The notes beneath the pieces are model-generated. The model worked only from the letters and a program-made list of their open reading frames with translations. It did no database searches and was not told the origin of the DNA. Positions 1 to 64,000 of a stretch of DNA of 64,000 bases are shown here, piece after piece. The translations under genes and the position numbers were made by a program. The stretch lies in the NCBI RefSeq assembly GCF_010500815.1, contig NZ_JAAAMG010000001.1:372001-436000 (forward strand), in the 5' to 3' direction. This DNA comes from Jiella pacifica (GTDB lineage Bacteria; Pseudomonadota; Alphaproteobacteria; Rhizobiales; Rhizobiaceae). The first letter of the stretch is position 1; each line of letters begins with the position of its first letter.

Positions 1-12
1 GGCGCTGGGCGT

Positions 13-1644
13 TTGGCCTTGCGTTTCGCAGCCATGGCCGTCGCAACGCTTTTGGCGGGCGCCGTCGCAACGAGCGCCGCAGCCGACACGCGGACCTTGA
101 AGTTCTACAATCTTCATACGCGGGAGAAGGCGGCCTTCTCCTACAAGGTCAACGGCCGCTACGACCAAGGCGAGTTGAAGAAGATCAACTGGTTCATGCG
201 CGACTGGCGCAAGGCCAAGGCGACGACGATGGATCCGGGTCTTCTCGACCTGATCTGGGAGGCCTACCGCCAGTCGGGCTCGCGGGATTACATCCACGTC
301 ATCTGTGGCTATCGCTCGCCGGCCACCAACCAGATGCTGCGGTCGCGCTCCTCGGGCGTCGCCAAGCAGAGCCAGCATACGATGGGGCGAGCCCTCGATT
401 TCTACATCCCCGACGTCCCGCTCAAGAAGATGCGCGAGATCGGCCTGAAGATGCAGGTGGGCGGCGTCGGCTATTATCCGCGCTCGGGTTCGCCCTTCGT
501 CCACTTCGACGTCGGTAACGCCCGCCATTGGCCGCGGATGAACCGGCGTGAGCTCATGGCCGTCTTCCCGAATGGCAATACCGTTCACGTTCCCTCCGAC
601 GGCAAGCCGTTGCCAGGCTACCAGCAGGCGCTCGCCTCCTACAAGTCGCGCCGCGGCCAGTCTGGCATCCAGGTGGCCAATGCCAGCTCGTCCCGCTCGT
701 CGGGCGGTGGCAAGTCGCTGATCGCGATGCTGTTCGGTAGTGGCGATGCCGCCGAAGCGGCCGAGGACGAGGCCGATGTCGCCGCGCCGGCCCAGGCGCC
801 GGCGAGAGCTGCTCCCGTTCGTCAGGAGGTCCAGATCGCCGCGGTCGTGCCTCAGCGGCGTCCGAGCCGCGACCTGCCGACCGGCGTCTCGGTTCCCGTC
901 GCCGACACCTTCGATACCGGCGCGCCGTCCGCTCCGGCAGCCGCCGTCGCGGCCCCCGCTGCCACCCAGGTCGCTGCGCTCGAAGTCTCCCGCGTTCCGG
1001 TCCCGACCTTCGCCGCCCGCTCTTCCGTGGCACCTGCCGAGGCGGAAGTCTCCGACGAAACGGTCGGCGCGCTGGTCGCGGCACTCGAAAAGGAAGAGCG
1101 TGGCGCCGGGCCCGTCGCTGCCGGGCAGATGGCCTTCGCCGTCCCGACGCCGACCAACCGGCCGAACTTCGACGCCGTTCTGAACGGTGGGGTGACGCCC
1201 GAACCGCGGCGTGAAGCCGTTGCGGCATTGGGCGCGCTCGCCGACGAGCGGCGCGACGTGGTTGCCGCAGTCGTTCCGAAGACCCGGCCCGAAGGCAAGG
1301 CCCAGGTCGCGGATGCAAACCCCGGCTTGATGAACGTCTCCTATTCAGAGCGGGCGAAGCCCAGCAAGAAAGTGACCGCTGCCGTCGAACCTGCGTCCCG
1401 CGACGAGACGATCGAGGCTGAAATTGGTGCCGCCAAGGGTGGCCGTGTCGTCCGCGTCGGGAAGCAGAGCGCAGCGGGCGCCGTGGCCGGCCAGGACGCG
1501 ATCACCACGCGCATCGCCTTTGCCGCGCTGGTTTCCGCGCCCCGCAAGTCGGCCGGGAATGCCAGCGCACATCCGAGCAGCGATCTCGGGGAGGCGCTGC
1601 GGGCAAAGGGTGTGACCCTGATCGAGGCCCGGTTTGCAGATTGA
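13..1644 (+). CDS. DUF882 (peptidase M15-like) exported protein, start possibly outside window
   Basis: The N-terminal 180 residues match the DUF882/YcbK group of the peptidase M15 superfamily, exported proteins thought to act on or bind peptidoglycan. Zinc-site residues are visible as H122 and D129 in QHTMGRALDF and H164 in PFVHFDVG. A hydrophobic signal-like segment covers residues 4-24. Residues from about 210 to 543 form a long Ala/Pro/Val-rich low-complexity tail with no domain I recognise, much longer than the catalytic part. The listed start is a TTG, and the frame stays open to base 1, so the true start may lie upstream of the window. Family call is firm; enzymatic activity is inferred. 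Confidence 0.8.
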   Translation: MALRFAAMAVATLLAGAVATSAAADTRTLKFYNLHTREKAAFSYKVNGRYDQGELKKINWFMRDWRKAKATTMDPGLLDLIWEAYRQSGSRDYIHVICGYRSPATNQMLRSRSSGVAKQSQHTMGRALDFYIPDVPLKKMREIGLKMQVGGVGYYPRSGSPFVHFDVGNARHWPRMNRRELMAVFPNGNTVHVPSDGKPLPGYQQALASYKSRRGQSGIQVANASSSRSSGGGKSLIAMLFGSGDAAEAAEDEADVAAPAQAPARAAPVRQEVQIAAVVPQRRPSRDLPTGVSVPVADTFDTGAPSAPAAAVAAPAATQVAALEVSRVPVPTFAARSSVAPAEAEVSDETVGALVAALEKEERGAGPVAAGQMAFAVPTPTNRPNFDAVLNGGVTPEPRREAVAALGALADERRDVVAAVVPKTRPEGKAQVADANPGLMNVSYSERAKPSKKVTAAVEPASRDETIEAEIGAAKGGRVVRVGKQSAAGAVAGQDAITTRIAFAALVSAPRKSAGNASAHPSSDLGEALRAKGVTLIEARFAD

Positions 1645-1738
1645 GCCGACATTCGCCCCGCAGCCGGGAACGGCCGCGGGGATGGCGAATGGGACATCCG
1701 TTCGTTCGTCGACGGAAGACCTTCTCGGGACCGCTTCG

Positions 1739-1767
1739 ACACCGTCCGTCATTCGACCGGACGGTGT
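1739..1767 (+). terminator. Intrinsic-type hairpin after the DUF882 gene
   Basis: A perfect 10-bp stem (ACACCGTCCG / CGGACGGTGT) encloses a 9-nt loop and is followed by CCTCTTTC. It lies about 95 bp after the stop codon of the DUF882 gene. The T-tract is short, so termination strength is uncertain. Confidence 0.65.
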
Positions 1768-2664
1768 CCTCTTTCATAGCCGCAGTGGACGGCAACTGGC
1801 CAATGCGTGAGGCTCGCATCGAGCGACGTTCAGCCTCGCTCAGTGCCATGCAATGGTGCAGCCTTCGCGGCGACGTTTCGCGTCGAGTCGGTCCGCAGAA
1901 GGCGGCCGCTCAAATGCCTGGAGATGCGGCCAAAGATCGCAATCCGAGAGCGGTGTTAAGCACTGGCCGGCCAATCCTGACCAGTTCCCCTGGGCGGGTG
2001 CGCGAGCACCGGCGTTAGAGCTTCCGGCTGACGGTACGACGGATCGCTTGCGCAGCCTGCACGCCATATCGCGCCAAGGGTCCGCCACGACTTCGGGAGA
2101 AGACCGACGGAACATCGGCATGCCGAGTCGCTTCCACATGGACAGTTCGATCTTGTTCAGCCGACCATTCTGAAAGAACAAGTGCCTGTTCGAGTAGCGT
2201 CGTGTCGTTGCGCTTTTTCTAGACTGCGATCTTCTTCAACGCTTTGGAGCCGCACAGAAAATCACGATGGACTCAGCGGGGTCGACACGTCGCCGTCCAT
2301 GTCCGTTGGTACAAGGGGACGCTGGCGGCCGTGCCGTCAAGTCGTCGTAAATTGAGGCCGCAATCGGACGAGATCGCCTGTTGCGAAGTTCTCGTGGGAA
2401 ACTCTGTAAGGCTCGACCCAGACGTCGCCGGAATGTCATGAAGAGCGATCTCTCCAAGGCGAAGCTGCGCATCCAGTCTTGCCGAGTTGTAATGTTTGGT
2501 GGTTTCCCTGCAAATATCGTGAATCACCAAATTGTTTGCCTGTCGATACGCAAAAAAACGTCTTTCGGTTGTGTGGTTTCAGGGCGTCTTTCACACGTGC
2601 CCCGGGGGTAATCGCACTCGCCCCGGCCGCTCATTGTTGTATTTGCTTGCTGCCGGGGCCCGAT

Positions 2665-2687
2665 TTTGTCCCTGATAAGGGGACAAA
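2665..2687. promoter_or_regulatory. Inverted repeat TTTGTCCC-N7-GGGACAAA upstream of mucR
   Basis: Perfect 8-bp arms at 2665-2672 and 2680-2687 separated by TGATAAG, about 180 bp upstream of the mucR start. It could be an operator or an RNA hairpin in a long leader. No T-run follows, so it is not a standard terminator. Confidence 0.4.
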
Positions 2688-2710
2688 TATGAAAAAACAG
2701 AACTGACCTA

Positions 2711-2739
2711 TTGACACCAAGTAAATCGGCATGAATACA
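2711..2739 (+). promoter_or_regulatory. Candidate sigma-70-type promoter for mucR
   Basis: A consensus TTGACA lies at 2711-2716, and 17 bp later AATACA (2734-2739) is a weak -10. It would give a leader of over 100 nt before mucR. It is a sequence match only. Confidence 0.35.
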
Positions 2740-2862
2740 GGGCAACAAGGCACAACGATGGCTTTTGTGCTCCCACGCGTTCACTGAAGGTCGGCAGTGC
2801 TCTCCGGCTGATCGCGCGAACTATTTGAGACACTGCCGTGATATGAACGATCGGGTGATAAA

Positions 2863-3288
2863 TTGGATCAGATCGAGGCAATCGATAACAACGAAATGCT
2901 CATGGAGCTTACGGCCGAGGTCGTCGCTGCTTACGTCAGCAACAATTCGCTGCCCGTTTCGGAACTGCCAGGCTTGATTGCCGACGTTTACGGAGCGCTG
3001 GGGCGGACGACGACGGTGCCGTCGGCTCCGCAGGTCGAAAAGCCGAAGCCGGCGGTGCCGGTCAAGAAGTCCGTGACGGATGATTACATCATCTGTCTCG
3101 AGGACGGCAAGAAGTTCAAGTCGCTGAAGCGCCATCTGATGACGCATTATAATCTGACGCCGGAAGAGTACCGCGAGAAGTGGGATCTGGCGGCGGATTA
3201 TCCCATGGTGGCGCCGAACTACGCGGCTGCACGGTCGCGTCTGGCCAAGCAGATGGGCCTCGGCCACAAGCGTCGTCGCGGTCGCTGA
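2863..3288 (+). CDS. mucR: MucR/Ros family zinc-finger transcriptional regulator
   Basis: A global regulator family of Rhizobiales controlling exopolysaccharide, motility and virulence or symbiosis genes. The Ros-type finger is visible as C-X2-D-X9-H-X3-H in the stretch CLEDGKKF...KRHLMTH, followed by the typical [12 protein letters not shown] helix and a basic C-terminus GHKRRRGR. The N-terminal half has the family signature [16 protein letters not shown], used for oligomerisation. The open frame begins at a TTG; ATG codons at 2896 and 2902 are equally plausible and closer to the usual start of the family. No adjacent partner gene; the long AT-rich leader suggests autoregulation, as known for mucR. 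Confidence 0.93.
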
Positions 3289-3297
3289 ACGATACTT

Positions 3298-3332
3298 CCA
3301 GCGCCTGGATCTTCAAAGGATTTGGGCGCTGG
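3298..3332 (+). terminator. Possible terminator hairpin after mucR
   Basis: CCAGCGCC (3298-3305) pairs with GGCGCTGG (3325-3332) across a 19-nt loop, only 10 bp after the mucR stop. TCTTGTCG follows rather than a clear T-run, so efficiency is uncertain. The rest of 3333-3620 shows no gene. Confidence 0.4.
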
Positions 3333-3620
3333 TCTTGTCGTGGAAAGTGTTGCCTCCTGTGGACGAGGCACGGGCGCAAGGGTTCGTCTCTGACGTGGCA
3401 AACGCCCCTGCCGCTCTCTAGGGATGCGAACCGCCCTCATAGTCGTTTGTCCTGGCACGATCCGCGCGGCGCGGTGACGTCGGCGCCTCTTTCGCTCGGC
3501 TGATCCGTCGGTGTCTGCAACGTCGACGCCGTGCCCTCCATGACGGGCACGAACGCTCCCGATCTGGGGTTGAGCCGCTGGTGCTCGGCCAGGAAGGCGG
3601 CCGCAGGCGGTCCTGCCGTT

Positions 3621-4433
3621 TCAGAGCTTGCCGATGACGTAGCTGACCAGATGGTTGGCATAATAGGCATAGCCCTCGGCCGAAGCGTGGAAGCCGTCTC
3701 GCGAAAATCCTGCGGGTTCGACCCGGGGCAGGGTGGTGGCGACGACGCCGCCGCGCTCGGCGCAGAGCCTTGCGCCGATCTTCCGGACGATCCGGGCCCG
3801 CAGTTCCAGGACGTGGGCAAGGCCGCGCGGCAGCGCCGGCACACGCTTCATGTCGACGGGCGGCGACCAGACGATCCGGGCTTCCGGCCATTTGGCTTTC
3901 AAGGCGTAGAGCAGGCCGCCGAAGCTCTTCTTGAACCGTCTTCCCCCATGGAAATTTTTGGCGTCGTTGGTGCCGATCATCAGGACGATGTGGGTGAAGG
4001 TCTCGCCTGCGAGGTTCGGTACGACGTGATCGCGGATCTCCGCCGAAACGGCCGAGTTCGCGCCGACCGCCCGCCAGAATACCGATCGTCCGGTCAGCGC
4101 GACGATCCGCTCGGCGAGCTTGGGCCCGAGCGAATCGTCGATCCTGTCGACGCCGACGCCGGCAGCTGAGGAATCGCCGAGCACCAGCAGCCGCACCGCC
4201 GTCTCCTCGATGGACTGTGCGCCGTAAATGCCGCTCGTCCGCCCGGCCGGCGGCCGCATGCGCTCGACCCGTCGCCGGGTCTGAAGCCCCTGCCAGACAT
4301 AGACCGGCAGAAGCAGCCAGGAGATCAGCCCGGTCTTGAAGGAGGCCGCGAGCCCGCCGGGATCGAAATCGCCGCCGAACTCTCCGAACCCGCCAGGAGA
4401 CTGGCCGGAAAACCCAGAGCGCTGTGTCATCAT
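3621..4433 (-). CDS. SGNH/GDSL-type hydrolase with membrane anchor
   Basis: A 270-residue SGNH-fold esterase/lipase-like protein. Block I is [10 protein letters not shown] (catalytic Ser), block III is GTNDAKN (oxyanion Asn), and the C-terminal block V is DGFH with the Asp and His of the triad. A hydrophobic segment near residues 34-50 ([12 protein letters not shown]) suggests an N-terminal membrane anchor with the enzyme domain outside. The start was set at ATG 4433 because it overlaps the TGA stop of pgk (ATGA), which indicates translational coupling; the frame remains open further upstream inside pgk but reads as shadow sequence. The substrate is not predictable. Confidence 0.88.
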
Positions 4434-5623
4434 GCCTTCAGAACCTCGACACCGGGCAGGGGCTTGCCTTCCATCCATTCGAGGAAGGCGCCGCCCGCCG
4501 TCGAAACATAGCTGAAGTCGGCTGCCGCACCAGCCTGATTGAGCGCCGCGACGGTGTCGCCGCCACCGGCGACCGAAACCAGCTTGCCGGCCCGGGTCAG
4601 CTCCGCGGCGTGGCGAGCGGCGGCGACGGTCGCCTTGTCGAAGGGCTGGATCTCGAACGCGCCGAGCGGGCCGTTCCAGACGAGCGTCTTGGCCTTGTCG
4701 AGCCACTGGTTGACCGTTTCGACGCTCTTGGGTCCGGCATCGAGGATCATCGCGTCGTCCGGCACGGCGTGAACGTCCACCGTCTCGCTTGCCGCGCCAG
4801 CCTTGAACTCGCGGGCGATCACCGCATCCACCGGCAGCACGATCGCGCAGCCGGCGGCCTTCGCCGCCTCGACGATCGCCCGGGCGGTGTCCGCCAGATC
4901 GTGCTCGCAGAGGGACTTGCCGACCGAGATCCCTTGTGCGGCAAGGAAGGTGTTGGCCATGCCGCCGCCGATCACCAGCGCGTCGACACGGGAAACGAGG
5001 TTCTGGAGAAGGTCGATCTTGGAAGAGACCTTGGCCCCGCCGACGACCGCCACGACCGGCCGTTCGGGATTGCCGAGGCCTTTTTCGAGGGCTTCGAGTT
5101 CGGCCTGCATGGTCCTGCCGGCATAGGAGGGCAGATGATGGGCGAGCCCTTCCGTCGAGGCGTGGGCTCTGTGGGCGGCGGAGAAGGCGTCGTTGACATA
5201 GACGTCGCCGAGCGAGGCGAGCGCGTCGACGAAGTCGGGCGCGTTCTTCTCCTCGCCCTCGTGGAAGCGGGTGTTTTCCAGGAGCACGACGTTGCCGTCC
5301 TTGAGGGCGGAGACGATGCCGGCCGCCACCGGTCCGACGCAGTCGTCGGCGAAGCCGACGGGCTGGCCCAGCATCTCGGCGAGGACCGGAGCCACCGGGG
5401 CAAGCGACATGTCCGCGTTCGGCTTTCCCTTCGGCCGACCGAAATGGGCGAGCAGGACGACGCGGCCGCCCTTTTCCGAGATTTCGCGGATCGTCGGCAG
5501 CACGCGCTCGATCCGGGTCTTGTCGGTGACGACGCCGTCCTTCATCGGGACGTTGAGGTCGACGCGCAGAAGCACGCGCTTGCCGGTCACGTCCGCGTCG
5601 TCGAGGGTCTTGAAGGTCGTCAC
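4430..5623 (-). CDS. pgk: Phosphoglycerate kinase
   Basis: Catalyses the ATP-forming step 1,3-bisphosphoglycerate + ADP to 3-phosphoglycerate + ATP in glycolysis, reversible in gluconeogenesis. The 397-residue length is normal for bacterial enzymes. Visible family motifs include [11 protein letters not shown] near residue 20 (substrate site), [16 protein letters not shown] in the middle and GGGDTVAAL near the C-terminus (nucleotide loop). The start ATG is preceded by a GGAGG-like site. It is followed without a gap by the SGNH hydrolase gene. The usual neighbours gap and fba are not in this window. Confidence 0.97.
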
Positions 5624-5746
5624 GATCTTCCTCCTTGGGGTCTGGCGAGCGGCGGCGGTGTCGGCCCGGCTTTTCCTTCGCCGATGGCCGAGTCCGCTCG
5701 GCTTGAATCGTCCGTTTCGTATCGCTCCGGCGCGGCAGCGTCCAGA

Positions 5747-7576
5747 TCAGCCGGACTTAGCGCGGTCTTCAGCATTCCTTTCCTTTCGTCCGAAGGCCCT
5801 GCGCAGGGCTGCAGCGAAATCACGCCGGCTGAAGAACAGCGGGATGTGGCCGCCGCGGCCGCTTTCGGGTTCGAGCGACAGGCCGGCGGCGACGACGGCG
5901 CCGTCGAGGCCGGTCTGGCGGACGATCAGCTCGACCGGCGCTGCCGAGACGCGGTCGCCATAGTCGGCCTCGCCGCCGAGGCGCGACAGCATCAGATCGG
6001 AGATCGTCAGCGCCTCTTCGCCGGGCTGCAGGCGGATGCCATAGGCCTCTGCGAGCGCTCCGGCCCTGGCTCCGGGATCGATGGTGAATTCGCCGAAGAA
6101 CTCGGCATCGTCGGGGCTGAGTTCTGCCGGCCGGGCGAACAGCCGGTCGAGCAGCGGCGGGTAGCGCGGCGAAATGAACAGGAAGACGTAGTCGCCGGCC
6201 TGCAGCCTGCCGGCATATTGATAGCGCATCGAGCGACCCTCGCGGATCACCAGCGAGGGCCGCGCCCAGCGCGGGATGCGCTCGCCGCGCGCCACCGGGC
6301 TGTCCTCGGCGACGCGGTAGGAGAGGAGCTCGTGGTCGGCGCTGCCGGGCAGCTCGAGCTCGTATTTCTCGATGGCGCCGGTGCGCGGCGGCACGACGAG
6401 GCCGAGCCGCCGGGCGACGCTGGCGATCGTCCAGCCCTGGACGAGCAGCGAGGCGAGGACGATGATGAAGGCGGCGTTGAAGAAAAGCCGCGAATCGTCG
6501 AGCCCGCCGATCAGCGGGACGATGGCGAGCAGGATCGACACCGCGCCGCGAAGGCCCACCCAGGAGACAAAGGCCATCTCCCGGCGCTGGAAGTCGAAGG
6601 GGATGAGGCAGAGCCAGACGGCCAGGGGCCTGGCGATGAAGATCAGGAAGGCGGCAAGGCCGAGCGCCGGCCAGAGGATGTCGGAAAACTGCGAGGGCGT
6701 CGCCAGAAGCCCGAGGATCAGGAACATGACGATCTGCGCGAGCCAGGTCAGCCCGTCCTGGAAGCGCTTCACCGCGGCGGCGTTCGAGAGCCCGGCATTG
6801 CCCGTATAGAGCCCGGCGACATAGACGGCGAGGAAGCCCGAGCCGTCCAGCGCGCCGACCGCGGCAAAGACGAACAGGGCGAGGCTGAGCGTGACGATCG
6901 GGAGCAGCCCCCTGTCGATGGCGAGCCGCCGGATGACGGCGGCGATCATCATGCCGCCGAGAAAACCGCCGACGAGGCCGATCAGCATCTGCGAGAGAAG
7001 GCCGAGGGCGACGTCCGCGCCGAGCGTCTCGATGCCGCCGCCGGCGCCGATCGCCTCGACGAGGGCGATCGTCAGAAAGATCGCCATCGGGTCGTTGGTG
7101 CCGGATTCGATCTCGAGCAGCGAGCGCACCCGGTCTCTGATGGTGATGCCGCCGACGCGCAGGAGGAAGAACACGGCCGCCGCATCCGTCGAGCCGACGA
7201 TGGCGCCGAGCAGCAGCCCCTCGACCAGCGGAATGCCGAGCAGATAGGTCGCGGCAAGGCCGAACAGCACCGCCGTCAGGAACACGCCCACGGTCGCCAG
7301 CATGATCGCCGGCGCCGCTGCTTGTCGAAAAGTCGACAGGCGGGTGCCGAAGCCGGAATCGAACAGGATGATGGCGAGCGCGATCGTCCCGACGAAATAG
7401 GCAAGGCTCGCATTGTCGAAATCGATGCCGATGCCGTCCACCCCCGCGACGAGGCCGATCGACAGGAACAGGAGCAGCAGCGGAGCGCCGAAACGGAAGG
7501 CGAGCAGGCTGGAAAAGGCGGCGACGACGATCAGCGCGGCGCCGACGAGAATCAGGACATATAGGGATTCCAGCAT
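5747..7576 (-). CDS. cvrA: CvrA/NhaP2-type potassium/proton antiporter
   Basis: A 609-residue inner-membrane monovalent cation:proton antiporter. Residues 1 to about 400 form the CPA1-type transport domain with about 12 hydrophobic helices and the family motif ESGTNDPMA, whose acidic residue carries the exchange. The part after about residue 405 is cytoplasmic and fits the TrkA-C (RCK-C) domain (RYQYAGRLQAGDYVFLF) followed by a CorC/HlyC-like domain, the arrangement seen in CvrA/NhaP2. Its likely role is cytoplasmic K+ and osmotic homeostasis. It lies upstream of pgk on the same strand with a gap of about 120 bp, so it may be a separate unit. Confidence 0.9.
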   Translation of the reverse strand: MLESLYVLILVGAALIVVAAFSSLLAFRFGAPLLLLFLSIGLVAGVDGIGIDFDNASLAYFVGTIALAIILFDSGFGTRLSTFRQAAAPAIMLATVGVFLTAVLFGLAATYLLGIPLVEGLLLGAIVGSTDAAAVFFLLRVGGITIRDRVRSLLEIESGTNDPMAIFLTIALVEAIGAGGGIETLGADVALGLLSQMLIGLVGGFLGGMMIAAVIRRLAIDRGLLPIVTLSLALFVFAAVGALDGSGFLAVYVAGLYTGNAGLSNAAAVKRFQDGLTWLAQIVMFLILGLLATPSQFSDILWPALGLAAFLIFIARPLAVWLCLIPFDFQRREMAFVSWVGLRGAVSILLAIVPLIGGLDDSRLFFNAAFIIVLASLLVQGWTIASVARRLGLVVPPRTGAIEKYELELPGSADHELLSYRVAEDSPVARGERIPRWARPSLVIREGRSMRYQYAGRLQAGDYVFLFISPRYPPLLDRLFARPAELSPDDAEFFGEFTIDPGARAGALAEAYGIRLQPGEEALTISDLMLSRLGGEADYGDRVSAAPVELIVRQTGLDGAVVAAGLSLEPESGRGGHIPLFFSRRDFAAALRRAFGRKERNAEDRAKSG

Positions 7577-7941
7577 CGGCTGCGGGCGATCTCTTGGGCT
7601 GGCGGGGCGGGGATGGGGCGGAGGTGGAGCCGCCTTGGGAGGATGTAGGGGAGTTTTGGCAGATGGCTATTGGGGGAGGGGGAACAAAAGGGACGGGCGG
7701 ACCCATAAGTGTGGCGTGCGTGGACCGGCTTCAGAAGCGCGCAATGAGATTGGCGGCTATGCGCCCAAGTCGGTCGTTCCTAAGAATGAGCGGCGCTTAT
7801 GGAGGCTGCCGTACGTCAACACTCGGCATCTGCTCGAAATGGCGCGGCGACCATGGGGTTTCTCCATAGTTGCTTACAAGCGAACTTGCCGCCAAGAAAC
7901 CGATTGGTAGCTCTCATCGACCTGGCAGGCGCAACTTTCCT
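7577..7941. other. Intergenic region at the left edge of the accessory island
   Basis: No gene recognised. The left 120 bp is strongly purine-biased on the plus strand (runs of GGGG and GGAGG). An open frame at 7594-7869 has no recognisable domain or ribosome binding site. This is where core sequence gives way to the island at 7942-10762, but I found no direct repeat or tRNA that would mark an integration site. Confidence 0.4.
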
Positions 7942-8433
7942 TTAGACAATGCTCCGGCCGCCGGCATCACTCAGACAGTAACTGGCGTGGGAGAGCACGC
8001 ACCAGCCGATCTCCTCAAGAACGCCGAGCATGCCACCGTAATACTCGGTCGCCGCCTCAGGCGAGTAACGTCCGACAGAATCGGAGAAGTCGACACCTTC
8101 GTCTTCGAGGTCTCGTGCGAGAGCCAGGGCATCAGCAAGAGAAACTTGATATCCAAAGACATGTGCAAAGTCGTTCCGAAATTCGTTAAATCGGTCGAAG
8201 GCTTTGCGATCATGGGTGCTGATCAGGGCCTCCTTCTCGAGCAAATCGGCTTTGGCGGGAAACGACAGCTTGAAGATTTTATCGTCAGTCCGGAAACTGC
8301 TGATCATCTCGATGAGGATTGCCTCAAGGGCAAGATGGACCTTCATTACGAGAGCAATCACCTCGGGATCGTCCCCAAGGATTTGGTTGGCGATAATGTC
8401 GTTGAGTTCAACACGTCGGCTAGGTTTTCGCAT
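7942..8433 (-). CDS. HEPN-like protein with RNxxxH motif (putative RNase)
   Basis: A 163-residue mostly helical protein I cannot assign to a named family. It resembles the broad HEPN/DUF4145/MltR-like group: an N-terminal helix with a conserved KVHLALEAIL pattern, a middle LSFPAKADLLEKEAL helix, and the motif R-N-D-F-A-H at residues 86-91. That motif is a canonical HEPN RX4H site with a polar residue after Arg, the metal-independent RNase motif of many toxin and defence proteins. It is the last gene of the minus-strand island with the three-Cys and TcmP genes. Family placement and RNase activity are inferred from the motif; domain searching would decide. Confidence 0.6.
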   Translation of the reverse strand: MRKPSRRVELNDIIANQILGDDPEVIALVMKVHLALEAILIEMISSFRTDDKIFKLSFPAKADLLEKEALISTHDRKAFDRFNEFRNDFAHVFGYQVSLADALALARDLEDEGVDFSDSVGRYSPEAATEYYGGMLGVLEEIGWCVLSHASYCLSDAGGRSIV

Positions 8434-8451
8434 CCTGTCCGCTTCCTCGCC

Positions 8452-8559
8452 TCATCGGGATGTCATATTCGCGGGGGCTTCCATGAACGCCTGCATCATG
8501 TCGATGCAATCGCCGTTGAAGATCGTATTGCGGGGAGAGCCGGGGTAGTGCTTGACCAT
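8452..8559 (-). pseudogene. Truncated start of a DNA methyltransferase gene (remnant)
   Basis: From ATG 8559 the frame reads MVKHYPGSPRNTIFNGDCID and continues for 15 more codons before stopping. The pattern N-T-I-x-x-G-D-C-x-x-x-M is the typical first strand of site-specific DNA methyltransferases of the beta/gamma type, which normally continues into the DPPY catalytic motif. Here the frame ends just before that point, so this appears to be the 5-prime end of such a gene with the rest deleted. It sits between tcmP and the HEPN-like gene. A short genuine protein cannot be excluded. Confidence 0.45.
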
Positions 8560-8685
8560 AGCACGGGTAGTGGTGGCAATGTCCTTATCCCTTGTGCTGG
8601 CCGCGTATGAGCCTCCCGCCCCTCGGAGAGAACGGGGGTAACAAAGGGTGGCGCTCTGAGAGTTCGCCATCTCTGGTAGGTCGAT

Positions 8686-9954
8686 CTATGGGCTTTCCGA
8701 CTTGATATTTTTCCCCGCGTTCAGGAACATTGGGAAGAAGCTGCGCTGGTTCTTCAGCTTTATGATGTCGCTGACCGCGATAGTGTTGGCCTTGCGGCGT
8801 TCACCACCCGCTGGTGTAATCACCTGAAGGTCCGGGTTCTCGATGATCGCCGCATGAACGTCGTCCGCGTGCGCCGGGGTGACGTTGTAGATGCCTTCAT
8901 AGAACTCCATCACTGATATTGCGTTGCCCGCCTCGGTCACGAGACGTGGTATGTCGTCGAGCAATTGAGTCTTCGCCGATGCCCGACCGCTGTCATCGAA
9001 GAGATACAGCATCCCCTCGCCGTGTCGGGGATCGTAGGAAAGCATGTTGAGGCCGGGCCTGCCGACGTGCGCCTGCAAGCTCGCATTGTCGTGCAGGATG
9101 TTGTTGTAGACCTGACGCGCTCGATAGGCGTTGGCGAAGTGGATAAGCCAGTATCGCCAGCCGCCGGGATTGTTGATCGAGAACGGGCTAACATACGGAG
9201 CGCAAAGGCGGAAGGCGTCGAAGACGATCTTCTCGGCCGTGCCGAGCCAGTCCTTCCGGCTCATCAACCCGTCGAGAGCCTGCATGTCATTAGCCGGAAT
9301 GCCGAGGTGGTCGAGTTGCGCGCGCAGGCGCTCAGGCTCGTCTTTCTGTAGAAACGCCAGTAGCGACGTGATGACGAAGGTGTAGAAGATTTCCGCTGCG
9401 GGCCAGGAATGCATGATGTCGAGGATCGTGCCGCGTTCGACATGGCTATGGCCGCACTGGTCGAGGTTGAAGATTACGCTCCGATAGCGTCCCTGACCAA
9501 GCAGCCCTTTGATTTTCGGATAGGCGACCTCGAAGAAGTCATTGAGATACTCCACTTTTAGGTGAAGCTTTGGGCACGTCAGCGCGATATCGGCCTGCAT
9601 AGGGGCGACATGCCTTTTCAGTAGCTCGACCGCGTCGCGGCTGGCATCGTTGAAGACGAGCAAGCACTCGACCTCGATCGCGCCAAGCCCCTGAACAACC
9701 CGTTGCGTATTTACGGCTTCAACCGCGCGCTTCAGTTCCTCAAAGAAGATCAGTGGCGAGCCAGCCGTCCCGCATTGATAGCGACCTCCACCGGCAAAGC
9801 CATCGACGATAGCGAGCCGAAACCGTTCCTGTTGCGGCAGCTTGCAGCGGACGGTGAGATAGTCGAACAGATATTCGCGAAGGATTTTGTGCTTCCGGCG
9901 CGAATGTTCTTCGAGGACGGCACCGTCCACCCACTCATATCGCTTCTCGACCAC
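8686..9954 (-). CDS. tcmP: Three-Cys-motif partner protein TcmP
   Basis: A 422-residue protein of the TcmP family, defined by being encoded beside a three-Cys-motif (Gp37/Gp68, DUF5131) protein, exactly as here. Features are the N-terminal segment HSRRKHKILREYL and IVDGFAGGGRY around residues 50-58, which resembles a Rossmann/methyltransferase-type glycine loop, followed by VIFNLDQCGHSHV in the middle. The molecular function is unknown. The start is a GTG at 9954 with a good GGGGAGG site 4 nt upstream, 25 bp after the stop of the three-Cys gene, so the two genes form an operon. Confidence 0.85.
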   Translation of the reverse strand: MVEKRYEWVDGAVLEEHSRRKHKILREYLFDYLTVRCKLPQQERFRLAIVDGFAGGGRYQCGTAGSPLIFFEELKRAVEAVNTQRVVQGLGAIEVECLLVFNDASRDAVELLKRHVAPMQADIALTCPKLHLKVEYLNDFFEVAYPKIKGLLGQGRYRSVIFNLDQCGHSHVERGTILDIMHSWPAAEIFYTFVITSLLAFLQKDEPERLRAQLDHLGIPANDMQALDGLMSRKDWLGTAEKIVFDAFRLCAPYVSPFSINNPGGWRYWLIHFANAYRARQVYNNILHDNASLQAHVGRPGLNMLSYDPRHGEGMLYLFDDSGRASAKTQLLDDIPRLVTEAGNAISVMEFYEGIYNVTPAHADDVHAAIIENPDLQVITPAGGERRKANTIAVSDIIKLKNQRSFFPMFLNAGKNIKSESP

Positions 9955-9979
9955 ACTGCCTCCCCTGTTCCCGTCTCCG

Positions 9980-10762
9980 TTACGCGACAGCGTGCATCAC
10001 GGCCGGCATTTCATCCCAGGTCTGCCCACGATACTCGCGGCCGTTCGCCTTCTTCGAGCGCTTCTTGTTGTCCTTGCCCCACGTCCCCCATTGTTTGAAG
10101 AAGAATGCGGTACCTGCCGAGAGGCATCGAGCATGGATTTCGTCGATCCATTCCTCGCGGATCGGACGGGCGGACTTGCCGCTTTCGCCGCCGACGATCG
10201 CCCAGTGGATGCCGCTGAGATCGACGGCACCGACCGCTCCAATCAGCGGCTCGAACGAGATGAAGCGGATCGCGGCGGGCGCTCTGCGCAGATGGTCGAT
10301 GCGATCCACGACATCGGCGTCCTCAATGCTGGTGCCGAGCCAGACGTTGGGCAGGACTTCCTCGATCTGGCCGCCAACAAGTTCGGCCATGCGTTCAGGC
10401 CGCTTGGTGAGAATCTGATAATTGTGCCGCGGCGTGTCGCGCATCACCTGCCAGACATCGAGGATGAAGGCGTCGCTCACCCGTTCATGAAACAGATCGC
10501 TCATCGAATTGACGAAGATCTTGCGTGGCTTACGCCAGCGATGTGGGATCGACAGCGCGTCGCGGTCTTCGCGCACCACGCCGTTCCAGACGGTTCGCTT
10601 GCCGGTCTTGCGCGTTAAACCGACATATTTGTCGACGCCCATCGCTTCGAGTCGCTTCGCCATCTCCATCGCATAGCAATGCGTACAGCCGGCGGTGACT
10701 ATCGAACATCCCGCGACAGGATTCCAGGTGGAGTCGGTCCACTCGATCTGGGTTTCAGCCAT
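9980..10762 (-). CDS. Three-Cys-motif protein, phage Gp37/Gp68 family (DUF5131)
   Basis: A 260-residue member of the Gp37/Gp68 family found in phages and mobile islands. The three cysteines that name the pair are in the radical-SAM-like N-terminal motif: C19 in NPVAGC, and C26 and C29 in GCTHCYAMEMAKR. Other family signatures are FVNSMSDLFHERV, YQILTKRPERM, WLGTSIEDADVVDRI and a C-terminal GGESG followed by FFKQWG. The spacing CX6CXXC differs from classical CX3CX2C radical-SAM enzymes, so Fe-S chemistry is likely but unproven. It is the first gene of the island operon, followed by tcmP. Confidence 0.88.
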   Translation of the reverse strand: MAETQIEWTDSTWNPVAGCSIVTAGCTHCYAMEMAKRLEAMGVDKYVGLTRKTGKRTVWNGVVREDRDALSIPHRWRKPRKIFVNSMSDLFHERVSDAFILDVWQVMRDTPRHNYQILTKRPERMAELVGGQIEEVLPNVWLGTSIEDADVVDRIDHLRRAPAAIRFISFEPLIGAVGAVDLSGIHWAIVGGESGKSARPIREEWIDEIHARCLSAGTAFFFKQWGTWGKDNKKRSKKANGREYRGQTWDEMPAVMHAVA

Positions 10763-10943
10763 ATCGCCCTCCCGAGCGTTGCCGAGCCGTTTTCCACATC
10801 AGACCGCCCTACGCAGCGGATTCATGAACGGAAGCCAGGCAAATTCCTTAGTGTAGACGTAGCGCTCACTCGGATCTGGCGCGGCTCGTCGAAAGAGATT
10901 CGACGCAATACTGCATGTCCGTTTAATTAACCGTTTTCTCTGG

Positions 10944-10960
10944 AAGCGGACAGTCCGCTT
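10944..10960. promoter_or_regulatory. Perfect palindrome AAGCGGAC-A-GTCCGCTT
   Basis: Two perfect 8-bp arms around a single A, about 180 bp upstream of the three-Cys gene start. The size and symmetry suit a dimeric repressor operator for the island. No regulator gene is adjacent, so its reader is unknown. Confidence 0.4.
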
Positions 10961-11323
10961 TCGGCCCATCACAGCCGCAAAAAAATCGCTTCCGAAAAAA
11001 GATATCCCCACCCCCTCGCGCCGCCCGTATCATCCCCCGACCGCCGGCCCACGGAACGGGCACGAATGATCACCGGGATCGTTCGGGGGCCGGCGGGCGG
11101 TGTCCGCGGCGGCGCGCTCTTCCGGAGGGTGGCCGTCCCGGACGGTTGCGAGGCGCCGCTGGCCCCTCCTCGACTATGCGGGGGGTGCGGATCGGTCCGC
11201 TTGACTGGGGGCACCTGGGAAGCGCCAGCCGCCATCGTGACGACCCGTCCCCGCCGCGGCAGCGTCGGGGTCGCCGAAAAGGCAGCGGGCCGGGGCGATG
11301 TATCGGAACCGTCAAGCACCGCG

Positions 11324-11384
11324 CGGGATGCCGGAGGCGGACCGTAGACTATCAAAGTTCGGAGGGTCTGCCTCCGGCATCCCG
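11324..11384. repeat. 18-bp imperfect inverted repeat with 25-nt spacer
   Basis: CGGGATGCCGGAGGCGGA at 11324-11341 pairs with TCTGCCTCCGGCATCCCG at 11367-11384 with one G-T/G-U type mismatch. It lies 180 bp beyond the end of the TRAP large permease gene, so a transcript of that operon would fold here. There is no T-run, so a simple terminator is not supported. Confidence 0.45.
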
Positions 11385-11566
11385 TCGCCCGCCGCGTCGA
11401 GCGGGCGAAATGACGCTTCCTCCCCTTGCGGCGCATGCGCCGGCGAGGCCGCCGCCGCGCGCCCCGGCCTTGGAAGGCGCTTGGCCCGCTTGCGACCGAC
11501 AGGCTGCTTTCGGCCGACGCCCTTGCGTCCCGCTGGCTGAAACGCGGCAGCTGCACCGACGCCGCC

Positions 11567-12922
11567 CTACCCATACATCAGCCGCGGCAGCCACGTGATG
11601 ATCTGCGGAAACACCATGCAGAGGACCAGCCCGATCAGCTGGATCATCAGGAACGGGATCGCCGCCTTGAAGATGCGGGTCATCGGGATTTCCGGCGGGG
11701 CGACGCCGCGCAGGTAGAAGAGCGCGTAGCCGAAGGGCGGCGACAGGAAGCTCATCTGCATGTTGACGAGATAGAGGACGCCGAACCACAGGACGAGATC
11801 GTCGCCGCTGTCGAGGCCGAAGGCGGCGGCGCCGAGGCCCTTGATGATCGGCACGAAGATCGGCACGCAGAGGAGGAGGATGCCGACCCAGTCGAGGAAC
11901 ATGCCGAGGAAGATCAGGATCAGCTGCATGAAGATCAGGATGCCCCAGGGCCCGAGGCCCATGCCCTGCATGGCGCCGGCGACGAATTGCTGGCCGCCTT
12001 CCAGCACATAGAGGCCGACGAAGATCGTCGCGCCGAACATGATCCAGATGACCATGGCGGTCGCCTTCAGCGTCGTCAGACACGCGCCCTGGACCGTCGG
12101 CCAGTCGAGCTTGCGATGGATCGCCGCGACGATGAAGGCGCCGAAGGTGCCGATGCCGGCCGCTTCCACCGGCGTCGCGACGCCGGAAAAGATGACGCCG
12201 AGAACGACGACGATGAGGGCGATCGGCGCCGACATCTTCGACAAGACCCGGACCTTCTCGCGGAACGAAATGCGCTCTTCCAGCGGGGCCGGGGGCCCGA
12301 GGCTCGGATCGATGTAGCAGCGCACGACGACATAGAGGATGTAGAGGCCGGACAGGAGGAGGCCCGGAAGCACCGCGCCGATGAACAGTTCGCCCACCGA
12401 CTGTTCGGCGACGACGGCATAGATGATGGCGAGGATCGACGGCGGAATCAGGATGCCGAGCGTGCCGCCGGCCATGATCGAGCCCATGGCGATCTCGGGA
12501 TTGTAGTGGCGCTTCAGCATGGCGGGGAGCGCGATGATGCCCATGGTGACCACCGCCGCGCCGATGACGCCGACCATCGCGGCGAGGATCGTCGAGGCGA
12601 TGATGGTCGCGGCGGCAAGGCCGCCCTTCACGCCGCCGAGCACCTTGTAGATGACGTCGAACATGTCGTTGATGATGCCCGCCCGTTCCAGCATCGCCGC
12701 CATGAAGATGAACAGCGGAATGGCCGAGAGCTGGTAGTTGGTCATCAGCGGGAAGATGCGCGACGGCACGATGTTCAGCGTCTGCCAGTCGCCGAGGATG
12801 AAGAGGAACACACAGGCGAGGCCGCCGGTGACGAAGGCGAGCGGCAGGCCGGCCATCAGGAGCAAGAGCAGGCTGCCGAACATGATCAGCGTCAGCCAGC
12901 CGATGTCGATTTCGAGACCCAT
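11567..12922 (-). CDS. dctM: TRAP transporter large permease (DctM)
   Basis: A 451-residue inner-membrane protein with about 12 hydrophobic helices, the large (M) subunit of a tripartite ATP-independent periplasmic transporter that drives uptake with the Na+ gradient. Family motifs visible are GLPLAFVTGG near the N-terminus, GAAVVTMGIIALPAMLKRHYN, SIMAGGTLGILIPPSI and FLSPPFGYALFYLRG near the C-terminus. It follows the small permease gene by 3 bp and is the last gene of the P-Q-M operon. Substrate follows the binding protein and cannot be fixed; organic acids are usual. Confidence 0.95.
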   Translation of the reverse strand: MGLEIDIGWLTLIMFGSLLLLLMAGLPLAFVTGGLACVFLFILGDWQTLNIVPSRIFPLMTNYQLSAIPLFIFMAAMLERAGIINDMFDVIYKVLGGVKGGLAAATIIASTILAAMVGVIGAAVVTMGIIALPAMLKRHYNPEIAMGSIMAGGTLGILIPPSILAIIYAVVAEQSVGELFIGAVLPGLLLSGLYILYVVVRCYIDPSLGPPAPLEERISFREKVRVLSKMSAPIALIVVVLGVIFSGVATPVEAAGIGTFGAFIVAAIHRKLDWPTVQGACLTTLKATAMVIWIMFGATIFVGLYVLEGGQQFVAGAMQGMGLGPWGILIFMQLILIFLGMFLDWVGILLLCVPIFVPIIKGLGAAAFGLDSGDDLVLWFGVLYLVNMQMSFLSPPFGYALFYLRGVAPPEIPMTRIFKAAIPFLMIQLIGLVLCMVFPQIITWLPRLMYG

Positions 12923-12925
12923 GGC

Positions 12926-14170
12926 TCAGGCCTTTCCGCTGGAGGGGCCGGGGGTGCCGGGCACCCCGCTTGCGAGGGTTCGAAAGTCCTGTGCGAGCTT
13001 GGCGACCCCCTGCAGGACGAGGAGGAGGGCGCCGACGACGATCGCCCATTTGAACGGCCAGTAGGCGAGCTGCCAGTCGGTGAAGGAGACCTCGCTCACC
13101 CGCGTCGCGTCGGCCGCGAAGATCCAGCCGGTGACGAGGAGCACGCCGGCGAAGATGAAGAAGAACACCGAGGTGAGGATGTCGGCCAGCGCCTTCCTGC
13201 GAGGCGACAGTGGGGCGTAGAAGATGTCGACCCGCACATGGCTTTCCGTCAGCATCGCATAGGCGCCCATGATCAGGTACTGCATCCCGAACATCAGATA
13301 CATTCCCTCATGGGCCCAGTTGGTCGGCGAGTTGAAGACGTACCTCGCGACGACTTCGTAGTAGTAGACGAAGACGGCGATCACAGCCCAATAGGAGACG
13401 AATTCGCCGGAATAGAAGGACAGGCGGTCGATCCACCCGGTCCAGCCGGAGGAGACGTTGGCCCTGTCCTTGACGAATTCGCCCGAGAGCTTTGCCAGCG
13501 GCTCCTCGTCCGTCCGGTCCGCCGAATGGAGATCCCGGTTTGCCCGGCGCACGAGGAAGGGCAAGAGCACCGCGTCGAGCGCCACGAGGGCGAGGATCAG
13601 GAGGAAGGTGACGAAGGCAACGGTTTCCCAAAAAGCCCGGTCCGCGCCGGCAGTGTCGGCGATTGCCTGCTGCTCCAGAAGATCGCTGCGGGAGGCTTCG
13701 AGCCTCTGGCGCGAGCTTTCAAGCCGGCGCTCCTCGCGCTGCAGCCGCCTTTCGGCGGCGCGCTTGGTGAAGGAGCCTTCCTCGGCCGCTTCGATCTCGC
13801 TCCGCAGGGCGGCGAGTGTCTGGTCCGCCTCGGCGAGGCGCGGCTCCTCGCGCTCGATCGTTCCCTTGGAGACGCGCACGATGTTCGCCGCGTCGGAATA
13901 GGCGGACCTCGCGTCGCGCTGATGGGCGTTGGCAAAGAGGATGACGAAGAACAGGGGCAGGAACAACAGGCCCCACCAGATGCTCTTCAGATAGAACCGG
14001 TGCAGGCCCAGCATGCCGCCGGTGACCAGCACGAAATAGGCGAGCGGCAGGGAATAGAGCCGCGGTCCGTCGCTTCGCCCGCGCCGTGCCAAGACCATGG
14101 CCACGACGGGAAAGACGACGAGCATCGCCCAGTACAGCCAGTGCGGCAGTACGAAGGTCAAACTCGGCAT
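12926..14170 (-). CDS. dctQ: TRAP transporter small permease (DctQ) fused to TM2-like domain and coiled coil
   Basis: At 414 residues this is more than twice the usual DctQ length. The C-terminal 180 residues are an ordinary DctQ domain with four helices, from SFYSGEFVSYWAV through YVFNSPTNWAHEGMYLMFG to the last helix near residue 390. The N-terminal part has two to three helices with the TM2-like signature GMLGLHRFYLKSIWWG (residues 51-66), then an Ala/Glu/Arg-rich predicted coiled coil (about residues 85-175) and another helix. The frame is continuous, so the fusion appears genuine. What the extra module does is unknown. It lies between the binding protein gene and the large permease gene. 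Confidence 0.88.
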   Translation of the reverse strand: MPSLTFVLPHWLYWAMLVVFPVVAMVLARRGRSDGPRLYSLPLAYFVLVTGGMLGLHRFYLKSIWWGLLFLPLFFVILFANAHQRDARSAYSDAANIVRVSKGTIEREEPRLAEADQTLAALRSEIEAAEEGSFTKRAAERRLQREERRLESSRQRLEASRSDLLEQQAIADTAGADRAFWETVAFVTFLLILALVALDAVLLPFLVRRANRDLHSADRTDEEPLAKLSGEFVKDRANVSSGWTGWIDRLSFYSGEFVSYWAVIAVFVYYYEVVARYVFNSPTNWAHEGMYLMFGMQYLIMGAYAMLTESHVRVDIFYAPLSPRRKALADILTSVFFFIFAGVLLVTGWIFAADATRVSEVSFTDWQLAYWPFKWAIVVGALLLVLQGVAKLAQDFRTLASGVPGTPGPSSGKA

Positions 14171-14243
14171 GGTGCTGGGTCCTGATACGGGAAGTGGGTT
14201 GCGGTGAATGGCGTGAAGGCGCGCCGGCGATGCGCGCCGGCGT

Positions 14244-14280
14244 GATCCGGTCGGGCGGCCGGTGGCCGCCTTTCCGGATC
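14244..14280 (-). promoter_or_regulatory. Stem-loop between TRAP binding-protein and permease genes
   Basis: GATCCGG (14244-14250) pairs with CCGGATC (14274-14280) and an inner GGCGGCC/GGCCGCC helix closes the structure. It lies 46 bp after the binding-protein stop codon in the operon direction. Such hairpins protect the upstream message and lower downstream expression in other transporter operons. Just beside it is a tandem GCGCGCCGGC repeat (14219-14242). Confidence 0.55.
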
Positions 14281-14325
14281 ATGCGCCGAGCCGGCGCGCA
14301 TTTTTTGCTGAGGGAGGCGCAGCGC

Positions 14326-15438
14326 TCAGAGGTTGGTCAGTTCCAGCCCCTCGAGCAGATCCGGTTCGACGTAGCCGAGCGAGCCGGACTGCATGTAGTC
14401 GAGCTGGATCTGGAAGATCCGCGCCGCGTTCTTGTCCTTGTTCGCCCAGTTGAACCAGATCGGCACCGCGACCTCGGTCATCAGCGCGACGTCGTCCTGG
14501 GTGAGGCGGGTGACCTCGGTGCCGTCGTCGGCGAACTTCTTCCAGGCTTCCTGATTGGCCTTCTGGATCGCCGCATGATGCATGTCGGAATAGGCATGGG
14601 TCTCCATCTCGACGAACTGCTTCATTTCATCGGGAAGCGCGTTCCAGGCGTTGATGCCGACGGTGAGATCCATCAGGTCGACCGGCTGATAGAGCGACAT
14701 GAAGCCCGGAGGGCCCATGGAGATGTATTTCGTCACCTGGCTGAAGCCGAGCGCGTAGTTCACGGCCGGGCCGGTATAGTCGGCGACGTCGATGGTGCCC
14801 TTTTCCAGCGCCGGAAAGATCTCCGAGCCGGGCAGAACGGTGGTCTTGGCGCCGAGCGCCTGGAACACCTCGGCGACCATGCCGCCGGGCAGGCGCATCT
14901 TGCGGTCGCGGAAGTCGTCGATGGAGCGGATCGGCACCTTGGAGTGGATCAGGTTGGCGTCGTGCTGGATCGGGCCGACGAAATACATGCCCTGCGCGGC
15001 ATAGAGCTCGCGGGCGATCTCGAGGCCGCCGAGGCCGTAGTAGAAGGTGTCGAACTCGTGCGGATTGCGCAGGCCGAGCGGATACGAGGTGAGGAACACC
15101 GCGGCGGGGATGATCCCCTGGGCATAGATCGTGAACGGGTTCACCGCCTCCAGCACACCGTTCTTCACCGCGTCGAAGAGCTGGAAATCGCCGACGACGT
15201 CATTGGCGCCGAAGGGGGTGAATTCCAGCTCGCCGCCGGTCTTTTCCTTGATCGAGGCGCACCACTCCTTGAAGGTCTGGAGGCCGATGCCGCCCGGCCA
15301 CGAAGTCTGCACCCGCCATGTCGTCGTCTGGCCTTGCGCCCGGGCGACGTGCGGTGCGGCCAGCGTTGCCGCAACTGTTCCTCCGGCAAGCACAGAGCGC
15401 CCGAGAAACGCTCTGCGATCAATACGTTGATTGCTCAA
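14326..15438 (-). CDS. dctP: TRAP transporter substrate-binding protein (DctP family)
   Basis: Periplasmic binding protein of about 370 residues. It starts with a twin-arginine signal (DRRAFLGRSVLAGG...ARA), so it is probably exported folded by Tat. The mature part has the DctP pattern WPGGIGLQTFKEWCASIKEKTGG and LPGSEIFPALEKGTIDV. It is closest in style to binding proteins for 2-oxo acids or lactate rather than C4-dicarboxylates, but that is a weak inference. The start is set at TTG 15438 because GGGAGG lies 5 nt upstream; an ATG at 15489 would add 17 residues ahead of the Tat signal and has no such site. First gene of the P-Q-M operon. Confidence 0.93.
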   Translation of the reverse strand: MSNQRIDRRAFLGRSVLAGGTVAATLAAPHVARAQGQTTTWRVQTSWPGGIGLQTFKEWCASIKEKTGGELEFTPFGANDVVGDFQLFDAVKNGVLEAVNPFTIYAQGIIPAAVFLTSYPLGLRNPHEFDTFYYGLGGLEIARELYAAQGMYFVGPIQHDANLIHSKVPIRSIDDFRDRKMRLPGGMVAEVFQALGAKTTVLPGSEIFPALEKGTIDVADYTGPAVNYALGFSQVTKYISMGPPGFMSLYQPVDLMDLTVGINAWNALPDEMKQFVEMETHAYSDMHHAAIQKANQEAWKKFADDGTEVTRLTQDDVALMTEVAVPIWFNWANKDKNAARIFQIQLDYMQSGSLGYVEPDLLEGLELTNL

Positions 15439-15489
15439 GATCACCTCCCTTGGTCGCGTGACGAAGCAGTTTCCTCCCAGCTTCGTCAC

Positions 15490-15727
15490 CGATCTCTGCA
15501 GAGTAGGGGCAGAGCGCGCGGCAAGGCAACAGCAATTCGACTATCGTCCCATCGAAGAAGCGGCGATGAATGATCACTTGAACTGACTGTTGTTGATGAT
15601 CGTGCGCCGAAATTTAGCAATTGATCAGTGCTATTGCGCTGCGGCATGTCGTTGATTTCGCGGCAGGGTCGCGCCGGCGCGGTGATCTTCTCAAGTCCGG
15701 GCGCTGCGCCTTTCCGCCAGCGGGATC
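15490..15727. other. Promoter region of the TRAP operon
   Basis: No gene seen. AT-richer than its flanks between 15560 and 15640. It carries two TGATCA palindromes 51 bp apart (15571-15576 and 15622-15627), which could be parts of operators. The right end merges into the terminator of the BMP gene. Confidence 0.35.
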
Positions 15728-15762
15728 AAAAAAAAGCGCCGCCCGGACGTCCGGCAGCGCTG
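15728..15762 (-). terminator. Strong intrinsic terminator for the BMP gene
   Basis: Read on the minus strand, AGCGCTGCCGGAC pairs with GTCCGGGCGGCGCT, almost continuous, and is followed directly by eight T residues. It lies about 115 bp downstream of the BMP-family gene and separates it from the TRAP operon. Confidence 0.85.
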
Positions 15763-15876
15763 TAGGGTTCTGACGTCAGTTCGGGCCCGGATCCTTGTCG
15801 GCCCCGCTCCACGCCGATGCAGACCTGCCCCGGAATGTTCCATGGGCAGGCGTGGCGGCGTTCTCGTCTGCCGATG

Positions 15877-16869
15877 TCAATACGGACAGCTGGAATCGGT
15901 CGTGAAGTCGTGGACCGTGATCTTGCCCGCGATGATGTCCTCCTTGGCCTTTTCGGCCGCCGCCTTCATCTCGTCGGTGATGAGATCCTTGTTGTGCTCG
16001 TCGATGGTGTAGCCGACGCCGTCTTCCTTGAGGCCGAGGGTGACGACACCGGATTCCCACTTGCCGTCCTTGGCGGCGGTGAAGGCGTCGTAGACGGCGG
16101 TGTCGACGCGCTTGACCATCGAGGTCAAAACGTGGCCCGGGAAGAGGGCATCCTGGTTGGAATCGACGCCGATGCCGTATTTGCCGGCGTCGGCCGCAGC
16201 CTGGAGCACGCCGATGCCGGTGCCGCCGGCGGCGTGGAAGATCACGTCGGCGCCCTTGTCGATCTGCGCCTTGGCAAGTTCGCCGCCGCGCACGGGATCG
16301 TTCCAGGCGGCGCCCGTCGAGCCGGTCATGTTCTCGTAGACGGTGGCGTCCTTGGAGACCGACTTGACGCCGCCCTTGTAGCCGCAGGAGAATTTCGAGA
16401 TCAGCGGAATGTCCATGCCGCCGACGAAGCCGACCTTGCCGTCCTCGGCCTTCATCGCGGCGAGGATGCCGACGAGATAGGAGCCTTCCTCTTCCTTGAA
16501 GAGGATCGAGCGGACGTTCGGCAGGTCGACGACGGAATCGATGATGGCGAACTGGGTGTCCGGATATTCCTTGGCGACGGCTTCGAGCGCCGCGGCCTGG
16601 GAGAAGCCGACCGAGACGATCGGGCTCGCCCCGTCGCGGGCGAAGCGGCGAAGTGCCTGTTCGCGCTGCGCGTCGTTGACGATCTCGAACTCGCGATACT
16701 CGGTGCCGGTCTCCTTCTTGAACTTCTCGGCGCCGTCATAGGCGCCCTCGTTGAAGGATTTGTCGAACTTTCCGCCGAGATCGTAGAGGATCGCCGGCTT
16801 GAAATCGGCAGCCAAGGCGGCCGTTGTGGAAAGGGCGGCTGCGAGAATTCCGGCCAGGACGTGTCTCAT
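15877..16869 (-). CDS. BMP/PnrA-family ABC transporter substrate-binding protein
   Basis: A 330-residue periplasmic binding protein of the Bmp/Med family, whose studied members bind purine nucleosides or related ligands. A Sec-type signal covers residues 1-20 (LAGILAAALSTTAALAA), then DFKPAILYDLGGKFDKSFNEGAYDG, the family N-terminal motif with the ligand-stacking region. Later patterns are FAIIDSVVDLPNV and GVDSNQDALFPG. The start ATG 16869 was chosen because it begins the signal peptide; an upstream in-frame ATG at 16926 would place 19 charged residues ahead of it. No ATPase or permease gene adjoins it and a strong terminator follows, so it is an orphan gene. Confidence 0.9.
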   Translation of the reverse strand: MRHVLAGILAAALSTTAALAADFKPAILYDLGGKFDKSFNEGAYDGAEKFKKETGTEYREFEIVNDAQREQALRRFARDGASPIVSVGFSQAAALEAVAKEYPDTQFAIIDSVVDLPNVRSILFKEEEGSYLVGILAAMKAEDGKVGFVGGMDIPLISKFSCGYKGGVKSVSKDATVYENMTGSTGAAWNDPVRGGELAKAQIDKGADVIFHAAGGTGIGVLQAAADAGKYGIGVDSNQDALFPGHVLTSMVKRVDTAVYDAFTAAKDGKWESGVVTLGLKEDGVGYTIDEHNKDLITDEMKAAAEKAKEDIIAGKITVHDFTTDSSCPY

Positions 16870-17098
16870 GGGTGTCAGGATCCCTGTTGGCGAAGAGGCT
16901 TCGGCGGTTCGTTTCCTGCGGGACATCGCGCGGCCGCCGCGTAAACGCGCGACGGGGCGAATACCCGCACCGATTTCAAGATTGGCACGGGTCGCGGCGA
17001 GAATGAAGCAAATTCAGAGGGATCGGTGAAGGCGGCGCGGGGGAAACGGCGATCTTGCCCGAACGAGCGACCGGATGCCCAATGCCGCCGCGCGCTGC

Positions 17099-17770
17099 CT
17101 ATTCGGCGGGCAAGGCGACTTTCTCGACCGGACAGGCGACGCCAGTACCGCCACCGCCGCAATAGCCTCGCGGGTTCTTGGCGAGATACTGCTGGTGATA
17201 GTCTTCCGCATAGTAGAATTCCGCCGCCGGCAGGATCTCGGTGCTGATCGTGCCCTTGTGGCCGGCCTTCTTCAGCGCCTCCTGATAGAGCGCCTTCGAG
17301 GCCGCCGCCGCCGCGGCCTGCTCGTCCGTGGACGTGTAGATGCCCGAGCGGTATTGGGTTCCCATGTCGTTGCCCTGGCGCATTCCTTGCGTCGGGTCGT
17401 GGCCTTCCCAGAACAGTTTCAGCAGCGCTTCGTAGGAGACGACGGCGGGGTCGAAGACGACGAGAACCACCTCGTTGTGCCCGGTCTGGCCGGTGCAGAC
17501 CTCCTGATAGGTCGGGTTGGGCGTGATGCCCGCCGCATAGCCGACGGCGGTGACGTAGACGCCCTCGGTCCGCCAGAATTTGCGCTCGACGCCCCAGAAG
17601 CAGCCCATGCCGAACGTCGCCTGTTCGAGACCCCGCGGGAATGGCCCCTTCAGCGGACGGTGCGAGATGAAGTGCTCCGCCGCGGTCGGGATCGGTTCGC
17701 TGCGGCCGGGCAGGGCATCCTCGGCCGAGGGCAGCTTCATCTTCTTGGAAAACATGTCGATGATGAACAT
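17099..17770 (-). CDS. msrA: Peptide-methionine (S)-S-oxide reductase MsrA
   Basis: Repairs oxidised methionine in proteins using thioredoxin-derived electrons. The catalytic Cys57 lies in GMGCFWG, followed by the family motifs VGYAAG, TGHNEVV and GTQYRSGIY. Resolving cysteines are near the C-terminus in [13 protein letters not shown]. The 223-residue length, with an N-terminal extension of about 45 residues, matches the long form common in Proteobacteria. No signal peptide, so cytoplasmic. It stands alone; no msrB is seen. Confidence 0.96.
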
Positions 17771-17930
17771 GAAATCTCCTTGGGGCGAGCGCCGGGACTA
17801 TGGCACCGAGGGGCAGGCCATTGACCGAATGGCGGATGCCGCATCCTGCCGACCATCGATCACTTATGTCGGCGAGGATGCCCGCGGTTCAAGCCGCGAC
17901 CTTCCGAGGCCAGCTCACGAGTGGGCCGCC

Positions 17931-18221
17931 TCACGGAATGCGGCGAACGTTCCTGTCGCGCCGCCGGCCGCGATGGCCGAGGAGCAAGAGGAGAAAGCCG
18001 ATGGCGCCGCAGGTGATCGACATCGACCACGTGCCGACGACGGCGACGGTGCGGCTTTCCGGCGCGCTGTTGGCAAGGACGAAGCCCATGGACGACAAGG
18101 CTTCGTCGATGCTGACGAGCTGTGTCGTCTCATCGGCGAGCGAGCGGGCGATGTCGCCGACGGCGAAGACCACGCCGACGGCGAGGACCAAAAGGCCGAG
18201 AGCCCGGAAGAGAACATACAT
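17931..18221 (-). CDS. Small two-helix membrane protein, unknown function
   Basis: A 96-residue protein with an N-terminal transmembrane helix (ALGLLVLAVGVVFAVGDIARS), a polar stretch of about 40 residues and a second helix (AIGFLLLLLGHRGRRR) followed by a basic tail. It probably spans the inner membrane twice with the polar loop outside. The start ATG 18221 has an AAGGA site about 9 nt upstream; the frame is open further upstream but only with shadow-like Arg-rich sequence. It is divergent from the universal stress gene and could share its promoter region. I do not recognise a named family. Confidence 0.65.
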   Translation of the reverse strand: MYVLFRALGLLVLAVGVVFAVGDIARSLADETTQLVSIDEALSSMGFVLANSAPESRTVAVVGTWSMSITCGAIGFLLLLLGHRGRRRDRNVRRIP

Positions 18222-18421
18222 CAGACAATCCTTCCCGCCGGCTCGCCGAATTTCGCCGCAGCGCCGCCAGCGCGTGATATGGACGGATGCTAGAACTGCC
18301 GGATCGCGGCGTCGAAGCCAAGCCCGCTGCGCGCAAGCTCTCCGAACCATCGATGTGAAAGCGGCACGCGCGCCGGTCTCCTCGTCCTTTCTGGACCCTC
18401 TCTCGGTCGTGGCGCAACGGC

Positions 18422-18435
18422 TTGACATTGGTCAA
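18422..18435. promoter_or_regulatory. FNR/FixK-type box TTGAC-N4-GTCAA
   Basis: TTGACATTGGTCAA is a perfect palindrome of the TTGAY-N4-RTCAA class bound by FNR/FixK/Anr regulators. Its centre lies about 69 bp upstream of the ATG of the universal stress protein gene. Similar sites upstream of usp genes under low-oxygen control are known in other Proteobacteria. It also contains a TTGACA. Confidence 0.65.
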
Positions 18436-18497
18436 TTCGGCCGGTCGCATTCGGATGGTAACGTCGTCTGCGTTTTTGGAACAAAGGAGTGGTCGCC

Positions 18498-19391
18498 ATG
18501 AGCATCGGGAATGATACCGGCAAAGCCGGAACGGACGCTGCCTTGGCCGACACGCCGATCGTCGTCGCCGATCTTGCCGTCATCGTGACCGGCGCGGCGA
18601 GCGACGAGGCGGCAATCGCCTATGGCGAGACGCTCGCGAGCGAGTTCGGCGCCCATCTCGACTGCCACCTCCTCAATCACATCCCAACGCCGATCCTCGC
18701 CACCGCGCCGGGTTCTGAGACACTGGCGGCCGAGTTCGCCCGTCAGGCCGAGGTGGTCGGAGAAAAGGCCGAGGAGAAACTCCGCGGCCGGCTTGATCGG
18801 CTCGGCGTGCCGTGGGAGCTGCGCCGCTCGAACGGGACCCTCGGCGAGCTCGGCTATGCCGTCACCCGCCAGAGCGGCCTCGTCGATCTCGTCGTCCAGT
18901 CGCAACGCTCGGTCGTCGAGGCGACGGACATGTCGCTGTTCGAGGCCGTGCTGTTCGACGCGCGTATGCCGATCCTGCTGATTCCGGCCGAAGCTGCCGC
19001 CGTGTCCGGGCTGCCGTCCACCGTCCTCGTCGCCTTCCGGGACACGCCCGAAAGCGCCCGCGCCATCGCCGCCGCTCTGCCGCTCTTGAAGCGGGCGACC
19101 CAAGTGATCCTGGCCACCGTCGCCGAAGAGGGTGCGGCGGAGCAGCGCGGGCTCGAGCCGATGAACGACATGGCCCGGCATCTCGCCCGGCACGGGGTGA
19201 AGGTGGAGATCCGCGAGCTTGCCGCTTGGAAAGACCCCGCGGAAGGCCTTCTCAAGGAGGCCGATGCGGTGGGCGCGGAACTCGTCGTCGCGGGGGCCTA
19301 TGGTCATTCGCGTCTGAGGGAGTATCTCCTCGGCGGCGTGACGCGCGAGCTGATCCGCCATTGCCGCCTGCCTCTCCTGATGGCGCACTGA
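18498..19391 (+). CDS. Tandem universal stress protein (UspA type)
   Basis: A 297-residue protein with two UspA domains, roughly residues 25-155 and 165-297. The second domain ends with the nucleotide-binding signature G-X2-G-X9-GGVT in AGAYGHSRLREYLLGGVT; the first lacks a complete version. The start ATG 18498 has AAGGAG 8 nt upstream; a GTG at 18489 overlaps that site and is unlikely. Tandem Usp proteins of this kind are often induced on oxygen limitation or growth arrest, which fits the FNR-type box upstream. Next on the same strand, after 214 bp, is the acyl-CoA synthetase/GNAT gene. Confidence 0.92.
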   Translation: MSIGNDTGKAGTDAALADTPIVVADLAVIVTGAASDEAAIAYGETLASEFGAHLDCHLLNHIPTPILATAPGSETLAAEFARQAEVVGEKAEEKLRGRLDRLGVPWELRRSNGTLGELGYAVTRQSGLVDLVVQSQRSVVEATDMSLFEAVLFDARMPILLIPAEAAAVSGLPSTVLVAFRDTPESARAIAAALPLLKRATQVILATVAEEGAAEQRGLEPMNDMARHLARHGVKVEIRELAAWKDPAEGLLKEADAVGAELVVAGAYGHSRLREYLLGGVTRELIRHCRLPLLMAH

Positions 19392-19605
19392 AGCGCCGCA
19401 AAACGCGATCCGAGCGGCGCCAGCGGTCTCGGCGCGGAAACGCAAGCGGCACGGCCGCCATCCGCAGCAAGGCGACCGGCCCGGTCGTCCCGCAGGCGGT
19501 CGGTTCGTGGCGGGGGCCCGCGGATTGGCTTCTTGCGTTGCGGCGTGAGCGGCCGCGTCTCGCCTCGGGCTGGGTGCGACGACGCACGACGATGGAAGGT
19601 GGCCC

Positions 19606-22302
19606 ATGAGTATCCGCAACTTCGAAGCGCTGTTCCGGCCGCGCTCGATCGCGCTCGTCGGGGCGAGCAACGCGCCGCGCTCGGTCGGCAACGTCATCGC
19701 CAGGAACCTTCTGACGGGCGGCTTCGACGGACCGGTGATGCTGGTCAACCCGCATGAGCGGGTGATCGAGGGCCGGCCCGTCCATAATACGCTCGGCGCG
19801 CTGCCTGAATGCCCGGATCTCGCCATCGTCGCGACGCCCGCCCGCACCGTACCCGGTATCGTCGGGGAGCTCGGGGCCATGGGGTGCTGCGCCGCCGTGG
19901 TCATCAGCGCCGGGCTCGGCGAAGCCGGGATAAGCGGCAAGTCGCTCCGCCAGGAGATGCTCGACCGCGCCCGCCCGCATCTGATGCGGATCGTCGGGCC
20001 GAACTGTCTCGGCCTGATTTCCACCGCTGCCGGCATCAATGCGAGCTTTTCCCATCTCATGCCGGCGAAAGGCGAGATCGCCCTCGTCAGCCAGTCGGGA
20101 GCGATCGCGACGGCGATCCTCGACTGGGCGGCCGCCCGCAACATCGGCTTTTCCCATGTCGTCTCGCTCGGTGACATGAGCGACGCCGATTTCGGCGACA
20201 TGCTCGACTTCCTGTCGACCGATCGCGATACGAAGGCGATTCTGCTCTATGTCGAGAACGTCACCTTCGCCAAGAAATTCATGTCGGCAGCAAGGGTCGC
20301 CTCGCGGTCCAAGCCGGTGCTGGTCATCAAGTCCGGCCGCAGCGCCGAGGGGGCACGGGCGGCCCAGTCGCATACCGGGGCGATGGCTGGCTCCGATTTC
20401 GTCTACGACGCGGCGTTCCGGCGTGCAGGCATCCTGCGCGTCGCGGCGCTCGAGGATCTGTTCGAGGCGGCGGCAACCCTTTCGACCGGCATCCGGATCG
20501 GCGGCGAAAGGCTGGCGGTCCTGACCAATGGCGGCGGCGCCGGCGTCCTCGCCGTCGACTGGCTGGAAGCCCTCGGCGGCCATCTGGCCGAACTGAGCAG
20601 CCCCGTGCTGGAGCGCCTCGACGCCGTCCTGCCGTCGACCTGGTCTCATGGCAATCCGGTCGACATCATCGGCGATGCGACGCCGGAGCGCTACCGGGCG
20701 GCGCTGGAGATCCTCATCGCCGACCGCGCGGCCGACGCCGTCCTCGTCATCAACTGCCCGACCGCGGTGGCCGACAACATGGCGGCGGCACAGGCGGTGA
20801 TCGAGGTCGCGAAGACGCGCCCGCGCTTCCCCGTGCTTGCCAACTGGCTCGGCGGCGTGACCGCCGGACCCGTTCGGGCCGAGCTGGCGCGGCAACGGAT
20901 CCCGAGCTTCGAAAGCCCGGAGGACGCGATCCGGGCTTTCACCCACCTCGTCGACTATCGGCGCAATCAGGCGCAGCTGATGGAGACTCCCGCCGCCGGC
21001 GTGATGATTTCCGCCGAAGACGTTGCGGCGGCGAACCGGATCATCGACCAAGCCGCGATGGAGGGGCGGACCACCCTCAGCGAATGGGAGGCCAAGGAGA
21101 TCCTGCGGCTTTTCGGTGTGCCGACGGTGCCGACCTTCTTCGTTCGCTCTCCGGAAGAGGCGGCCCGGAAATTCGCCGAGATCGGTGGGACGGCGGTTCT
21201 CAAGATCGTCTCGCCCGAAATCACCCACAAGTCGGACGTCGGCGGGGTGAGGCTCGACATCGAGAGCTCCGGCGCGATGCTCGACGCCGCGAACGAGATG
21301 ATTGCGGCGGTCGGCCGCGCGCAGCCGGGCGCCAGCATCGCCGGCTTCACGGTTCAGCCGATGGTTCGCCGCAGCGGCGCCCATGAACTCATCGCCGGCA
21401 TCGCCCGCGACCCGACCTTCGGCCCCGTCGTCCTGTTCGGCCGAGGCGGCAAGGAGGCCGAGATCGTCGGCGACCGGGTGGTCGGCCTGCCGCCGCTCAA
21501 CTCGGCGCTGGCGCGGCAGATGATCGAGCGGACGGCGATCGCCAGGCTGCTCCACGGCTTTCGCGACGTGCCGCCCGTCGACATGGACCATCTCACCGAT
21601 GCGCTGGTCCGGCTCTCGGAACTCGCAGTGCTTCTACCGAGGGTGCGCGAACTCGACATCAACCCGCTCGCCGCCGACGAGAACGGCGTCCTCGCACTCG
21701 ACGCGCGCATCGCCATCGAAGCGGCGGCGGACGAGCGTCGGGCCCCGAGCGCCCAGCCGGCCATCCGCCCCTATCCGCGGGAATGGGAACACTTCATCAC
21801 CATTCGCGACGACGTACAGTATCTGCTGCGCCCGATCCGGCCGGAAGACGAGGCGGCACTCGCCGAGATGGTGATGGCCTGCGGGCCGGAGGACCTTCGC
21901 CTGCGCTTCATGGGGCCGATGAAGGCATTTCCGCACCAGACGGCGGCCCGCTTCACCCAGATCGACTACGACCGCGAGATGGCGCTGATCGCCGTCGCGC
22001 CGGGGTCGGGCTATGGCGAGGGGCCGATCTTCGGCGTCGTGCGGATCGTCGCCGATCCGGAGAACGAGGCGGCGGAGTTCGCGGTCCTCGTGCGCTCCGA
22101 CATGAAGGGCCGGGGGCTCGGTTTCAAGTTGATGTCCGCCATTCTCGACTATGCCCGCGTCAAAGGGCTTTCCCGGGTCTTCGGTGAGATCCTGCGCGAG
22201 AACGTCGGCATGCTCAAGCTCGCGCACGACCTCGGCTTCGCGCCGGAGCCGACGACGGATTTCCACGATGTCGCCCACGTGTCCCTCGATCTCGGCAAGT
22301 GA
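19606..22302 (+). CDS. ADP-forming acetate/acyl-CoA ligase fused to GNAT acetyltransferase (Pat/PatZ-like)
   Basis: An 898-residue protein with four parts: a CoA-binding Rossmann domain (about 1-140, FRPRSIALVGASNAPRSVG), succinyl-CoA-ligase-like domains (150-460), an ATP-grasp domain (about 490-700, KIVSPEITHKSDVGGVRLD) and a C-terminal GNAT domain (about 735-898, with LVRSDMKGRGLGFKLM as the acetyl-CoA loop). This is the architecture of protein lysine acetyltransferases of the Pat/PatZ/Pka type, which sense CoA metabolites and acetylate enzymes such as acetyl-CoA synthetase. Whether the ligase half is active is not evident. It lies between the usp gene and the Crp/Fnr regulator in a stress cluster. 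Confidence 0.93.
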   Translation: MSIRNFEALFRPRSIALVGASNAPRSVGNVIARNLLTGGFDGPVMLVNPHERVIEGRPVHNTLGALPECPDLAIVATPARTVPGIVGELGAMGCCAAVVISAGLGEAGISGKSLRQEMLDRARPHLMRIVGPNCLGLISTAAGINASFSHLMPAKGEIALVSQSGAIATAILDWAAARNIGFSHVVSLGDMSDADFGDMLDFLSTDRDTKAILLYVENVTFAKKFMSAARVASRSKPVLVIKSGRSAEGARAAQSHTGAMAGSDFVYDAAFRRAGILRVAALEDLFEAAATLSTGIRIGGERLAVLTNGGGAGVLAVDWLEALGGHLAELSSPVLERLDAVLPSTWSHGNPVDIIGDATPERYRAALEILIADRAADAVLVINCPTAVADNMAAAQAVIEVAKTRPRFPVLANWLGGVTAGPVRAELARQRIPSFESPEDAIRAFTHLVDYRRNQAQLMETPAAGVMISAEDVAAANRIIDQAAMEGRTTLSEWEAKEILRLFGVPTVPTFFVRSPEEAARKFAEIGGTAVLKIVSPEITHKSDVGGVRLDIESSGAMLDAANEMIAAVGRAQPGASIAGFTVQPMVRRSGAHELIAGIARDPTFGPVVLFGRGGKEAEIVGDRVVGLPPLNSALARQMIERTAIARLLHGFRDVPPVDMDHLTDALVRLSELAVLLPRVRELDINPLAADENGVLALDARIAIEAAADERRAPSAQPAIRPYPREWEHFITIRDDVQYLLRPIRPEDEAALAEMVMACGPEDLRLRFMGPMKAFPHQTAARFTQIDYDREMALIAVAPGSGYGEGPIFGVVRIVADPENEAAEFAVLVRSDMKGRGLGFKLMSAILDYARVKGLSRVFGEILRENVGMLKLAHDLGFAPEPTTDFHDVAHVSLDLGK

Positions 22303-22507
22303 ACGCCGACCTGCCACTCCGGGCCCGCACCAGCGAGCGGGCGGCCCGGCCGCCGGGAAACGATCGGCGGCGGCCTGCAAATGCTCGCTACGCTTCACTT
22401 CTGGCGGATGCCTGCCTATGCTGGATCAGGCATCCGTGAACGACTGATCTTGCAGCTCGACCATTGGCTGGCGCATGAGACATGGGGCATGGAACGATAA
22501 GCAAAGA

Positions 22508-22527
22508 GGCGGTCGTCAAGAACCGCC
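22508..22527 (+). promoter_or_regulatory. Short hairpin upstream of the Crp/Fnr gene
   Basis: GGCGGT (22508-22513) and ACCGCC (22522-22527) form a 6-bp stem with an 8-nt loop, 24 bp before the TTG start of the regulator gene. It could be a leader hairpin; there is no T-run. Confidence 0.3.
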
Positions 22528-22550
22528 CTTGATGTCAGCTGGAGAACCGT

Positions 22551-23312
22551 TTGGACAAGACCGCCCATAAGATCCTCTTGAAGCGGCTGAACCTCGTGGC
22601 GGATATCGACGCCGAGGACGAGGCCGCCGTTCTGGAGCTGCCGGTCACAGTCCGCGAATTCGACGCGGGAATCGACATCGTGTCGGAAGGCCAGTACGTC
22701 AGCCAGTGCTGCATCCTGATCGATGGATTCACCTATCGTTACCGCCACACCCTCGAGGGCAAGCGGCAGATCATCGCCTTCCACGTCTCGGGCGACATCC
22801 CCGACCTGCACAGCCTGCACATGAACTACATGGATCACAGCTTCGCGGCGACGACACGCAGCCGGATCGGCTTCGTTTCCCATGACGCCGTTTGGGATCT
22901 TTGCATCCGCCGGCCGAAGGTCGCGGCGGCCCTGTGGCGCGAGACGCTGATTGACGGAGCGATCTTCCGGGAGTGGATCGTCGGTCTGGGCCGCCTTTCC
23001 GGTCACAGCCGCACGGCCCATCTCTTGTGCGAGATCGCTATGCGCATGCGGGCCGTGGGCCTCGCGCCCGACTACGTCTACCGGCTGCCGCTGACCCAGC
23101 ACGAACTCGCCGATGCACTGGGGCTGACCGTGGTGACTGTGAACCGTGTCCTGAAGGACCTGCGGCTTAACGGCGTGGTCGACCGCGAGCGCTCGCGGAT
23201 GACGATCCGCGAATGGAAGACATTGGCCCGGCTCGGCGAGTTCGATCCGCGCTACCTGCATTTCCGCGTGCCGATCACGATGATGGCCGAGATGCCCCCG
23301 GAGGGGGCCTGA
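22551..23312 (+). CDS. Crp/Fnr family transcriptional regulator
   Basis: A 253-residue regulator with an N-terminal cNMP-binding-like beta-roll (about 25-140) and a C-terminal winged helix (about 155-230). The helix-turn-helix is LTQHELADALGLTVVTVNRVL. There is no N-terminal cysteine cluster, so it is not an Fe-S oxygen sensor like FNR. In the recognition helix the ExxSR residues that read TTGA boxes in FNR/FixK are replaced by VxxNR, so it probably reads a different site. The start is TTG 22551 with GGAG about 9 nt upstream. It is the regulator placed inside the usp/PHA/ATPase cluster. Confidence 0.9.
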   Translation: MDKTAHKILLKRLNLVADIDAEDEAAVLELPVTVREFDAGIDIVSEGQYVSQCCILIDGFTYRYRHTLEGKRQIIAFHVSGDIPDLHSLHMNYMDHSFAATTRSRIGFVSHDAVWDLCIRRPKVAAALWRETLIDGAIFREWIVGLGRLSGHSRTAHLLCEIAMRMRAVGLAPDYVYRLPLTQHELADALGLTVVTVNRVLKDLRLNGVVDRERSRMTIREWKTLARLGEFDPRYLHFRVPITMMAEMPPEGA

Positions 23313-23640
23313 GCGAGCTAGACGGCGCGTGGCGGCATGGCCGCTCGTGGTGGCAGAGGTGCGGTCTGCCGCCGATTCGCCCGCGGCATGGAGATCCGGT
23401 CGCTTGGCATGGCAACTGCCGATTGGCTAAAGGCCGAGCCGAGAGTAGAAGTTCCAGCCGGTCTGGTCTGGTGACTGGAAGAGCGTTCATTTGCGGCCGC
23501 AAGGCGCCGTGAAGAACGCGACACCGGAAAGCCAAGCCAGGACGCATGTTCGACGACAGTCCATTCGATTTTGAAGTTCGGCGATCGACACTCGGATGCC
23601 GGGGAGAGCTTCGAACGCAGGACACAGGCAAGGGGGGCCG
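23313..23640. other. Intergenic region between the two regulators
   Basis: No gene recognised. The frames here are short and lack ribosome binding sites. A GGGGGG site at its right end serves the response regulator start. Confidence 0.4.
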
Positions 23641-24297
23641 ATGCGACCGCTATTCATCGTTGCCGACGATCACCCGCTTTTCCGCGGGGCGCTGAAGGAG
23701 ATCCTTCGGTCGCTTCCGGGCGGCGCGGACATCGTCGAAGCGGCGGATTTCGGCGAGGCGGCCGCGGCGCTCGAGCGGCACGGCGATGCCGATCTCCTTC
23801 TTCTCGACCTGGCGATGCCGGGCACCAGTGGTCTGTCCGGCCTCGCTCTGCTTCGTGCCGAGCACCCGTCGGTGCCGATCGCGATCGTTTCCGCTAGCGA
23901 GGACGGCCAGATCATCGCGCGCGCCCTCGATCTCGGCGCCTCGGGTTTCATCCCGAAGTCGGCGGGTTTCGACGAGATACGCCAGGCCATCGAGACGCTG
24001 CTCAGGGGCGACGTCTGGCTGCCGGGCAATGTCTCGCTCGACGCACCGGGCGATCCCGAGGTGAGCGAACTGATCGTCAGGATGAAGAGCCTGACGCCGC
24101 AGCAGACGCGGGTGCTCTCGATGCTCGGCCGCGGCCTTCTCAACAAGCAGATCGCCTATGAACTCGGCGTTTCGGAGCCGACGATCAAGGCCCATGTCTC
24201 GGCCGTCCTGTTGAAGCTCGGGGTCGACAGCCGCACCCAGGCGGTCATCCGCCTGTCGAAGCTCGGGGTCGATCCGCAGAGTGGCCTCGCCAACTGA
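23641..24297 (+). CDS. NarL/FixJ-type response regulator
   Basis: A 218-residue two-component response regulator. The receiver domain (1-120) has the acidic pair DD at residues 9-10, phospho-acceptor Asp56 in LLLLDLAMPG, SASED and the conserved Lys in GFIPKSAGF. The C-terminal LuxR-type helix-turn-helix is LTPQQTRVLSMLGRGLLNKQ, continuing into SEPTIKAHVSAVLLKLG. The start ATG 23641 was chosen over one at 23596 because of the AAGGGGGG site just upstream and because the domain begins immediately. No sensor kinase gene lies nearby, so it is an orphan in this window. Confidence 0.93.
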   Translation: MRPLFIVADDHPLFRGALKEILRSLPGGADIVEAADFGEAAAALERHGDADLLLLDLAMPGTSGLSGLALLRAEHPSVPIAIVSASEDGQIIARALDLGASGFIPKSAGFDEIRQAIETLLRGDVWLPGNVSLDAPGDPEVSELIVRMKSLTPQQTRVLSMLGRGLLNKQIAYELGVSEPTIKAHVSAVLLKLGVDSRTQAVIRLSKLGVDPQSGLAN

Positions 24298-24561
24298 CGT
24301 CTTCGACGAACGGCGCGTCGGCGTTGCTGGTCGTGGGCGACCATACATCGGCGACGCGGCCAACGCCGTCCTCGCCTGGCTGAAGGGTGTTGTCGCCGTC
24401 ATTCGCGCTGCTATCGCCAGCCTGTTCGGCGACCTCGAACCGTCGGGCCACCGCTCCATGAGCCTTTAGCGAACCGCGGGCCTGTCACGGCTCGGGCCAC
24501 AGCGTGAAATGCGAGACGGGATGGAGCACCGGAGAAAGCTCTCAGGCATCGACACGGCAGA

Positions 24562-26376
24562 TCAGCCCTGCAGGACATAGCTGCCGGGTGCCGCGGCCAA
24601 TGGGGGAAGACCTCGCTGCGGGGCGCCCATCGTGGCGGGTGCCACCTGTCCGCCGCCCTGCTTCATCAGCCAGTCCGACCAGTCGGGCCACCAGGATCCC
24701 GGCAGGGTCTCGGTCTGGGCCAACCAGCCGTCGGGGCCGACATAGAGCGCGCCGGCCGGGCGACGCGAAATGCGGTAGTGCCTGCCCTTGTGTCCCGGCT
24801 CGCTGAGAATGCCGGTGTTGTGCCCGCCCTTGGTCAGCACGAAGGTCAGATCGCTGTCGGTGAAGAGCTGGGTCTTGTAGACCGACCGCCAGGGCGCGAT
24901 GTGGTCCGTCTCGGTCCCCACCACGAACAGCGGCACCGAAAGGTCCTTGAGCGCGATCACCCGGCCCTCCACCGCGAAACGTCCCGCCGTCAGCCGGTTC
25001 TCGAGGAACAGCCCGCGCAGGTATTGCGAGTGCATCCGAGCGGGCATCCGCGTCGTGTCGGCGAGCCACACGCCGATGTCGGTCGGCATATCCTCGCGCC
25101 CGAGAAAGTAGCGCTGGACGGCGCGGGTCCAGATCAGGTCCTCGGCCCGGATGGCGGCAAAGGCGCGGGCCATCTGCGGGCGGTCGAGATAGCCTTGCTC
25201 CCACATCAGATCCTCGAGGAAAGCGACTTGGCTTTCATCGAGAAAGAGCAGCAGCTCGCCCGCTTCGGCGAAGTCCACTTGGGCCGCCATCAGCGTGACT
25301 GACGCAAGTCGATCATCGCGGTCGCGCGCCATGGTCGCTGCGGTTATCGCCAGGATCGTGCCGCCCAGGCAATAGCCGACCGCATGAACCTCGGTGTCCG
25401 GCACGATCCTCGTCACCGCGTCTAGCGCCGCCAGGACGCCCCGCTTGCGGTAATCCTCCAGCGAGAGTTCGCGATGCTTCCTCGTCGGGTTTATCCAGGA
25501 GATCATGAAGACGGTGAAACCCTGCGCGACGAGGTAGCGCACCATCGAATTCCCGGGCGAGAGGTCGAGGATGTAGTACTTCATGATCCAGGCCGGAACG
25601 ATCAGGATCGGCCGCGCCTGCACCTGCTGCGTCTGCGGCGCATACTGGATCAGTTCCATCAGGTCGTTTCGAAAGACAACGTGGCCGGGGGAGCAGGCCA
25701 GGTCGGTGCCGATCCGGTAGCCTTCGGGAGGAGGGTCATGCCGGTTCGTCATCGTTTTGATCGCATCCTGAAGGAAATGCTCCGCCCCTTCGCTCAGGTT
25801 GCGGCCGCCAGCCTTCATGGTCTCGGCGATGATCTCGGGATTGAGCCATGGCAGGTTCGAGGGCGACAGCACGTCCAGCGTCTGGCGGGCGAGAAACCGG
25901 GTGCGGTCAGTATCCTCGGGGCGCAGGCCGCGCATCGGCTCGGTGGCTTGCTCCCACCAATCCTGCACCGCAAGAAATCCCTGTTGCCACAGCTGGAAAG
26001 GGAAGGTCTGCCAGCCGGGATGGGAAAAGCGCTTGTCATGAGGCTTCGGCGCAAAGGGCGGCGGGCTTCTCGTGCTGGCAGCAAGCGCCATGACCTTCAG
26101 AAGGTTCTGCTGAGCATGCTCGGCCAGTTCCATCTGGCGGCCGGGCGAGCGCGCCAGATGTTGCGCCCAGTCGCTCCAGGCCTGAATGAAGGCATGGGGC
26201 GACACCCCGCCGCTCAGCTTCGCCAAGGCGCCGCGTGCCGCGCGGTCGAGATGGGTGCGCGGATGGTCCTGCTGTAGGTCTTGCAGGGGTGGCACGACGG
26301 TGGGAATCTGCGCTTGAATCGGATCTGCGGCAGGAAGGGGTGCAGGGCGCAGCTTCTGTCTTGGTGGTCGTGTCAT
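24562..26376 (-). CDS. phaC: Class I-type poly(3-hydroxyalkanoate) synthase PhaC
   Basis: Polymerises 3-hydroxyacyl-CoA into storage polyester. The 604-residue protein has the N-terminal PhaC domain (about 60-250) and an alpha/beta-hydrolase domain. The lipase-box-like nucleophile motif is GYCLGG with catalytic Cys336; the Asp lies in GTETDHIAPWRS and the His in KGGHNTG. Start ATG 26376 overlaps the stop of the cation ATPase gene (ATGA), so translation is coupled. No phaA/phaB or phasin genes adjoin it. Pairing with a cation ATPase and Usp is a layout I associate with microaerobic-stress clusters. Confidence 0.93.
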   Translation of the reverse strand: MTRPPRQKLRPAPLPAADPIQAQIPTVVPPLQDLQQDHPRTHLDRAARGALAKLSGGVSPHAFIQAWSDWAQHLARSPGRQMELAEHAQQNLLKVMALAASTRSPPPFAPKPHDKRFSHPGWQTFPFQLWQQGFLAVQDWWEQATEPMRGLRPEDTDRTRFLARQTLDVLSPSNLPWLNPEIIAETMKAGGRNLSEGAEHFLQDAIKTMTNRHDPPPEGYRIGTDLACSPGHVVFRNDLMELIQYAPQTQQVQARPILIVPAWIMKYYILDLSPGNSMVRYLVAQGFTVFMISWINPTRKHRELSLEDYRKRGVLAALDAVTRIVPDTEVHAVGYCLGGTILAITAATMARDRDDRLASVTLMAAQVDFAEAGELLLFLDESQVAFLEDLMWEQGYLDRPQMARAFAAIRAEDLIWTRAVQRYFLGREDMPTDIGVWLADTTRMPARMHSQYLRGLFLENRLTAGRFAVEGRVIALKDLSVPLFVVGTETDHIAPWRSVYKTQLFTDSDLTFVLTKGGHNTGILSEPGHKGRHYRISRRPAGALYVGPDGWLAQTETLPGSWWPDWSDWLMKQGGGQVAPATMGAPQRGLPPLAAAPGSYVLQG

Positions 26377-28976
26377 GATCTCAATCCCAGCCTGATCTGC
26401 TTCTCGATCTCGATCAGCGCGAAGAAGACCGCTCCGATGCAGACGATCAGCAGACCCTCGAACAGGGGCACCGGTGCGGTGCCCAGCACGACCCGCAACG
26501 GCGAAAGGTAAGTGACGGCGAACTGGGCGGCCGTGATGACGAGGACCACGGTCCAGACCACGCGGGTCCCCTTCGCCGCGGCCCATGTCAGCGACGTGCC
26601 GTGGATGTTGCGGATGAAGAACAGGTGGAAGATCTCCAGCACAACCAGCGTGTTCATCGCCATGGTCTGCGCCAATGCCAGCGGGTAGCCCTTTTCGATG
26701 GCATAGGTGAAAACGCCGAAGACCGCCGCCAGGAATAGGGCCGCGACCAGAACGACATGCCAGACCAGCTCGCCCGACAGGATGGGGGCATGGCGGGCGC
26801 GCGGCGGGCGGGACATCGTGCCGCTTTCGGTCGGCTCGAAGGCCAGCGCCAAGCCCAGCGTGATCCCGGTGATCAGGTTGATCCAGAGGATTTGCACGGC
26901 CGTGATCGGCAGGGCAAGCCCTAGAAGCAGCGCCAGTACGATGACCATCGACTCGCCCGCGCTGGTGGGCAGTGTCCAACTGATCACCTTTTTCAGGTTG
27001 GAATAGACTGTTCGCCCTTCGCGCACGGCGGCTGCGATCGAGGCGAAGTTGTCATCCGCCAGCACCAGATCGGCTGCCTCCTTTGCCGCTTCCGATCCCT
27101 TCAAGCCCATGGCAATGCCCGCATCGGCGCGCTTCAGGGCGGGGGCGTCGTTCACCCCGTCGCCGGTCATCGCCACCGAAAGGCCGTTTGCCTGGAGTGC
27201 GGTCACCAGGCGGAGCTTGTGTTCGGGGCTCGTGCGGGCGAAGACGTTGGTTCCGACGACCTCCAGCGCCAGCTGCGGATCGTCCAGCTTGTCGAGATCA
27301 TGGCCTGTCAGCACGCGGTCGGGGTTCTCCAGCCCGATCTGGCCCGCAATGGCGGCGGCTGTGCCGGCATGGTCGCCGGTGATCATCTTGATGCGGATCC
27401 CCGCCGTCCGGCATTCGGCGACAGCGGCAATCGCCTCGGGCCTGGGCGGGTCGATCAGGCCGACGAGGCCGAGGAAGGTCAGCCCACCCTCCAGCACCTT
27501 CGGGTCGATCTTGTTGCCCGGTTCGGTCCGCTCCGCGAAGGCCAGAACCCGCAAGCCCCGCTTCGCAAGCGCCTCGGCCCGGTCGTGCCATTGGGCCTGG
27601 TCCAGTCCCGCACACATGCGCAGCACGCGCTCGGGCGCGCCCTTCACATGTACCAGGCGCCCGAACGCGCCCTCGGTCAGCACGGCCATGAAGCGGTGGC
27701 GGCTGTCGAAGGGAATGGCATCCCATCGACGGCCCGGGTGGTCGCTGCCCACCTTTCCAGCAAAGGCCAAAAGCGCACCCTCCATCGGATCGCCCTCGAC
27801 CGTCCAAGTGGCGTCCTTGCGATGCAGACGCGCGTCGTTGCAAAGGGCAGCCGCCAGCGCGAGACGCCCGAGGTCGCCCGAAGGCGTGATCGTGCCCTGC
27901 GGCGCATAGCCTTCACCCGCAATGCTGAAGGTGCCCTCCGGCGTGTCGGCTGCAGCGACGACCATCTCGTTGCGGGTCAGCGTTCCCGTCTTGTCGGTGC
28001 AGATTACCGAGACCGAACCGATTGCCTCGATCGCCGGCAGGCGGCGCACGATGGCATGCCGCCGCGCCATGGCCTGCACGCCGATGGCAAGCGTGACGGT
28101 CATTACCGCCGGCAGACCTTCGGGGATCGCCGCCACCGCGACGCCGACGACGGCCATGAAGAGGTCGGCAAAGGGCATGTGGCCGACGAAGTAGCCATAG
28201 GCGAGCAGGAGCGCGGCGAAGAGCAGGATCAGGAACGACAGCCAGCGCGCGAAGTGGTCCATCTGCGCGACCAGGGGGGTGGTCAGTTGCTCGACGCCCG
28301 CAAGAAGACCGCCGATGCGCCCGATTTCGGTGCCCGCACCGGTGGCCACCACCAGCCCGCGCGCCGTACCCTGCGTCACCAGCGTACCGGACCACAGCAT
28401 CGACCGGCGGTCGCCAAGAGCTGCATCCGCCGCGACCGGCTCCGGCCCCTTTTCCACCGGCAAGGACTCGCCCGTCAGGAGCGCCTCCTGGACCGCCAGT
28501 CCCCTCGCTTCCAAGACCCGCAGGTCGGCCGGAACTTTGTCACCGGCTTCCAGCAAGACGATGTCGCCGGGCACGAGGTCGACCCCGTCCAGCGTCGTCC
28601 GGTGTCCGTCGCGCAGGACGGCGGCGCGGGGCGCCAGCATGTTGCGGATCGCGGCCATCGCAGCCTCGGCCTTGCCCTCCTGGACGAAGCCGATCACCGC
28701 ATTGGCCAGAACCACTGCCAGGATCACCCCCGTATCGACCCAGTGCTGCAAGGTCCCGGTCACCGCCGCCGCGCCGAGAAGCACATAGATGAGCACGTTG
28801 TGGAACTGCATCAGGAACCGCAGCACCGGCCCACGCGCCCGCACCTCGGGGAGACGGTTTGGGCCATGCTGTGCCAGCCGCCGCGCTGCCTCGTTCGCAG
28901 TCAGGCCTTCAGGCGAAGCTTCCAGCGCCGCAAGGCAAGCTGACGCGGGGGTCGCGTGGGCATTGGTCAAGGTCAT
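26373..28976 (-). CDS. P2-type cation-transporting ATPase
   Basis: An 867-residue P-type ATPase. The actuator motif LTGES is at residues 167-171, the ion-site motif IPEGLP at 284-289, the phosphorylation motif DKTGTLT starts at Asp328, and the hinge TGDGVNDAPALK lies later. About ten transmembrane helices fit P2-type pumps. IPEGLP is typical of Ca2+-type (P2A/P2B) pumps, but bacterial members may carry Ca2+, Mn2+, Na+ or H+, so the ion is not assigned. The start overlaps the stop of the 81-aa gene by 4 bp and its stop overlaps phaC. Confidence 0.93.
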   Translation of the reverse strand: MTLTNAHATPASACLAALEASPEGLTANEAARRLAQHGPNRLPEVRARGPVLRFLMQFHNVLIYVLLGAAAVTGTLQHWVDTGVILAVVLANAVIGFVQEGKAEAAMAAIRNMLAPRAAVLRDGHRTTLDGVDLVPGDIVLLEAGDKVPADLRVLEARGLAVQEALLTGESLPVEKGPEPVAADAALGDRRSMLWSGTLVTQGTARGLVVATGAGTEIGRIGGLLAGVEQLTTPLVAQMDHFARWLSFLILLFAALLLAYGYFVGHMPFADLFMAVVGVAVAAIPEGLPAVMTVTLAIGVQAMARRHAIVRRLPAIEAIGSVSVICTDKTGTLTRNEMVVAAADTPEGTFSIAGEGYAPQGTITPSGDLGRLALAAALCNDARLHRKDATWTVEGDPMEGALLAFAGKVGSDHPGRRWDAIPFDSRHRFMAVLTEGAFGRLVHVKGAPERVLRMCAGLDQAQWHDRAEALAKRGLRVLAFAERTEPGNKIDPKVLEGGLTFLGLVGLIDPPRPEAIAAVAECRTAGIRIKMITGDHAGTAAAIAGQIGLENPDRVLTGHDLDKLDDPQLALEVVGTNVFARTSPEHKLRLVTALQANGLSVAMTGDGVNDAPALKRADAGIAMGLKGSEAAKEAADLVLADDNFASIAAAVREGRTVYSNLKKVISWTLPTSAGESMVIVLALLLGLALPITAVQILWINLITGITLGLALAFEPTESGTMSRPPRARHAPILSGELVWHVVLVAALFLAAVFGVFTYAIEKGYPLALAQTMAMNTLVVLEIFHLFFIRNIHGTSLTWAAAKGTRVVWTVVLVITAAQFAVTYLSPLRVVLGTAPVPLFEGLLIVCIGAVFFALIEIEKQIRLGLRS

Positions 28977-29218
28977 TTCATCGCCTTGCAGCTGCCGTCG
29001 ATGACGCTTTCGACCGGGGTCACAAATTTCGGCTCATCCGACTTCAGCCAGACCACCGCCGAGGCGAGACCGTCAGGTTCGCCATGCCCCGAGCGCCAAC
29101 CCGTCCCGATGTCGATTGCGCTCTGTTGGCCGCCCTTGATCAAATGGCGGCCCGTCGCCTCGGCATCCTTCAGGCGGTCCGCCACTTCCTTGACGCTCAG
29201 ATACTGAACCTTCGGCAT
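28973..29218 (-). CDS. 81-aa protein of unknown function, first gene of ATPase-phaC operon
   Basis: A short soluble protein with an N-terminal helix KEVADRLKDAEATGRHLI and a Gly-rich middle; it contains one cysteine near the end (DGSCKAMK). I do not recognise a family. The overlap with the ATPase gene start (ATGA) and the FNR-type box about 63 bp upstream of its ATG support a real gene that leads the operon. Confidence 0.65.
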   Translation of the reverse strand: MPKVQYLSVKEVADRLKDAEATGRHLIKGGQQSAIDIGTGWRSGHGEPDGLASAVVWLKSDEPKFVTPVESVIDGSCKAMK

Positions 29219-29274
29219 GGCCCTCTGCCCGTAGTGGGTTTTGGTGAAGAATAGAGAAAGACTGTCGCGTTTGA

Positions 29275-29288
29275 TTGACCTGCATCAA
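29275..29288. promoter_or_regulatory. FNR/FixK-type box TTGAC-N4-ATCAA
   Basis: TTGACCTGCATCAA matches the TTGAY-N4-ATCAA consensus for FNR/FixK-type activators. Its centre is about 63 bp upstream of the first start codon of the 81-aa protein/ATPase/phaC operon, nearly the same distance as the box before the usp gene. Confidence 0.65.
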
Positions 29289-29437
29289 CCAGGGACGCGA
29301 CCAGACGCGTTTTCATTCATGTCATTCCCAAGTGAGGAGCGCTCGCCGCGCGACTGATCGTGTCGGCTACGAGTTTCTCCGAACGATCGGACTGCGAAGT
29401 AAAGGCCCACGAACCGGTTCGATTGGTCTTCGTCCAT
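29285..29437 (-). CDS. Possible 50-aa small protein
   Basis: A short frame starting at ATG 29437 with a strong ribosome binding site (AGGAG, 6-nt spacer) and ending inside the FNR-type box. It begins MDEDQSNRFVGLYFAVRSF and continues as a polar, Arg/Ser/Gly-rich chain. No family recognised. The good start site is the main argument; it may be a leader peptide or a remnant. The remaining sequence 29438-29745 shows no gene. Confidence 0.35.
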   Translation of the reverse strand: MDEDQSNRFVGLYFAVRSFGETRSRHDQSRGERSSLGNDMNENASGRVPG

Positions 29438-29745
29438 GACGGTCTCCTCTGTCACGTTCGAGCCGCTGCAGTGCGTGCCGATCCCGGACGGGCGCTCGAC
29501 GGTGCGGGCTCCCCGCAAGGCCTCCACAGCGGCTTCCCGCCGTGGCACGGATTCCGCCGGTGTTCATTGCACAAGGAGCAAGTCTGCTCCCGGCAGGCTG
29601 ATCCGAAGGCGCAACTTGCGACGAAACCGACCGCATCGTGCAGTGCGCCGCCTTGCCGGGCAGAACGAGATCGAGAATTGATCCTGGGGCAGATTGCCGG
29701 GCTCTCCGAACACATATATTTTTCATGATGTATCGGGAGGATGCC

Positions 29746-30624
29746 ATGTTGAATCGTCGGAAATTCGGGTTCTTGACTCTCGCAGCGTTCGCGGGAGGGA
29801 CCGCGTTTTCCTGCCGATCGCGCGCCGCCAACGCGAACGCGCTCGCGACGCTCAGCGACGGCCATCTCGAGCTGCCGTCGGCCTTTCTTGTTCCCGAGCC
29901 GACGCGGTTGGAGCTTGGCGTCAAGCTGGATGAGACCCTCACGCCGGCCTGCAACGTCGCGGTCCTGCGCTCGGAGAACCGGCTCGTCCTGTTCGATGCC
30001 GGTTCGGGACCGAACTTCATGCCCACGGCGGGACGGTTGCCGGCCAGTCTCGACGTCGCCGGGATCGATCCGGGTGACGTCACCGACGTGATCTTCACCC
30101 ATGCCCATCCAGATCACATCTGGGGCGTGGTGGACGATTTCGATGATCCGCTATTTGCCAATGCGACCCATCATGTCGCCTCCGATGAATGGAATTTCTG
30201 GCGCTCCGAGCGGGCGCTGTCGGATCTACCCGAGGAGCGGCATTCCTTCGTCGCAGGCGCACGCAATCGTTTCGATGCGATCGAGGAGACGGTTTCGCTG
30301 TTCGAGCCTGGGGACGAGCCGGTGCCGGGCGTCGAGGCGATGGCGGCTTTCGGACATACGCCGGGGCACATGGCTTTCATCGTCCATGGGGGCGAGCCGG
30401 CGATGATCGTCGGCGACGCGATCTCGAACGATCCGATCTCTTTCCTGCGCCCCGATCTTCCCTGGGGCGCCGATCAGGACGGCGACAAGGGTGCGGCAAC
30501 CCGCATGCGGCTCCTCGACCGAGCGGCGGGCGAGGGCATCAAGATCATCGGCTTCCATCTGCCGAATGGCGGCATCGGCCATGTCGAGCGGCAAGACGCG
30601 GCCTATCGGTTCGTCGGCATTTGA
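29746..30624 (+). CDS. Tat-exported metallo-beta-lactamase-fold hydrolase
   Basis: A 292-residue metallo-hydrolase. It starts with a twin-arginine signal, NRRKFGFLTLAAFAGG, so it probably works in the periplasm. The zinc motif HxHxDH is seen in THAHPDHIWG near residue 123, and further metal ligands in GHTPGHMAF and IVGDAI. The domain resembles quorum-lactonase/alkylsulfatase-like MBL proteins, but the substrate is unknown. The start ATG 29746 has GGGAGG 5 nt upstream. It is not obviously in an operon; a transposase remnant follows. Confidence 0.88.
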   Translation: MLNRRKFGFLTLAAFAGGTAFSCRSRAANANALATLSDGHLELPSAFLVPEPTRLELGVKLDETLTPACNVAVLRSENRLVLFDAGSGPNFMPTAGRLPASLDVAGIDPGDVTDVIFTHAHPDHIWGVVDDFDDPLFANATHHVASDEWNFWRSERALSDLPEERHSFVAGARNRFDAIEETVSLFEPGDEPVPGVEAMAAFGHTPGHMAFIVHGGEPAMIVGDAISNDPISFLRPDLPWGADQDGDKGAATRMRLLDRAAGEGIKIIGFHLPNGGIGHVERQDAAYRFVGI

Positions 30625-30931
30625 TCCAGTCGGCCTGGAAGCGATCGGCCCGCGCGAAGCTTGGCGGATCGACCGTTCTTGCTCCGGTTGCGTGGATACC
30701 GGTGATCGGCTTTCCGACCAAGCCATGGCGTGTCCGATGGGAGAGAAGAAGCGCCGGTTCTTTCCGGAGGCATTCAAGCGTCAGGCCGTCGAGCGGCCGC
30801 GCACGAGCGGTTTGAGCGTCGCCGAGGTTGCGAGGCTTTCCTCGCCGAACCGGCACCGGGCCAATCCCTCCTAAGCCTGCCGAAGGGCTGGATCGCCTGC
30901 ACACAGGGGGCTAAGATTCTACAAAGAAAGA
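30625..30931. other. Intergenic region with transposase remnant
   Basis: Between convergent genes. It carries the IS-derived fragment at 30737-30874 and nothing else recognised. I saw no complete inverted repeats that would define an IS end. Confidence 0.4.
30737..30874 (+). pseudogene. IS3-family-type transposase OrfA remnant
   Basis: The frame reads MGEKKRRFFPEAFKRQAVER followed by LSVAEVARL, the typical beginning of an IS3-family OrfA with its helix-turn-helix. It stops after about 45 codons, where a complete OrfA has about 90-100, and no OrfB follows. It is a decayed insertion at the edge of the catabolic cluster. Confidence 0.7.
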
Positions 30932-31627
30932 CTAATCTTCGCTGTTTTCCAGAAACTGGTTCACTGCCGCGGCGGCGGCATTGGTGACGTGCAACTCGGC
31001 GGCGGCCCGGGCGCCTTGGGCATCTCGGTCGTCGAGCGCGCGCATCAGTCGTTCGAGTTCCTCAATGCTCTGTTGAGCTCGTCCACTGACTTGAAGAGAT
31101 GTGGCCCGCAAGAATGTCACGCGAGCGTTCAGCATCTTCAGGGTCTCTGCCAAGGCTTCGTTACCGGTTCCCTGCAGCAGTTTCTCGTAGAATTCATTCT
31201 TGGCCCGCAGTCGTTCGACCTGGTCACCTTCGGCGAGCGACACCTTGAGGCGGGAAAATGCATCCTCCAAAGCGTCGCGTTGCTTCTGATCTGCGCGGGC
31301 GGCGAAGAGCGCCGCGGCGAGACCCTCCAACTCCCGTCGTACGTCGTATACGCCGTTGGCCTGGCTGCGTGTCAGCTCCCTCACGACGGGGCCGCGATGA
31401 GGCTGGATGGCGATCAATCCCTCGGTCTCGAGCTGACGCAGCGCCTCGCGCACCAGTGTCCGGCTCACCCCTGTCAGATCGCAAAGCTCGCGCTCGATCA
31501 ATCGCTGTCCCGGCTGGAAGCGGCGGACGGAGATCGCGGTGCGGATGCTGTCGGTGACGCTGTGCCGGAGCGAACTCGCCACGCGGTCCACCCGGAACCT
31601 CGCATCTTCTCCGTCCGCAGCTGCCAT
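30932..31627 (-). CDS. GntR family regulator, FCD (FadR-type) domain
   Basis: A 231-residue regulator. The N-terminal winged helix (about 20-90) contains RLIERELCDLTGVSRTLVRE and ALRQLETEGLIAIQPHRG; the C-terminal all-helical FCD domain (100-230) binds a small carboxylic acid ligand, often with a metal. The start ATG 31627 begins a normal-length protein; the frame continues upstream without support. It lies 89 bp beyond the end of the SDR gene, at the end of the minus-strand arm, so it is the obvious regulator of the divergent catabolic cluster. Confidence 0.92.
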   Translation of the reverse strand: MAAADGEDARFRVDRVASSLRHSVTDSIRTAISVRRFQPGQRLIERELCDLTGVSRTLVREALRQLETEGLIAIQPHRGPVVRELTRSQANGVYDVRRELEGLAAALFAARADQKQRDALEDAFSRLKVSLAEGDQVERLRAKNEFYEKLLQGTGNEALAETLKMLNARVTFLRATSLQVSGRAQQSIEELERLMRALDDRDAQGARAAAELHVTNAAAAAVNQFLENSED

Positions 31628-31716
31628 TTCCGATTCCCTCGTTCGCCCGCCGTCTGAACCATAGCGTGAGCATCTACAACTTGATAGCGGCACTGGCCCG
31701 AAGAGCTTGTGTCACC

Positions 31717-32499
31717 TCATGCCGCCTGCCAGCCACCGTCCATCTGGAAGCTCGCGCCGGTCACCCCGGAGGAATGGGGCCCGCACAGAAAGACTGCCAT
31801 GGCGCCGACATCTTCCGGCGCGACGAACTCGCCCGTGGGATGACGCTTTGCCGCGTACTCCCGCGCATAGTCCGCGAAGGCGCGTCCCTCGGCGGCGGCG
31901 GCCTTTTCGAGACGGTCACGAATGGCCGGTGTCAGGACGCTTCCCGGGCAGAGCGCGTTGCAGGTCACGCCGGTTCCCGCGACCTCCAGTGCGATCGCCC
32001 GCGTCATGCCCAACAGCGCCGTCTTCGTGGTGACATAGCCGATGCGATCGGCGATCCCCCGGCTGCCGTAGATCGACGACAGATGGATGATGCGGCCGAA
32101 AGCGCGCGCCTTCATCCCGGGAAGCGTCAGCCTTGCGATGTGGAAAGCGGCGGTCAGGTTGACCGCCAGCGCCTGATCCCACTCCTCGGGCGAATACTCC
32201 TCGACGGGATGAAAATGCCGGACCACGGCGTTGTGGACGACGATGTCCAGGGCGCCGAGACCCGACTGAATGCGTTCGATCATCGCGGTGATCGCAGCGC
32301 CGTCGGCAAGGTTAGTCCCATCGAACAGCGTCTCGACCGAATGCTGCTCGGCAAGGCGGGCGGCGACGGCTTGTCCTGTCGTGTGTTCGGCGAGGCCATG
32401 GATCGCGACATTGGCGCCGGCCTTTGCCAGAGCCTCGGCGATCGCAAGGCCCAGGCCATCCGTCGAGCCCGTGACGAGGGCGGTCCGGCCCTTCAGCAC
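31717..32499 (-). CDS. SDR oxidoreductase, 3-hydroxybutyrate-dehydrogenase-like
   Basis: A 260-residue NAD(P)-dependent short-chain dehydrogenase. The cofactor motif is TGSTDGLGLAIA, then HNAVVRH (variant of NNAG), Ser in HLSSIYG and the catalytic Tyr/Lys in GYVTTK. It resembles 3-hydroxybutyrate dehydrogenases in length and in the C-terminal MDGGWQAA. The start is set at GTG 32499, which overlaps the end of the upstream MBL gene by 7 bp, consistent with translational coupling; the longer frame upstream is a shadow of that gene. Confidence 0.85.
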   Translation of the reverse strand: MLKGRTALVTGSTDGLGLAIAEALAKAGANVAIHGLAEHTTGQAVAARLAEQHSVETLFDGTNLADGAAITAMIERIQSGLGALDIVVHNAVVRHFHPVEEYSPEEWDQALAVNLTAAFHIARLTLPGMKARAFGRIIHLSSIYGSRGIADRIGYVTTKTALLGMTRAIALEVAGTGVTCNALCPGSVLTPAIRDRLEKAAAAEGRAFADYAREYAAKRHPTGEFVAPEDVGAMAVFLCGPHSSGVTGASFQMDGGWQAA

Positions 32500-33299
32500 G
32501 GGGCTTGTCTCTGCGCCATATCGAGCCGAACGGCGATGCCTTCGAGCGCCGGGCTCACGGGCGGATAGAGATGCATGACCAACGGATCGTGGCCAGGGAT
32601 CACATGGTCGTCGCTGTCGGCCAGCGCGCGGATCCGTCGAAACCCATCCAGCATCTCCGCGACGTCGACGACGATCGGGAAGGGCTTGCCACGCCCCATG
32701 TTGGCGTAGAGATGCGAGGCGTCCGAGGCGATCACCACCCAGCCGCGACGGGTGAAGACGCGCACCACCTGAAGCCCCGACGAATGGCCGCCGACACGAT
32801 GCAGGCTCAGGCCGTCGCAGAGCGTTTCCACGCCGTCGTGGAAGATCACCTGGCCGGAAAACACCCGCCGCACCATCGTCACCACGTCCTCCACCTCGAA
32901 GGGCGCGGCGAGATGGGCGTGGCACATGCAGCGTCCCGTGGCGAAGGCCATCTCGCCGTCCTGCAGATGAAAGCGCGCGGCGGGAAAGTCGCCGGGCGTT
33001 CCCGCATGGTCGTAGTGCAGATGGGTGAGGATGACGTCGTCGACGGCCGCCGCATCGATGCCCAGAAGATGCAGCGCCTCGGCCGGACTGCGCAACAGCG
33101 TCCGCCCCCGGCGGGCGGCAGCCTCCGGACCGAAGCCGGTATCGATCACGAACAATCGGTCGGAGCGCCGCGCCACCCAGACGTAATAGTCGAGGTCCGC
33201 GCCGTTCTCATGGGGATCCCCGCCGATGAAATTGTCGGACTGCTTGCGGCCGCCGTGATTGGCATAGCGCAGGGCGAAGAGCTCGAAGGGTTCGGGCAT
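32493..33299 (-). CDS. N-acyl-homoserine-lactonase-like metallo-hydrolase
   Basis: A 268-residue cytoplasmic MBL-fold enzyme. The metal motif is THLHYDHAG near residue 103, with further ligands in VGGHSSG, IASDASH and IPGHDP. This form is shared by N-acyl-homoserine lactone lactonases and other lactonases. In a catabolic operon it more likely opens a lactone or cyclic ester intermediate than quenches signals. Start ATG 33299 overlaps the stop of the MmgE/PrpD gene (ATGA). Confidence 0.85.
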   Translation of the reverse strand: MPEPFELFALRYANHGGRKQSDNFIGGDPHENGADLDYYVWVARRSDRLFVIDTGFGPEAAARRGRTLLRSPAEALHLLGIDAAAVDDVILTHLHYDHAGTPGDFPAARFHLQDGEMAFATGRCMCHAHLAAPFEVEDVVTMVRRVFSGQVIFHDGVETLCDGLSLHRVGGHSSGLQVVRVFTRRGWVVIASDASHLYANMGRGKPFPIVVDVAEMLDGFRRIRALADSDDHVIPGHDPLVMHLYPPVSPALEGIAVRLDMAQRQAPC

Positions 33300-34642
33300 C
33301 AGCGTTGCTCCGGCAGGGCACAAAGGGCGGCCAGTCGCTGCACGTCGTCCAGCGTTTCCAGAGACCACACGGTCTCGATGAGGGCGTCGGCATTTCCAGT
33401 CATGCCCGACAGCCCGGCACAGGCACGAAGCTTGTTTTCGATGTCGTCGTCGCTCATCGGGTTGGCAAGTGACCCGCGGCCGGCCGGGATGTCGATCGTC
33501 ACCGTCTCTCCCGAGGCGAGCCGTGCCGCCATCGAAAGGGACGAGGGATCCCGGCCCGCCTCGTCGACGAAGCGGCATTCGGGGCGGCGGCCCATCGTCT
33601 CGGTCACCGCCGCATCGTCGAATTCGGCGAGGCCCGCCTTGCCGCGGAGGAGCGCGATCGTCAGTGCGTGTTGCGCGCTGACCTGCGACAGGCGGCCGTA
33701 GGTCACGCCGGGACGATCGGTGCGCTCGCGCAGCAGCGGATGGCCGTGAAAGGTGACGGCGGCGATCTCTTCCGGCCGGGTGACGCCGCGGGCGCGCAGT
33801 TCGAGTGCCGCATCGACCAGGGGGTTCAGCACCACGCCCACCGGATAGGGCTTGTAGGCGACGTCCGTCAGTTCCCATCGCTCGCCGAGATCGTCGGTGA
33901 GGGATGCCACGCACGGGCTGTCGGCATAGAGGTTCAGAAAGCCCCTTTCGCCGGTCAGCGGGGTCGGCGGGCCGTCGAAGTCCTCGGCTGCCAGGGCGGC
34001 CGCGACCATGCCGCCGCGCGCGGCATTGCCGACGCTGACGCTTTTGGCCATGGTGCCCAACGCCTCCACCATGCCGCAGGCCTGGACGCCTGCGACGGCG
34101 AAGGCCGCCACCATGCGTTCGGCCGTAAGGCCATCGTGACGACCGCAGGCCGCGGCGCTGCCGAAGACACCGCAGGTGGAGGTGATGTGCCAGCCGCGCG
34201 CGTAGTGAGACGGCGAGATTGCCCGACCGATCCGGCATTCCACTTCGACGCCGGCGATGAAGGCGACGAGCAGTTCGGCTCCGGACATCGGTTTTTCGCT
34301 GGCCCGTGCGAGCAGCGCGGGAAGAACCGGCGAGGAAGGATGCAGGATCGTGCCCATATGGGTGTCGTCGAAATCGTGGATGTTCGACGCCATCGCATTC
34401 AAGAAGGCGGCAAACAGCGGATCGGCCCGCTCCCGGCGTGTCGCTAGAACGGCGTTGCCCGGCGCATTGTGACGCCCCAGCACCGCGAACGCCTTGTCGA
34501 CGGCGGGTTCTCGCGCACCGGCAAGAAGGGTCGCCAGGACGTTGAGGATCGCGCGCTTCGCGGCGCGGCGCACCGTCTCGGGAATGTCGGGGAGGGCGAC
34601 GGCGCCGACGAAGCCGGCGAGGCGGATTTCTGGCGTGTCCAT
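33299..34642 (-). CDS. MmgE/PrpD family protein (minus-arm copy)
   Basis: A 447-residue protein of the MmgE/PrpD fold, which includes 2-methylcitrate dehydratase, cis-aconitate decarboxylase and iminodisuccinate epimerase. Family features visible are NIHDFDDTHMGTILHPSSPV (the conserved D-D..H region, here near residue 88) and HYARGWHITSTCGVFG. YKPYPVGVVLNPLVDA corresponds to the YK.YP.G motif. It starts at ATG 34642, 11 bp after the SDR gene. A second, divergent copy is at 41933. The exact reaction is not predictable. Confidence 0.9.
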   Translation of the reverse strand: MDTPEIRLAGFVGAVALPDIPETVRRAAKRAILNVLATLLAGAREPAVDKAFAVLGRHNAPGNAVLATRRERADPLFAAFLNAMASNIHDFDDTHMGTILHPSSPVLPALLARASEKPMSGAELLVAFIAGVEVECRIGRAISPSHYARGWHITSTCGVFGSAAACGRHDGLTAERMVAAFAVAGVQACGMVEALGTMAKSVSVGNAARGGMVAAALAAEDFDGPPTPLTGERGFLNLYADSPCVASLTDDLGERWELTDVAYKPYPVGVVLNPLVDAALELRARGVTRPEEIAAVTFHGHPLLRERTDRPGVTYGRLSQVSAQHALTIALLRGKAGLAEFDDAAVTETMGRRPECRFVDEAGRDPSSLSMAARLASGETVTIDIPAGRGSLANPMSDDDIENKLRACAGLSGMTGNADALIETVWSLETLDDVQRLAALCALPEQR

Positions 34643-34653
34643 CGACGTTCCCC

Positions 34654-35427
34654 TCAAAGCCCCGGCGTCGCGCCGCCATCGACGGTGAGATTGGTGCCGT
34701 TGACGTATCCCGCCTCGGGCGAGCACAGGAAGACGACCGCCGCGGCGATGTCCTCGGGTCGGCCGAAATGGGTGATGCCGAGCCGTCGGCGCAGGGTCTC
34801 GCGCGCCTCGTCGTCCGAGAGGTTTTCCTCGCGCGCCACGGTGTCGATCCGCTTTTGCAGGCGCCCGGTGACGATATGGCCGGGGCAGAGCGAATTGACC
34901 CGCACCCGGTCCGGCGCCACGCGCGACAGCGCCTTCGACAGGTTCAGGAGGGCTGAGTTGACCGGGCCGCCGATGGTGAACTCGGCTTCCGGCGTCAGGG
35001 CGCCGATGCCCGAAACGTTGACGATCGCCCCCCTGGCCGCTTCCAGCGCCGGCCAGCACGAGCGGCAGAGCCTAGCCGCCCCGTGATATTTCAGCGCGAA
35101 GCCGGAGAGGTGATCCTCGTCCGTCAAGTCGAGGAACGAGCCGCGCTTGGTGTCGCCCGCGACGTTCACCAGCGTGTCGATGCGGCCCAACCGAGCCACG
35201 ACCTCCTCGGCGATCCGTTCCGGCTCCCTGGGATCGGTGAGATCGGCAGGCCGGACGAGGACATCCGGCGCCCCCGCCTCGCGGCATAGATTGGCGGTTT
35301 CTTCGAGGTCCTCCCGGCTGCGGGCGACCAGAACCGGAACGGCGTTCCGTCCGGCGAAGGCGACGGCCACCGACCGGCCGATCCCGCGGCTCGCCCCGGT
35401 GACGATCACGACCTGTCTATCGCTCAT
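34654..35427 (-). CDS. SDR-family protein lacking the catalytic Tyr-Lys pair
   Basis: A 257-residue protein with a normal SDR cofactor motif (TGASRGIGRSVA), NVAG and C-terminal region (NGTNLTVDGG). The active-site helix is altered: after Ser in NVSG, the position of the usual YxxxK reads FTIGG (in AEFTIGGPVNSALL). Both the catalytic Tyr and Lys are therefore missing by alignment. Other SDR subgroups with GG..N.AL in this helix exist, so it may be a non-classical enzyme rather than a dead one. It lies between the HIBADH-like and MmgE/PrpD genes. Confidence 0.85.
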   Translation of the reverse strand: MSDRQVVIVTGASRGIGRSVAVAFAGRNAVPVLVARSREDLEETANLCREAGAPDVLVRPADLTDPREPERIAEEVVARLGRIDTLVNVAGDTKRGSFLDLTDEDHLSGFALKYHGAARLCRSCWPALEAARGAIVNVSGIGALTPEAEFTIGGPVNSALLNLSKALSRVAPDRVRVNSLCPGHIVTGRLQKRIDTVAREENLSDDEARETLRRRLGITHFGRPEDIAAAVVFLCSPEAGYVNGTNLTVDGGATPGL

Positions 35428-35431
35428 CGGG

Positions 35432-36340
35432 TCAGGCCTTGGCCGCGGCGCCGCGCACCTCGACGCCGGCCCATTCCTCGACCACCTTCACGACGCTCGT
35501 CATGTCGACGTCGCCTCCGAGATGGTCGCGGGTCAGCGTCAGGAGTTGCCGCACGGCGGTGCCGACGATCATCGGAACGCCGAGCCGCTCCGCCTCTTCA
35601 AGGCATAGCCGCGCATCCTTGGCCGACAGTTTGATCGACATTCCGAAATCAAAGGTGCGGGGGAGGACGTGCTTGGGGAATTTGGACGTCGAGGCGCTGT
35701 TGCGGCCGCTGCCGGCGTTGATGGCCTCCAGCATGCGGTCGGGATCAAGGCCTGCCTTGGTGCCCAGCACCAGCGCTTCGGAGGTGATGGTCAGGGCCGC
35801 CGTGGACATCAGGTTGTTGATCACCTTGAGGATCTGGCCCTGGCCCGGAGTGTCGCCGACGCGAAAGCAGGTCCCGAGGATTTCGAGGTAAGGCTGGACC
35901 GCATCCAGCTTGTCGGCCGGGCCGGCGGCCATCAGTGCGAGGGTTCCTGCCGCGGCGCCCTCCGCCCCGCCGCTGATCGGACAGTCGACGAGCGACTTGC
36001 CCGACGCCTTCAGTGCCGCGTCGATTCGGAACTCGACCTGCGAGCCGGTGGTCGAGAGGTCGACGACGATCGCGTTGCCCGCGCCCGCCGCCACGCCGTT
36101 CTCCGCCGTCACGACAGCCTCCACGACATCGGGCGTTGGAAGCGACAGGAAGACGATCGAGCAGCTTGCCGCGACTTCCGCAGGCGTGGAGGCTGCCCGC
36201 GCGCCGAGGGAGGTCAGCCGCTCGACGGCCTCGGGATTGTTGTCTGCGACGACCAGCTGGTGCCCGGCCGCGATCAGGCGCCGCGCCATCGCGCCGCCCA
36301 TCGTGCCCAATCCGATAAAGCCCAAACTGCCGCTCTGCAT
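35432..36340 (-). CDS. 3-hydroxyisobutyrate-dehydrogenase-like oxidoreductase (minus arm)
   Basis: A 302-residue beta-hydroxyacid dehydrogenase. The N-terminal Rossmann motif is GFIGLGTMGGAMA, the substrate motif is DCPISGGAEGA, and the catalytic Lys lies in KVINNLMST. The C-terminal domain is all-helical and forms the dimer. Members oxidise or reduce 3-hydroxy acids such as 3-hydroxyisobutyrate, tartronate semialdehyde or 2-(hydroxymethyl)glutarate. First gene of the minus arm, 4 bp before the next SDR gene. Confidence 0.92.
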   Translation of the reverse strand: MQSGSLGFIGLGTMGGAMARRLIAAGHQLVVADNNPEAVERLTSLGARAASTPAEVAASCSIVFLSLPTPDVVEAVVTAENGVAAGAGNAIVVDLSTTGSQVEFRIDAALKASGKSLVDCPISGGAEGAAAGTLALMAAGPADKLDAVQPYLEILGTCFRVGDTPGQGQILKVINNLMSTAALTITSEALVLGTKAGLDPDRMLEAINAGSGRNSASTSKFPKHVLPRTFDFGMSIKLSAKDARLCLEEAERLGVPMIVGTAVRQLLTLTRDHLGGDVDMTSVVKVVEEWAGVEVRGAAAKA

Positions 36341-36439
36341 CGTGTCTCACCTTCTCCCGGGACTGCCGTCGAGCCTCGTTCTCTCCCCGGCTCGATGGCG
36401 CGAGTGGGACCACGTTCGTTCGTCGAAGTCAATCCGGTT

Positions 36440-36456
36440 ATACAGTAGGATTGTAT
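36440..36456. promoter_or_regulatory. Inverted repeat ATACA-N7-TGTAT in the divergent promoter
   Basis: A symmetric element between the divergent arms at 36340 and 36559. Its half-sites resemble the GTAT/ATAC cores seen in operators of FCD-type GntR regulators. A TTGACA follows at 36468. It is a good candidate operator for the GntR regulator encoded at 30932-31627. Confidence 0.45.
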
Positions 36457-36558
36457 GACGAGAATATTGACAGGGGATATGAGCGGGGTTACCACCGATG
36501 TCGTGCGAAGGGCCGTGGAGGAGACCTGTCCGGCGCACAGGGAACGGAGGAGGATCTG

Positions 36559-37590
36559 ATGATGAAGCTTTCACGTCGAAGGCTGCTGGCCACTGTCGGT
36601 TCGGCAGCCGCCATGGCCGCCGTTGGCGGCCGGGCATTCGCGCAGGACAAGCTTGGCAGTGCCGAGTGGAACTACGACGTCGTCATCGGCGGCGGTTCGG
36701 CGACCGGGAATTCCCGCATTCTCGCCTCGGCGATCGGCAAGATCATCACCGAGAACGTCGAGGGCGTGCGTGCCAGCGGTGCGGTGGTGCCGGGCTACGA
36801 TGCCGAAAGCGCCATGCACGTCCATGACGGCACCATGATCGGCGGCGTCGGCACGCCACTCATCATCGAAAACGCTACCAAGGGCGTCGCGCCGTTCCCT
36901 TCAGAGGGCATCGATCTGCGCCTGTGGTTCTACCACAACGAGCTTCCGCTCAACATTCTCGGGCGCACCGACACCGGCTTCACCAGGATCTCGGAGCTGA
37001 AGGGCGCGACGGTCGCTCTCGCGCCGAAAGGTACGTCGAACTACCTGTTCACGCAGATCGTCTTCGAGGCCAATGGCGTCTCGCTCGACGACGTGACGGT
37101 GCGCTACATGGACACCTCGAAGGCGATCGATCAGCTGCAGAACGGCAATATCGACGCCTTGTCGTATGTGCGCGACTTTTCCGGTGCGGTGCTCGAGCTG
37201 ACCGGTTCGCGCGACGTCACGCTGCTTCAGCCGAGCGAAGAGTCCATTCCGAAGATCAAGGAGCGGATCGAGTGGGCAGGCCCCGTGGATTGGCCGTTCA
37301 AGGAGCAGTATCCCGACCTCAAGGTGCCCGATCCCGGCCAGACCTTCGTCTCCCCGGAATTCATGTTCCTCAAGGCCGATCTTCCCGAAGATCTCGTCTA
37401 CGCCATGACGCGCGCCGTGTGGGAGAATGTCAGCGAGATCCAGCGCAGCACCAACGTCTACGCGAAGGTCAACCTCCAGGAAGCCCTGAAACGGGTTCCC
37501 ATTCCCCCGCATGCCGGCGCTCTGCGCTACTACAAGGAGCAGAACGTTCCGGGCTGGGAAAAGTACCAGGACCTTCTCTCCGACGGCTAG
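36559..37590 (+). CDS. TAXI-family TRAP transporter solute-binding protein
   Basis: A 343-residue periplasmic binding protein of the TAXI (TRAP-associated extracytoplasmic immunogenic) family. It has a twin-arginine-like signal (LSRRRLLATVGSAAAMA...AFA), then VVIGGGSATGNSRILASAIG, the TAXI pattern of a ligand loop near the N-terminus. The start at ATG 36559 has GGAGGAGG 5 nt upstream; a second ATG follows directly. Ligands of the family include glutamate and other small organic acids. First gene of the plus arm. Confidence 0.92.
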   Translation: MMKLSRRRLLATVGSAAAMAAVGGRAFAQDKLGSAEWNYDVVIGGGSATGNSRILASAIGKIITENVEGVRASGAVVPGYDAESAMHVHDGTMIGGVGTPLIIENATKGVAPFPSEGIDLRLWFYHNELPLNILGRTDTGFTRISELKGATVALAPKGTSNYLFTQIVFEANGVSLDDVTVRYMDTSKAIDQLQNGNIDALSYVRDFSGAVLELTGSRDVTLLQPSEESIPKIKERIEWAGPVDWPFKEQYPDLKVPDPGQTFVSPEFMFLKADLPEDLVYAMTRAVWENVSEIQRSTNVYAKVNLQEALKRVPIPPHAGALRYYKEQNVPGWEKYQDLLSDG

Positions 37591-37618
37591 TCCCCATCGA
37601 TTGCGAGAATGTCCTGCG

Positions 37619-37642
37619 CCGGGCGGTCGTTTCGCCGCCCGG
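37619..37642 (+). promoter_or_regulatory. Stem-loop between TAXI binding-protein and permease genes
   Basis: CCGGGCGG (37619-37626) pairs perfectly with CCGCCCGG (37635-37642) across an 8-nt loop, 28 bp after the binding-protein stop. No T-run follows. It likely sets the ratio of binding protein to permease. Confidence 0.55.
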
Positions 37643-37671
37643 TGGGAAACCCAGCGCAGCGGGAAGGCGAC

Positions 37672-39633
37672 ATGACCCCTATGAAACAGCCGGCCGGCCC
37701 CGACCAAGGTGCCGCGGCAGTAACGGATGCCGTTACCGACTACAATGCCCTGACCACGGGGCACGGCGGGCTCTGGCGGCTCGTCACGGCGGCCCTTTCG
37801 CTCGCCCTCTTGATCTATCCGTTATGGGCCGGGCTTTTCGGCGGACCGCCGACGCTCGTCTTCCTTCCCACCTACCTCGTCATCATCATGGCGCTGACGG
37901 CCTTCGTCCTGCCGGCGCGGCTGTTCGGGGACGGCAAGGCGGTGAACTGGGCGCTGAACGCGCTGATCGTCGCCGGCTGCGCGGCCGCCGTCTGGGTTGC
38001 TGTGGTGTGGCTCGACTTCGCCCTCGTCTTCACCCTCACGCCGGGCCAGAAGACGCTGTGCATCCTGTTGTTCCTCGCGGTCATGGAGATGACCCGGCGA
38101 ACCTCGACGAGGCCGCTCAACTACGTCGCCATCTTGGCGATCCTCTACGCGCTGTTCGGCTACAAGCTGCCGAACCTCTTCGGCCATGCCGGCCTGTCGG
38201 TGGATCGGCTGTTGTGGAGCCAGATCTTCACCACCGACGGATTGTTCGGCACGCCGCTGGCGATCGGCGCCACCTATATCGGCCTGTTCGTCTTCTTCGC
38301 GGCCTTTCTTGAGGCTTCCGGCGGCGCCCAGAAGTTCATGAACTTCACCATGGCGATCGCCGGCCGCTTCCAAGGCGGTCCGGCCAAGATCGCCATCCTG
38401 GCCAGCGCGCTGATGGGCATGATGTCGGGCTCGTCCGTCACCAACATCGTCACCACCGGCGTCGTGACGATCCCGATGATGAAACGCGTCGGCTACAAGC
38501 GCGAAGTGGCTGCGGGCATCGAGGCCACCGCGTCGCTCGGCAGTCAGATCACCCCGCCGATCCTCGGCGCCACGGCCTTTCTGATGAGCGAGATCACCGG
38601 CTACCCGCTGATCCAGATCATGGCGCTGACCATCATTCCGTGCCTTCTGTTCTACTTCTGCATCTTCATGCAGGTGCACCTGACCTCGATCCGCCTCAAC
38701 ATCGCCGCGCTCGACAAGTCCGAAATCCCGCCGCTCGGCCGCTCGTCCCTGGAAGTCATTCCCTTCCTGATCCCGATCGTCATCCTGGTGGTGCTCCTGT
38801 GGCAGCGCTATTCGGCGGACTACGCCGTTTCGGTGTCGATCCTGTCCTTCCTCGTCGTCTGCCTCGTCAATCCCGAGACCCGCGGCAACTTCATCCACAA
38901 TTTCATGCGGGGCGTGCGCCAGGGTGCGGCGACATGCATCCCGCTGGTGGGCTCGCTCGCCATGGCCGGCGTCATCATCGGCGTCCTGACGATGACCGGG
39001 CTGGGCGACCGCCTGTCCTACCTGATCGAGATCGTCTCGGGCGGTAATCTCGACATCATGATCGTGATGACCGCAGTGGTCTGCATGCTGCTCGGCATGG
39101 GCATGGTCACCGTGGGCGCCTACGTGCTGGTCGCCGTGACGGTTGCGCCCCTGATGGTCGATCAGGGCATCGAACTCATCGTCGCCCATCTCTTCATCTT
39201 CTACTTCGCGGTGATGAGCGCCATCAGCCCGCCGGTCATGGTCGGCGTGTTCGCGGCTGCGTCCATTGCCGACTCCGATGTCGGCAAGACCGCCTGGCAC
39301 GCTCTGCGCTTCTCGGTGGTCGGCTTCGTGGTGCCGTTCATCTTCATCTACGACCCATCCATCCTCATGCTCGACGGCATCACCTTCAAGGGGGTCTACC
39401 TCCTGGCCTCCACCGCGGCCGGCATCGTCGCCCTGGCGATCGCCTTCGAACGCTTCTCCTTCTATCGCCGGATCCCCATTCCGATGGCGGCGGCGTTCCT
39501 CGTCGTCGCGGTGGTGATCATGCTGCCCTCGACGATGATGAGCACCATCGGCTTCGTCGGTCTGGCCCTGCTTCTGGGGTGGGAATGGATGAACCACCGC
39601 AACCACCGAACGGCAGCGCAGACAAGCGCCTGA
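37672..39633 (+). CDS. TRAP transporter permease, fused 4TM/12TM type (DctQM)
   Basis: A 653-residue membrane protein combining the small and large permease functions, as usual for TAXI-type TRAP systems. About 16 or more hydrophobic segments are visible. The large-subunit motif region includes GMMSGSSVTNIVTTGVVTIP, ASLGSQITPPILGATAFLM and ISPPVMVGVFAAASIAD, characteristic of the fused TRAP family. The start is ATG 37672 with GGGAAGG upstream. Works with the binding protein encoded just before it in Na+-driven uptake. Confidence 0.94.
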   Translation: MTPMKQPAGPDQGAAAVTDAVTDYNALTTGHGGLWRLVTAALSLALLIYPLWAGLFGGPPTLVFLPTYLVIIMALTAFVLPARLFGDGKAVNWALNALIVAGCAAAVWVAVVWLDFALVFTLTPGQKTLCILLFLAVMEMTRRTSTRPLNYVAILAILYALFGYKLPNLFGHAGLSVDRLLWSQIFTTDGLFGTPLAIGATYIGLFVFFAAFLEASGGAQKFMNFTMAIAGRFQGGPAKIAILASALMGMMSGSSVTNIVTTGVVTIPMMKRVGYKREVAAGIEATASLGSQITPPILGATAFLMSEITGYPLIQIMALTIIPCLLFYFCIFMQVHLTSIRLNIAALDKSEIPPLGRSSLEVIPFLIPIVILVVLLWQRYSADYAVSVSILSFLVVCLVNPETRGNFIHNFMRGVRQGAATCIPLVGSLAMAGVIIGVLTMTGLGDRLSYLIEIVSGGNLDIMIVMTAVVCMLLGMGMVTVGAYVLVAVTVAPLMVDQGIELIVAHLFIFYFAVMSAISPPVMVGVFAAASIADSDVGKTAWHALRFSVVGFVVPFIFIYDPSILMLDGITFKGVYLLASTAAGIVALAIAFERFSFYRRIPIPMAAAFLVVAVVIMLPSTMMSTIGFVGLALLLGWEWMNHRNHRTAAQTSA

Positions 39634-39654
39634 CATGTCCAGGGAGTGAGCTTC

Positions 39655-40572
39655 ATGACGAACCAAACCGTAGGCCTGGTCGGCATCGGAATGATGGGGT
39701 GGCACATGGCGGCCAACCTGGTGAAGGCCGGCCGTGACGTGGTGATATACGACGCGGACCAGGCGCGCGTGCAAAGCTTCACCGCCGAGATCGGCGGTCA
39801 GGCGGCCGGCGATCTCGCCAGCCTTGCCGGCAAGGCCGCCACCGTCATCACCATGCTGCCCAACAGCAAGATCGTCACCGACGTCGTGCTCGGGGAGAAC
39901 GGCCTTGCCGCCGGCATGGGCGAGGGCTCGACGCTGATCGAAATGAGCTCGGGCGTACCGGCGGACACCATAGCGCTCGGCGCGCAGCTTGCCGAACAGG
40001 GCATCGCAATCATCGACGCACCGGTTTCGGGCGGGGTGCCGCGGGCCAAGACCGGCGAACTCACCATCATGGCGGGCGGCGACGAGGCGGTCGTGGAAGC
40101 TTGCCGCCCGGTTCTGGAAATCATGGGCTCGAGCGTCGTCCATGTCGGCATCCTCGGCGCCGGCCAGGCGATGAAGGCGCTCAACAATCTGGTTTCGGCC
40201 GGCGGCTTCCTGATCGGCATCGAAGCGCTGCTGGTCGGCCAGAAGTTCGGGCTCGATCCCGACCGGATGGTCGACATCCTCAACAGCTCCTCCGGCATGA
40301 ACAACTCCACCCAGCGCAAGTTCAAGCAATACGTCTTGTCGCGGCAGTTCTCCAACGGCGGCTTCGGCATCGGCCTGATGGCCAAGGACGTCGGCATCGC
40401 TCTCGACGTGGCAAAGTCGGTCGGCGTCCCCGTGCCCTTCTCGGCCCATTGCGCGCAGGTGTGGGCGGCGGCTTCCATCATGCTGGGTGCCGGCGAAGAC
40501 CACACCGCGATAACCCGCATTTGCGAGCAGTTCGCCGGAATGACGCTCGGCAGCGCCGAAAAGGAGGCTTGA
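39655..40572 (+). CDS. 3-hydroxyisobutyrate-dehydrogenase-like oxidoreductase (plus arm)
   Basis: A 305-residue beta-hydroxyacid dehydrogenase. The cofactor motif is GLVGIGMMGWHMA, the substrate motif DAPVSGGVPRA, and the catalytic Lys is in KALNNLVSAGG. The start ATG 39655 has AGGGAG 8 nt upstream; a GTG 9 bp earlier overlaps that site. It differs clearly from the minus-arm copy, so the two probably act on different intermediates. It is followed after 2 bp by the lyase gene. Confidence 0.92.
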   Translation: MTNQTVGLVGIGMMGWHMAANLVKAGRDVVIYDADQARVQSFTAEIGGQAAGDLASLAGKAATVITMLPNSKIVTDVVLGENGLAAGMGEGSTLIEMSSGVPADTIALGAQLAEQGIAIIDAPVSGGVPRAKTGELTIMAGGDEAVVEACRPVLEIMGSSVVHVGILGAGQAMKALNNLVSAGGFLIGIEALLVGQKFGLDPDRMVDILNSSSGMNNSTQRKFKQYVLSRQFSNGGFGIGLMAKDVGIALDVAKSVGVPVPFSAHCAQVWAAASIMLGAGEDHTAITRICEQFAGMTLGSAEKEA

Positions 40573-40574
40573 GG

Positions 40575-41456
40575 ATGGCGAGCGAAGTCAGCCCGGGCGC
40601 CCGCTTCCGCCAGCTCTTCCGGCAGGGCCCCTTCACCTGCATGGGCGCGCATGACCCGATGACCGCGAAGATCGCCGAGGCCGAGGGCGCGAAGGCGCTT
40701 TATGTCAGCGGCTTCGCCCTGTCCGGCGTGATCGCCGGTGCCCCGGATTTCGGCGTGTTGACTCAGACCGAGATGCTGGAGGCCATTCGCCGCATCTGTC
40801 GCGCCACGTCGCTGCCGGTCTTCGCCGATGCCGATACCGGCTACGGCGGGCCACTGGAGGCGCGCCGGACCATCGAGCTCTGGGAGGAGGCCGGCGTTGC
40901 GGCGCTGCATCTGGAAGACCAGCTCGCCCCGAAGAAATGCGGCCATTTCGCCGGCAAGAACGTCATCCCGACCACTGAAATGGTGGAAAAGCTGCGGGCC
41001 ATGGTCGATGCGCGCCGCGACCCCGACTTCTTCATCGTCGCGCGGACCGATGCCATCGCGGTGGAGGGGATCGACGCGGCGATCGAACGCCTTGCCGCTT
41101 ATGCAGACACCGGCGTCGACGGGCTTTATGCCGACGCGCCCGAAAGCCGCGAAGACATGAAGAAGCTCTCCGAGGCGTTGGGCCACCTCGGCCTGCCGAT
41201 TCTCTTCAACATGGCACGCTCGGGCAAGAGCCCGGTGCTGACCATGCAGGAGGCTGCAGACCTCGGCTTTGCCTACAGCCTCTGCCCGATCGAATCGATG
41301 CTCACGGCCCACAAGGCGGTGACACAGATGATGCGCACCTTCCTGGCGCAGCCGACGACCGAGGCCATCGCCGACGGCCTGACGCCCTTCGACGACTTCA
41401 ATCGCTTCATCGGCCTTCACGAGATGGCCGAACTCAACCGCCGCTACGGAGCCTGA
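40575..41456 (+). CDS. Isocitrate lyase/PEP mutase family lyase
   Basis: A 293-residue (beta/alpha)8-barrel lyase, in the size class of 2-methylisocitrate lyase, 2,3-dimethylmalate lyase and oxaloacetate decarboxylase. The lyase signature KKCGH, with the catalytic Cys, is visible in QLAPKKCGHFAGK, and metal-site acids are in FADADTGYGG and LEDQ. The Cys argues for C-C lyase activity rather than PEP mutase. In this cluster it would cleave the product of the MmgE/PrpD protein into two smaller acids. Substrate not assigned. Confidence 0.9.
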   Translation: MASEVSPGARFRQLFRQGPFTCMGAHDPMTAKIAEAEGAKALYVSGFALSGVIAGAPDFGVLTQTEMLEAIRRICRATSLPVFADADTGYGGPLEARRTIELWEEAGVAALHLEDQLAPKKCGHFAGKNVIPTTEMVEKLRAMVDARRDPDFFIVARTDAIAVEGIDAAIERLAAYADTGVDGLYADAPESREDMKKLSEALGHLGLPILFNMARSGKSPVLTMQEAADLGFAYSLCPIESMLTAHKAVTQMMRTFLAQPTTEAIADGLTPFDDFNRFIGLHEMAELNRRYGA

Positions 41457-41516
41457 TGGCGCAGCGGACTTCCTGCCGTCCCGGCCCTCGCGCCGGAAAG
41501 AAGAGAAAGACTGATC

Positions 41517-41927
41517 ATGAACACACCTGCCGATTTCGACACCGAGCTCTTCAACAAGGGGCTGGCCATCCGCCGCGAGGTCTTGGGAAACGCCCATGTC
41601 GACCGGTCGCTGGCCGCCGTCGATGAATTCACCGCTCCGATCCAGAAGCTGGTAACCGAGTGGTGCTGGGGCGAAATCTGGGGCCGTCCCGGCCTGCCGC
41701 GCAAGACGCGCAGCCTGATGAACCTGTCGATGCTCGCCGCGCTGAACCGGCCCCATGAGGTGAAGCTTCACGTGCGCGGCGCGCTCAACAACGGTGTCAC
41801 CCGTGAAGAGATCCAGGAAGTGCTGATGCAGGTCGCGATCTACTGCGGCGTTCCGGCCGCGCTCGACTCGATGCGGGTCTGCGTCGAGACCTTCCGCGAG
41901 ATCGACGCCGCGGCGGCAGGGGAATAG
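41517..41927 (+). CDS. Carboxymuconolactone decarboxylase family protein
   Basis: A 136-residue helical protein of the CMD/AhpD-like fold, close in length to 4-carboxymuconolactone decarboxylase PcaC. Family patterns are KGLAIRREVLGNAHVDRSL, EWCWGEIWGRPGLPRKTRSL and EEIQEVLMQVAIYCGVPAAL. No other protocatechuate genes are present, so a PcaC role in aromatic breakdown is not supported; it may decarboxylate another lactone or acid. It lies between the lyase gene and the second MmgE/PrpD gene. Confidence 0.88.
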   Translation: MNTPADFDTELFNKGLAIRREVLGNAHVDRSLAAVDEFTAPIQKLVTEWCWGEIWGRPGLPRKTRSLMNLSMLAALNRPHEVKLHVRGALNNGVTREEIQEVLMQVAIYCGVPAALDSMRVCVETFREIDAAAAGE

Positions 41928-41932
41928 CGGAT

Positions 41933-43294
41933 ATGCCAGTTCCGTCGAAGAAAGGCTCGGACGAGGGGGTCTCCGCCGGCCTGGCGAAAGCCATCGTCGA
42001 GGCCCGTCCGGAGGCGATGCCCGAGGATGTCCGGCACGAGGCCGGCCGCGCGCTCGTCAACATCGTCGGCTGTGCGCTGGGCGGCGCCGACCATCCCGCC
42101 ATGGACGTCGCCATTCGCGCATTGTCGCCCTATGCGGGAAAGCCGGATGCCGTGGTCCTGGGGCGCCGGGAACGCTTCGATCCGCTGTTCAGCTCGTTTC
42201 TCAACGGCATCAGCTCGCACGTTCACGACTACGACGACACCACGCCGTCGAACTACATCCATCCGACCTCGCCCGTCGCCTCGGCGATGTTCGCCTACGC
42301 CTCGGTCAATCCGGTCAGCGGGCTGGACTTCCTGCACGCCTTCGTCCTCGGCTTCGAGGTCGTGACGCGGATCGGCAACGCCACCTATCCGGCCCATTAC
42401 CGCGCCGGTTGGCACAGCACGGGGTCGATCGGCGTGTTCGGGGCGGCCGCCGCGATCGCGCGCCTGCGCGGCCTCGATGCGCAACGGATGGCGTGGGCCC
42501 TCGGCCTGGCGGCCACCCAGTCGGCGGGACTGCGCGACAATTTCGGCTCGATGGCGAAATCCTTCCATCCAGGGGCCGCGGCGCAGTCGGGCTATCGTGC
42601 GGCGCTCCTGGCGGAAGCCGGCTTCACCACGGGCCCGACGCCGCTCGAAGGGCCGCGTGGCTTTGCCGCCGTCGAAGCCGGGGAATACGATCTCTCCGAT
42701 CTCCTCACCGGTTTCGGCACGCAGTTTCTCCTGTCGACCAATACCTACAAGCCGTTCCCATGCGGGATCGTCATCCATCCGACCATCGACGCCTGCAGCC
42801 AGCTGAAGGCCGAGAAGGGGATCGACCCCGCCAACGTGAAGTCGGTGCGGCTGCGCGTGGCGCCCCTGGTCCGCGATCTCTGCGACCAGCGGCCGGCGAC
42901 GGGTCTGGAAGCCAAGTTCTCGATCTATCACGCGGCCGCCATCGGGCTGGTGCGGGGCAGGGGCGGTCTCGCCGAATTCACCGATGAGGCGGTGCGCGAT
43001 CCCGCGCTGGCGGCGATGCGTGACAAGGTGGAGGCGGTGGCCGATCCGAAGGTCGGCGAGGATGCCGTCATCGTCGAGGTGACGTTGCAGTCCGGAGAGG
43101 TCCTGCAGCACGAGCTTCTGCAGTCGCTGGGCAATCTCGCCCGACCGCTTTCGGACGCTCAACTGGAGGAAAAGTTCCGCGACCAGGCCAAGGTCGTCGA
43201 TGCGGAGCGCGCTGACCGCCTGATTTCGATGTGCTGGCAGATCGAAGAATTGGCCGATGCCGGCGAAATCGCGCGGATGTCTTGTCCCGGTTGA
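41933..43294 (+). CDS. MmgE/PrpD family protein (plus-arm copy)
   Basis: A 453-residue paralogue of the protein at 33299. The active-site region is SSHVHDYDDTTPSNYIHPTS, then HYRAGWHSTGSIGVFG, FGSMAKSFHPGAAAQSG and YKPFPCGIVIHPTIDA. It starts 5 bp after the CMD gene and is clearly co-transcribed. As a possible dehydratase, epimerase or decarboxylase it would work just before or after the lyase, analogous to the PrpD-PrpB pair of the methylcitrate cycle. Confidence 0.9.
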   Translation: MPVPSKKGSDEGVSAGLAKAIVEARPEAMPEDVRHEAGRALVNIVGCALGGADHPAMDVAIRALSPYAGKPDAVVLGRRERFDPLFSSFLNGISSHVHDYDDTTPSNYIHPTSPVASAMFAYASVNPVSGLDFLHAFVLGFEVVTRIGNATYPAHYRAGWHSTGSIGVFGAAAAIARLRGLDAQRMAWALGLAATQSAGLRDNFGSMAKSFHPGAAAQSGYRAALLAEAGFTTGPTPLEGPRGFAAVEAGEYDLSDLLTGFGTQFLLSTNTYKPFPCGIVIHPTIDACSQLKAEKGIDPANVKSVRLRVAPLVRDLCDQRPATGLEAKFSIYHAAAIGLVRGRGGLAEFTDEAVRDPALAAMRDKVEAVADPKVGEDAVIVEVTLQSGEVLQHELLQSLGNLARPLSDAQLEEKFRDQAKVVDAERADRLISMCWQIEELADAGEIARMSCPG

Positions 43295-43306
43295 ACGCCG
43301 GGAATC

Positions 43307-43335
43307 ATGCCCTGCCGGGATGAACCGGCAGGCAT
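43307..43335 (+). promoter_or_regulatory. Stem-loop upstream of the NitT-type binding-protein gene
   Basis: ATGC-(C)-CTGCCGG pairs with CCGGCAG-GCAT around a 6-nt loop with one bulged C; CTTT follows. It lies between the MmgE/PrpD stop and the ribosome binding site of the binding-protein gene, so it may be an attenuator or an RNA-stabilising 5-prime hairpin. Confidence 0.5.
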
Positions 43336-43353
43336 CTTTGGGAGGAATGACCG

Positions 43354-44370
43354 ATGAAGAAATCAGGGATGATGGCGGCAGTCGCCATGGCGACGGCGAT
43401 CCTGCTCGCGCCGCAAACGGCTTCCGCGGAGGTTTCCGAACTCAAGGTGCCGCTCGGCGCCGGCGGCTTCGGCTTTCTGCCGCTGCACGTGATGAAGACG
43501 AACAAGCTCGTCGAAAAGCATGCCAAGGAAGAAGGCATCGAGCTGACGGTCGACTGGTCCAACATCGGCGGGCCGGCCGCGATGAACGAAGCGCTTCTGT
43601 CCGGCGCGGCGAGTTTCATCTCCGCCGGTCCCCCGTCCTTCCTGACCCTCTGGGACAAGACGCGGACCAATCTGCAGGTGAAGGGCGTCGCGGCGATGAG
43701 CACGATGCCGATGTTCCTCAACACCAACGACCCCGAGATCAAGTCGCTCGACGACATCAAGGGCGACATGAAAATCGGCGTCACCAGCGTCAAGGTGTCG
43801 ATCCCCTCGATCATCATGCAGATGTATGCGCGGGAGAAATACGGCGACGACCAGACCTTCCGCTTCGATCCCTTCACGGTGTCGATGGCCCATCCCGACT
43901 CCGTCATTGCGCTGGTCACGGGCAATGGTTCGATCGTCGCGCACTATGCCTCCCAGCCCTTCGCCCAGCGTGAGTTGAAGGAAGAGGGGATCCACACGAT
44001 CCAGAACTCCGACGACGTGACGGGTGGCCCGACCACCTTCACCATGATCTCCACCACGACCAAGTTCCACGACGAGAACCCCAAGGCCTACGCGGCCTTC
44101 GTCGGCGCCCTGAAAGAGGCCCAGGAGATGATCGCCAACGATCGCGAGGCGGCGCTCGACGTGCTGATCCAGTCGATGGGCGGCAAGGCGGTGCTGGACC
44201 GCGACGAGATGATGTCCATCCTGACCAGCGACGACACGAAGTACACGACGGTTCCGAGCAACGTGATGAAGTATGCGACCTTCATGCACGACATCGGTTC
44301 GCTCAAGAACGCGCCCGAAACGCTCGGCGACCTGTTCTTTGAATCCGACGACGTCGCCGGCGGCAATTGA
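43354..44370 (+). CDS. NitT/TauT-type ABC transporter substrate-binding protein
   Basis: A 338-residue periplasmic protein of the SsuA/TauA/THI5-like class. A Sec signal covers residues 1-25 (MMAAVAMATAILLAPQTASA). The mature part has the class pattern of a NEALLSGAASFISAGPP loop and a KVSIPSIIMQMYA helix. The start has GGGAGGAA upstream. Together with the next two genes it forms a complete importer; ligands of this class are small anions, pyrimidine-like compounds or organic acids. Confidence 0.92.
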   Translation: MKKSGMMAAVAMATAILLAPQTASAEVSELKVPLGAGGFGFLPLHVMKTNKLVEKHAKEEGIELTVDWSNIGGPAAMNEALLSGAASFISAGPPSFLTLWDKTRTNLQVKGVAAMSTMPMFLNTNDPEIKSLDDIKGDMKIGVTSVKVSIPSIIMQMYAREKYGDDQTFRFDPFTVSMAHPDSVIALVTGNGSIVAHYASQPFAQRELKEEGIHTIQNSDDVTGGPTTFTMISTTTKFHDENPKAYAAFVGALKEAQEMIANDREAALDVLIQSMGGKAVLDRDEMMSILTSDDTKYTTVPSNVMKYATFMHDIGSLKNAPETLGDLFFESDDVAGGN

Positions 44371-44379
44371 TACCGGGTA

Positions 44380-44408
44380 TCACCGCCGCACGATCGGTGC
44401 GGCGGTGA
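44380..44408 (+). promoter_or_regulatory. Perfect 12-bp stem-loop between binding-protein and ATPase genes
   Basis: TCACCGCCGCAC pairs perfectly with GTGCGGCGGTGA around a 5-nt GATCG loop, 9 bp after the binding-protein stop codon. No T-run follows. It is the strongest of the intercistronic hairpins in the window. Confidence 0.65.
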
Positions 44409-44421
44409 CTGGGGAGGAGGA

Positions 44422-45216
44422 ATGATGGTTGAGTTGTCCGGCGGGCCGCTGCTCGAAGTCGACGGCGTCACGCTGCAATACCGTACCAAGCGCAATCTGG
44501 TGACCGCCTGCTACCGCATCGACTTCGAAATCCATCGGTCCGACCGGTTCGTCATCCTCGGACCGTCGGGCTGCGGAAAGTCGACGCTGCTGAAGGCGAC
44601 TGGCGGCTACATCGCGCCCGTCGAGGGCGAGATCCGTCTGAATGGCGCCGTGGTACGCCGTCCCGGGCCGGACCGGATGCTGGTCTTCCAGGAATTCGAC
44701 CAGCTGCTGCCCTGGAAGACGGTGCGCCAGAACGTCGTCTTCGCCCTGACGGCCAGCGGCCAGCTGAAGGGCCGTGAGGCCGACGAGCGGGCGATGCACT
44801 ACATCGATAAGGTGAACCTTTCAAAATTCGCCGACAGCTATCCCCATACGCTGTCCGGCGGCATGAAACAGCGCGTCGCGATCGCCCGCGGCATGGCGAT
44901 GGAGCCGGAAATCCTCCTGATGGATGAGCCCTTCGCGGCGCTCGATGCCCTGACGCGGGTGCGCATGCAGGACGAACTTCTGGCGCTGTGGGAGGAGACC
45001 CGCTTCACCCTGATGTTCGTCACCCATTCGATTTCCGAGGCGGTGAAGGTCGGCTCGCGTATCCTTCTCCTTAGCGCCCATCCGGGACAGGTGAGGGCGG
45101 AAATGAACAGCGACGGCTCCGATCCGGAGGGCCCGGATGGAATGCGCCTTTCCGCGCGCATCGAACGAATGCTCTTCCATGAAGGCACGCCCGAGCGGGA
45201 GACGGAAAATGTCTGA
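44422..45216 (+). CDS. NitT/TauT-type ABC transporter ATP-binding protein
   Basis: A 264-residue ATPase. Walker A is GPSGCGKST near residue 50, the Q-loop is VFQEFDQLLPW, the ABC signature is LSGGMKQRV and Walker B is EILLMDEPFAALDA, followed by the switch His in VTHSISEA. It ends 8 bp inside the permease gene, indicating coupling. Confidence 0.95.
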   Translation: MMVELSGGPLLEVDGVTLQYRTKRNLVTACYRIDFEIHRSDRFVILGPSGCGKSTLLKATGGYIAPVEGEIRLNGAVVRRPGPDRMLVFQEFDQLLPWKTVRQNVVFALTASGQLKGREADERAMHYIDKVNLSKFADSYPHTLSGGMKQRVAIARGMAMEPEILLMDEPFAALDALTRVRMQDELLALWEETRFTLMFVTHSISEAVKVGSRILLLSAHPGQVRAEMNSDGSDPEGPDGMRLSARIERMLFHEGTPERETENV

Positions 45217-46105
45217 GGCAGTGAAACACGCAATGCCGGTGCAGCGCGCGACCACGGCTCGCCCCGAATTTGTCCGCGAGGTGACGGACACCGGCTACGG
45301 CGTCGTCGAGAAGCCGCTCGGTGTCTTCGAGACGCTCTGGGGCAATGCCGGCCTGCGAAAGGTCGGGGTCCTGGTCTTTCTGGCATGCCTTTGGCAGGCC
45401 TATGGCCTATGGGTGAACAACGACCTGCTCATGCCGACCTTCACCCAGACGGTGGCGGCGCTGTGGACGGATGTGGCTTCCGGCCGGCTACCCGCTGCCG
45501 CCGCGGCTTCCATGAAGGTGCTGCTCCAGGGCTATGTCGCCGGTCTCGCGCTCGCCGCCATCCTCACCGCGCTGGCGACGGCCAGTCGCATCGGCTCCGA
45601 TCTGCTCGATGTCCTGACGGCAATGTTCAATCCGCTTCCCTCGATCGCGCTGCTGCCTTTGGCGATGATCTGGTTCGGCCTGGGCGATCCCAGCATCATC
45701 TTCGTCTTGATCCATGCGGTGCTCTGGTCGGTCGCCCTGAACACCCATGCCGGGTTTCGTGGCGTCAGCCCGACCTGGCGGATGGTGGGGCGCAACTACG
45801 GCATCGGTCAGATCGGCTACATCTGGTCGATCCTGATTCCGGGCGCGTTTCCCTCGATCCTCACTGGCCTCAAGATCGGCTGGGCCTTCGCCTGGCGCAC
45901 GCTGATCGCGGCGGAACTGGTCTTCGGTTCGAGCTCCGGTGGTGGCGGCCTCGGCTGGTACGTCTTCGAAAACAAGAATTCGCTCGAAATCCCATCGGTT
46001 TTCGCTGGTCTATTGACGGTGATCCTACTCGGGCTCGTCGTGGAGAACCTGGTCTTTCGGACGGTTGAGCGTCTGACCGTGCAGCGCTGGGGGATGCAGC
46101 AATGA
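45209..46105 (+). CDS. NitT/TauT-type ABC transporter permease
   Basis: A 298-residue inner-membrane permease with about six transmembrane helices and the BPD_transp_1 EAA-like loop near GRNYGIGQIGYIWSILIPGAFP. Other class features are PLPSIALLPLAMIWFGLGDPS. The start at ATG 45209 overlaps the end of the ATPase gene. Last gene of the plus arm. Confidence 0.93.
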   Translation: MSEAVKHAMPVQRATTARPEFVREVTDTGYGVVEKPLGVFETLWGNAGLRKVGVLVFLACLWQAYGLWVNNDLLMPTFTQTVAALWTDVASGRLPAAAAASMKVLLQGYVAGLALAAILTALATASRIGSDLLDVLTAMFNPLPSIALLPLAMIWFGLGDPSIIFVLIHAVLWSVALNTHAGFRGVSPTWRMVGRNYGIGQIGYIWSILIPGAFPSILTGLKIGWAFAWRTLIAAELVFGSSSGGGGLGWYVFENKNSLEIPSVFAGLLTVILLGLVVENLVFRTVERLTVQRWGMQQ

Positions 46106-46158
46106 TCTCTGTCGCGCTGTCGTTCATCCCCTTCTCGCGCTCGTGCGTCCGCTCAATC

Positions 46159-46170
46159 TTGACGCGTCAA
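46159..46170. promoter_or_regulatory. Palindrome TTGACGCGTCAA
   Basis: A perfect 12-bp palindrome with the same half-sites as an FNR box but spaced by only 2 bp. It may be an operator for another dimeric regulator. It lies 54 bp after the NitT permease stop and 640 bp before the next gene. Confidence 0.3.
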
Positions 46171-46425
46171 AGCCTTGGCAGAGGAACCGGTAGTGCGATC
46201 GATCTTCGGAGTGTCTAGCTCCCCCCCGGAGGTCACTCCTAAAGGCTTCAAACACGTCGGCGCGGGTTGTCGTTCGTCGTAGCTTGGCGTTGCGTCTGGG
46301 AAGCCGGCCATTCCTCTTCCGAATCCTGGCGGCGTCAGGACAGTCGCACGCTCGTCCATCGGCAAGAGCGTCGGGCCCTCATATCCGCGGCATCGTGCTG
46401 CCCGCACGAAATCCGCGACGGCTGC

Positions 46426-46593
46426 CTATTGCGGGCGCTGGCCGCGACAGGCAGCGAGCGTGAAGCCGCGGACCGCGTTCTCGGTGACCGGTGCCGGATT
46501 AAGCCCGTTGACCGTCTCCACCGAGATCCGAACGATCTCGGCCACTTGGTCTTCGATGATCCCTGCGACCGCGGCCATGCCGGTCAGTGTCAT
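46426..46593 (-). CDS. Possible 55-aa small protein or gene remnant
   Basis: From ATG 46593 a frame reads MTLTGMAAVAGIIEDQVAEI and ends at a TAG after 55 codons; it is open upstream for about 20 more codons. Composition looks protein-like (hydrophobic/acidic helix, few Arg runs), unlike the shadow frames around it. No ribosome binding site is obvious and no family is recognised. It could be the tail of a decayed gene. Confidence 0.2.
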   Translation of the reverse strand: MTLTGMAAVAGIIEDQVAEIVRISVETVNGLNPAPVTENAVRGFTLAACRGQRPQ

Positions 46594-46813
46594 GGCGCTG
46601 CCGCGAGGCCCCGCGAACTGCCAAGAACGAACAATCGATGAAAATCCTTAGCTCGATCCTGACAAAGCTGTAGCAGCGCGCGTCGTTGTCAGCATCGTCA
46701 ACAATCGTGAGGTTGGCATATAAAGAAGTTGGCGCTGCGGCCGAGCCTTCGTCCGACATTCGCCAATTCCACGACGCGGTCCGGTGGGCTGCCCGCATGA
46801 CAGAGAACACCGA

Positions 46814-47725
46814 ATGAACCGCCGCCCCATCGTCCACGTCCTCGGAAACATCCACCCGAGCGCGATCGCGTTGCTGCAACGCGAGGCGGATCTGTTGACG
46901 GAGGCCGATCCGTTTCCGTCCGCCTGCGACGGGATCGTCGTCCGCACCCGGAAGATCACCGGCGCCGAGATCGCTGCCTGTCCCAATCTCAAGGTGATCG
47001 GCAAGCATGGCGTCGGCGTCGATGCCATCGACGTCGCGGCCGCCACCGCGGCCGGCATCGCGGTCGAATCGACGCCGGGCGCGAACGCCGAATCCGTGGC
47101 GGATCTGGCGGTCGGCTTCGCCCTGGCGCTGATCCGCAACGTCGTGCCGATCACGCTCGCCCTCCGTGATGGCCGCGCCGTCGAGCCGCATCTGAAGATC
47201 GGATGGGATCTTGGCGAATTGCCCGCCGGGATCGTCGGATACGGGGCCGTCGGCCGGGCGGTGGGGCGACGCCTCGTCGGCGGCTTCGGCACGCCGACGA
47301 TCGCCTATTCGCCGGGTCGAACCGGATCGAGGCCGGATGCGGGCATCGACTTCGCGCCGAGCCTGGCCGCGCTTCTTGGCCAGAGCCGGATCGTCTTCCT
47401 GCACATGCCGCTGACGTCTGCGACCCGCGGCATCATCGACGCGGCGGCGCTCGCTTCGCTGCCAAGGGGCAGTTACCTCGTCAATTGCGCCCGCGGCGGC
47501 ATCGTCGACGAGGCCGCCCTGGCGGAGGCGCTGTCGTCGGGCCATTTGGCCGGCGCAGCCTCGGACGTCTTCGCCGTCGAGCCCCCTACGGCGGACAATC
47601 CGCTGTTTCGTGAACCCCATTTCCTCGCCATGCCGCATCTCGGCGCCTCGACCAATGGCGGCCTCGAACGGGTCGGCACCGAGATCGCGCAAAAGGTGCT
47701 GGCCGTCATCGCGGCGAGGTCATGA
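46814..47725 (+). CDS. D-isomer-specific 2-hydroxyacid dehydrogenase
   Basis: A 303-residue NAD(P)-dependent dehydrogenase related to 3-phosphoglycerate, glyoxylate and hydroxypyruvate reductases. The cofactor motif is IVGYGAVGRAVGRRL, the catalytic Arg is in NCARGGIVDEAAL, the Glu in DVFAVEPP and the His in MPHLGAST. The start ATG 46814 begins the domain directly. The alpha-hydroxyacid oxidase gene follows, so glyoxylate/glycolate-type chemistry is likely. Confidence 0.9.
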   Translation: MNRRPIVHVLGNIHPSAIALLQREADLLTEADPFPSACDGIVVRTRKITGAEIAACPNLKVIGKHGVGVDAIDVAAATAAGIAVESTPGANAESVADLAVGFALALIRNVVPITLALRDGRAVEPHLKIGWDLGELPAGIVGYGAVGRAVGRRLVGGFGTPTIAYSPGRTGSRPDAGIDFAPSLAALLGQSRIVFLHMPLTSATRGIIDAAALASLPRGSYLVNCARGGIVDEAALAEALSSGHLAGAASDVFAVEPPTADNPLFREPHFLAMPHLGASTNGGLERVGTEIAQKVLAVIAARS

Positions 47726-47800
47726 GTGGCAGGCTTCGCGGCGGTCTGGACCGCCGACCCGCCGCACGGAGCCGGGATCGGATCAGGGAGACGGACGCTC

Positions 47801-49060
47801 ATGCCGAACGAGACTGCTCAAGACGCAACTCCCGCCGTCCGCTACGAACCTGCCGTGACCGCGCGCGCCAGGAGCCATGCGCCTTTCCGGCTTCGCCGAG
47901 CCTTCGCATTGGAGGATTTCGAGGCCGCGGCCCGTCGCCATCTGCCCGCGCCGGTCTTCGGCTACATCGCGGGCGCCGCCGAGACGGGACGGAGCTTTGC
48001 CGCCAATCGGCTGGATTTCGGCGCTATCGGACTCGTTCCGAGATCGCTGCGGGGGCATGTCCATCGCAGCCAGGAGACCGTGCTTTTCGGCAAGACCTAT
48101 GCAAGGCCTTTCGGCATCGCGCCGATGGGTTTCAGCGCACTTGCCGCCTATGACGGCGACGTCGTGCTCGCCAAGGCCGCGCACACTCGCGGGACGCTGG
48201 CGATCATGAGTGCGACGTCGCTGACGGCGCTGGAGCGGGTGGCCGAGGAAACCGGGAGCCGCTGGTTTCAGGCGTATTTTCCGGGCGACATGGCGCGGGT
48301 GGAAGCGATGACCGACCGTATTGCCCGGGCCGGCTTCGAGACGCTGGTCGTCACCGTCGACGTCCCGGTCAACGGCAATCGCGAGACCGATCTGCGCAAC
48401 GGCTTCGCGACGCCGCTGAAGCCGACGCCGCGGCTCGCCTGGCAGGGGATGACGCGGCCGGCCTGGCTGTTCGGGACGGCCTACAAGACCTTGCGCAGGC
48501 TCGGCATGCCGCATTTCGAGAATCTCGACGTCGATCGCGGCCCGCCGATCCTGGCGCGCAATCTCATTCGCTCCTTCTCGGGGCGCGAGCAGCTGCGCTG
48601 GGAGCACGTGCAGGCGGCGCGGGACCGATGGAAGGGCAATTTCGTCCTCAAGGGCGTCCTGTCGCCGCGCGACGTCGCGATGGCGCGCGACATGGGCTGC
48701 GACGGGATCATCGTCTCCAACCATGGCGGCCGCCAGCTCGACGGGGCGATCTCGCCGATCGCGGCGCTTCCGGGGATCTTGCAGGAGGCGGGCGAGATGA
48801 CCGTGATGCTCGACAGCGGCGTCAGACGCGGGACCGACGTCCTCAAGGCGCTCGCTCTCGGTGCGCAGTTCGTCTTCGTCGGTCGGCCCATGCTCTATGG
48901 CGCGGCGCTCGCGGGGGCGGCGGGCGTCCACTATGCCATCGACCTTCTGTCGGCGGAGATCGATCGCGACATGGCGCTTCTCGGCATCGGCGAACTCTCC
49001 GAGATGACCCGCGACTTCCTGGTTCTGCCCGAAGCGTTGGAACACCGGTCCGCGCCCTGA
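47801..49060 (+). CDS. FMN-dependent alpha-hydroxyacid oxidase/dehydrogenase
   Basis: A member of the lactate dehydrogenase (LldD)/glycolate oxidase family, oxidising 2-hydroxy acids to 2-oxo acids. It is about 419 residues from ATG 47801. Motifs: FGIAPMGFSALA, MSATSLTALERVAE, FKGVL-like LKGVLSPRDVAMA, the catalytic His in VSNHGGRQLDG, and the FMN-phosphate loop DSGVRRGTDVLKALALGA. The frame is open back to a GTG at 47726; ATG 47801 was preferred as a normal family length. Substrate (lactate, glycolate, mandelate or other) not assigned. Confidence 0.9.
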   Translation: MPNETAQDATPAVRYEPAVTARARSHAPFRLRRAFALEDFEAAARRHLPAPVFGYIAGAAETGRSFAANRLDFGAIGLVPRSLRGHVHRSQETVLFGKTYARPFGIAPMGFSALAAYDGDVVLAKAAHTRGTLAIMSATSLTALERVAEETGSRWFQAYFPGDMARVEAMTDRIARAGFETLVVTVDVPVNGNRETDLRNGFATPLKPTPRLAWQGMTRPAWLFGTAYKTLRRLGMPHFENLDVDRGPPILARNLIRSFSGREQLRWEHVQAARDRWKGNFVLKGVLSPRDVAMARDMGCDGIIVSNHGGRQLDGAISPIAALPGILQEAGEMTVMLDSGVRRGTDVLKALALGAQFVFVGRPMLYGAALAGAAGVHYAIDLLSAEIDRDMALLGIGELSEMTRDFLVLPEALEHRSAP

Positions 49061-49210
49061 AGTCGGCGGGATCGGCGAGCAGGAAACAATGCCTCTTCAT
49101 GCCCGACGGGTGGGAGTACGCTGGACCCCGCGGCGTGGCACAAACGCGGCGGCCGGCCCTAGCGCGAGCCGGCAATCTGCGCGGTGAGCGGCAGGCCGGC
49201 GCCCGCTCCG

Positions 49211-50950
49211 TCAGACGTCCGTTTCACCGCCGGCCGGCACCGTGCCCGTCACCGGCGGAACCAGGAAGTCGAAGTCGCAACCCCTGTCCGCCTGGAGCAC
49301 GTGGTCGAGGAAAAGCTTCAGATAACCGCGGTCCGAGCCTTCGTGGTGCCGAACGAGGGTCTCGCTCCGCCGGCGCTCCAGCTCGACCGGCGGGACGTCG
49401 AGAGTGAGTGTGCGGCCGTCGACGTCGAGCTCGATCATGTCGCCGTCGCGGACCAGTGCAAGCGGGCCGCCGGCGGCGGCTTCCGGCGTGACATGCAGGA
49501 CGATCGTGCCCGATGCCGTGCCGCTCATCCTTGCGTCGGAGATCCGCACCATATCCTTGACGCCCTGGCGCGCGAGCTTGCGCGGGATCGGCATGTAGCC
49601 GGCCTCCGGCATCCCCGGTGCGCCCTTCGGCCCGGCATTCTGCAACACCAGGACGTCGTCGGCTTGGACGTCGAGATTCGGATCGTCGACCCGTGCCGCC
49701 ATGTCCTCGACCGACGAGAAGACGACGGCGCGGCCGCGATGCCGCAGCAGTTCCGGCGTCGCCGCCGACTGCTTCACGATCGCGCCGTCCGGCGCAAGAT
49801 TGCCACGCAGGACAGCCATCCCGCCCTGCGGATAGACGGGATCTGCCACCGTCGCGACGATCTCCTGTGGGAAGCCGGCGGGGGCCCGGTCGATTTCCTC
49901 GCCGAGGGTGCGCCCCGTCACCGTCAGGCAACCGAGATGGAGATGATCGCGCAGTTCGCGCAGGATCGTCGGCAGGCCGCCGGCGTCGTGGAGGTCCTCC
50001 ATGTAGTTTCGGCCGGAGGGCTTCAGGTCGACCAGCACCGGCACCTTGCGCCCGATCCGGTCGAAGGCGTCGAGATCGAGCTTCAAACCGACCCGTCCAG
50101 CCATGGCGGCGAGATGGACGATGCCGTTGGTCGATCCGCCGATGGCCAACAGGACGGTCAGCGCATTCTCGAAGGCCTTCGCCGTCATGATCTGAGACGG
50201 CACACGCCGGGCAGCGGCCATCTCTGCGGCCAGCGCCCCCGTCGCCTCCGCGATGCGGCGGCGGTCGGCCGAGACGGCGGGCGCCGTGGCGCCGCCGGGC
50301 AGCATCATGCCCAGCGCCTCGACAACCAACGCCATCGTCGAGGCCGTGCCCATCACGCCGCAGGTGCCGGCGCCCGGCACCAGCCGCTCGTTCACCTCCG
50401 CGATTTCGCCTTCATCGACTTCGCCGGCGCGGTAGCGCGCCCAGAAACGCCGGCAATCGGTGCAGGCGCCGACCCGCTCGCCGCGATGCGAGCCCGTCAA
50501 CATCGGCCCTGTCACCAGATGGATCGCCGGGAGCCCGGCGCTCGCGGCGCCCATCGACTGGGCCGGCACCGTCTTGTCGCAGCCGCCGATCAGGACGACG
50601 GCGTCCATGGGTTGGGCGCGGATCATCTCCTCGGTGTCGATCGACATCAGGTTGCGCAGATACATCGACGTCGGATGGGCGAAGGATTCGTGGATCGAGA
50701 TGGTCGGAAAGGGAACCGGCAGCGCGCCCGCCAAAAGGACGCCGCGTTTCGCCGCCTCGATCAGATCCGGCACGTTGGCGTGGCAGGCGTTGAAGCCGCT
50801 GCCGGTATCGACGATGCCAATGATCGGCCGGTCGAGGGCATCGTCGGAATACCCCATGCCCTTGATGAAGGCCTTTCGCAGGAACAGCGAAAAGCCCTCG
50901 TCGCCATAGCTGGTCAGCCCCTTGTTCAAGCCCTGTTTCGTGTCGCTCAT
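49211..50950 (-). CDS. IlvD/Edd family dehydratase, sugar-acid type
   Basis: A 579-residue Fe-S dehydratase. The three cluster cysteines are C56 in FNACHANV, C124 in GGCDKTVPA and C197 in GAGTCGVMGTAST. The extra stretch GACTDCRRFW (near residue 163) and the length match the sugar-acid subgroup (L-arabinonate/D-xylonate dehydratase type) better than IlvD. It converts an aldonic acid to a 2-keto-3-deoxy acid. It is convergent with the hydroxyacid oxidase gene, and a sugar-acid route could feed that enzyme with glycolate; that link is inference. Confidence 0.92.
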   Translation of the reverse strand: MSDTKQGLNKGLTSYGDEGFSLFLRKAFIKGMGYSDDALDRPIIGIVDTGSGFNACHANVPDLIEAAKRGVLLAGALPVPFPTISIHESFAHPTSMYLRNLMSIDTEEMIRAQPMDAVVLIGGCDKTVPAQSMGAASAGLPAIHLVTGPMLTGSHRGERVGACTDCRRFWARYRAGEVDEGEIAEVNERLVPGAGTCGVMGTASTMALVVEALGMMLPGGATAPAVSADRRRIAEATGALAAEMAAARRVPSQIMTAKAFENALTVLLAIGGSTNGIVHLAAMAGRVGLKLDLDAFDRIGRKVPVLVDLKPSGRNYMEDLHDAGGLPTILRELRDHLHLGCLTVTGRTLGEEIDRAPAGFPQEIVATVADPVYPQGGMAVLRGNLAPDGAIVKQSAATPELLRHRGRAVVFSSVEDMAARVDDPNLDVQADDVLVLQNAGPKGAPGMPEAGYMPIPRKLARQGVKDMVRISDARMSGTASGTIVLHVTPEAAAGGPLALVRDGDMIELDVDGRTLTLDVPPVELERRRSETLVRHHEGSDRGYLKLFLDHVLQADRGCDFDFLVPPVTGTVPAGGETDV

Positions 50951-51025
50951 GCCGCCGCCTCGTCCGCTGCCCCTGGGTTTGAACAGATACGCGGACCCCG
51001 CGAATTTCGACAGGCCTCCTTTGCC

Positions 51026-52009
51026 TCATGATGCAAGAGTGGCCCACCGTTTCGCGATGGCACTGCGGTCATGGCCCTCGGCGAGGAGCACCGAGAGCAG
51101 CAGGCGTGCCTTCACGCCGCTCAGGGAGCCGGCGAGAACGGCGCCAGCCTCCACGAGGTCGTGACCGCCGCCTCCGCCGCCATAGACCGCGCGGGTCAGC
51201 CCCTCTGCACAGCGCGAACACACGATCACCGGAATGCCCCTCCGCGTCAGGCGTGAGATTGCCTCGACAAAAGCTGGAGGCGCGTTGCCCCGACCGAAGG
51301 CTTCCAGCACGATGCCGCGCGATCCCTGGTCCGCTGCCGCGTCCAGTATCCAGGGCGAGCAGCCCATGGTGAGCTTGAAAAGCTCCACCCGGCTCTCGAT
51401 CCGACCGATGCGGTGGGGCTCTTCGAGCGCCGGAAGCCGGGCGATGCGAATGTCGATTCCGTCGATGTCCCCGATCTTCCCGAAACCGGGGGAGCGGAAG
51501 GTGTCGACGCGTGACGTGTGCATCTTCGTGACGTCGCGCGCGGCATGAATCTCCTGCTCGAAGACGATCATGGCCCCGAGACCCCGCGCTTTCGGCGAGG
51601 CCGCGACCATGATCGCATCGCCGAGATTGCGCGGTCCGTCGGAGTCGATATCGCCTGCATGGCGCTGGGCGCCGGTAAAGACGATCGGCTTTTCGCTCTG
51701 GCGGAGGAGGTGGGCGAGGTAGCAGCTTTCCTCCATGGTGTCGGTTCCATGGGTCACCACCACACCATCGCGATCGACGTTCTCGAGGGCCGCGTTGATA
51801 CGCGTCGAGAGGGAAAAGGCGAGCGGCAGATCGATACCGAAGCTGCCGACCGTCGAGAACTCCACGACCTCGACCTCGATGCCGTCGAGCGGGGTACGAA
51901 GCTTGTCCTTCAGGGCCGCCCCGGAGACCGACGCCGAAACGCTGCTGCCGTCCGCCGTGCGGGTCGACGCGATCGTGCCGCCGGTCGCGAACAGGATAAT
52001 CTTCGCCAT
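51026..52009 (-). CDS. Asparaginase-family amidohydrolase (cytoplasmic)
   Basis: A 327-residue enzyme of the L-asparaginase/glutaminase fold. The two catalytic threonine motifs are visible as FATGGTIAST near residue 10 and THGTDTMEES near residue 88. There is no signal peptide, so it works in the cytoplasm. It starts 1 bp after the stop of the binding-protein paralogue and ends the long minus-strand run. In that context it may hydrolyse a half-amide such as a succinamate-like product rather than asparagine; this is inference. Confidence 0.9.
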   Translation of the reverse strand: MAKIILFATGGTIASTRTADGSSVSASVSGAALKDKLRTPLDGIEVEVVEFSTVGSFGIDLPLAFSLSTRINAALENVDRDGVVVTHGTDTMEESCYLAHLLRQSEKPIVFTGAQRHAGDIDSDGPRNLGDAIMVAASPKARGLGAMIVFEQEIHAARDVTKMHTSRVDTFRSPGFGKIGDIDGIDIRIARLPALEEPHRIGRIESRVELFKLTMGCSPWILDAAADQGSRGIVLEAFGRGNAPPAFVEAISRLTRRGIPVIVCSRCAEGLTRAVYGGGGGGHDLVEAGAVLAGSLSGVKARLLLSVLLAEGHDRSAIAKRWATLAS

Positions 52010-52010
52010 G

Positions 52011-53264
52011 TCAGCCCATTCTTCGACGTTGCGGGAGCGAATGCGATCGCGAGATGAAGTGGTTCCAGCGGCGCACGAGATAGTTGTGTTCGTCCATGGT
52101 GCTGTTCCACAGAGCGATGTGGGACGCCCGTTTCCAATACTGTCCGCCGGAGCGGATCGCGCCCTCGCGGATCGCCGGCCTCCCGCTCGGATCGGGCAGC
52201 GGACGGGCCGCCGGCTGCCCGTTGTACCAGTAGTTCCATTCATCCTCGTCGAGGAATTCGCGCACCCGGCCGTCGACCGACATGTAGTAGCCCTGCCGCG
52301 CGAGGATCGAACCCGGCCAGCCGGAAATGAACCAGTTGAGATAGGCATAGGCACGATCGAGGCGGTGTCCGCGCAGATGGTGAGCCAGGCAGAGGCCGCC
52401 GTGCCAGGCCCGATAGCCTTCCGCCGGGACGGCCTGACGAATGGTCCGCTGCCGGCTTTTCAAAGCCACGACGGACGGGGACCACATGGAGCTGATCCAC
52501 GTCTCGCCGCTTTCCATCAGCGCGGTCGCCTCTTCGGTCGTGCGCCAGAAGGTCGCAAGATGGCCGCTGTCTCGCAGCTCGGTGGCGAAATCGATCAGCG
52601 CGTCGATTTCCTCGACGCTCATATTGCCGATATCGTCGAATTCGATCCTGCCGGCGGAGCGCGCCGCGAGAGCGATGTCGAAGACGCCGATGGCCGGCTC
52701 GTCGACGATCGCGACACGGCCGAACCATCGCGGGTTCAAAAGCTCCGACCAGGAATGGACATCGGCATCCACGTCGATGCCGGAGGCGGTCTCGTTGATG
52801 CCGAAGGAGTCGAAATTGTGGGCCGTGGGAAGCATGGAGATCTTTCCCGTCGGCATCGAGGACAAGGATTGATCGTCCTGGACGTAGAGCCGGGACACGG
52901 GCGCGTCGCCGACGGCGACGGCCGCCGTGAGATCGATCCTCCCATGCTTGGTCAGGCCGTTGATCTCGGACCACAGGTCGATCCGCTCGATGTCGATCGC
53001 CTGAACCGCGCGCCAGTGCCAGACGATATCGAGATTATGGAAGCACTGGTCGTAGATATCGTAGGAATCCGGCTCGGTCGCGGCGATGCGCTGGGTCGTC
53101 TGGAAATCCCGCTGGATGAATGACAGCTCGAAGCCCAGTTCCGCCTGCGCCCGGGCCTGCAACTGCCGATAAGGCGTGATCTCGGTGCAAAGGATGCGCA
53201 AGGGGTCATCCTCGGCCCGGGATCCCGGCACTTGCGAAGCAGTGTGCATCAAGTGCTTGCCCAT
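52011..53264 (-). CDS. PotD-like solute-binding protein paralogue without signal peptide
   Basis: A 417-residue protein with the fold of spermidine/putrescine-type binding proteins. It shares segments with the neighbouring binding protein at 56914: AVPAEGYRAW here against AVPKEGYRAW there, GYYMSV against GYYSPS, YNGQP against YEGQP, and the same ending pattern of RWNHFI against RWDEFL. The N-terminus (MGKHLMHTASQVPGSRAEDD) is polar with no signal sequence. It starts 16 bp inside the CobW gene, so no longer N-terminus is likely. It may be cytoplasmic, or use an unusual export route. Confidence 0.82.
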   Translation of the reverse strand: MGKHLMHTASQVPGSRAEDDPLRILCTEITPYRQLQARAQAELGFELSFIQRDFQTTQRIAATEPDSYDIYDQCFHNLDIVWHWRAVQAIDIERIDLWSEINGLTKHGRIDLTAAVAVGDAPVSRLYVQDDQSLSSMPTGKISMLPTAHNFDSFGINETASGIDVDADVHSWSELLNPRWFGRVAIVDEPAIGVFDIALAARSAGRIEFDDIGNMSVEEIDALIDFATELRDSGHLATFWRTTEEATALMESGETWISSMWSPSVVALKSRQRTIRQAVPAEGYRAWHGGLCLAHHLRGHRLDRAYAYLNWFISGWPGSILARQGYYMSVDGRVREFLDEDEWNYWYNGQPAARPLPDPSGRPAIREGAIRSGGQYWKRASHIALWNSTMDEHNYLVRRWNHFISRSHSLPQRRRMG

Positions 53265-54388
53265 GCTTCGGCCTTAAAAGGCCTGACGGCGCCAACCGCC
53301 GGATCGTCGGCCATGACACGCGCGGCCAGCCGACTGAATACCTCGAACGACCTGCGAATGCGCTGCGGATCGATGCCCTCGGCGATGAAGACGATACGGG
53401 AGTGGCGCCGCTCGTCCGGCCAGCGTTTCATGTGGACCGGCGGGTGGACGAGGCGCTGGACGGCGTGAATCGCCACGGGATTGGCCTCGCCGGCGACGTT
53501 CAGGATGCCCTTCACCCGAAAGATGCGGTCGCCGTGTCGGTTGAGAAGCATGGTCAGCCAGATCCCGAACCCGGTCCAGTCCACATCGTCCTCGAAGACC
53601 ATGGAAAACGACCGCACGGCATGGGCCTCGTCTTCGTCATGGTGATGATGGTGATGGTGGCCGTGATGAGAGGCGTCATGAGAAGTTGCCGCCTCGTCGC
53701 GCGTCGGCGGGACCTCGGCCGTCCAGTCGTGGGCATCCACGCTCAGGGCCGACCGTGTGGTCAGCCGGCTTAGCAGCGTCGCGTCCGTGGCGGTGATGAT
53801 CGCGGCGGTGGGGTTCAGTTCGCCGAGCCGCATGTTGACCGCCATCGTGGTTCGTTCGTCGCACAGATCGGTCTTCGTCACGGCGATGATATCGGCCGCG
53901 GCAATCTGTCGAACGGCTTCCAGCCGGTGCGCGACGGCGCTCAGGCCATTCACCGCGTCGACCGTCGTGATCACCTTGCCGACGCAAAACTGGCTTTTCA
54001 GGACCGGATGGGCGCGAAGAGTCGACAGGGCAGGGTAGGGGTCCGCAAGGCCCGTGCTCTCGATGACGACACGGTCGAAGAACGGAATTTCGCCCCGCGC
54101 TCGCTGCGCGTGGAGAGACTGCAGGGCATCAGCGAGTTCGCCGCGCACGGTGCAGCAGACGCAGCCCGATTTCAGAAGGACGACATTGTCGTCGATCCGC
54201 TCCAGGAGGTGGTGGTCGAGGCCGACCTCGCCGAATTCGTTGATCAGGACGGCGGCGTTCGCCATGGACGCGTCCGTCAGAAGGCGTTGCAGCAGCGTCG
54301 TCTTACCCGAGCCCAGAAAGCCGGTCAGGAGATTGACGGGGGTCGGGCCCTGGCGGGCCTCGGCGGAATCGATGGCGTCGCCGTTCAC
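53249..54388 (-). CDS. CobW/P47K-type GTPase, metallochaperone
   Basis: A 379-residue G3E-family GTPase. Walker A is GFLGSGKTT near residue 23, the metal motif CxCC is SGCVCCT (C76, C78, C79), and the guanine-specificity motif is TKTD. A His-rich stretch of about 12 His (around residue 250, ending DEDEAH) suggests zinc or other metal binding. The CobW C-terminal domain ends near residue 370. The start is GTG 54388, overlapping the stop of the upstream small gene (GTGA). Such GTPases load metal into enzymes, here most likely the co-encoded metal hydrolase. Confidence 0.92.
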   Translation of the reverse strand: MNGDAIDSAEARQGPTPVNLLTGFLGSGKTTLLQRLLTDASMANAAVLINEFGEVGLDHHLLERIDDNVVLLKSGCVCCTVRGELADALQSLHAQRARGEIPFFDRVVIESTGLADPYPALSTLRAHPVLKSQFCVGKVITTVDAVNGLSAVAHRLEAVRQIAAADIIAVTKTDLCDERTTMAVNMRLGELNPTAAIITATDATLLSRLTTRSALSVDAHDWTAEVPPTRDEAATSHDASHHGHHHHHHHDEDEAHAVRSFSMVFEDDVDWTGFGIWLTMLLNRHGDRIFRVKGILNVAGEANPVAIHAVQRLVHPPVHMKRWPDERRHSRIVFIAEGIDPQRIRRSFEVFSRLAARVMADDPAVGAVRPFKAEAWAST

Positions 54389-54711
54389 GAGGCGCGCTCC
54401 AGGGCGGTCAGAAAGTCCTCGTCCAGCGGGTCGAAACCGGCCGAACTCATCCGGTCGGCTTCCGGCCACAGATGGGCGAGGGCCTCGAAGACCTGCGAAC
54501 GGCCCGTCGCATTGGTCAGGACATAGGAGGTACCCGTTGGAGCGCTCAGCTTGAGACGGCGAACGGCGAGGATCGCATTGGCGATCTTCCTGCGCCTCGC
54601 CGCCTCCCGGCGTCGCGAGACCCGATCGGTGTTGCGGGTATAGACGTCGGGGCGGGCAATGGCGCTGGACCAGTGGTCGTCGCATCCCAGGATGCCGCAG
54701 AGTGAACACAT
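54385..54711 (-). CDS. Cys-containing 108-aa protein paired with CobW
   Basis: A small soluble protein starting MCSLCGILGCDDHW, with C2, C5 and C10 and a nearby His as a possible metal site, followed by an Arg-rich helix and a C-terminal part with LTNATGRSQVFEALAHLW. It overlaps the CobW start, so the two are translationally coupled. I do not recognise a named family. A role in handing metal to or from CobW is plausible but inferred. Confidence 0.75.
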   Translation of the reverse strand: MCSLCGILGCDDHWSSAIARPDVYTRNTDRVSRRREAARRRKIANAILAVRRLKLSAPTGTSYVLTNATGRSQVFEALAHLWPEADRMSSAGFDPLDEDFLTALERAS

Positions 54712-54822
54712 GGGCCGGCTCGCTTCAAATCGAAAGGCCGGAGACCAGCTCCGACGATCAATGACTGGAAGAAGCGTGCCGTTTCCGGCTCGCTTCGTTG
54801 TTATCGTTCCGCGACGAGAAGC

Positions 54823-55701
54823 CTATTTCCGCGGGAAGCGCTTGGCAAAATCGTCGGCCATCTCGTCCATCGTGACGAACTTGACGCCCTCGTGGGATTT
54901 GATGTGCTTGATCAGGCGTTCCAGCATCAGAAGCACCTGCGGCCGCCCGGACACATCCGGATGGATTGTAATCGGGAACACCGCGTAGTCCATCTCGCGA
55001 TGGACCCAGTCGAACTGGTCTCGCCACATCTCCTCGATTTGCCGCGGATTGACGAAGCCGTGCGAGTTCGGCATCCCCTTGATGAACATCATCGGCGGCA
55101 GATCGTCGAGATACCAGTTTGCCGGAATCTCGATGAGATCGGTTTCCTCGCCGCGCACGAGCGGCTTCATCCAATCCTCGGCCTTCTTCTCGTAGTCGAT
55201 CTTCGTCCATGTATCGCCGACGCGCACATAATAGGGCGTGAAGTCGTTGTGCATCAGGGAGTGGTCGTACTTGATCCCGTTCTTCAGCAGGATCTCGTTG
55301 GTGATGTTGGAGAACTCCCACCACGGGGCGACGTAGCCGGTGGGCGCCTTGCCGGCGAGCTTGGTGATCAGCTCGAGGGACTTGTGCAGGACCGCCTCTT
55401 CCTGCTCCTCGCTCATCGCGATCGGGTTTTCGTGGCTGTAGCCATGAATGCCGACTTCATGGCCGCCATCGACGACGGCCCTCATCTGATCGGGAAAGGT
55501 CTCGACCGAATGGCCGGGGATGAACCAGCTCGTGCGAATGTCCTCGCGTTCGAACAGCTTGAGAAGGCGAGGGGTGCCGACCTCGCCGGCGAAAAGACCG
55601 CGCGAAATGTCGTCCGGCGAGTCCTCGCCGCCGTAAGATCCGAGCCAGCCTGCGACGGCATCGACGTCGATGCCGAAGCCCACGAGAATTTCCTTGGCCA
55701 T
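54823..55701 (-). CDS. Polysaccharide-deacetylase-fold hydrolase, imidase/PuuE-allantoinase-like
   Basis: A 292-residue cytoplasmic NodB-homology enzyme. The N-terminal Asp site is [18 protein letters not shown], the metal His motif is HGYSHEN near residue 85, then YVAPWWEFS. The length and the [17 protein letters not shown] pattern fit the imidase (cyclic imide hydrolase)/PuuE group, not secreted chitin or peptidoglycan deacetylases, and there is no signal peptide. The operon also encodes a CobW metallochaperone and an asparaginase-type amidase, which suits opening of a cyclic imide followed by half-amide hydrolysis. The substrate remains inferred. Confidence 0.85.
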
Positions 55702-55734
55702 TGAAGGTCCTCCATTGATGTCATGCGATTGGAA

Positions 55735-56823
55735 TTAGGAATGGGTCGGGAGTAGTGAAACGCGCTCGGGCGGGCAGTCGAGGTCGACGTGATCGCCGGC
55801 CGCCAGCGCCATCACATGCCGATCACGGCTGGCGGTCTCAACGTCGATGGCCTGACCGTTCGAAAGCGAGACCTTGAAGCGGCAGATGCTGCCGATCCTG
55901 TGTTTCGTGTCGATCGTTCCGTGGAGACGGTTGGGCACGCTTTGATCGCCGGTCCTCGCCCCGATACGAATGGCTTCGGCCGGAACCGCGGCAATGATGG
56001 CGCTGGTCCCGCGTAGATCCGAGGACGCATGCCCCGTGATCCGGCCGTGAGCGGTCAGAATCGAATGTCCGGCCGCGTCCTGCCTGAGATCGCGGCCCTC
56101 GAAGATGGCGTTGGCGCCGATGAAGCGGGCGACGAATTCGGTCATGGGTGAGCCGTAGATTTCCTCGGGCCTGCCGATCTGCTCGACCTGACCGTTGTTC
56201 ATCACGATCACCCGGTCCGACAGCCCCAGTGCCTCGTCCTGGGCGTGGGTGACGAAGACGAAGGTTATGCCCAGCTCGCGCTGCAAGAGCTTCAGTTCGT
56301 TCTGAATGACCCGCCGCAGATTGGCGTCGAGGGCGCCGAGCGGCTCGTCGAGGAGCAGGATCTGCGGTTCGACGACGAGACCTCTCGCCAGGGCGATGCG
56401 CTGGCGCTGGCCACCGGACAGGCGGTCGGCCTTTCGATCGGCAAATTGCGACAGGTCGAACATGTCGAGGATACGGTCGACCTTCGCATCGCGCTCCTTG
56501 CGCGCGACGCCCTTGACGTCGAGACCGAAGCCGATGTTGTCGCGCACGTTCAAATGCGGAAACAACGCGTAGTTCTGGAAGATCATCGAGGTCGGGCGCT
56601 TCTCGGCCGGGATTGCCGAGACGTTCTTTCCCTTGATGATGATGTCGCCATGGGTGATCGCCTCGAAGCCCGCCACCATGCGCAAAGTCGTGGATTTTCC
56701 GCAGCCGGATGGACCGACGAAGGCGACGAACTCGCCTGGGGAGACCTGCAGGTCGAACTCGCTGACGGCGACGGTTCCGTCCGGATAGGTCTTGCCGACC
56801 CGGATCAGTTCGAGATCGTGCAT
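55735..56823 (-). CDS. ABC transporter ATP-binding protein, PotA type (second ATPase)
   Basis: A 362-residue ATPase with Walker A GPSGCGKST near residue 38, Q-loop MIFQNYALFPHL, signature LSGGQRQRI, Walker B ILLLDEPLGALDA and a C-terminal TOBE domain (about 270-360). It lies between the binding protein and the deacetylase-fold gene. A second ATPase of the same class is at the head of the run, while only one permease pair is present. Confidence 0.93.
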   Translation of the reverse strand: MHDLELIRVGKTYPDGTVAVSEFDLQVSPGEFVAFVGPSGCGKSTTLRMVAGFEAITHGDIIIKGKNVSAIPAEKRPTSMIFQNYALFPHLNVRDNIGFGLDVKGVARKERDAKVDRILDMFDLSQFADRKADRLSGGQRQRIALARGLVVEPQILLLDEPLGALDANLRRVIQNELKLLQRELGITFVFVTHAQDEALGLSDRVIVMNNGQVEQIGRPEEIYGSPMTEFVARFIGANAIFEGRDLRQDAAGHSILTAHGRITGHASSDLRGTSAIIAAVPAEAIRIGARTGDQSVPNRLHGTIDTKHRIGSICRFKVSLSNGQAIDVETASRDRHVMALAAGDHVDLDCPPERVSLLPTHS

Positions 56824-56857
56824 CAGATTTCCATTTCTATCTGCTCGCAGGCCTTAC

Positions 56858-56890
56858 GCGGGGTCGCGATCGGTCCGACCGCAACCCCGC
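56858..56890 (-). promoter_or_regulatory. Stem-loop between binding-protein and second ATPase genes
   Basis: GCGGGGT (56858-56864) pairs with ACCCCGC (56884-56890) and an inner CGGTC/GACCG helix completes a strong hairpin in the 90-bp gap after the binding-protein stop. No T-run follows in the operon direction. Confidence 0.55.
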
Positions 56891-56913
56891 CTGTCGGGCC
56901 CTGCCGCGCGACG

Positions 56914-58143
56914 TCAGGCGTTGAGGAATTCGTCCCAGCGCTGGATCAGGTGATCGTACTCGGCCGGCCACTGATGCCAGTAGGCGACGTTGGAGGCGCG
57001 CTCGGACAAGGAGCCGCCGTCACGTAGATCACCGGGCTTGATGCCGCGCTCGGGTTCGCCGGTCCAAGGCTGCCCCTCGTACCAGAAGGCGTATTTCTCC
57101 GGCGCCATCGCCTCCTTGATATTCGTGCTCGGCGAGTAATAGCCCTGCTCGGTGACCGCGATCGCCGGCGGGCCGGAGAGCCAGAAATTGGCATAGGCCT
57201 TGACCGCTGCCGCGTTGGGAGAATTGGCGAGAAGCGAAGGCCCGATGGCCCATGCGCGGTAGCCTTCCTTCGGCACCGCGTACTGGGCCGGGCGCCCCTG
57301 GGCCTTGACCGCCATGACGGCGGGCTGCCAGGCGTCGGAGACGACCATCTCGCCGGACGCCATCAGGTTGACCAGCTCGCCGAAGTCGCCCCAGAGAGCT
57401 CTGAACTGACCGTTCTTCTTCTTGGAGATCAGGAACTTCGTCGCCTCGTCGATCTCTTCGGTGGTCGGACTTCCCGGGTTCTTGGCTTCGAGTTCGCCGA
57501 GCGAATTGAGGGCCAGGATCGCCTGACCGATCGCGATCAGCGGATCGACGTTCAAGCCGGACTTGCCGCGCCACTTGTCGTCGAACAAGGCCGTCCAGGT
57601 GTTGGCTTCTTCCGCCGACAGAACGTCGGGATTATAGCCGATCGAGTCATAATTGTAGACTGCGGGCACCATGTAGAGCTCGGTCTGGTCCTCGCCCGTC
57701 CAGATCTGCCCGGTAATCTGAGCTTCGCGCGGCCACTGGTCGCTCGGGGTCGTGAACGTGTCGCGGATATTGGCCCAGTTCGGAATTTCCGACGTGGGGA
57801 TCGGTGTCACATTGTTGGTCTGGATGATCGCCGGCAGCCGCTCCGCGATGATCTCCCAGCAGTCATAATCGCCCGAGCCGGACAGAATCCGGGTCTGGCT
57901 GTCCGGGAAGGTCGCGGCGGTCCCGGAGACCGAGCCGACGCCTGATTCCTTCTTGAACATCTCCAGGATGCGATCCTGGACCGTGGTCGACAGACCCGTC
58001 GTGCGCAACTGTTGATCGGCGAGCTCCTGGGCAAAAGCGGCCTGCGAGCGCAGCCAGGGCGACATGCCACCCATTGCGAAGGCCGCGGCACCGGCTCCTC
58101 CCTTCAGAAGGGCTCGTCTGGAAAACCTGCTGTTTTGTACCAT
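56914..58143 (-). CDS. PotD-like ABC transporter substrate-binding protein
   Basis: A 409-residue periplasmic binding protein for polyamine- or opine-like ligands. The N-terminus is a twin-arginine signal (FSRRALLKGGAGAAAFAMGG...AFA). The mature part contains PAVYNYDSIGYNPD and AVPKEGYRAW, and ends RWDEFL. It lies between the two SDR genes and the second ATPase gene. A signal-less paralogue is encoded at 52011. Confidence 0.92.
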   Translation of the reverse strand: MVQNSRFSRRALLKGGAGAAAFAMGGMSPWLRSQAAFAQELADQQLRTTGLSTTVQDRILEMFKKESGVGSVSGTAATFPDSQTRILSGSGDYDCWEIIAERLPAIIQTNNVTPIPTSEIPNWANIRDTFTTPSDQWPREAQITGQIWTGEDQTELYMVPAVYNYDSIGYNPDVLSAEEANTWTALFDDKWRGKSGLNVDPLIAIGQAILALNSLGELEAKNPGSPTTEEIDEATKFLISKKKNGQFRALWGDFGELVNLMASGEMVVSDAWQPAVMAVKAQGRPAQYAVPKEGYRAWAIGPSLLANSPNAAAVKAYANFWLSGPPAIAVTEQGYYSPSTNIKEAMAPEKYAFWYEGQPWTGEPERGIKPGDLRDGGSLSERASNVAYWHQWPAEYDHLIQRWDEFLNA

Positions 58144-58177
58144 GATGTGTTTCCTTCGTTCCGAGGTTGGATGGAGT

Positions 58178-58951
58178 TCAGTACCGGCCCACGAGAAGGC
58201 CTCCGTCGACCGCCAGCACCTGACCGGTCAGGTAGCGTGCAGCGGGCGAAGCCAGGAACTGGATGACGTCCGCGATATCTTCAGGCTCGCCGAGGCGCTT
58301 CATCGGGATGTGGGCGGCGGCCTGCTCCGCCCCTTCGGGCCCGAGAGAGTTTTCTCTTGAGAGAAGCTGAGCCGTGCGGATGTAGCCGGGAGCAACGCCG
58401 TTCACGCGAATGCCATCTCCCGCCAGCTCCACGGCCAGGCCACGTACGAGGCCGACGACGCCCGCTTTCGCGGACGAATAATGGACGTGCTCGTCCCAGC
58501 CATAGGCGACGCCCATGATCGAGGAGAGGCAGACGATCGAGCCCGAACCCTGCCGACGCATGGCCGGCAGCGCAGGACGGATGACGCGGAGCATGCCCTT
58601 AAGGTCGATATCGAAGGTCTCGTCCCACTTTTCGTCCGTCAGGCCGTCGAGCGGAACGCGATGTGCGATCCCGGCATTGGCGACGATCACATCGAGGCGC
58701 CCCTTGCGATCGAGGATGTCGGCGACGAGGGCATCGGCCTCCGGCGTCGAGCGCACGTCGAGGCGGATGAATTCGGCCGAGCCGCCGGCAGCCGAAATCG
58801 CCTCCACGGTCTGCCGGCCCTCGTCCTCCAGAATGTCGGTGACGACCACATGATCGCCCGCCGCGGCGAAGGTCTCGCATGCGGCGCGGCCGATGCCGAT
58901 GCCGCCTCCGGTCACCAGGACGACGCGTCGGGACTTTGCATTCTCGTTCAT
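58178..58951 (-). CDS. SDR oxidoreductase (FabG-like)
   Basis: A 257-residue classical short-chain dehydrogenase: cofactor motif TGGGIGIGRAA, VANAGIAH (variant NNAG), Ser in SSIMGV and catalytic YSSAK. The C-terminal motif is VDGGLLVGRY. The start is ATG 58951; the longer frame upstream overlaps the next SDR gene and is a shadow. Its neighbour at 58969 is a related SDR; both lie inside the transporter operon and probably oxidise the imported compound or its product. Confidence 0.9.
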   Translation of the reverse strand: MNENAKSRRVVLVTGGGIGIGRAACETFAAAGDHVVVTDILEDEGRQTVEAISAAGGSAEFIRLDVRSTPEADALVADILDRKGRLDVIVANAGIAHRVPLDGLTDEKWDETFDIDLKGMLRVIRPALPAMRRQGSGSIVCLSSIMGVAYGWDEHVHYSSAKAGVVGLVRGLAVELAGDGIRVNGVAPGYIRTAQLLSRENSLGPEGAEQAAAHIPMKRLGEPEDIADVIQFLASPAARYLTGQVLAVDGGLLVGRY

Positions 58952-58968
58952 CGGGATCTTTCCGTTCG

Positions 58969-59718
58969 TCAAAGCATCACATCCCCGGAATTGGGCCCCA
59001 GCGTCTGGCCGACGAAGAGCGCGCCGTCGGGCGAGGCAAGAAAGGCCACGCAACCCGCGACCTCGTCGGTCTCGCCGAAGCGACCGAGCGGCAGCTCAGC
59101 AGCCTTGGCGCTCTTCCAGTCATCGGAAAGCGCTTCGACGAGGGGCGTGTTGATCGGGCCGGGGGCGATGGCGTTGACGCGCACGCCTTTCTTGCTCACC
59201 TCGCGGGCCAGCGACTTGGTCATGGCGATGATCGCCCCCTTGGCGCCGGAATAATGGACGAGTTCGGCTCCGCCGATCTGGCCGAGCTGAGAGGCGACGT
59301 TGACGATCACACCGGCGCCGGCCTCGAGCATCGAGGGAAGGACGGCCTGCATGGTCAGGAAGGTGCCGCGCACGTGCACCGCGAACATGCGCTCGAACTC
59401 GGCGAGCGGGATCTCGGTGAAGGGAGCCTGATGCCCATGACCGGCATTGTTCACGAGGAGGCGGATCGGGCCGAACGTCTCGACGGCCCGCGCCGTCATC
59501 GCGGCGACTTCCGCTTGATCCGACACGTCTCCGGGACAGGCAACAGCCTTGCCGCCCCTTGCGAGAATGGCATCGACGACGGCGTCGCAAGCTGGTCTCG
59601 AGAGATCGTTGACGGCGACGCGGTAGCCGTCAGCGGCCAGACGCATCGCGATGGCCTTGCCGATACCGGAGCCTGCTCCGGTAACGAAAGCTGTCCTGGG
59701 TCCCATGCCGCCGCTCAT
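58969..59718 (-). CDS. SDR oxidoreductase (second, FabG-like)
   Basis: A 249-residue classical short-chain dehydrogenase with TGAGSGIGKAIA, NNAGHGHQ, Ser in NVASQLG and catalytic YSGAK. Unusually the C-terminal region lacks the common DGG and ends GPNSGDVML. It overlaps the permease gene stop by 4 bp and is 17 bp before the other SDR gene, so all are co-transcribed. Confidence 0.9.
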   Translation of the reverse strand: MSGGMGPRTAFVTGAGSGIGKAIAMRLAADGYRVAVNDLSRPACDAVVDAILARGGKAVACPGDVSDQAEVAAMTARAVETFGPIRLLVNNAGHGHQAPFTEIPLAEFERMFAVHVRGTFLTMQAVLPSMLEAGAGVIVNVASQLGQIGGAELVHYSGAKGAIIAMTKSLAREVSKKGVRVNAIAPGPINTPLVEALSDDWKSAKAAELPLGRFGETDEVAGCVAFLASPDGALFVGQTLGPNSGDVML

Positions 59719-60557
59719 GTTTCCTGCCCCTTGTATTGCTGATTGTTGCGGGCGACGGAGCGCATCATCAGGAGGCCGTAGATCGCCAGAAGGGTGAAGG
59801 AGAACACGGTCGTCAGAACCCCGAAGGCGAAGACGTTCGGATAGATCTCCACCGAGAAGGTGCCGTAGATCGACAAGGGCAGGGTAAGCCGCGGGCCGGA
59901 CGTGAAGAGCGTGCGGGAGAACTCGTCATATGACAGCGTGAACGAGAACAGCATCGCCGACAGGACACCGGGGAAGATCATCGGGAAGGTCACGCGGCGA
60001 AAGGTTTCGGCCGGCGAGACGCCGAGCGAGAGCGAGGCTTCTTCGACCGACCGGTCAAAGCGATTGAAGATCGCCAGCATGACGAGGAAGGCGAAGGGGA
60101 AGGTGTAGACCACGTGGAGGACGAAGGACGTGCTCCACCACGCCCGATCGATGCCGAGCATGTTGGACAGAAGTGCCATGCCGAGGCCGACCAGAACGCC
60201 GGGCACGATCATGCCGAGAACGAAGAGATAGAAGATCGGCCCGGACCCGGCGAAGCGCGTGCGGAACGCCTGGGCGGCCATCACGCCGAGAACCGTGGAC
60301 ACGATCGTCGTCATCACCGCCAGAACGAGCGAGCGGATCAGGCTTTCGCCCACCGGAAGCTGGGAGACGCGCGAGCCCGAGATCTGGCCGAAGAGATGCT
60401 GATACCAGTAGGTCGACCATTCGACGATCGGGAATTGCGGTCCACCCGTCGGTCCCTGGAAGGACAGGATCGCCATGACGATCATCGGCCCGTAGAGAAA
60501 GAGGAGGAAAAGGCCGAGATAGACCGCAAGGGCGGGCTTCAGAAGACGCGACTCCAT
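59715..60557 (-). CDS. ABC transporter permease, PotC type
   Basis: A 280-residue inner-membrane permease with about six helices and the EAA loop EEASLSLGVSPAETFRRVTF before PMIFPG. It pairs with the permease encoded just upstream, whose stop is 3 bp away. Confidence 0.93.
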   Translation of the reverse strand: MESRLLKPALAVYLGLFLLFLYGPMIVMAILSFQGPTGGPQFPIVEWSTYWYQHLFGQISGSRVSQLPVGESLIRSLVLAVMTTIVSTVLGVMAAQAFRTRFAGSGPIFYLFVLGMIVPGVLVGLGMALLSNMLGIDRAWWSTSFVLHVVYTFPFAFLVMLAIFNRFDRSVEEASLSLGVSPAETFRRVTFPMIFPGVLSAMLFSFTLSYDEFSRTLFTSGPRLTLPLSIYGTFSVEIYPNVFAFGVLTTVFSFTLLAIYGLLMMRSVARNNQQYKGQET

Positions 60558-60560
60558 GGC

Positions 60561-61487
60561 TCACATCTCCTTTCGGATGTTCACGATACGCAGGAGCGTG
60601 GTGATGACGATGGCGATGATGATGGTGAGGATCACGCCGGCGACCGATGCGAAGGCCCATTTCAGCGAGCCGACCTGGCTGACGATGATGTTGCCGAGCA
60701 TGTTCACCTTGCGGCCGGACAGGGCGGCGGCGGTGGCGAACTCACCCAGCACCATGACCGAGACGAAGACCGCGCCGACGACGACGCCGGGCAGCGACAA
60801 AGGCAGGATGATCCGCCAGAAGATCTTGCCGAACCCGGCACCCAGATCCCGCGCCGCCTCGATGATCGAGTGATCGATGCGCGCCAGCATGAAGGTGATG
60901 GGACCGACCATGAAGACGCAGTAGATCTGCGCCATGCCGATGATGACCGCGAGCTCCGAGAAGAGCAGGGAGGTGAACGGCGTTTCGATCAGGCCGAGAT
61001 TGATCAGGATCGAGTTGATCGCGCCCTCGGTTCCCAACGTCGGCCGCCAGGCGATGACGCGGATGAGGAAGGACGTCCAGAACGGGATGATGCAGACGAC
61101 GAGCAGCGCCGTCTGCAAGGTCACGTTCCGGATCATCAGCCCGATGAGGAGCGCGACCGGATAGCCGATCACCAGGGTTGCGGCGAGCACGACGATCCAG
61201 ATGAACAAGGTCGTGACGATCGAATCCAGATAGGTCGGGCTGGTCAGGAACCGGACCCAACTGTCGACGGTCAGCGTCGGCTCGATGGCGAAGGTGGTCT
61301 GCGTCCAGAACGAGACATAGACGACCATGATCATCGGCAGGACCATGAACAGCGTCATCCAAACGATGCCTGGCGCGGCGAGCTTCAGCGCCTGAATTTC
61401 GTCGCGCCTGGCTCGCTTCCTCGCGGGGCTGAGCGCGTCTTCTCGCTTGATCGCAGCGCCGTTGGACTGGTTGGCAAGATCCATCAA
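60561..61487 (-). CDS. ABC transporter permease, PotB type
   Basis: A 308-residue inner-membrane permease with a polar N-terminal tail and six helices. The EAA loop is IEAARDLGAGFGKIFWRIILPLSLPG. It overlaps the end of the ATPase gene by 4 bp. Confidence 0.93.
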   Translation of the reverse strand: MMDLANQSNGAAIKREDALSPARKRARRDEIQALKLAAPGIVWMTLFMVLPMIMVVYVSFWTQTTFAIEPTLTVDSWVRFLTSPTYLDSIVTTLFIWIVVLAATLVIGYPVALLIGLMIRNVTLQTALLVVCIIPFWTSFLIRVIAWRPTLGTEGAINSILINLGLIETPFTSLLFSELAVIIGMAQIYCVFMVGPITFMLARIDHSIIEAARDLGAGFGKIFWRIILPLSLPGVVVGAVFVSVMVLGEFATAAALSGRKVNMLGNIIVSQVGSLKWAFASVAGVILTIIIAIVITTLLRIVNIRKEM

Positions 61488-62557
61488 TAGGCTCTTTCGG
61501 GAAAGGCGATGAGAAGCTCGGGGTCGAAATCGAGCGCGTAGACCTGATCGGGCTCGTAGCGTGGCGGGCGGGGCTCGCTCAGATGAACCAGCGACTGGAT
61601 CAGCGAACCGTCTGCGGCGCGGAAGAAGGAGAGCATGGACGGCCCCTTGAATTCGGCCGTTACGAAACGCGCCGAAATCCCGTCGCTCGCCTCGTCCCTG
61701 CGCGGCTTCACGGCGATGCCGTCATAGGGAAGCGCGACGGACATCGGCTGACCATTGCGCGCGCCGGTTCCCGTCGGCAGCGCCAGCGCGCCGACCGGCG
61801 AGCGCAGGCGGCCGTCACTGACGGTCCCGGAGATGATGTTGAAGGCGTTCAGGTGCCGGGCGACTGTCGCGCTTGCCGGCGAGCGGAAGAGGTCGTCCGG
61901 GGGCGCGATCTGCGCGATCGCCCCATCGGCGAGGACGGCGACCTGATCGCCCATGAGAAGCGCTTCGGTCTCGCTCCCGGTTACATGCAGGAACGAGATG
62001 CCGAGCCGTTGGCGGATCGCACGGAGCTCGTCGCACATGCGCTCGCGCAGATTGGCGTCCAGGGCGCCGAGCGGCTCGTCGAGGAGCACGATCTTGGGCT
62101 CGGCGATCAGCGTGCGGGCCAGTGCGACGCGTTGCTTCTGCCCGCCCGAGATCGCTCCCACCGCGCGCCGCCCGAGCCCCTCGAGGCCGACGAGACCGAG
62201 GATCGTCTGGACGCGCTCGCGCACTTCGGCCTTGTCGCGGACCGGCCGCTCCTCGCGATAGCGCAGGCCGAAGGCGACGTTGTCCTCGACGGAGAGGTGC
62301 GGAAAGAGAGCGAAATTCTGGAAGACGAAACCGACGCCGCGCTTGTGCGGCGGGACGCCGTCGAGCCGCGCGCCGCGCAGGGAGATCGTTCCGTTATCAG
62401 GCTCTTCGAAGCCTGCAATGATGCGCAGAAGCGTCGTCTTTCCGCTTCCGCTCGCACCCAGAAGCGAGACGTAACTGTCATCCGGCACGACCAGATCGAG
62501 CCCGTCGATGGCCGATGCCTGACCGTAATGTCGCGAGACCGACTTCAGAGTGAGCAA
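61484..62557 (-). CDS. ABC transporter ATP-binding protein, PotA type (first ATPase)
   Basis: A 357-residue ATPase: Walker A GASGSGKTT near residue 36, Q-loop FVFQNFALFPHL, signature ISGGQKQRV, Walker B IVLLDEPLGALDA and a C-terminal TOBE region. After Walker B the usual His-loop reads HVTGSETEAL instead of the common VTHDQEEA, with the switch His shifted. The start is set at TTG 62557 because GGAGG lies 5 nt upstream and the ATPase domain begins there; the frame upstream is not family-like. First gene of the long minus-strand run. Confidence 0.92.
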   Translation of the reverse strand: MLTLKSVSRHYGQASAIDGLDLVVPDDSYVSLLGASGSGKTTLLRIIAGFEEPDNGTISLRGARLDGVPPHKRGVGFVFQNFALFPHLSVEDNVAFGLRYREERPVRDKAEVRERVQTILGLVGLEGLGRRAVGAISGGQKQRVALARTLIAEPKIVLLDEPLGALDANLRERMCDELRAIRQRLGISFLHVTGSETEALLMGDQVAVLADGAIAQIAPPDDLFRSPASATVARHLNAFNIISGTVSDGRLRSPVGALALPTGTGARNGQPMSVALPYDGIAVKPRRDEASDGISARFVTAEFKGPSMLSFFRAADGSLIQSLVHLSEPRPPRYEPDQVYALDFDPELLIAFPERAY

Positions 62558-62900
62558 CGCGTCCTCCAAAAAATGATTATGTACACAAACACGATTCATA
62601 TTGCGATGACAAGCCCGATCCGTCACAATTTCGGCGACGGCGAGATGAGGGCGTTGACTGCGGATTGTGCGCATGAACCAAGGAAGTTAGCGGCTGAATA
62701 TCCGCTATTGGCGACCTTTTCGGGACGCAATCAACGAAAGCGCACCGGATAGTGAGGGATCTCGTGCGCGCCTAAAAACGGTGCAAGGTGCGCGTAAAAA
62801 ATGATCTTAGCATGCAGAAAATCAGCATAAGAGCTCATCAGGGTTGTCCTGAAAATCGTTTCAGGTCACAGACTGGCGAGGCTCGGCGGATAGGAATGCG
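62558..62900. other. Divergent promoter region of the imide-type transporter run
   Basis: AT-richer 340-bp region between the ATPase gene and the double-HTH GntR gene. At 62578-62588 TATGTACACAA resembles the T-N-GT-N2-AC-N-A operators of FCD-type GntR regulators with one mismatch. A second AT-rich stretch lies at 62770-62835. No gene seen. Confidence 0.4.
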
Positions 62901-63920
62901 ATGACCGATCAATCTTCGGCGATGCGGGAGCCGCTTTTCCAAGCGGCGGCGACCACGCTCAGGCACAGTATCCAGACAGGCCTTCTCAAGCCCGGGCTCG
63001 TCCTTCTGGAGGGGCCGATCTCGGACAGGCTTCATATCAGTCGAACCTCCGTCAAGCGCGCCTTGCAGCTCCTCGAGGACGAGTCCCTGATCCACCGGTT
63101 CGACGGTCGCGGTTTTCTTGTCGGCACGCCCGACGATACCGTCAGTCCGATCCGCGAGGATCTGCCGGAACTCGAATTGACCGGCGCCGAAGTCGGCGCC
63201 AAGGCGCGGCCCGGCTCGCAGCGCATCCAGGACACGGTGGAGCGCGATATCCTGGCCTGTCTCGTTTTCGGCCAGTATCGGATGACGGAGACCGATCTTG
63301 CCGACCACTTCGATGTCAGCCGCACGGTCGCGCGCGACATTCTGGGCCGGCTTCAAGAGCGCGGCCTTGTCTGGAAAACGTCGACGTCGCGATGGGTCAG
63401 CGCCTTGCTGACCGCCCGTTCGATCAAGGACAAATACGAGCTGCGCGGCATTCTCGAAGTCGCGGCGCTCCGCTCAGCCGCGGCCCGTATCGACGTCTCC
63501 GCTCTGGACCAGCTTCAACGAAAGATGGAGCGGACCGAAAACGGCAAGAGGCTCGTCAATGCCGAGGAATGGTTCGAGCTGGTCAACGCTTTCGTCGATC
63601 TTGCCATCCTCTCCACACCCAACGTCGAATTGCGGGCCCTCGTCTCGCGCAACTTCCGCATGATCAGCGCCTCCCAGCAGGTGCTGTTCAGCGTCGGGCT
63701 TTCGGGTGATCGCCATTCGATCCGGGAGCTGCGCATGGTCGTCGAGCTCCTGAGGGTCGGGGCGATCCATGGCGCGGCCGAAATGCTGAAGAGTCATCTG
63801 GCGAAATCGCGCGAACGAATGATCGCCCAGTTGAAGATCGTCTCCGTCCTGCCCGAGCCCGATCATCTCGCCCCTTATCTGACGCCCGTGGAGCCCGGCC
63901 AGGCCGTCACCAGCCCCTAG
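62901..63920 (+). CDS. GntR family regulator with two winged-helix domains and FCD domain
   Basis: A 339-residue regulator. Two GntR-type winged helices are visible in tandem: residues about 13-75 (ISDRLHISRTSVKRALQLLE) and about 105-165 (ADHFDVSRTVARDILGRLQE), followed by a C-terminal helical FCD domain (about 175-325) for ligand binding. Usual FCD regulators have one winged helix and about 230 residues. It is divergent from the transporter run and is its most likely regulator. Confidence 0.88.
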   Translation: MTDQSSAMREPLFQAAATTLRHSIQTGLLKPGLVLLEGPISDRLHISRTSVKRALQLLEDESLIHRFDGRGFLVGTPDDTVSPIREDLPELELTGAEVGAKARPGSQRIQDTVERDILACLVFGQYRMTETDLADHFDVSRTVARDILGRLQERGLVWKTSTSRWVSALLTARSIKDKYELRGILEVAALRSAAARIDVSALDQLQRKMERTENGKRLVNAEEWFELVNAFVDLAILSTPNVELRALVSRNFRMISASQQVLFSVGLSGDRHSIRELRMVVELLRVGAIHGAAEMLKSHLAKSRERMIAQLKIVSVLPEPDHLAPYLTPVEPGQAVTSP

Positions 63921-64000
63921 ACGCTTGGGAGCGCGACAGGCGGCCGAAAGCGGCCGGCATGGCGGCGCCGATGGCTGGCAGCCGCCTCGTCGAGATGGCC

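Follow-up and report, generated by a model that had tools for sequence, protein, structure and literature searches.

Organization of the Locus

The analyzed window is a stretch of 64,000 nucleotides from Jiella pacifica (contig NZ_JAAAMG010000001.1, positions 372,001 to 436,000). The genes considered here are listed below in window coordinates:

62901..63920, plus strand: GntR-family regulator, 339 aa, divergent; two helix-turn-helix stretches of GntR type (PF00392) and FCD domain PF07729
61484..62557, minus strand: PotA-type ABC ATPase 1 (PotA1); PF00005; TTG start assumed at 62557
60561..61487, minus strand: PotB-type permease; PF00528
59715..60557, minus strand: PotC-type permease; PF00528
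58969..59718, minus strand: SDR1, NAD(P)-dependent oxidoreductase; PF13561/PF00106; YSGAK catalytic motif
58178..58951, minus strand: SDR2, NAD(P)-dependent oxidoreductase; PF13561/PF00106; YSSAK catalytic motif
56914..58143, minus strand: PotD1, exported solute-binding protein; PF13416; Tat-like leader SRRALLKGG
55735..56823, minus strand: PotA-type ABC ATPase 2 (PotA2); PF00005, PF08402
54823..55701, minus strand: 292-aa hydrolase of the HpPgdA type, a proposed cyclic imidase; identical to HP0310 (3qbu) at 225 of 292 residues
54385..54711, minus strand: small Cys protein (CYS), 108 aa; M1-C2-x-x-C5-G...W14; family new to Pfam and NCBIfam
53249..54388, minus strand: CobW/COG0523 GTPase; PF02492, PF07683; GCVCC motif, His-rich loop
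52011..53264, minus strand: SBP2, PotD/PotF-fold protein; PF13416; without recognizable signal peptide
51026..52009, minus strand: asparaginase-fold amidase, 327 aa; PF00710, PF17763; starts MAKIILFATGG, leaderless

All genes named in the original prediction were found on the minus strand, with gene ends taken from the list of open reading frames and the starts of CobW (GTG, 54388), SBP2, the asparaginase-fold amidase (ATG, 52009), and SDR2 (ATG, 58951) checked on the DNA. The claim that they form one run with overlaps or short gaps was borne out, and the run proved wider than first described. Two PotA-type ATPases, two SBP-fold proteins, and the divergent GntR regulator are additions to the initial gene list. 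PotA1 and PotB overlap by 4 bp, a gap of 3 bp separates PotB from PotC, and PotC overlaps SDR1 by 4 bp; gaps of 17, 34, 90, 33, and 111 bp follow (SDR1–SDR2, SDR2–PotD1, PotD1–PotA2, PotA2–hydrolase, and hydrolase–CYS, respectively). The CYS and CobW genes overlap by 4 bp (GTGA), the GTG start of the latter lying on the stop codon of the former; CobW and SBP2 overlap by 16 bp, and SBP2 is 1 bp away from the amidase gene. The GntR gene begins on the opposite strand, 343 bp upstream of PotA1; 65 of 80 related loci have a homolog of it.

An IlvD/EDD-family dehydratase gene (49211–50950, minus strand) follows the amidase gene after 75 bp on the same strand. Its homologs were absent from the flanking DNA examined in 80 relatives, so the gene was not counted in the system and was set aside as a later pathway step, as was the FMN-dependent hydroxyacid dehydrogenase encoded beyond it.

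Conservation of the Gene Neighborhood

The gene order of the window is found repeatedly in Alphaproteobacteria, and Pseudomonas, Pantoea, Klebsiella, and Paraburkholderia share a variant of it in which the transporter is of the MFS type; hence, the association of these genes is far beyond chance. Among 80 related loci, the transporter is of the Pot-ABC type in 33 and of the MFS type in another 33. Two SDR genes lie beside the hydrolase gene in 67 of the 80, including all 33 MFS loci, an amidase of either the AS or the asparaginase fold is encoded in 72, and CobW in 78. Thus, the transporter and amidase families are interchangeable among related loci. The order asparaginase–imidase–MFS–SDR–SDR was encountered even on a plasmid of Rhodococcus, a member of another phylum, and two plasmids (Paracoccus AK26 and Skermanella rosea) carry an additional dihydropyrimidinase gene in the cluster. 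A scan of viral contigs revealed no relative.

In the original prediction, no described operon with exactly this set was known. In the open-licence literature searched, no paper was found that describes a bacterial imidase or HP0310 in combination with CobW, COG0523, an amidase, or an SDR; the set itself turned out to be widespread rather than confined to this genome. The imidase family and the Hxn-type set of SDR, imidase, and amidase (see below) are known, whereas no description was found in that literature of CYS next to CobW or of a PotD-fold protein lacking a recognizable signal peptide.

The Hydrolase and Its Family

The nearest solved protein is Helicobacter pylori HP0310 (PDB 3qbu), to which the hydrolase is 77% identical, with homology along the full length. 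HP0310 carries the name of a peptidoglycan deacetylase, a name questioned by its own structure paper (PMC3084791). The metal ligands D14, H86, and H90, together with D12 and H247, are present in the window hydrolase and in 93 of 93 relatives (at least 57% identity). The same is true of Y23, W127, W128, W196, and L201, which occlude the active site in HP0310 (PMC3084791). By its homology, Asp/His/His metal site, and occluded small-molecule site, the hydrolase belongs to the HpPgdA-type (CE4-fold) family. In the phylogenetic tree, it falls with HP0310 into one clade of 28 taxa (local support 0.95), which is separate from the relatives of 33–45% identity, from PuuE-like proteins, and from one CE4-like protein. 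Clustering with true deacetylases was named in the original prediction as an outcome that would speak against it; in the tree, the hydrolase stands apart from the one CE4-like protein included, and its nearest solved protein is a deacetylase by a questioned name.

The HpPgdA-type subfamily has been linked to cyclic imidases in PMC9304392 and PMC8478523. According to PMC9304392, HP0310 is the closest known structural homolog of the fungal enzyme HxnM, and HxnM is 64.2% identical to the cyclic imide hydrolase of Pseudomonas putida YZ-26 (AAY98498), which both sources place in the same family; the gene neighbors of the latter are not described in their available text. By analogy with these two enzymes, the window hydrolase is proposed to be a cyclic imidase. 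Hence, of the initial designation “imidase/PuuE-like”, the first half is supported by the clade, and the second is not, the score against the NCBIfam model of PuuE allantoinase (TIGR03212) being 74.2 bits versus a cut-off of 424.6.

SDRs, Amidase, and the Fungal Counterpart

The two SDRs expected in the run are present. Searches against NCBIfam and the PDB matched both to generic FabG-like families only, and nothing was gained about their substrates from PDB similarity: 3awd, the structural match of the fungal SDR HxnW, ranked 18th among the PDB matches of SDR2 and was outside the best 60 of SDR1. A possible role overlooked in the original prediction is suggested by the nicotinate pathway of Aspergillus nidulans. 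There, HxnW is assigned the step from a hydroxylactam to a cyclic imide, HxnM then opens the imide, and the amidase HxnN frees ammonia from the half-amide, the reactions of HxnW and HxnM being deduced from metabolites piling up in deletion mutants rather than from purified enzymes (PMC9304392, available part). A divergent arrangement of the genes hxnW and hxnM is conserved in many fungi (PMC8478523). An SDR (PF13561, as in SDR1 and SDR2), an HpPgdA-type imidase, and an amidase are likewise encoded together in the window, so by analogy the SDRs may oxidize a hydroxylactam to an imide. The fungal system differs in being eukaryotic and in its AS-family amidase, which in the window has the asparaginase fold; CobW, a small Cys protein, SBP2, and a Pot-type importer are not mentioned in the available text of the two papers.

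The predicted fold of the amidase was confirmed: both asparaginase domains are present, and its PDB matches are asparaginases. The protein contains the stretches TGGT, GTDT, and RDVTK, which we take to be the catalytic Thr, Thr-Asp, and Lys stretches of the asparaginase superfamily. It is thus a member of this superfamily with the catalytic motifs kept, and it scores 196.9 bits against type II L-asparaginase (TIGR00520; cut-off 314.3).

Importer and the Second PotD-Fold Protein

The importer, initially called PotABCD-like, belongs to the ABC class as judged by Pfam; the three subunits covered by the NCBIfam scan scored below the cut-offs of the polyamine PotA, PotB, and PotD models (PotA1, 270 bits versus 355.6 for potA; PotB, 169.8 versus 348 for PRK09497; PotD1, 25.2 versus 582). 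PotABCD and PotFGHI are of the same class, and the AlphaFold model of SBP2 matches PotD (TMt 0.78; up to 0.80 for PotD/PotF). The locus differs from both in possessing two ATPases and an SBP2 with no recognizable leader.

Whether SBP2 has a leader was judged from how far the fold lies from the preceding stop and from a comparison of leader motifs; a hydropathy threshold of 1.6 was discarded because the exported PotD1 itself has a value of 1.25. An RR-type leader motif was found in 33 of 36 PotD1-homologous reading frames versus 1 of 59 SBP2 homologs. In 16 of the 59, fewer than 20 codons separate the upstream stop from the fold, and in seven the upstream frame contains a moderately hydrophobic stretch, which makes the leader test weaker for those seven. 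Since it lacks a recognizable signal peptide, SBP2 probably does not belong to the importer; MFS-type clusters keep it.

Proposed Pathway

Gene content, conserved linkage, family membership, and the conserved active site are the observed basis from which we infer each of the reactions, the transfer of metal, and what SBP2 does. Together, they make it likely that the locus is a catabolic island that scavenges nitrogen from a small cyclic amide. The Pot-type ABC importer would bring in a lactam or hydroxylactam, SDR1 and SDR2 would oxidize ring hydroxyl/hemiaminal carbons to give a cyclic imide, the HpPgdA-type metallohydrolase would open its ring, giving a half-amide (the monoamide of a dicarboxylic acid), and the asparaginase-fold amidase would convert the latter into ammonia and a dicarboxylate. 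CobW, with CYS as its partner, would help the hydrolase to acquire its metal or to retain it under metal limitation. One plausible case is the conversion of 5-hydroxy-2-pyrrolidone via succinimide and succinamate to succinate and NH3. The route from imide via half-amide to ammonia, foreseen in the original prediction, is favored by the imidase-type clade and by the frequency of amidase genes among related loci; its chemistry is deduced from sequence.

The CYS–CobW Pair

CobW has the P-loop GTPase and CobW_C domains above the Pfam cut-offs and is a COG0523/CobW protein; its score against the true cobalamin CobW (TIGR02475) is 129.4 bits versus a cut-off of 332.1. The GCxCC motif is present in 78 of 78 homologs, and the His-rich loop is not family-wide (at least 5 His per 20 residues in 13 of 78). 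CYS had no Pfam or NCBIfam match at E 0.01, and a Foldseek search with a limit of E 0.001 gave no PDB structure of similar fold. Its coupling to CobW, proposed originally, is borne out by the overlap of the two genes and by a survey of 190 genomes from the class to which the window belongs, in which the pair accompanies the imidase in 11 of 11 copies.

An alternative explanation, which we consider unlikely, is that CobW and CYS form a general zinc-economy pair merely adjoining the imidase and acting on other proteins. Some COG0523 subfamilies are Zur-regulated and tied to zinc homeostasis (PMC2770081). In MFS-type clusters, CYS–CobW is located about 3 kb from the imidase gene, and in two Paraburkholderia plasmids the pair lies beside an allantoinase/dihydroorotase-family protein with no imidase nearby. 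Against general zinc economy, in the 190 genomes, sampled without regard to CYS, 12 of 12 CYS matches adjoin CobW and 11 of 12 adjoin the imidase (hypergeometric P of 8e-16 for CYS and imidase sharing genomes, which are not independent), and the pair accompanies the hydrolase on both chromosomes and plasmids. A COG0523 GTPase linked to one catabolic metalloenzyme has a precedent in Nha3, the activator of Fe-type nitrile hydratase, with another enzyme and metal and without mention of a small Cys partner in the available text (PMC2770081). CYS and CobW are not strictly needed, since the hydrolase occurs without either in the DNA examined of five loci (Rhodococcus L132, Variovorax L138, Halorussus L137, L013, and L051).

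In H. pylori, the genes HP0309–HP0312 look like the module of the window: in addition to HP0310, they include HP0312, a COG0523 member according to PMC2770081, HP0309, annotated as N-carbamoyl-D-amino acid amidohydrolase, and the hypothetical HP0311 (PMC3866246). They differ in that HP0310 is annotated as a cell-wall modifying protein. To our knowledge, no SDRs or importer are encoded beside HP0310.

A bolder reading, offered tentatively and with slightly more doubt than belief, is that CYS–CobW represents a dedicated metallocenter-maturation pair for two unrelated folds of cyclic-amide hydrolases, HP0310–HP0312 being such a module, “PgdA” an ammonia-feeding imidase, and SBP2 a former solute-binding protein that now acts in the same pathway as a cytoplasmic carrier, sensor, or enzyme. 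The folds meant are the CE4-type imidase and the allantoinase/dihydroorotase-type amidohydrolase of Paraburkholderia.

Cyclic Ureides and Deacetylation as Competing Explanations

It is rather improbable that the operon serves a cyclic ureide (a hydantoin, dihydropyrimidine, or allantoin-like substrate) and not a true imide. The fold relation to PuuE, the dihydropyrimidinase genes of Paracoccus AK26 and Skermanella rosea, the Paraburkholderia neighbors of CYS–CobW, and the annotation of HP0309, an enzyme expected after a hydantoinase, would fit this explanation. It is opposed by the PuuE score far under the cut-off, by the inactivity of HP0310 on allantoin (PMC3084791), and by the amidase, the asparaginase-fold or AS type of which is a better match for a half-amide than for an N-carbamoyl acid; moreover, no annotation of an N-carbamoyl acid amidohydrolase, coarse as annotation is, was noticed in the plasmid regions examined.

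Least probable of all, and very doubtful, is that the hydrolase deacetylates polysaccharide or peptidoglycan, with N-acetylated polyamines or fragments of the cell wall entering via the Pot-like importer and being recycled by the operon. The hydrolase does match PF01522 (Polysacc_deac_1), Pot-type importer genes adjoin it, as observed earlier for HP0310 homologs (PMC3084791), and PMC3688963, which calls HP0310 a peptidoglycan deacetylase, reports its activity on acetylated xylan, chitin, chitosan, and pNP-acetate. PMC6957412 also tells of changed acetylation and lysozyme sensitivity in the HP0310 deletion mutant and treats Cod4, a relative from A. fumigatus, as an active chitin deacetylase. 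At the same time, HP0310 showed no activity on GlcNAc, on chitotriose, on N-acetyl dipeptides, or on N-acetyl putrescine, spermidine, and cadaverine, and it has an occluded active site and, like its close homologs, no signal peptide (PMC3084791). The occluding residues invariant in the relatives of the window hydrolase argue against deacetylation as well, as does its reading frame, which opens with MAKEILV and, on reading the sequence, reveals no secretion signal or membrane anchor. CE4 motif 1, TF(/Y)DD, which includes the Thr of the catalytic triad, is absent: the hydrolase has VGFGIDVD, with no Thr there, and HP0310 lacks this Thr, too (PMC6957412). Deacetylation would also leave unexplained the amidase and dihydropyrimidinase neighbors and the retention of both SDRs where the transporter is of the MFS type. 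Polyamine deacetylation in particular was set aside given the inactivity of HP0310 on N-acetyl polyamines (PMC3084791) and the exchange of the importer for MFS.

The reading as an imide-catabolic island has its own counterevidence, namely the activities of HP0310 in PMC3688963, the mutant phenotype as told in PMC6957412, and the generic SDR matches. To these one may add the hydrolase loci without CYS or CobW and the metal ion in the crystal of HP0310 produced in E. coli (PMC3084791).

Implications

If the catabolic-island reading is true, “polysaccharide deacetylase” annotations in Pseudomonas, rhizobia, Pantoea, and other bacteria would represent imide catabolism, one COG0523 group would gain a likely client enzyme and a small protein as partner, and enzyme users would be offered imidases already paired with amidases and SDRs. 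For most COG0523 proteins, it is not obvious which metal they handle and which target they serve (PMC2770081). Since HP0309–HP0312 resemble the module of the window, the disputed substrate of HP0310, a protein treated as an immune-evasion factor, would become testable by simple assays.

A Putative Operon for Cyclic Imide Catabolism

The run of genes for which the original prediction proposed uptake and hydrolysis of a cyclic imide or cyclic amide probably serves to break down a cyclic imide, or a lactam that is first converted to one. The combination of an imidase with an amidase is known chemistry. The region is organized as follows:

62557 to 51026, minus strand: the whole operon run (ORF and family searches)
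First part, minus strand: PotA-type ATPase, two permeases, two short-chain dehydrogenases (SDR1, SDR2), exported solute-binding protein (PotD1)
Remainder, minus strand: second PotA-type ATPase, 292-aa CE4-fold hydrolase, 108-aa Cys protein (CYS), CobW/COG0523 GTPase, second PotD/PotF-fold protein (SBP2), asparaginase-fold amidase
62901–63920, divergent to the operon: GntR gene with two HTH stretches
49211–50950, operon's strand, 75 bp after the operon: IlvD/EDD-family dehydratase gene

Between adjacent genes, the largest overlap is 16 bp and the widest gap 111 bp; CYS and CobW overlap by GTGA, and a single base separates the SBP2 and amidase genes. Pattern scans gave no informative signal, with 2 promoter-like sites (1.6 expected) and 10 terminator-like sites (7.9 expected). 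The operon run looks like an inserted island, since housekeeping-like genes (radC-, map-, sfsA- and phaC-like, from translations read by eye) resume beyond the GntR gene. No IlvD/EDD-family homolog was found in the flanks of 80 relatives (the best 80 of at least 580).

The Pot-type importer has a single permease pair but two different ATPase genes (61484–62557 and 55735–56823), both also present in relatives with an ABC-type cluster. In the GntR regulator, both GntR-type HTH stretches precede an FCD domain, and such a doubled DNA-binding arrangement is unusual. In the related loci L010, L011 and L012, a gene of about the same length occupies the equivalent position.

The Hydrolase and Its Characterized Relatives

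The closest solved protein is Helicobacter pylori HP0310 (HpPgdA; 3qbu/4ly4; 540 bits), with 225 of 292 residues identical without gaps. Both its metal/water residues (D12, D14, H86, H90, H247) and its site-occluding residues (Y23, W127, W128, W196, L201; role as given in PMC3084791) are kept in the window and in all 93 relatives of at least 57% identity; L127, at 56.9%, was counted in the remaining group (n = 18). In a FastTree phylogeny of 49 sequences, where one gene copy was entered twice (L127 and L161), the window hydrolase and HP0310 belong to a 28-taxon clade (local support 0.95) nested in a 31-taxon clade (0.92), with the 33–45% relatives, the PuuE-like L007/L008 and the CE4-like L009 outside; inner nodes are weakly resolved (0.03 for the MRCA of the window protein and HP0310). 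The NCBIfam scores are well below the PuuE and deacetylase cut-offs.

According to PMC3084791, HP0310 showed no activity on GlcNAc, chitotriose, N-acetyl polyamines, N-acetyl dipeptides or allantoin; its site is closed, a signal peptide is absent, and a small molecule is the likelier ligand. Contrary to this, PMC3688963 reports that HP0310 acts on acetylated xylan, chitin, chitosan and pNP-acetate. In PMC6957412, Cod4 of Aspergillus fumigatus counts as a chitin deacetylase that is active, while Cod7, a paralog of Cod4, and HP0310 are termed inactive.

In the nicotinate pathway of A. nidulans, as described in PMC9304392, the short-chain dehydrogenase/reductase HxnW converts 5,6-dihydroxypiperidin-2-one into 3-hydroxypiperidine-2,6-dione, HxnM is the proposed opener of the imide ring of the latter, and the half-amide is then deamidated by HxnN, all these steps being based on metabolites of deletion mutants. 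There, HxnM is 64.2% identical to the cyclic imide hydrolase of P. putida YZ-26, and its nearest structure is HP0310. PMC8478523 assigns HxnM to CE4_HpPgdA_like and HxnW to adh_short_C2 (PF13561), emphasizing the conserved divergent gene pair hxnM–hxnW; SDR1 and SDR2 belong to the same Pfam family as HxnW.

The H. pylori genes HP0309–HP0312, if arranged as their locus numbers imply, code in turn for an amidase-like protein, a putative imidase, a hypothetical protein and CobW; HP0309 is annotated as N-carbamoyl-D-amino acid amidohydrolase and HP0311 as hypothetical (PMC3866246, Table 5), and HP0312 is a COG0523 member (PMC2770081). The HP0309 annotation would equally suit a hydantoin-type pathway. 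Regarding an imide operon, no description of a bacterial one with CYS and a leaderless solute-binding protein was found in the literature searched. Still, PMC3084791 already remarks on polyamine-importer genes near HP0310 homologs, and one of its supplementary figures is anchored on HP0312; therefore, the context was partly glimpsed in 2011.

Conservation of the Gene Context

The hydrolase search of genome contigs confirmed at least 580 stretches, and the best 80 were kept; these are 79–86% identical and hence represent a close, non-independent sample, to which the counts per 80 below refer. With any copy within the locus counted (tblastn), CobW was found in 78/80 (no match in L051, or in L058, where the contig stops), SDR2 in 69, SDR1 in 67, SBP2 in 69 and GntR in 65. 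An HMM detected CYS in 79/80, and in 94 of all 96 loci scanned (L013 and L051 negative). By a stricter neighborhood rule, SDR1 and SDR2 occur together in 67/80, and the transporter is of Pot type in 33, MFS in 33 and other in 14. Amidase homologs, counted anywhere in the locus, occur in 72/80: the AS family only in 63, the asparaginase fold only in 6, both in 3 (none in 8). As these counts indicate, transporter and amidase are swapped among the best 80 loci while the SDR–imidase core is mostly retained.

Plasmid context covered 16 annotated regions, 1 extension and 1 unannotated record examined by tblastn. The most telling region, R138 of Rhodococcus, reads asparaginase–imidase–MFS–SDR–SDR, with CYS and CobW absent. 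A dihydropyrimidinase gene is added in the clusters of Paracoccus AK26 (family assignment checked) and Skermanella rosea. Variovorax L138 has the imidase and an AS amidase, with no SDR, CYS or CobW match in the DNA covered; in haloarchaeal L137, the hydrolase is present and the sole SDR match is 35%.

In L013 (region 4982–11941) and L029 (region 13272–14900), the imidase genes adjoin an HpaB-type flavin monooxygenase gene, with flavin reductase and amidohydrolase genes also nearby in L013; this is perhaps an aromatic N-heterocycle route whose final step is the same imide step. An MFS-type imide cluster is carried by Klebsiella pneumoniae plasmid pSKLX33221-2 (L012; 76917–97792), typed as conjugative IncF, where insertion sequences come after the cluster.

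The CYS–CobW Pair

An even sample of 190 genomes from the window's class (presumably Alphaproteobacteria, to judge by the best named matches) contained, at an E-value threshold of 1e-40, 11 HpPgdA-type imidase copies (identity at least 57%) in 10 genomes and 14 copies of more distant relatives (33–45%). CYS gave 12 matches in 11 genomes; CobW adjoins all 12 and the imidase 11, including one nearby on the opposite strand (G081:C62), and the neighbor of the last (G169, L022/L160) is a PuuE-like hydrolase, 30% identical. CYS and imidase share 10 of the 190 genomes (hypergeometric P 8e-16; the genomes are related). Across the phylum, CYS occurs in 10 of 398 genomes, always adjoined by CobW; an imidase was seen in the DNA covered at 6 of the 10 loci, and 4 adjoin the SDRs and SBP2 of an MFS-type cluster, the 1.5-kb flank stopping before any imidase.

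CYS and CobW are co-oriented in 93/93 loci, with overlaps of the longest ORFs most commonly of 4 bp (29/93) and of 8 bp in 11/93. Residues M1, C2, C5, G6, W14, G70, D94 and L96 are invariant in 60 aligned CYS sequences, leaving out L022 and L025 (divergent, without the motif G6) and the truncated L058. The CYS model (pLDDT 81.9, pTM 0.72; residues 1–10 poorly predicted, mean pLDDT 50) had no PDB match at E 0.001. On two Paraburkholderia plasmids, CYS–CobW adjoins an allantoinase/dihydroorotase-family gene, and no imidase was found within 7–9 kb; the two regions are near-copies and thus count as one event. Overall, we lean slightly towards CYS–CobW as a dedicated maturation pair for the hydrolase.

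The Leaderless Solute-Binding Protein

The SBP2 model (pLDDT 83.1, pTM 0.85) has the PotD/PotF fold, with PotD as the top match (TMt 0.78). The Pseudomonas homolog opens straight into the fold (MTIT-LRVLGTS). Among 59 homologs, a stop lies fewer than 20 codons upstream in 16, a moderately hydrophobic stretch occurs in the upstream frame in 7, and an RR-type leader motif in 1, versus 33 of 36 exported PotD1 homologs. By the neighborhood rule, SBP2 is present in 66 of the 67 loci with both SDRs and in 0 of the 13 others; in these best 80 of at least 580 loci, it tracks the SDRs rather than the importer. The link is not strict, since outside these 80, in Rhodococcus L132 and Skermanella L136, the DNA covered contains SDRs and gives no SBP2 match. 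Possible roles of SBP2 include a cytoplasmic ligand carrier, a sensor or an enzyme.

A Possible Link to Lactam Utilization

In several lineages, the imidase cluster is adjoined by a biotin-carboxylase/PxpA–PxpB–PxpC-like cluster (LamB/YcsF, allophanate hydrolase subunit), in differing orientations:

L010, 1–3404: Pxp-like cluster
L011, 1–2555: Pxp-like cluster
L031, L033, L037, L040, L069, L141 and L155: Pxp-like cluster

PxpB/C-like genes lie within the flank in 28 of the best 80 loci. Such adjacency across lineages and in varied orientation suggests that lactam use and imide use are functionally linked.
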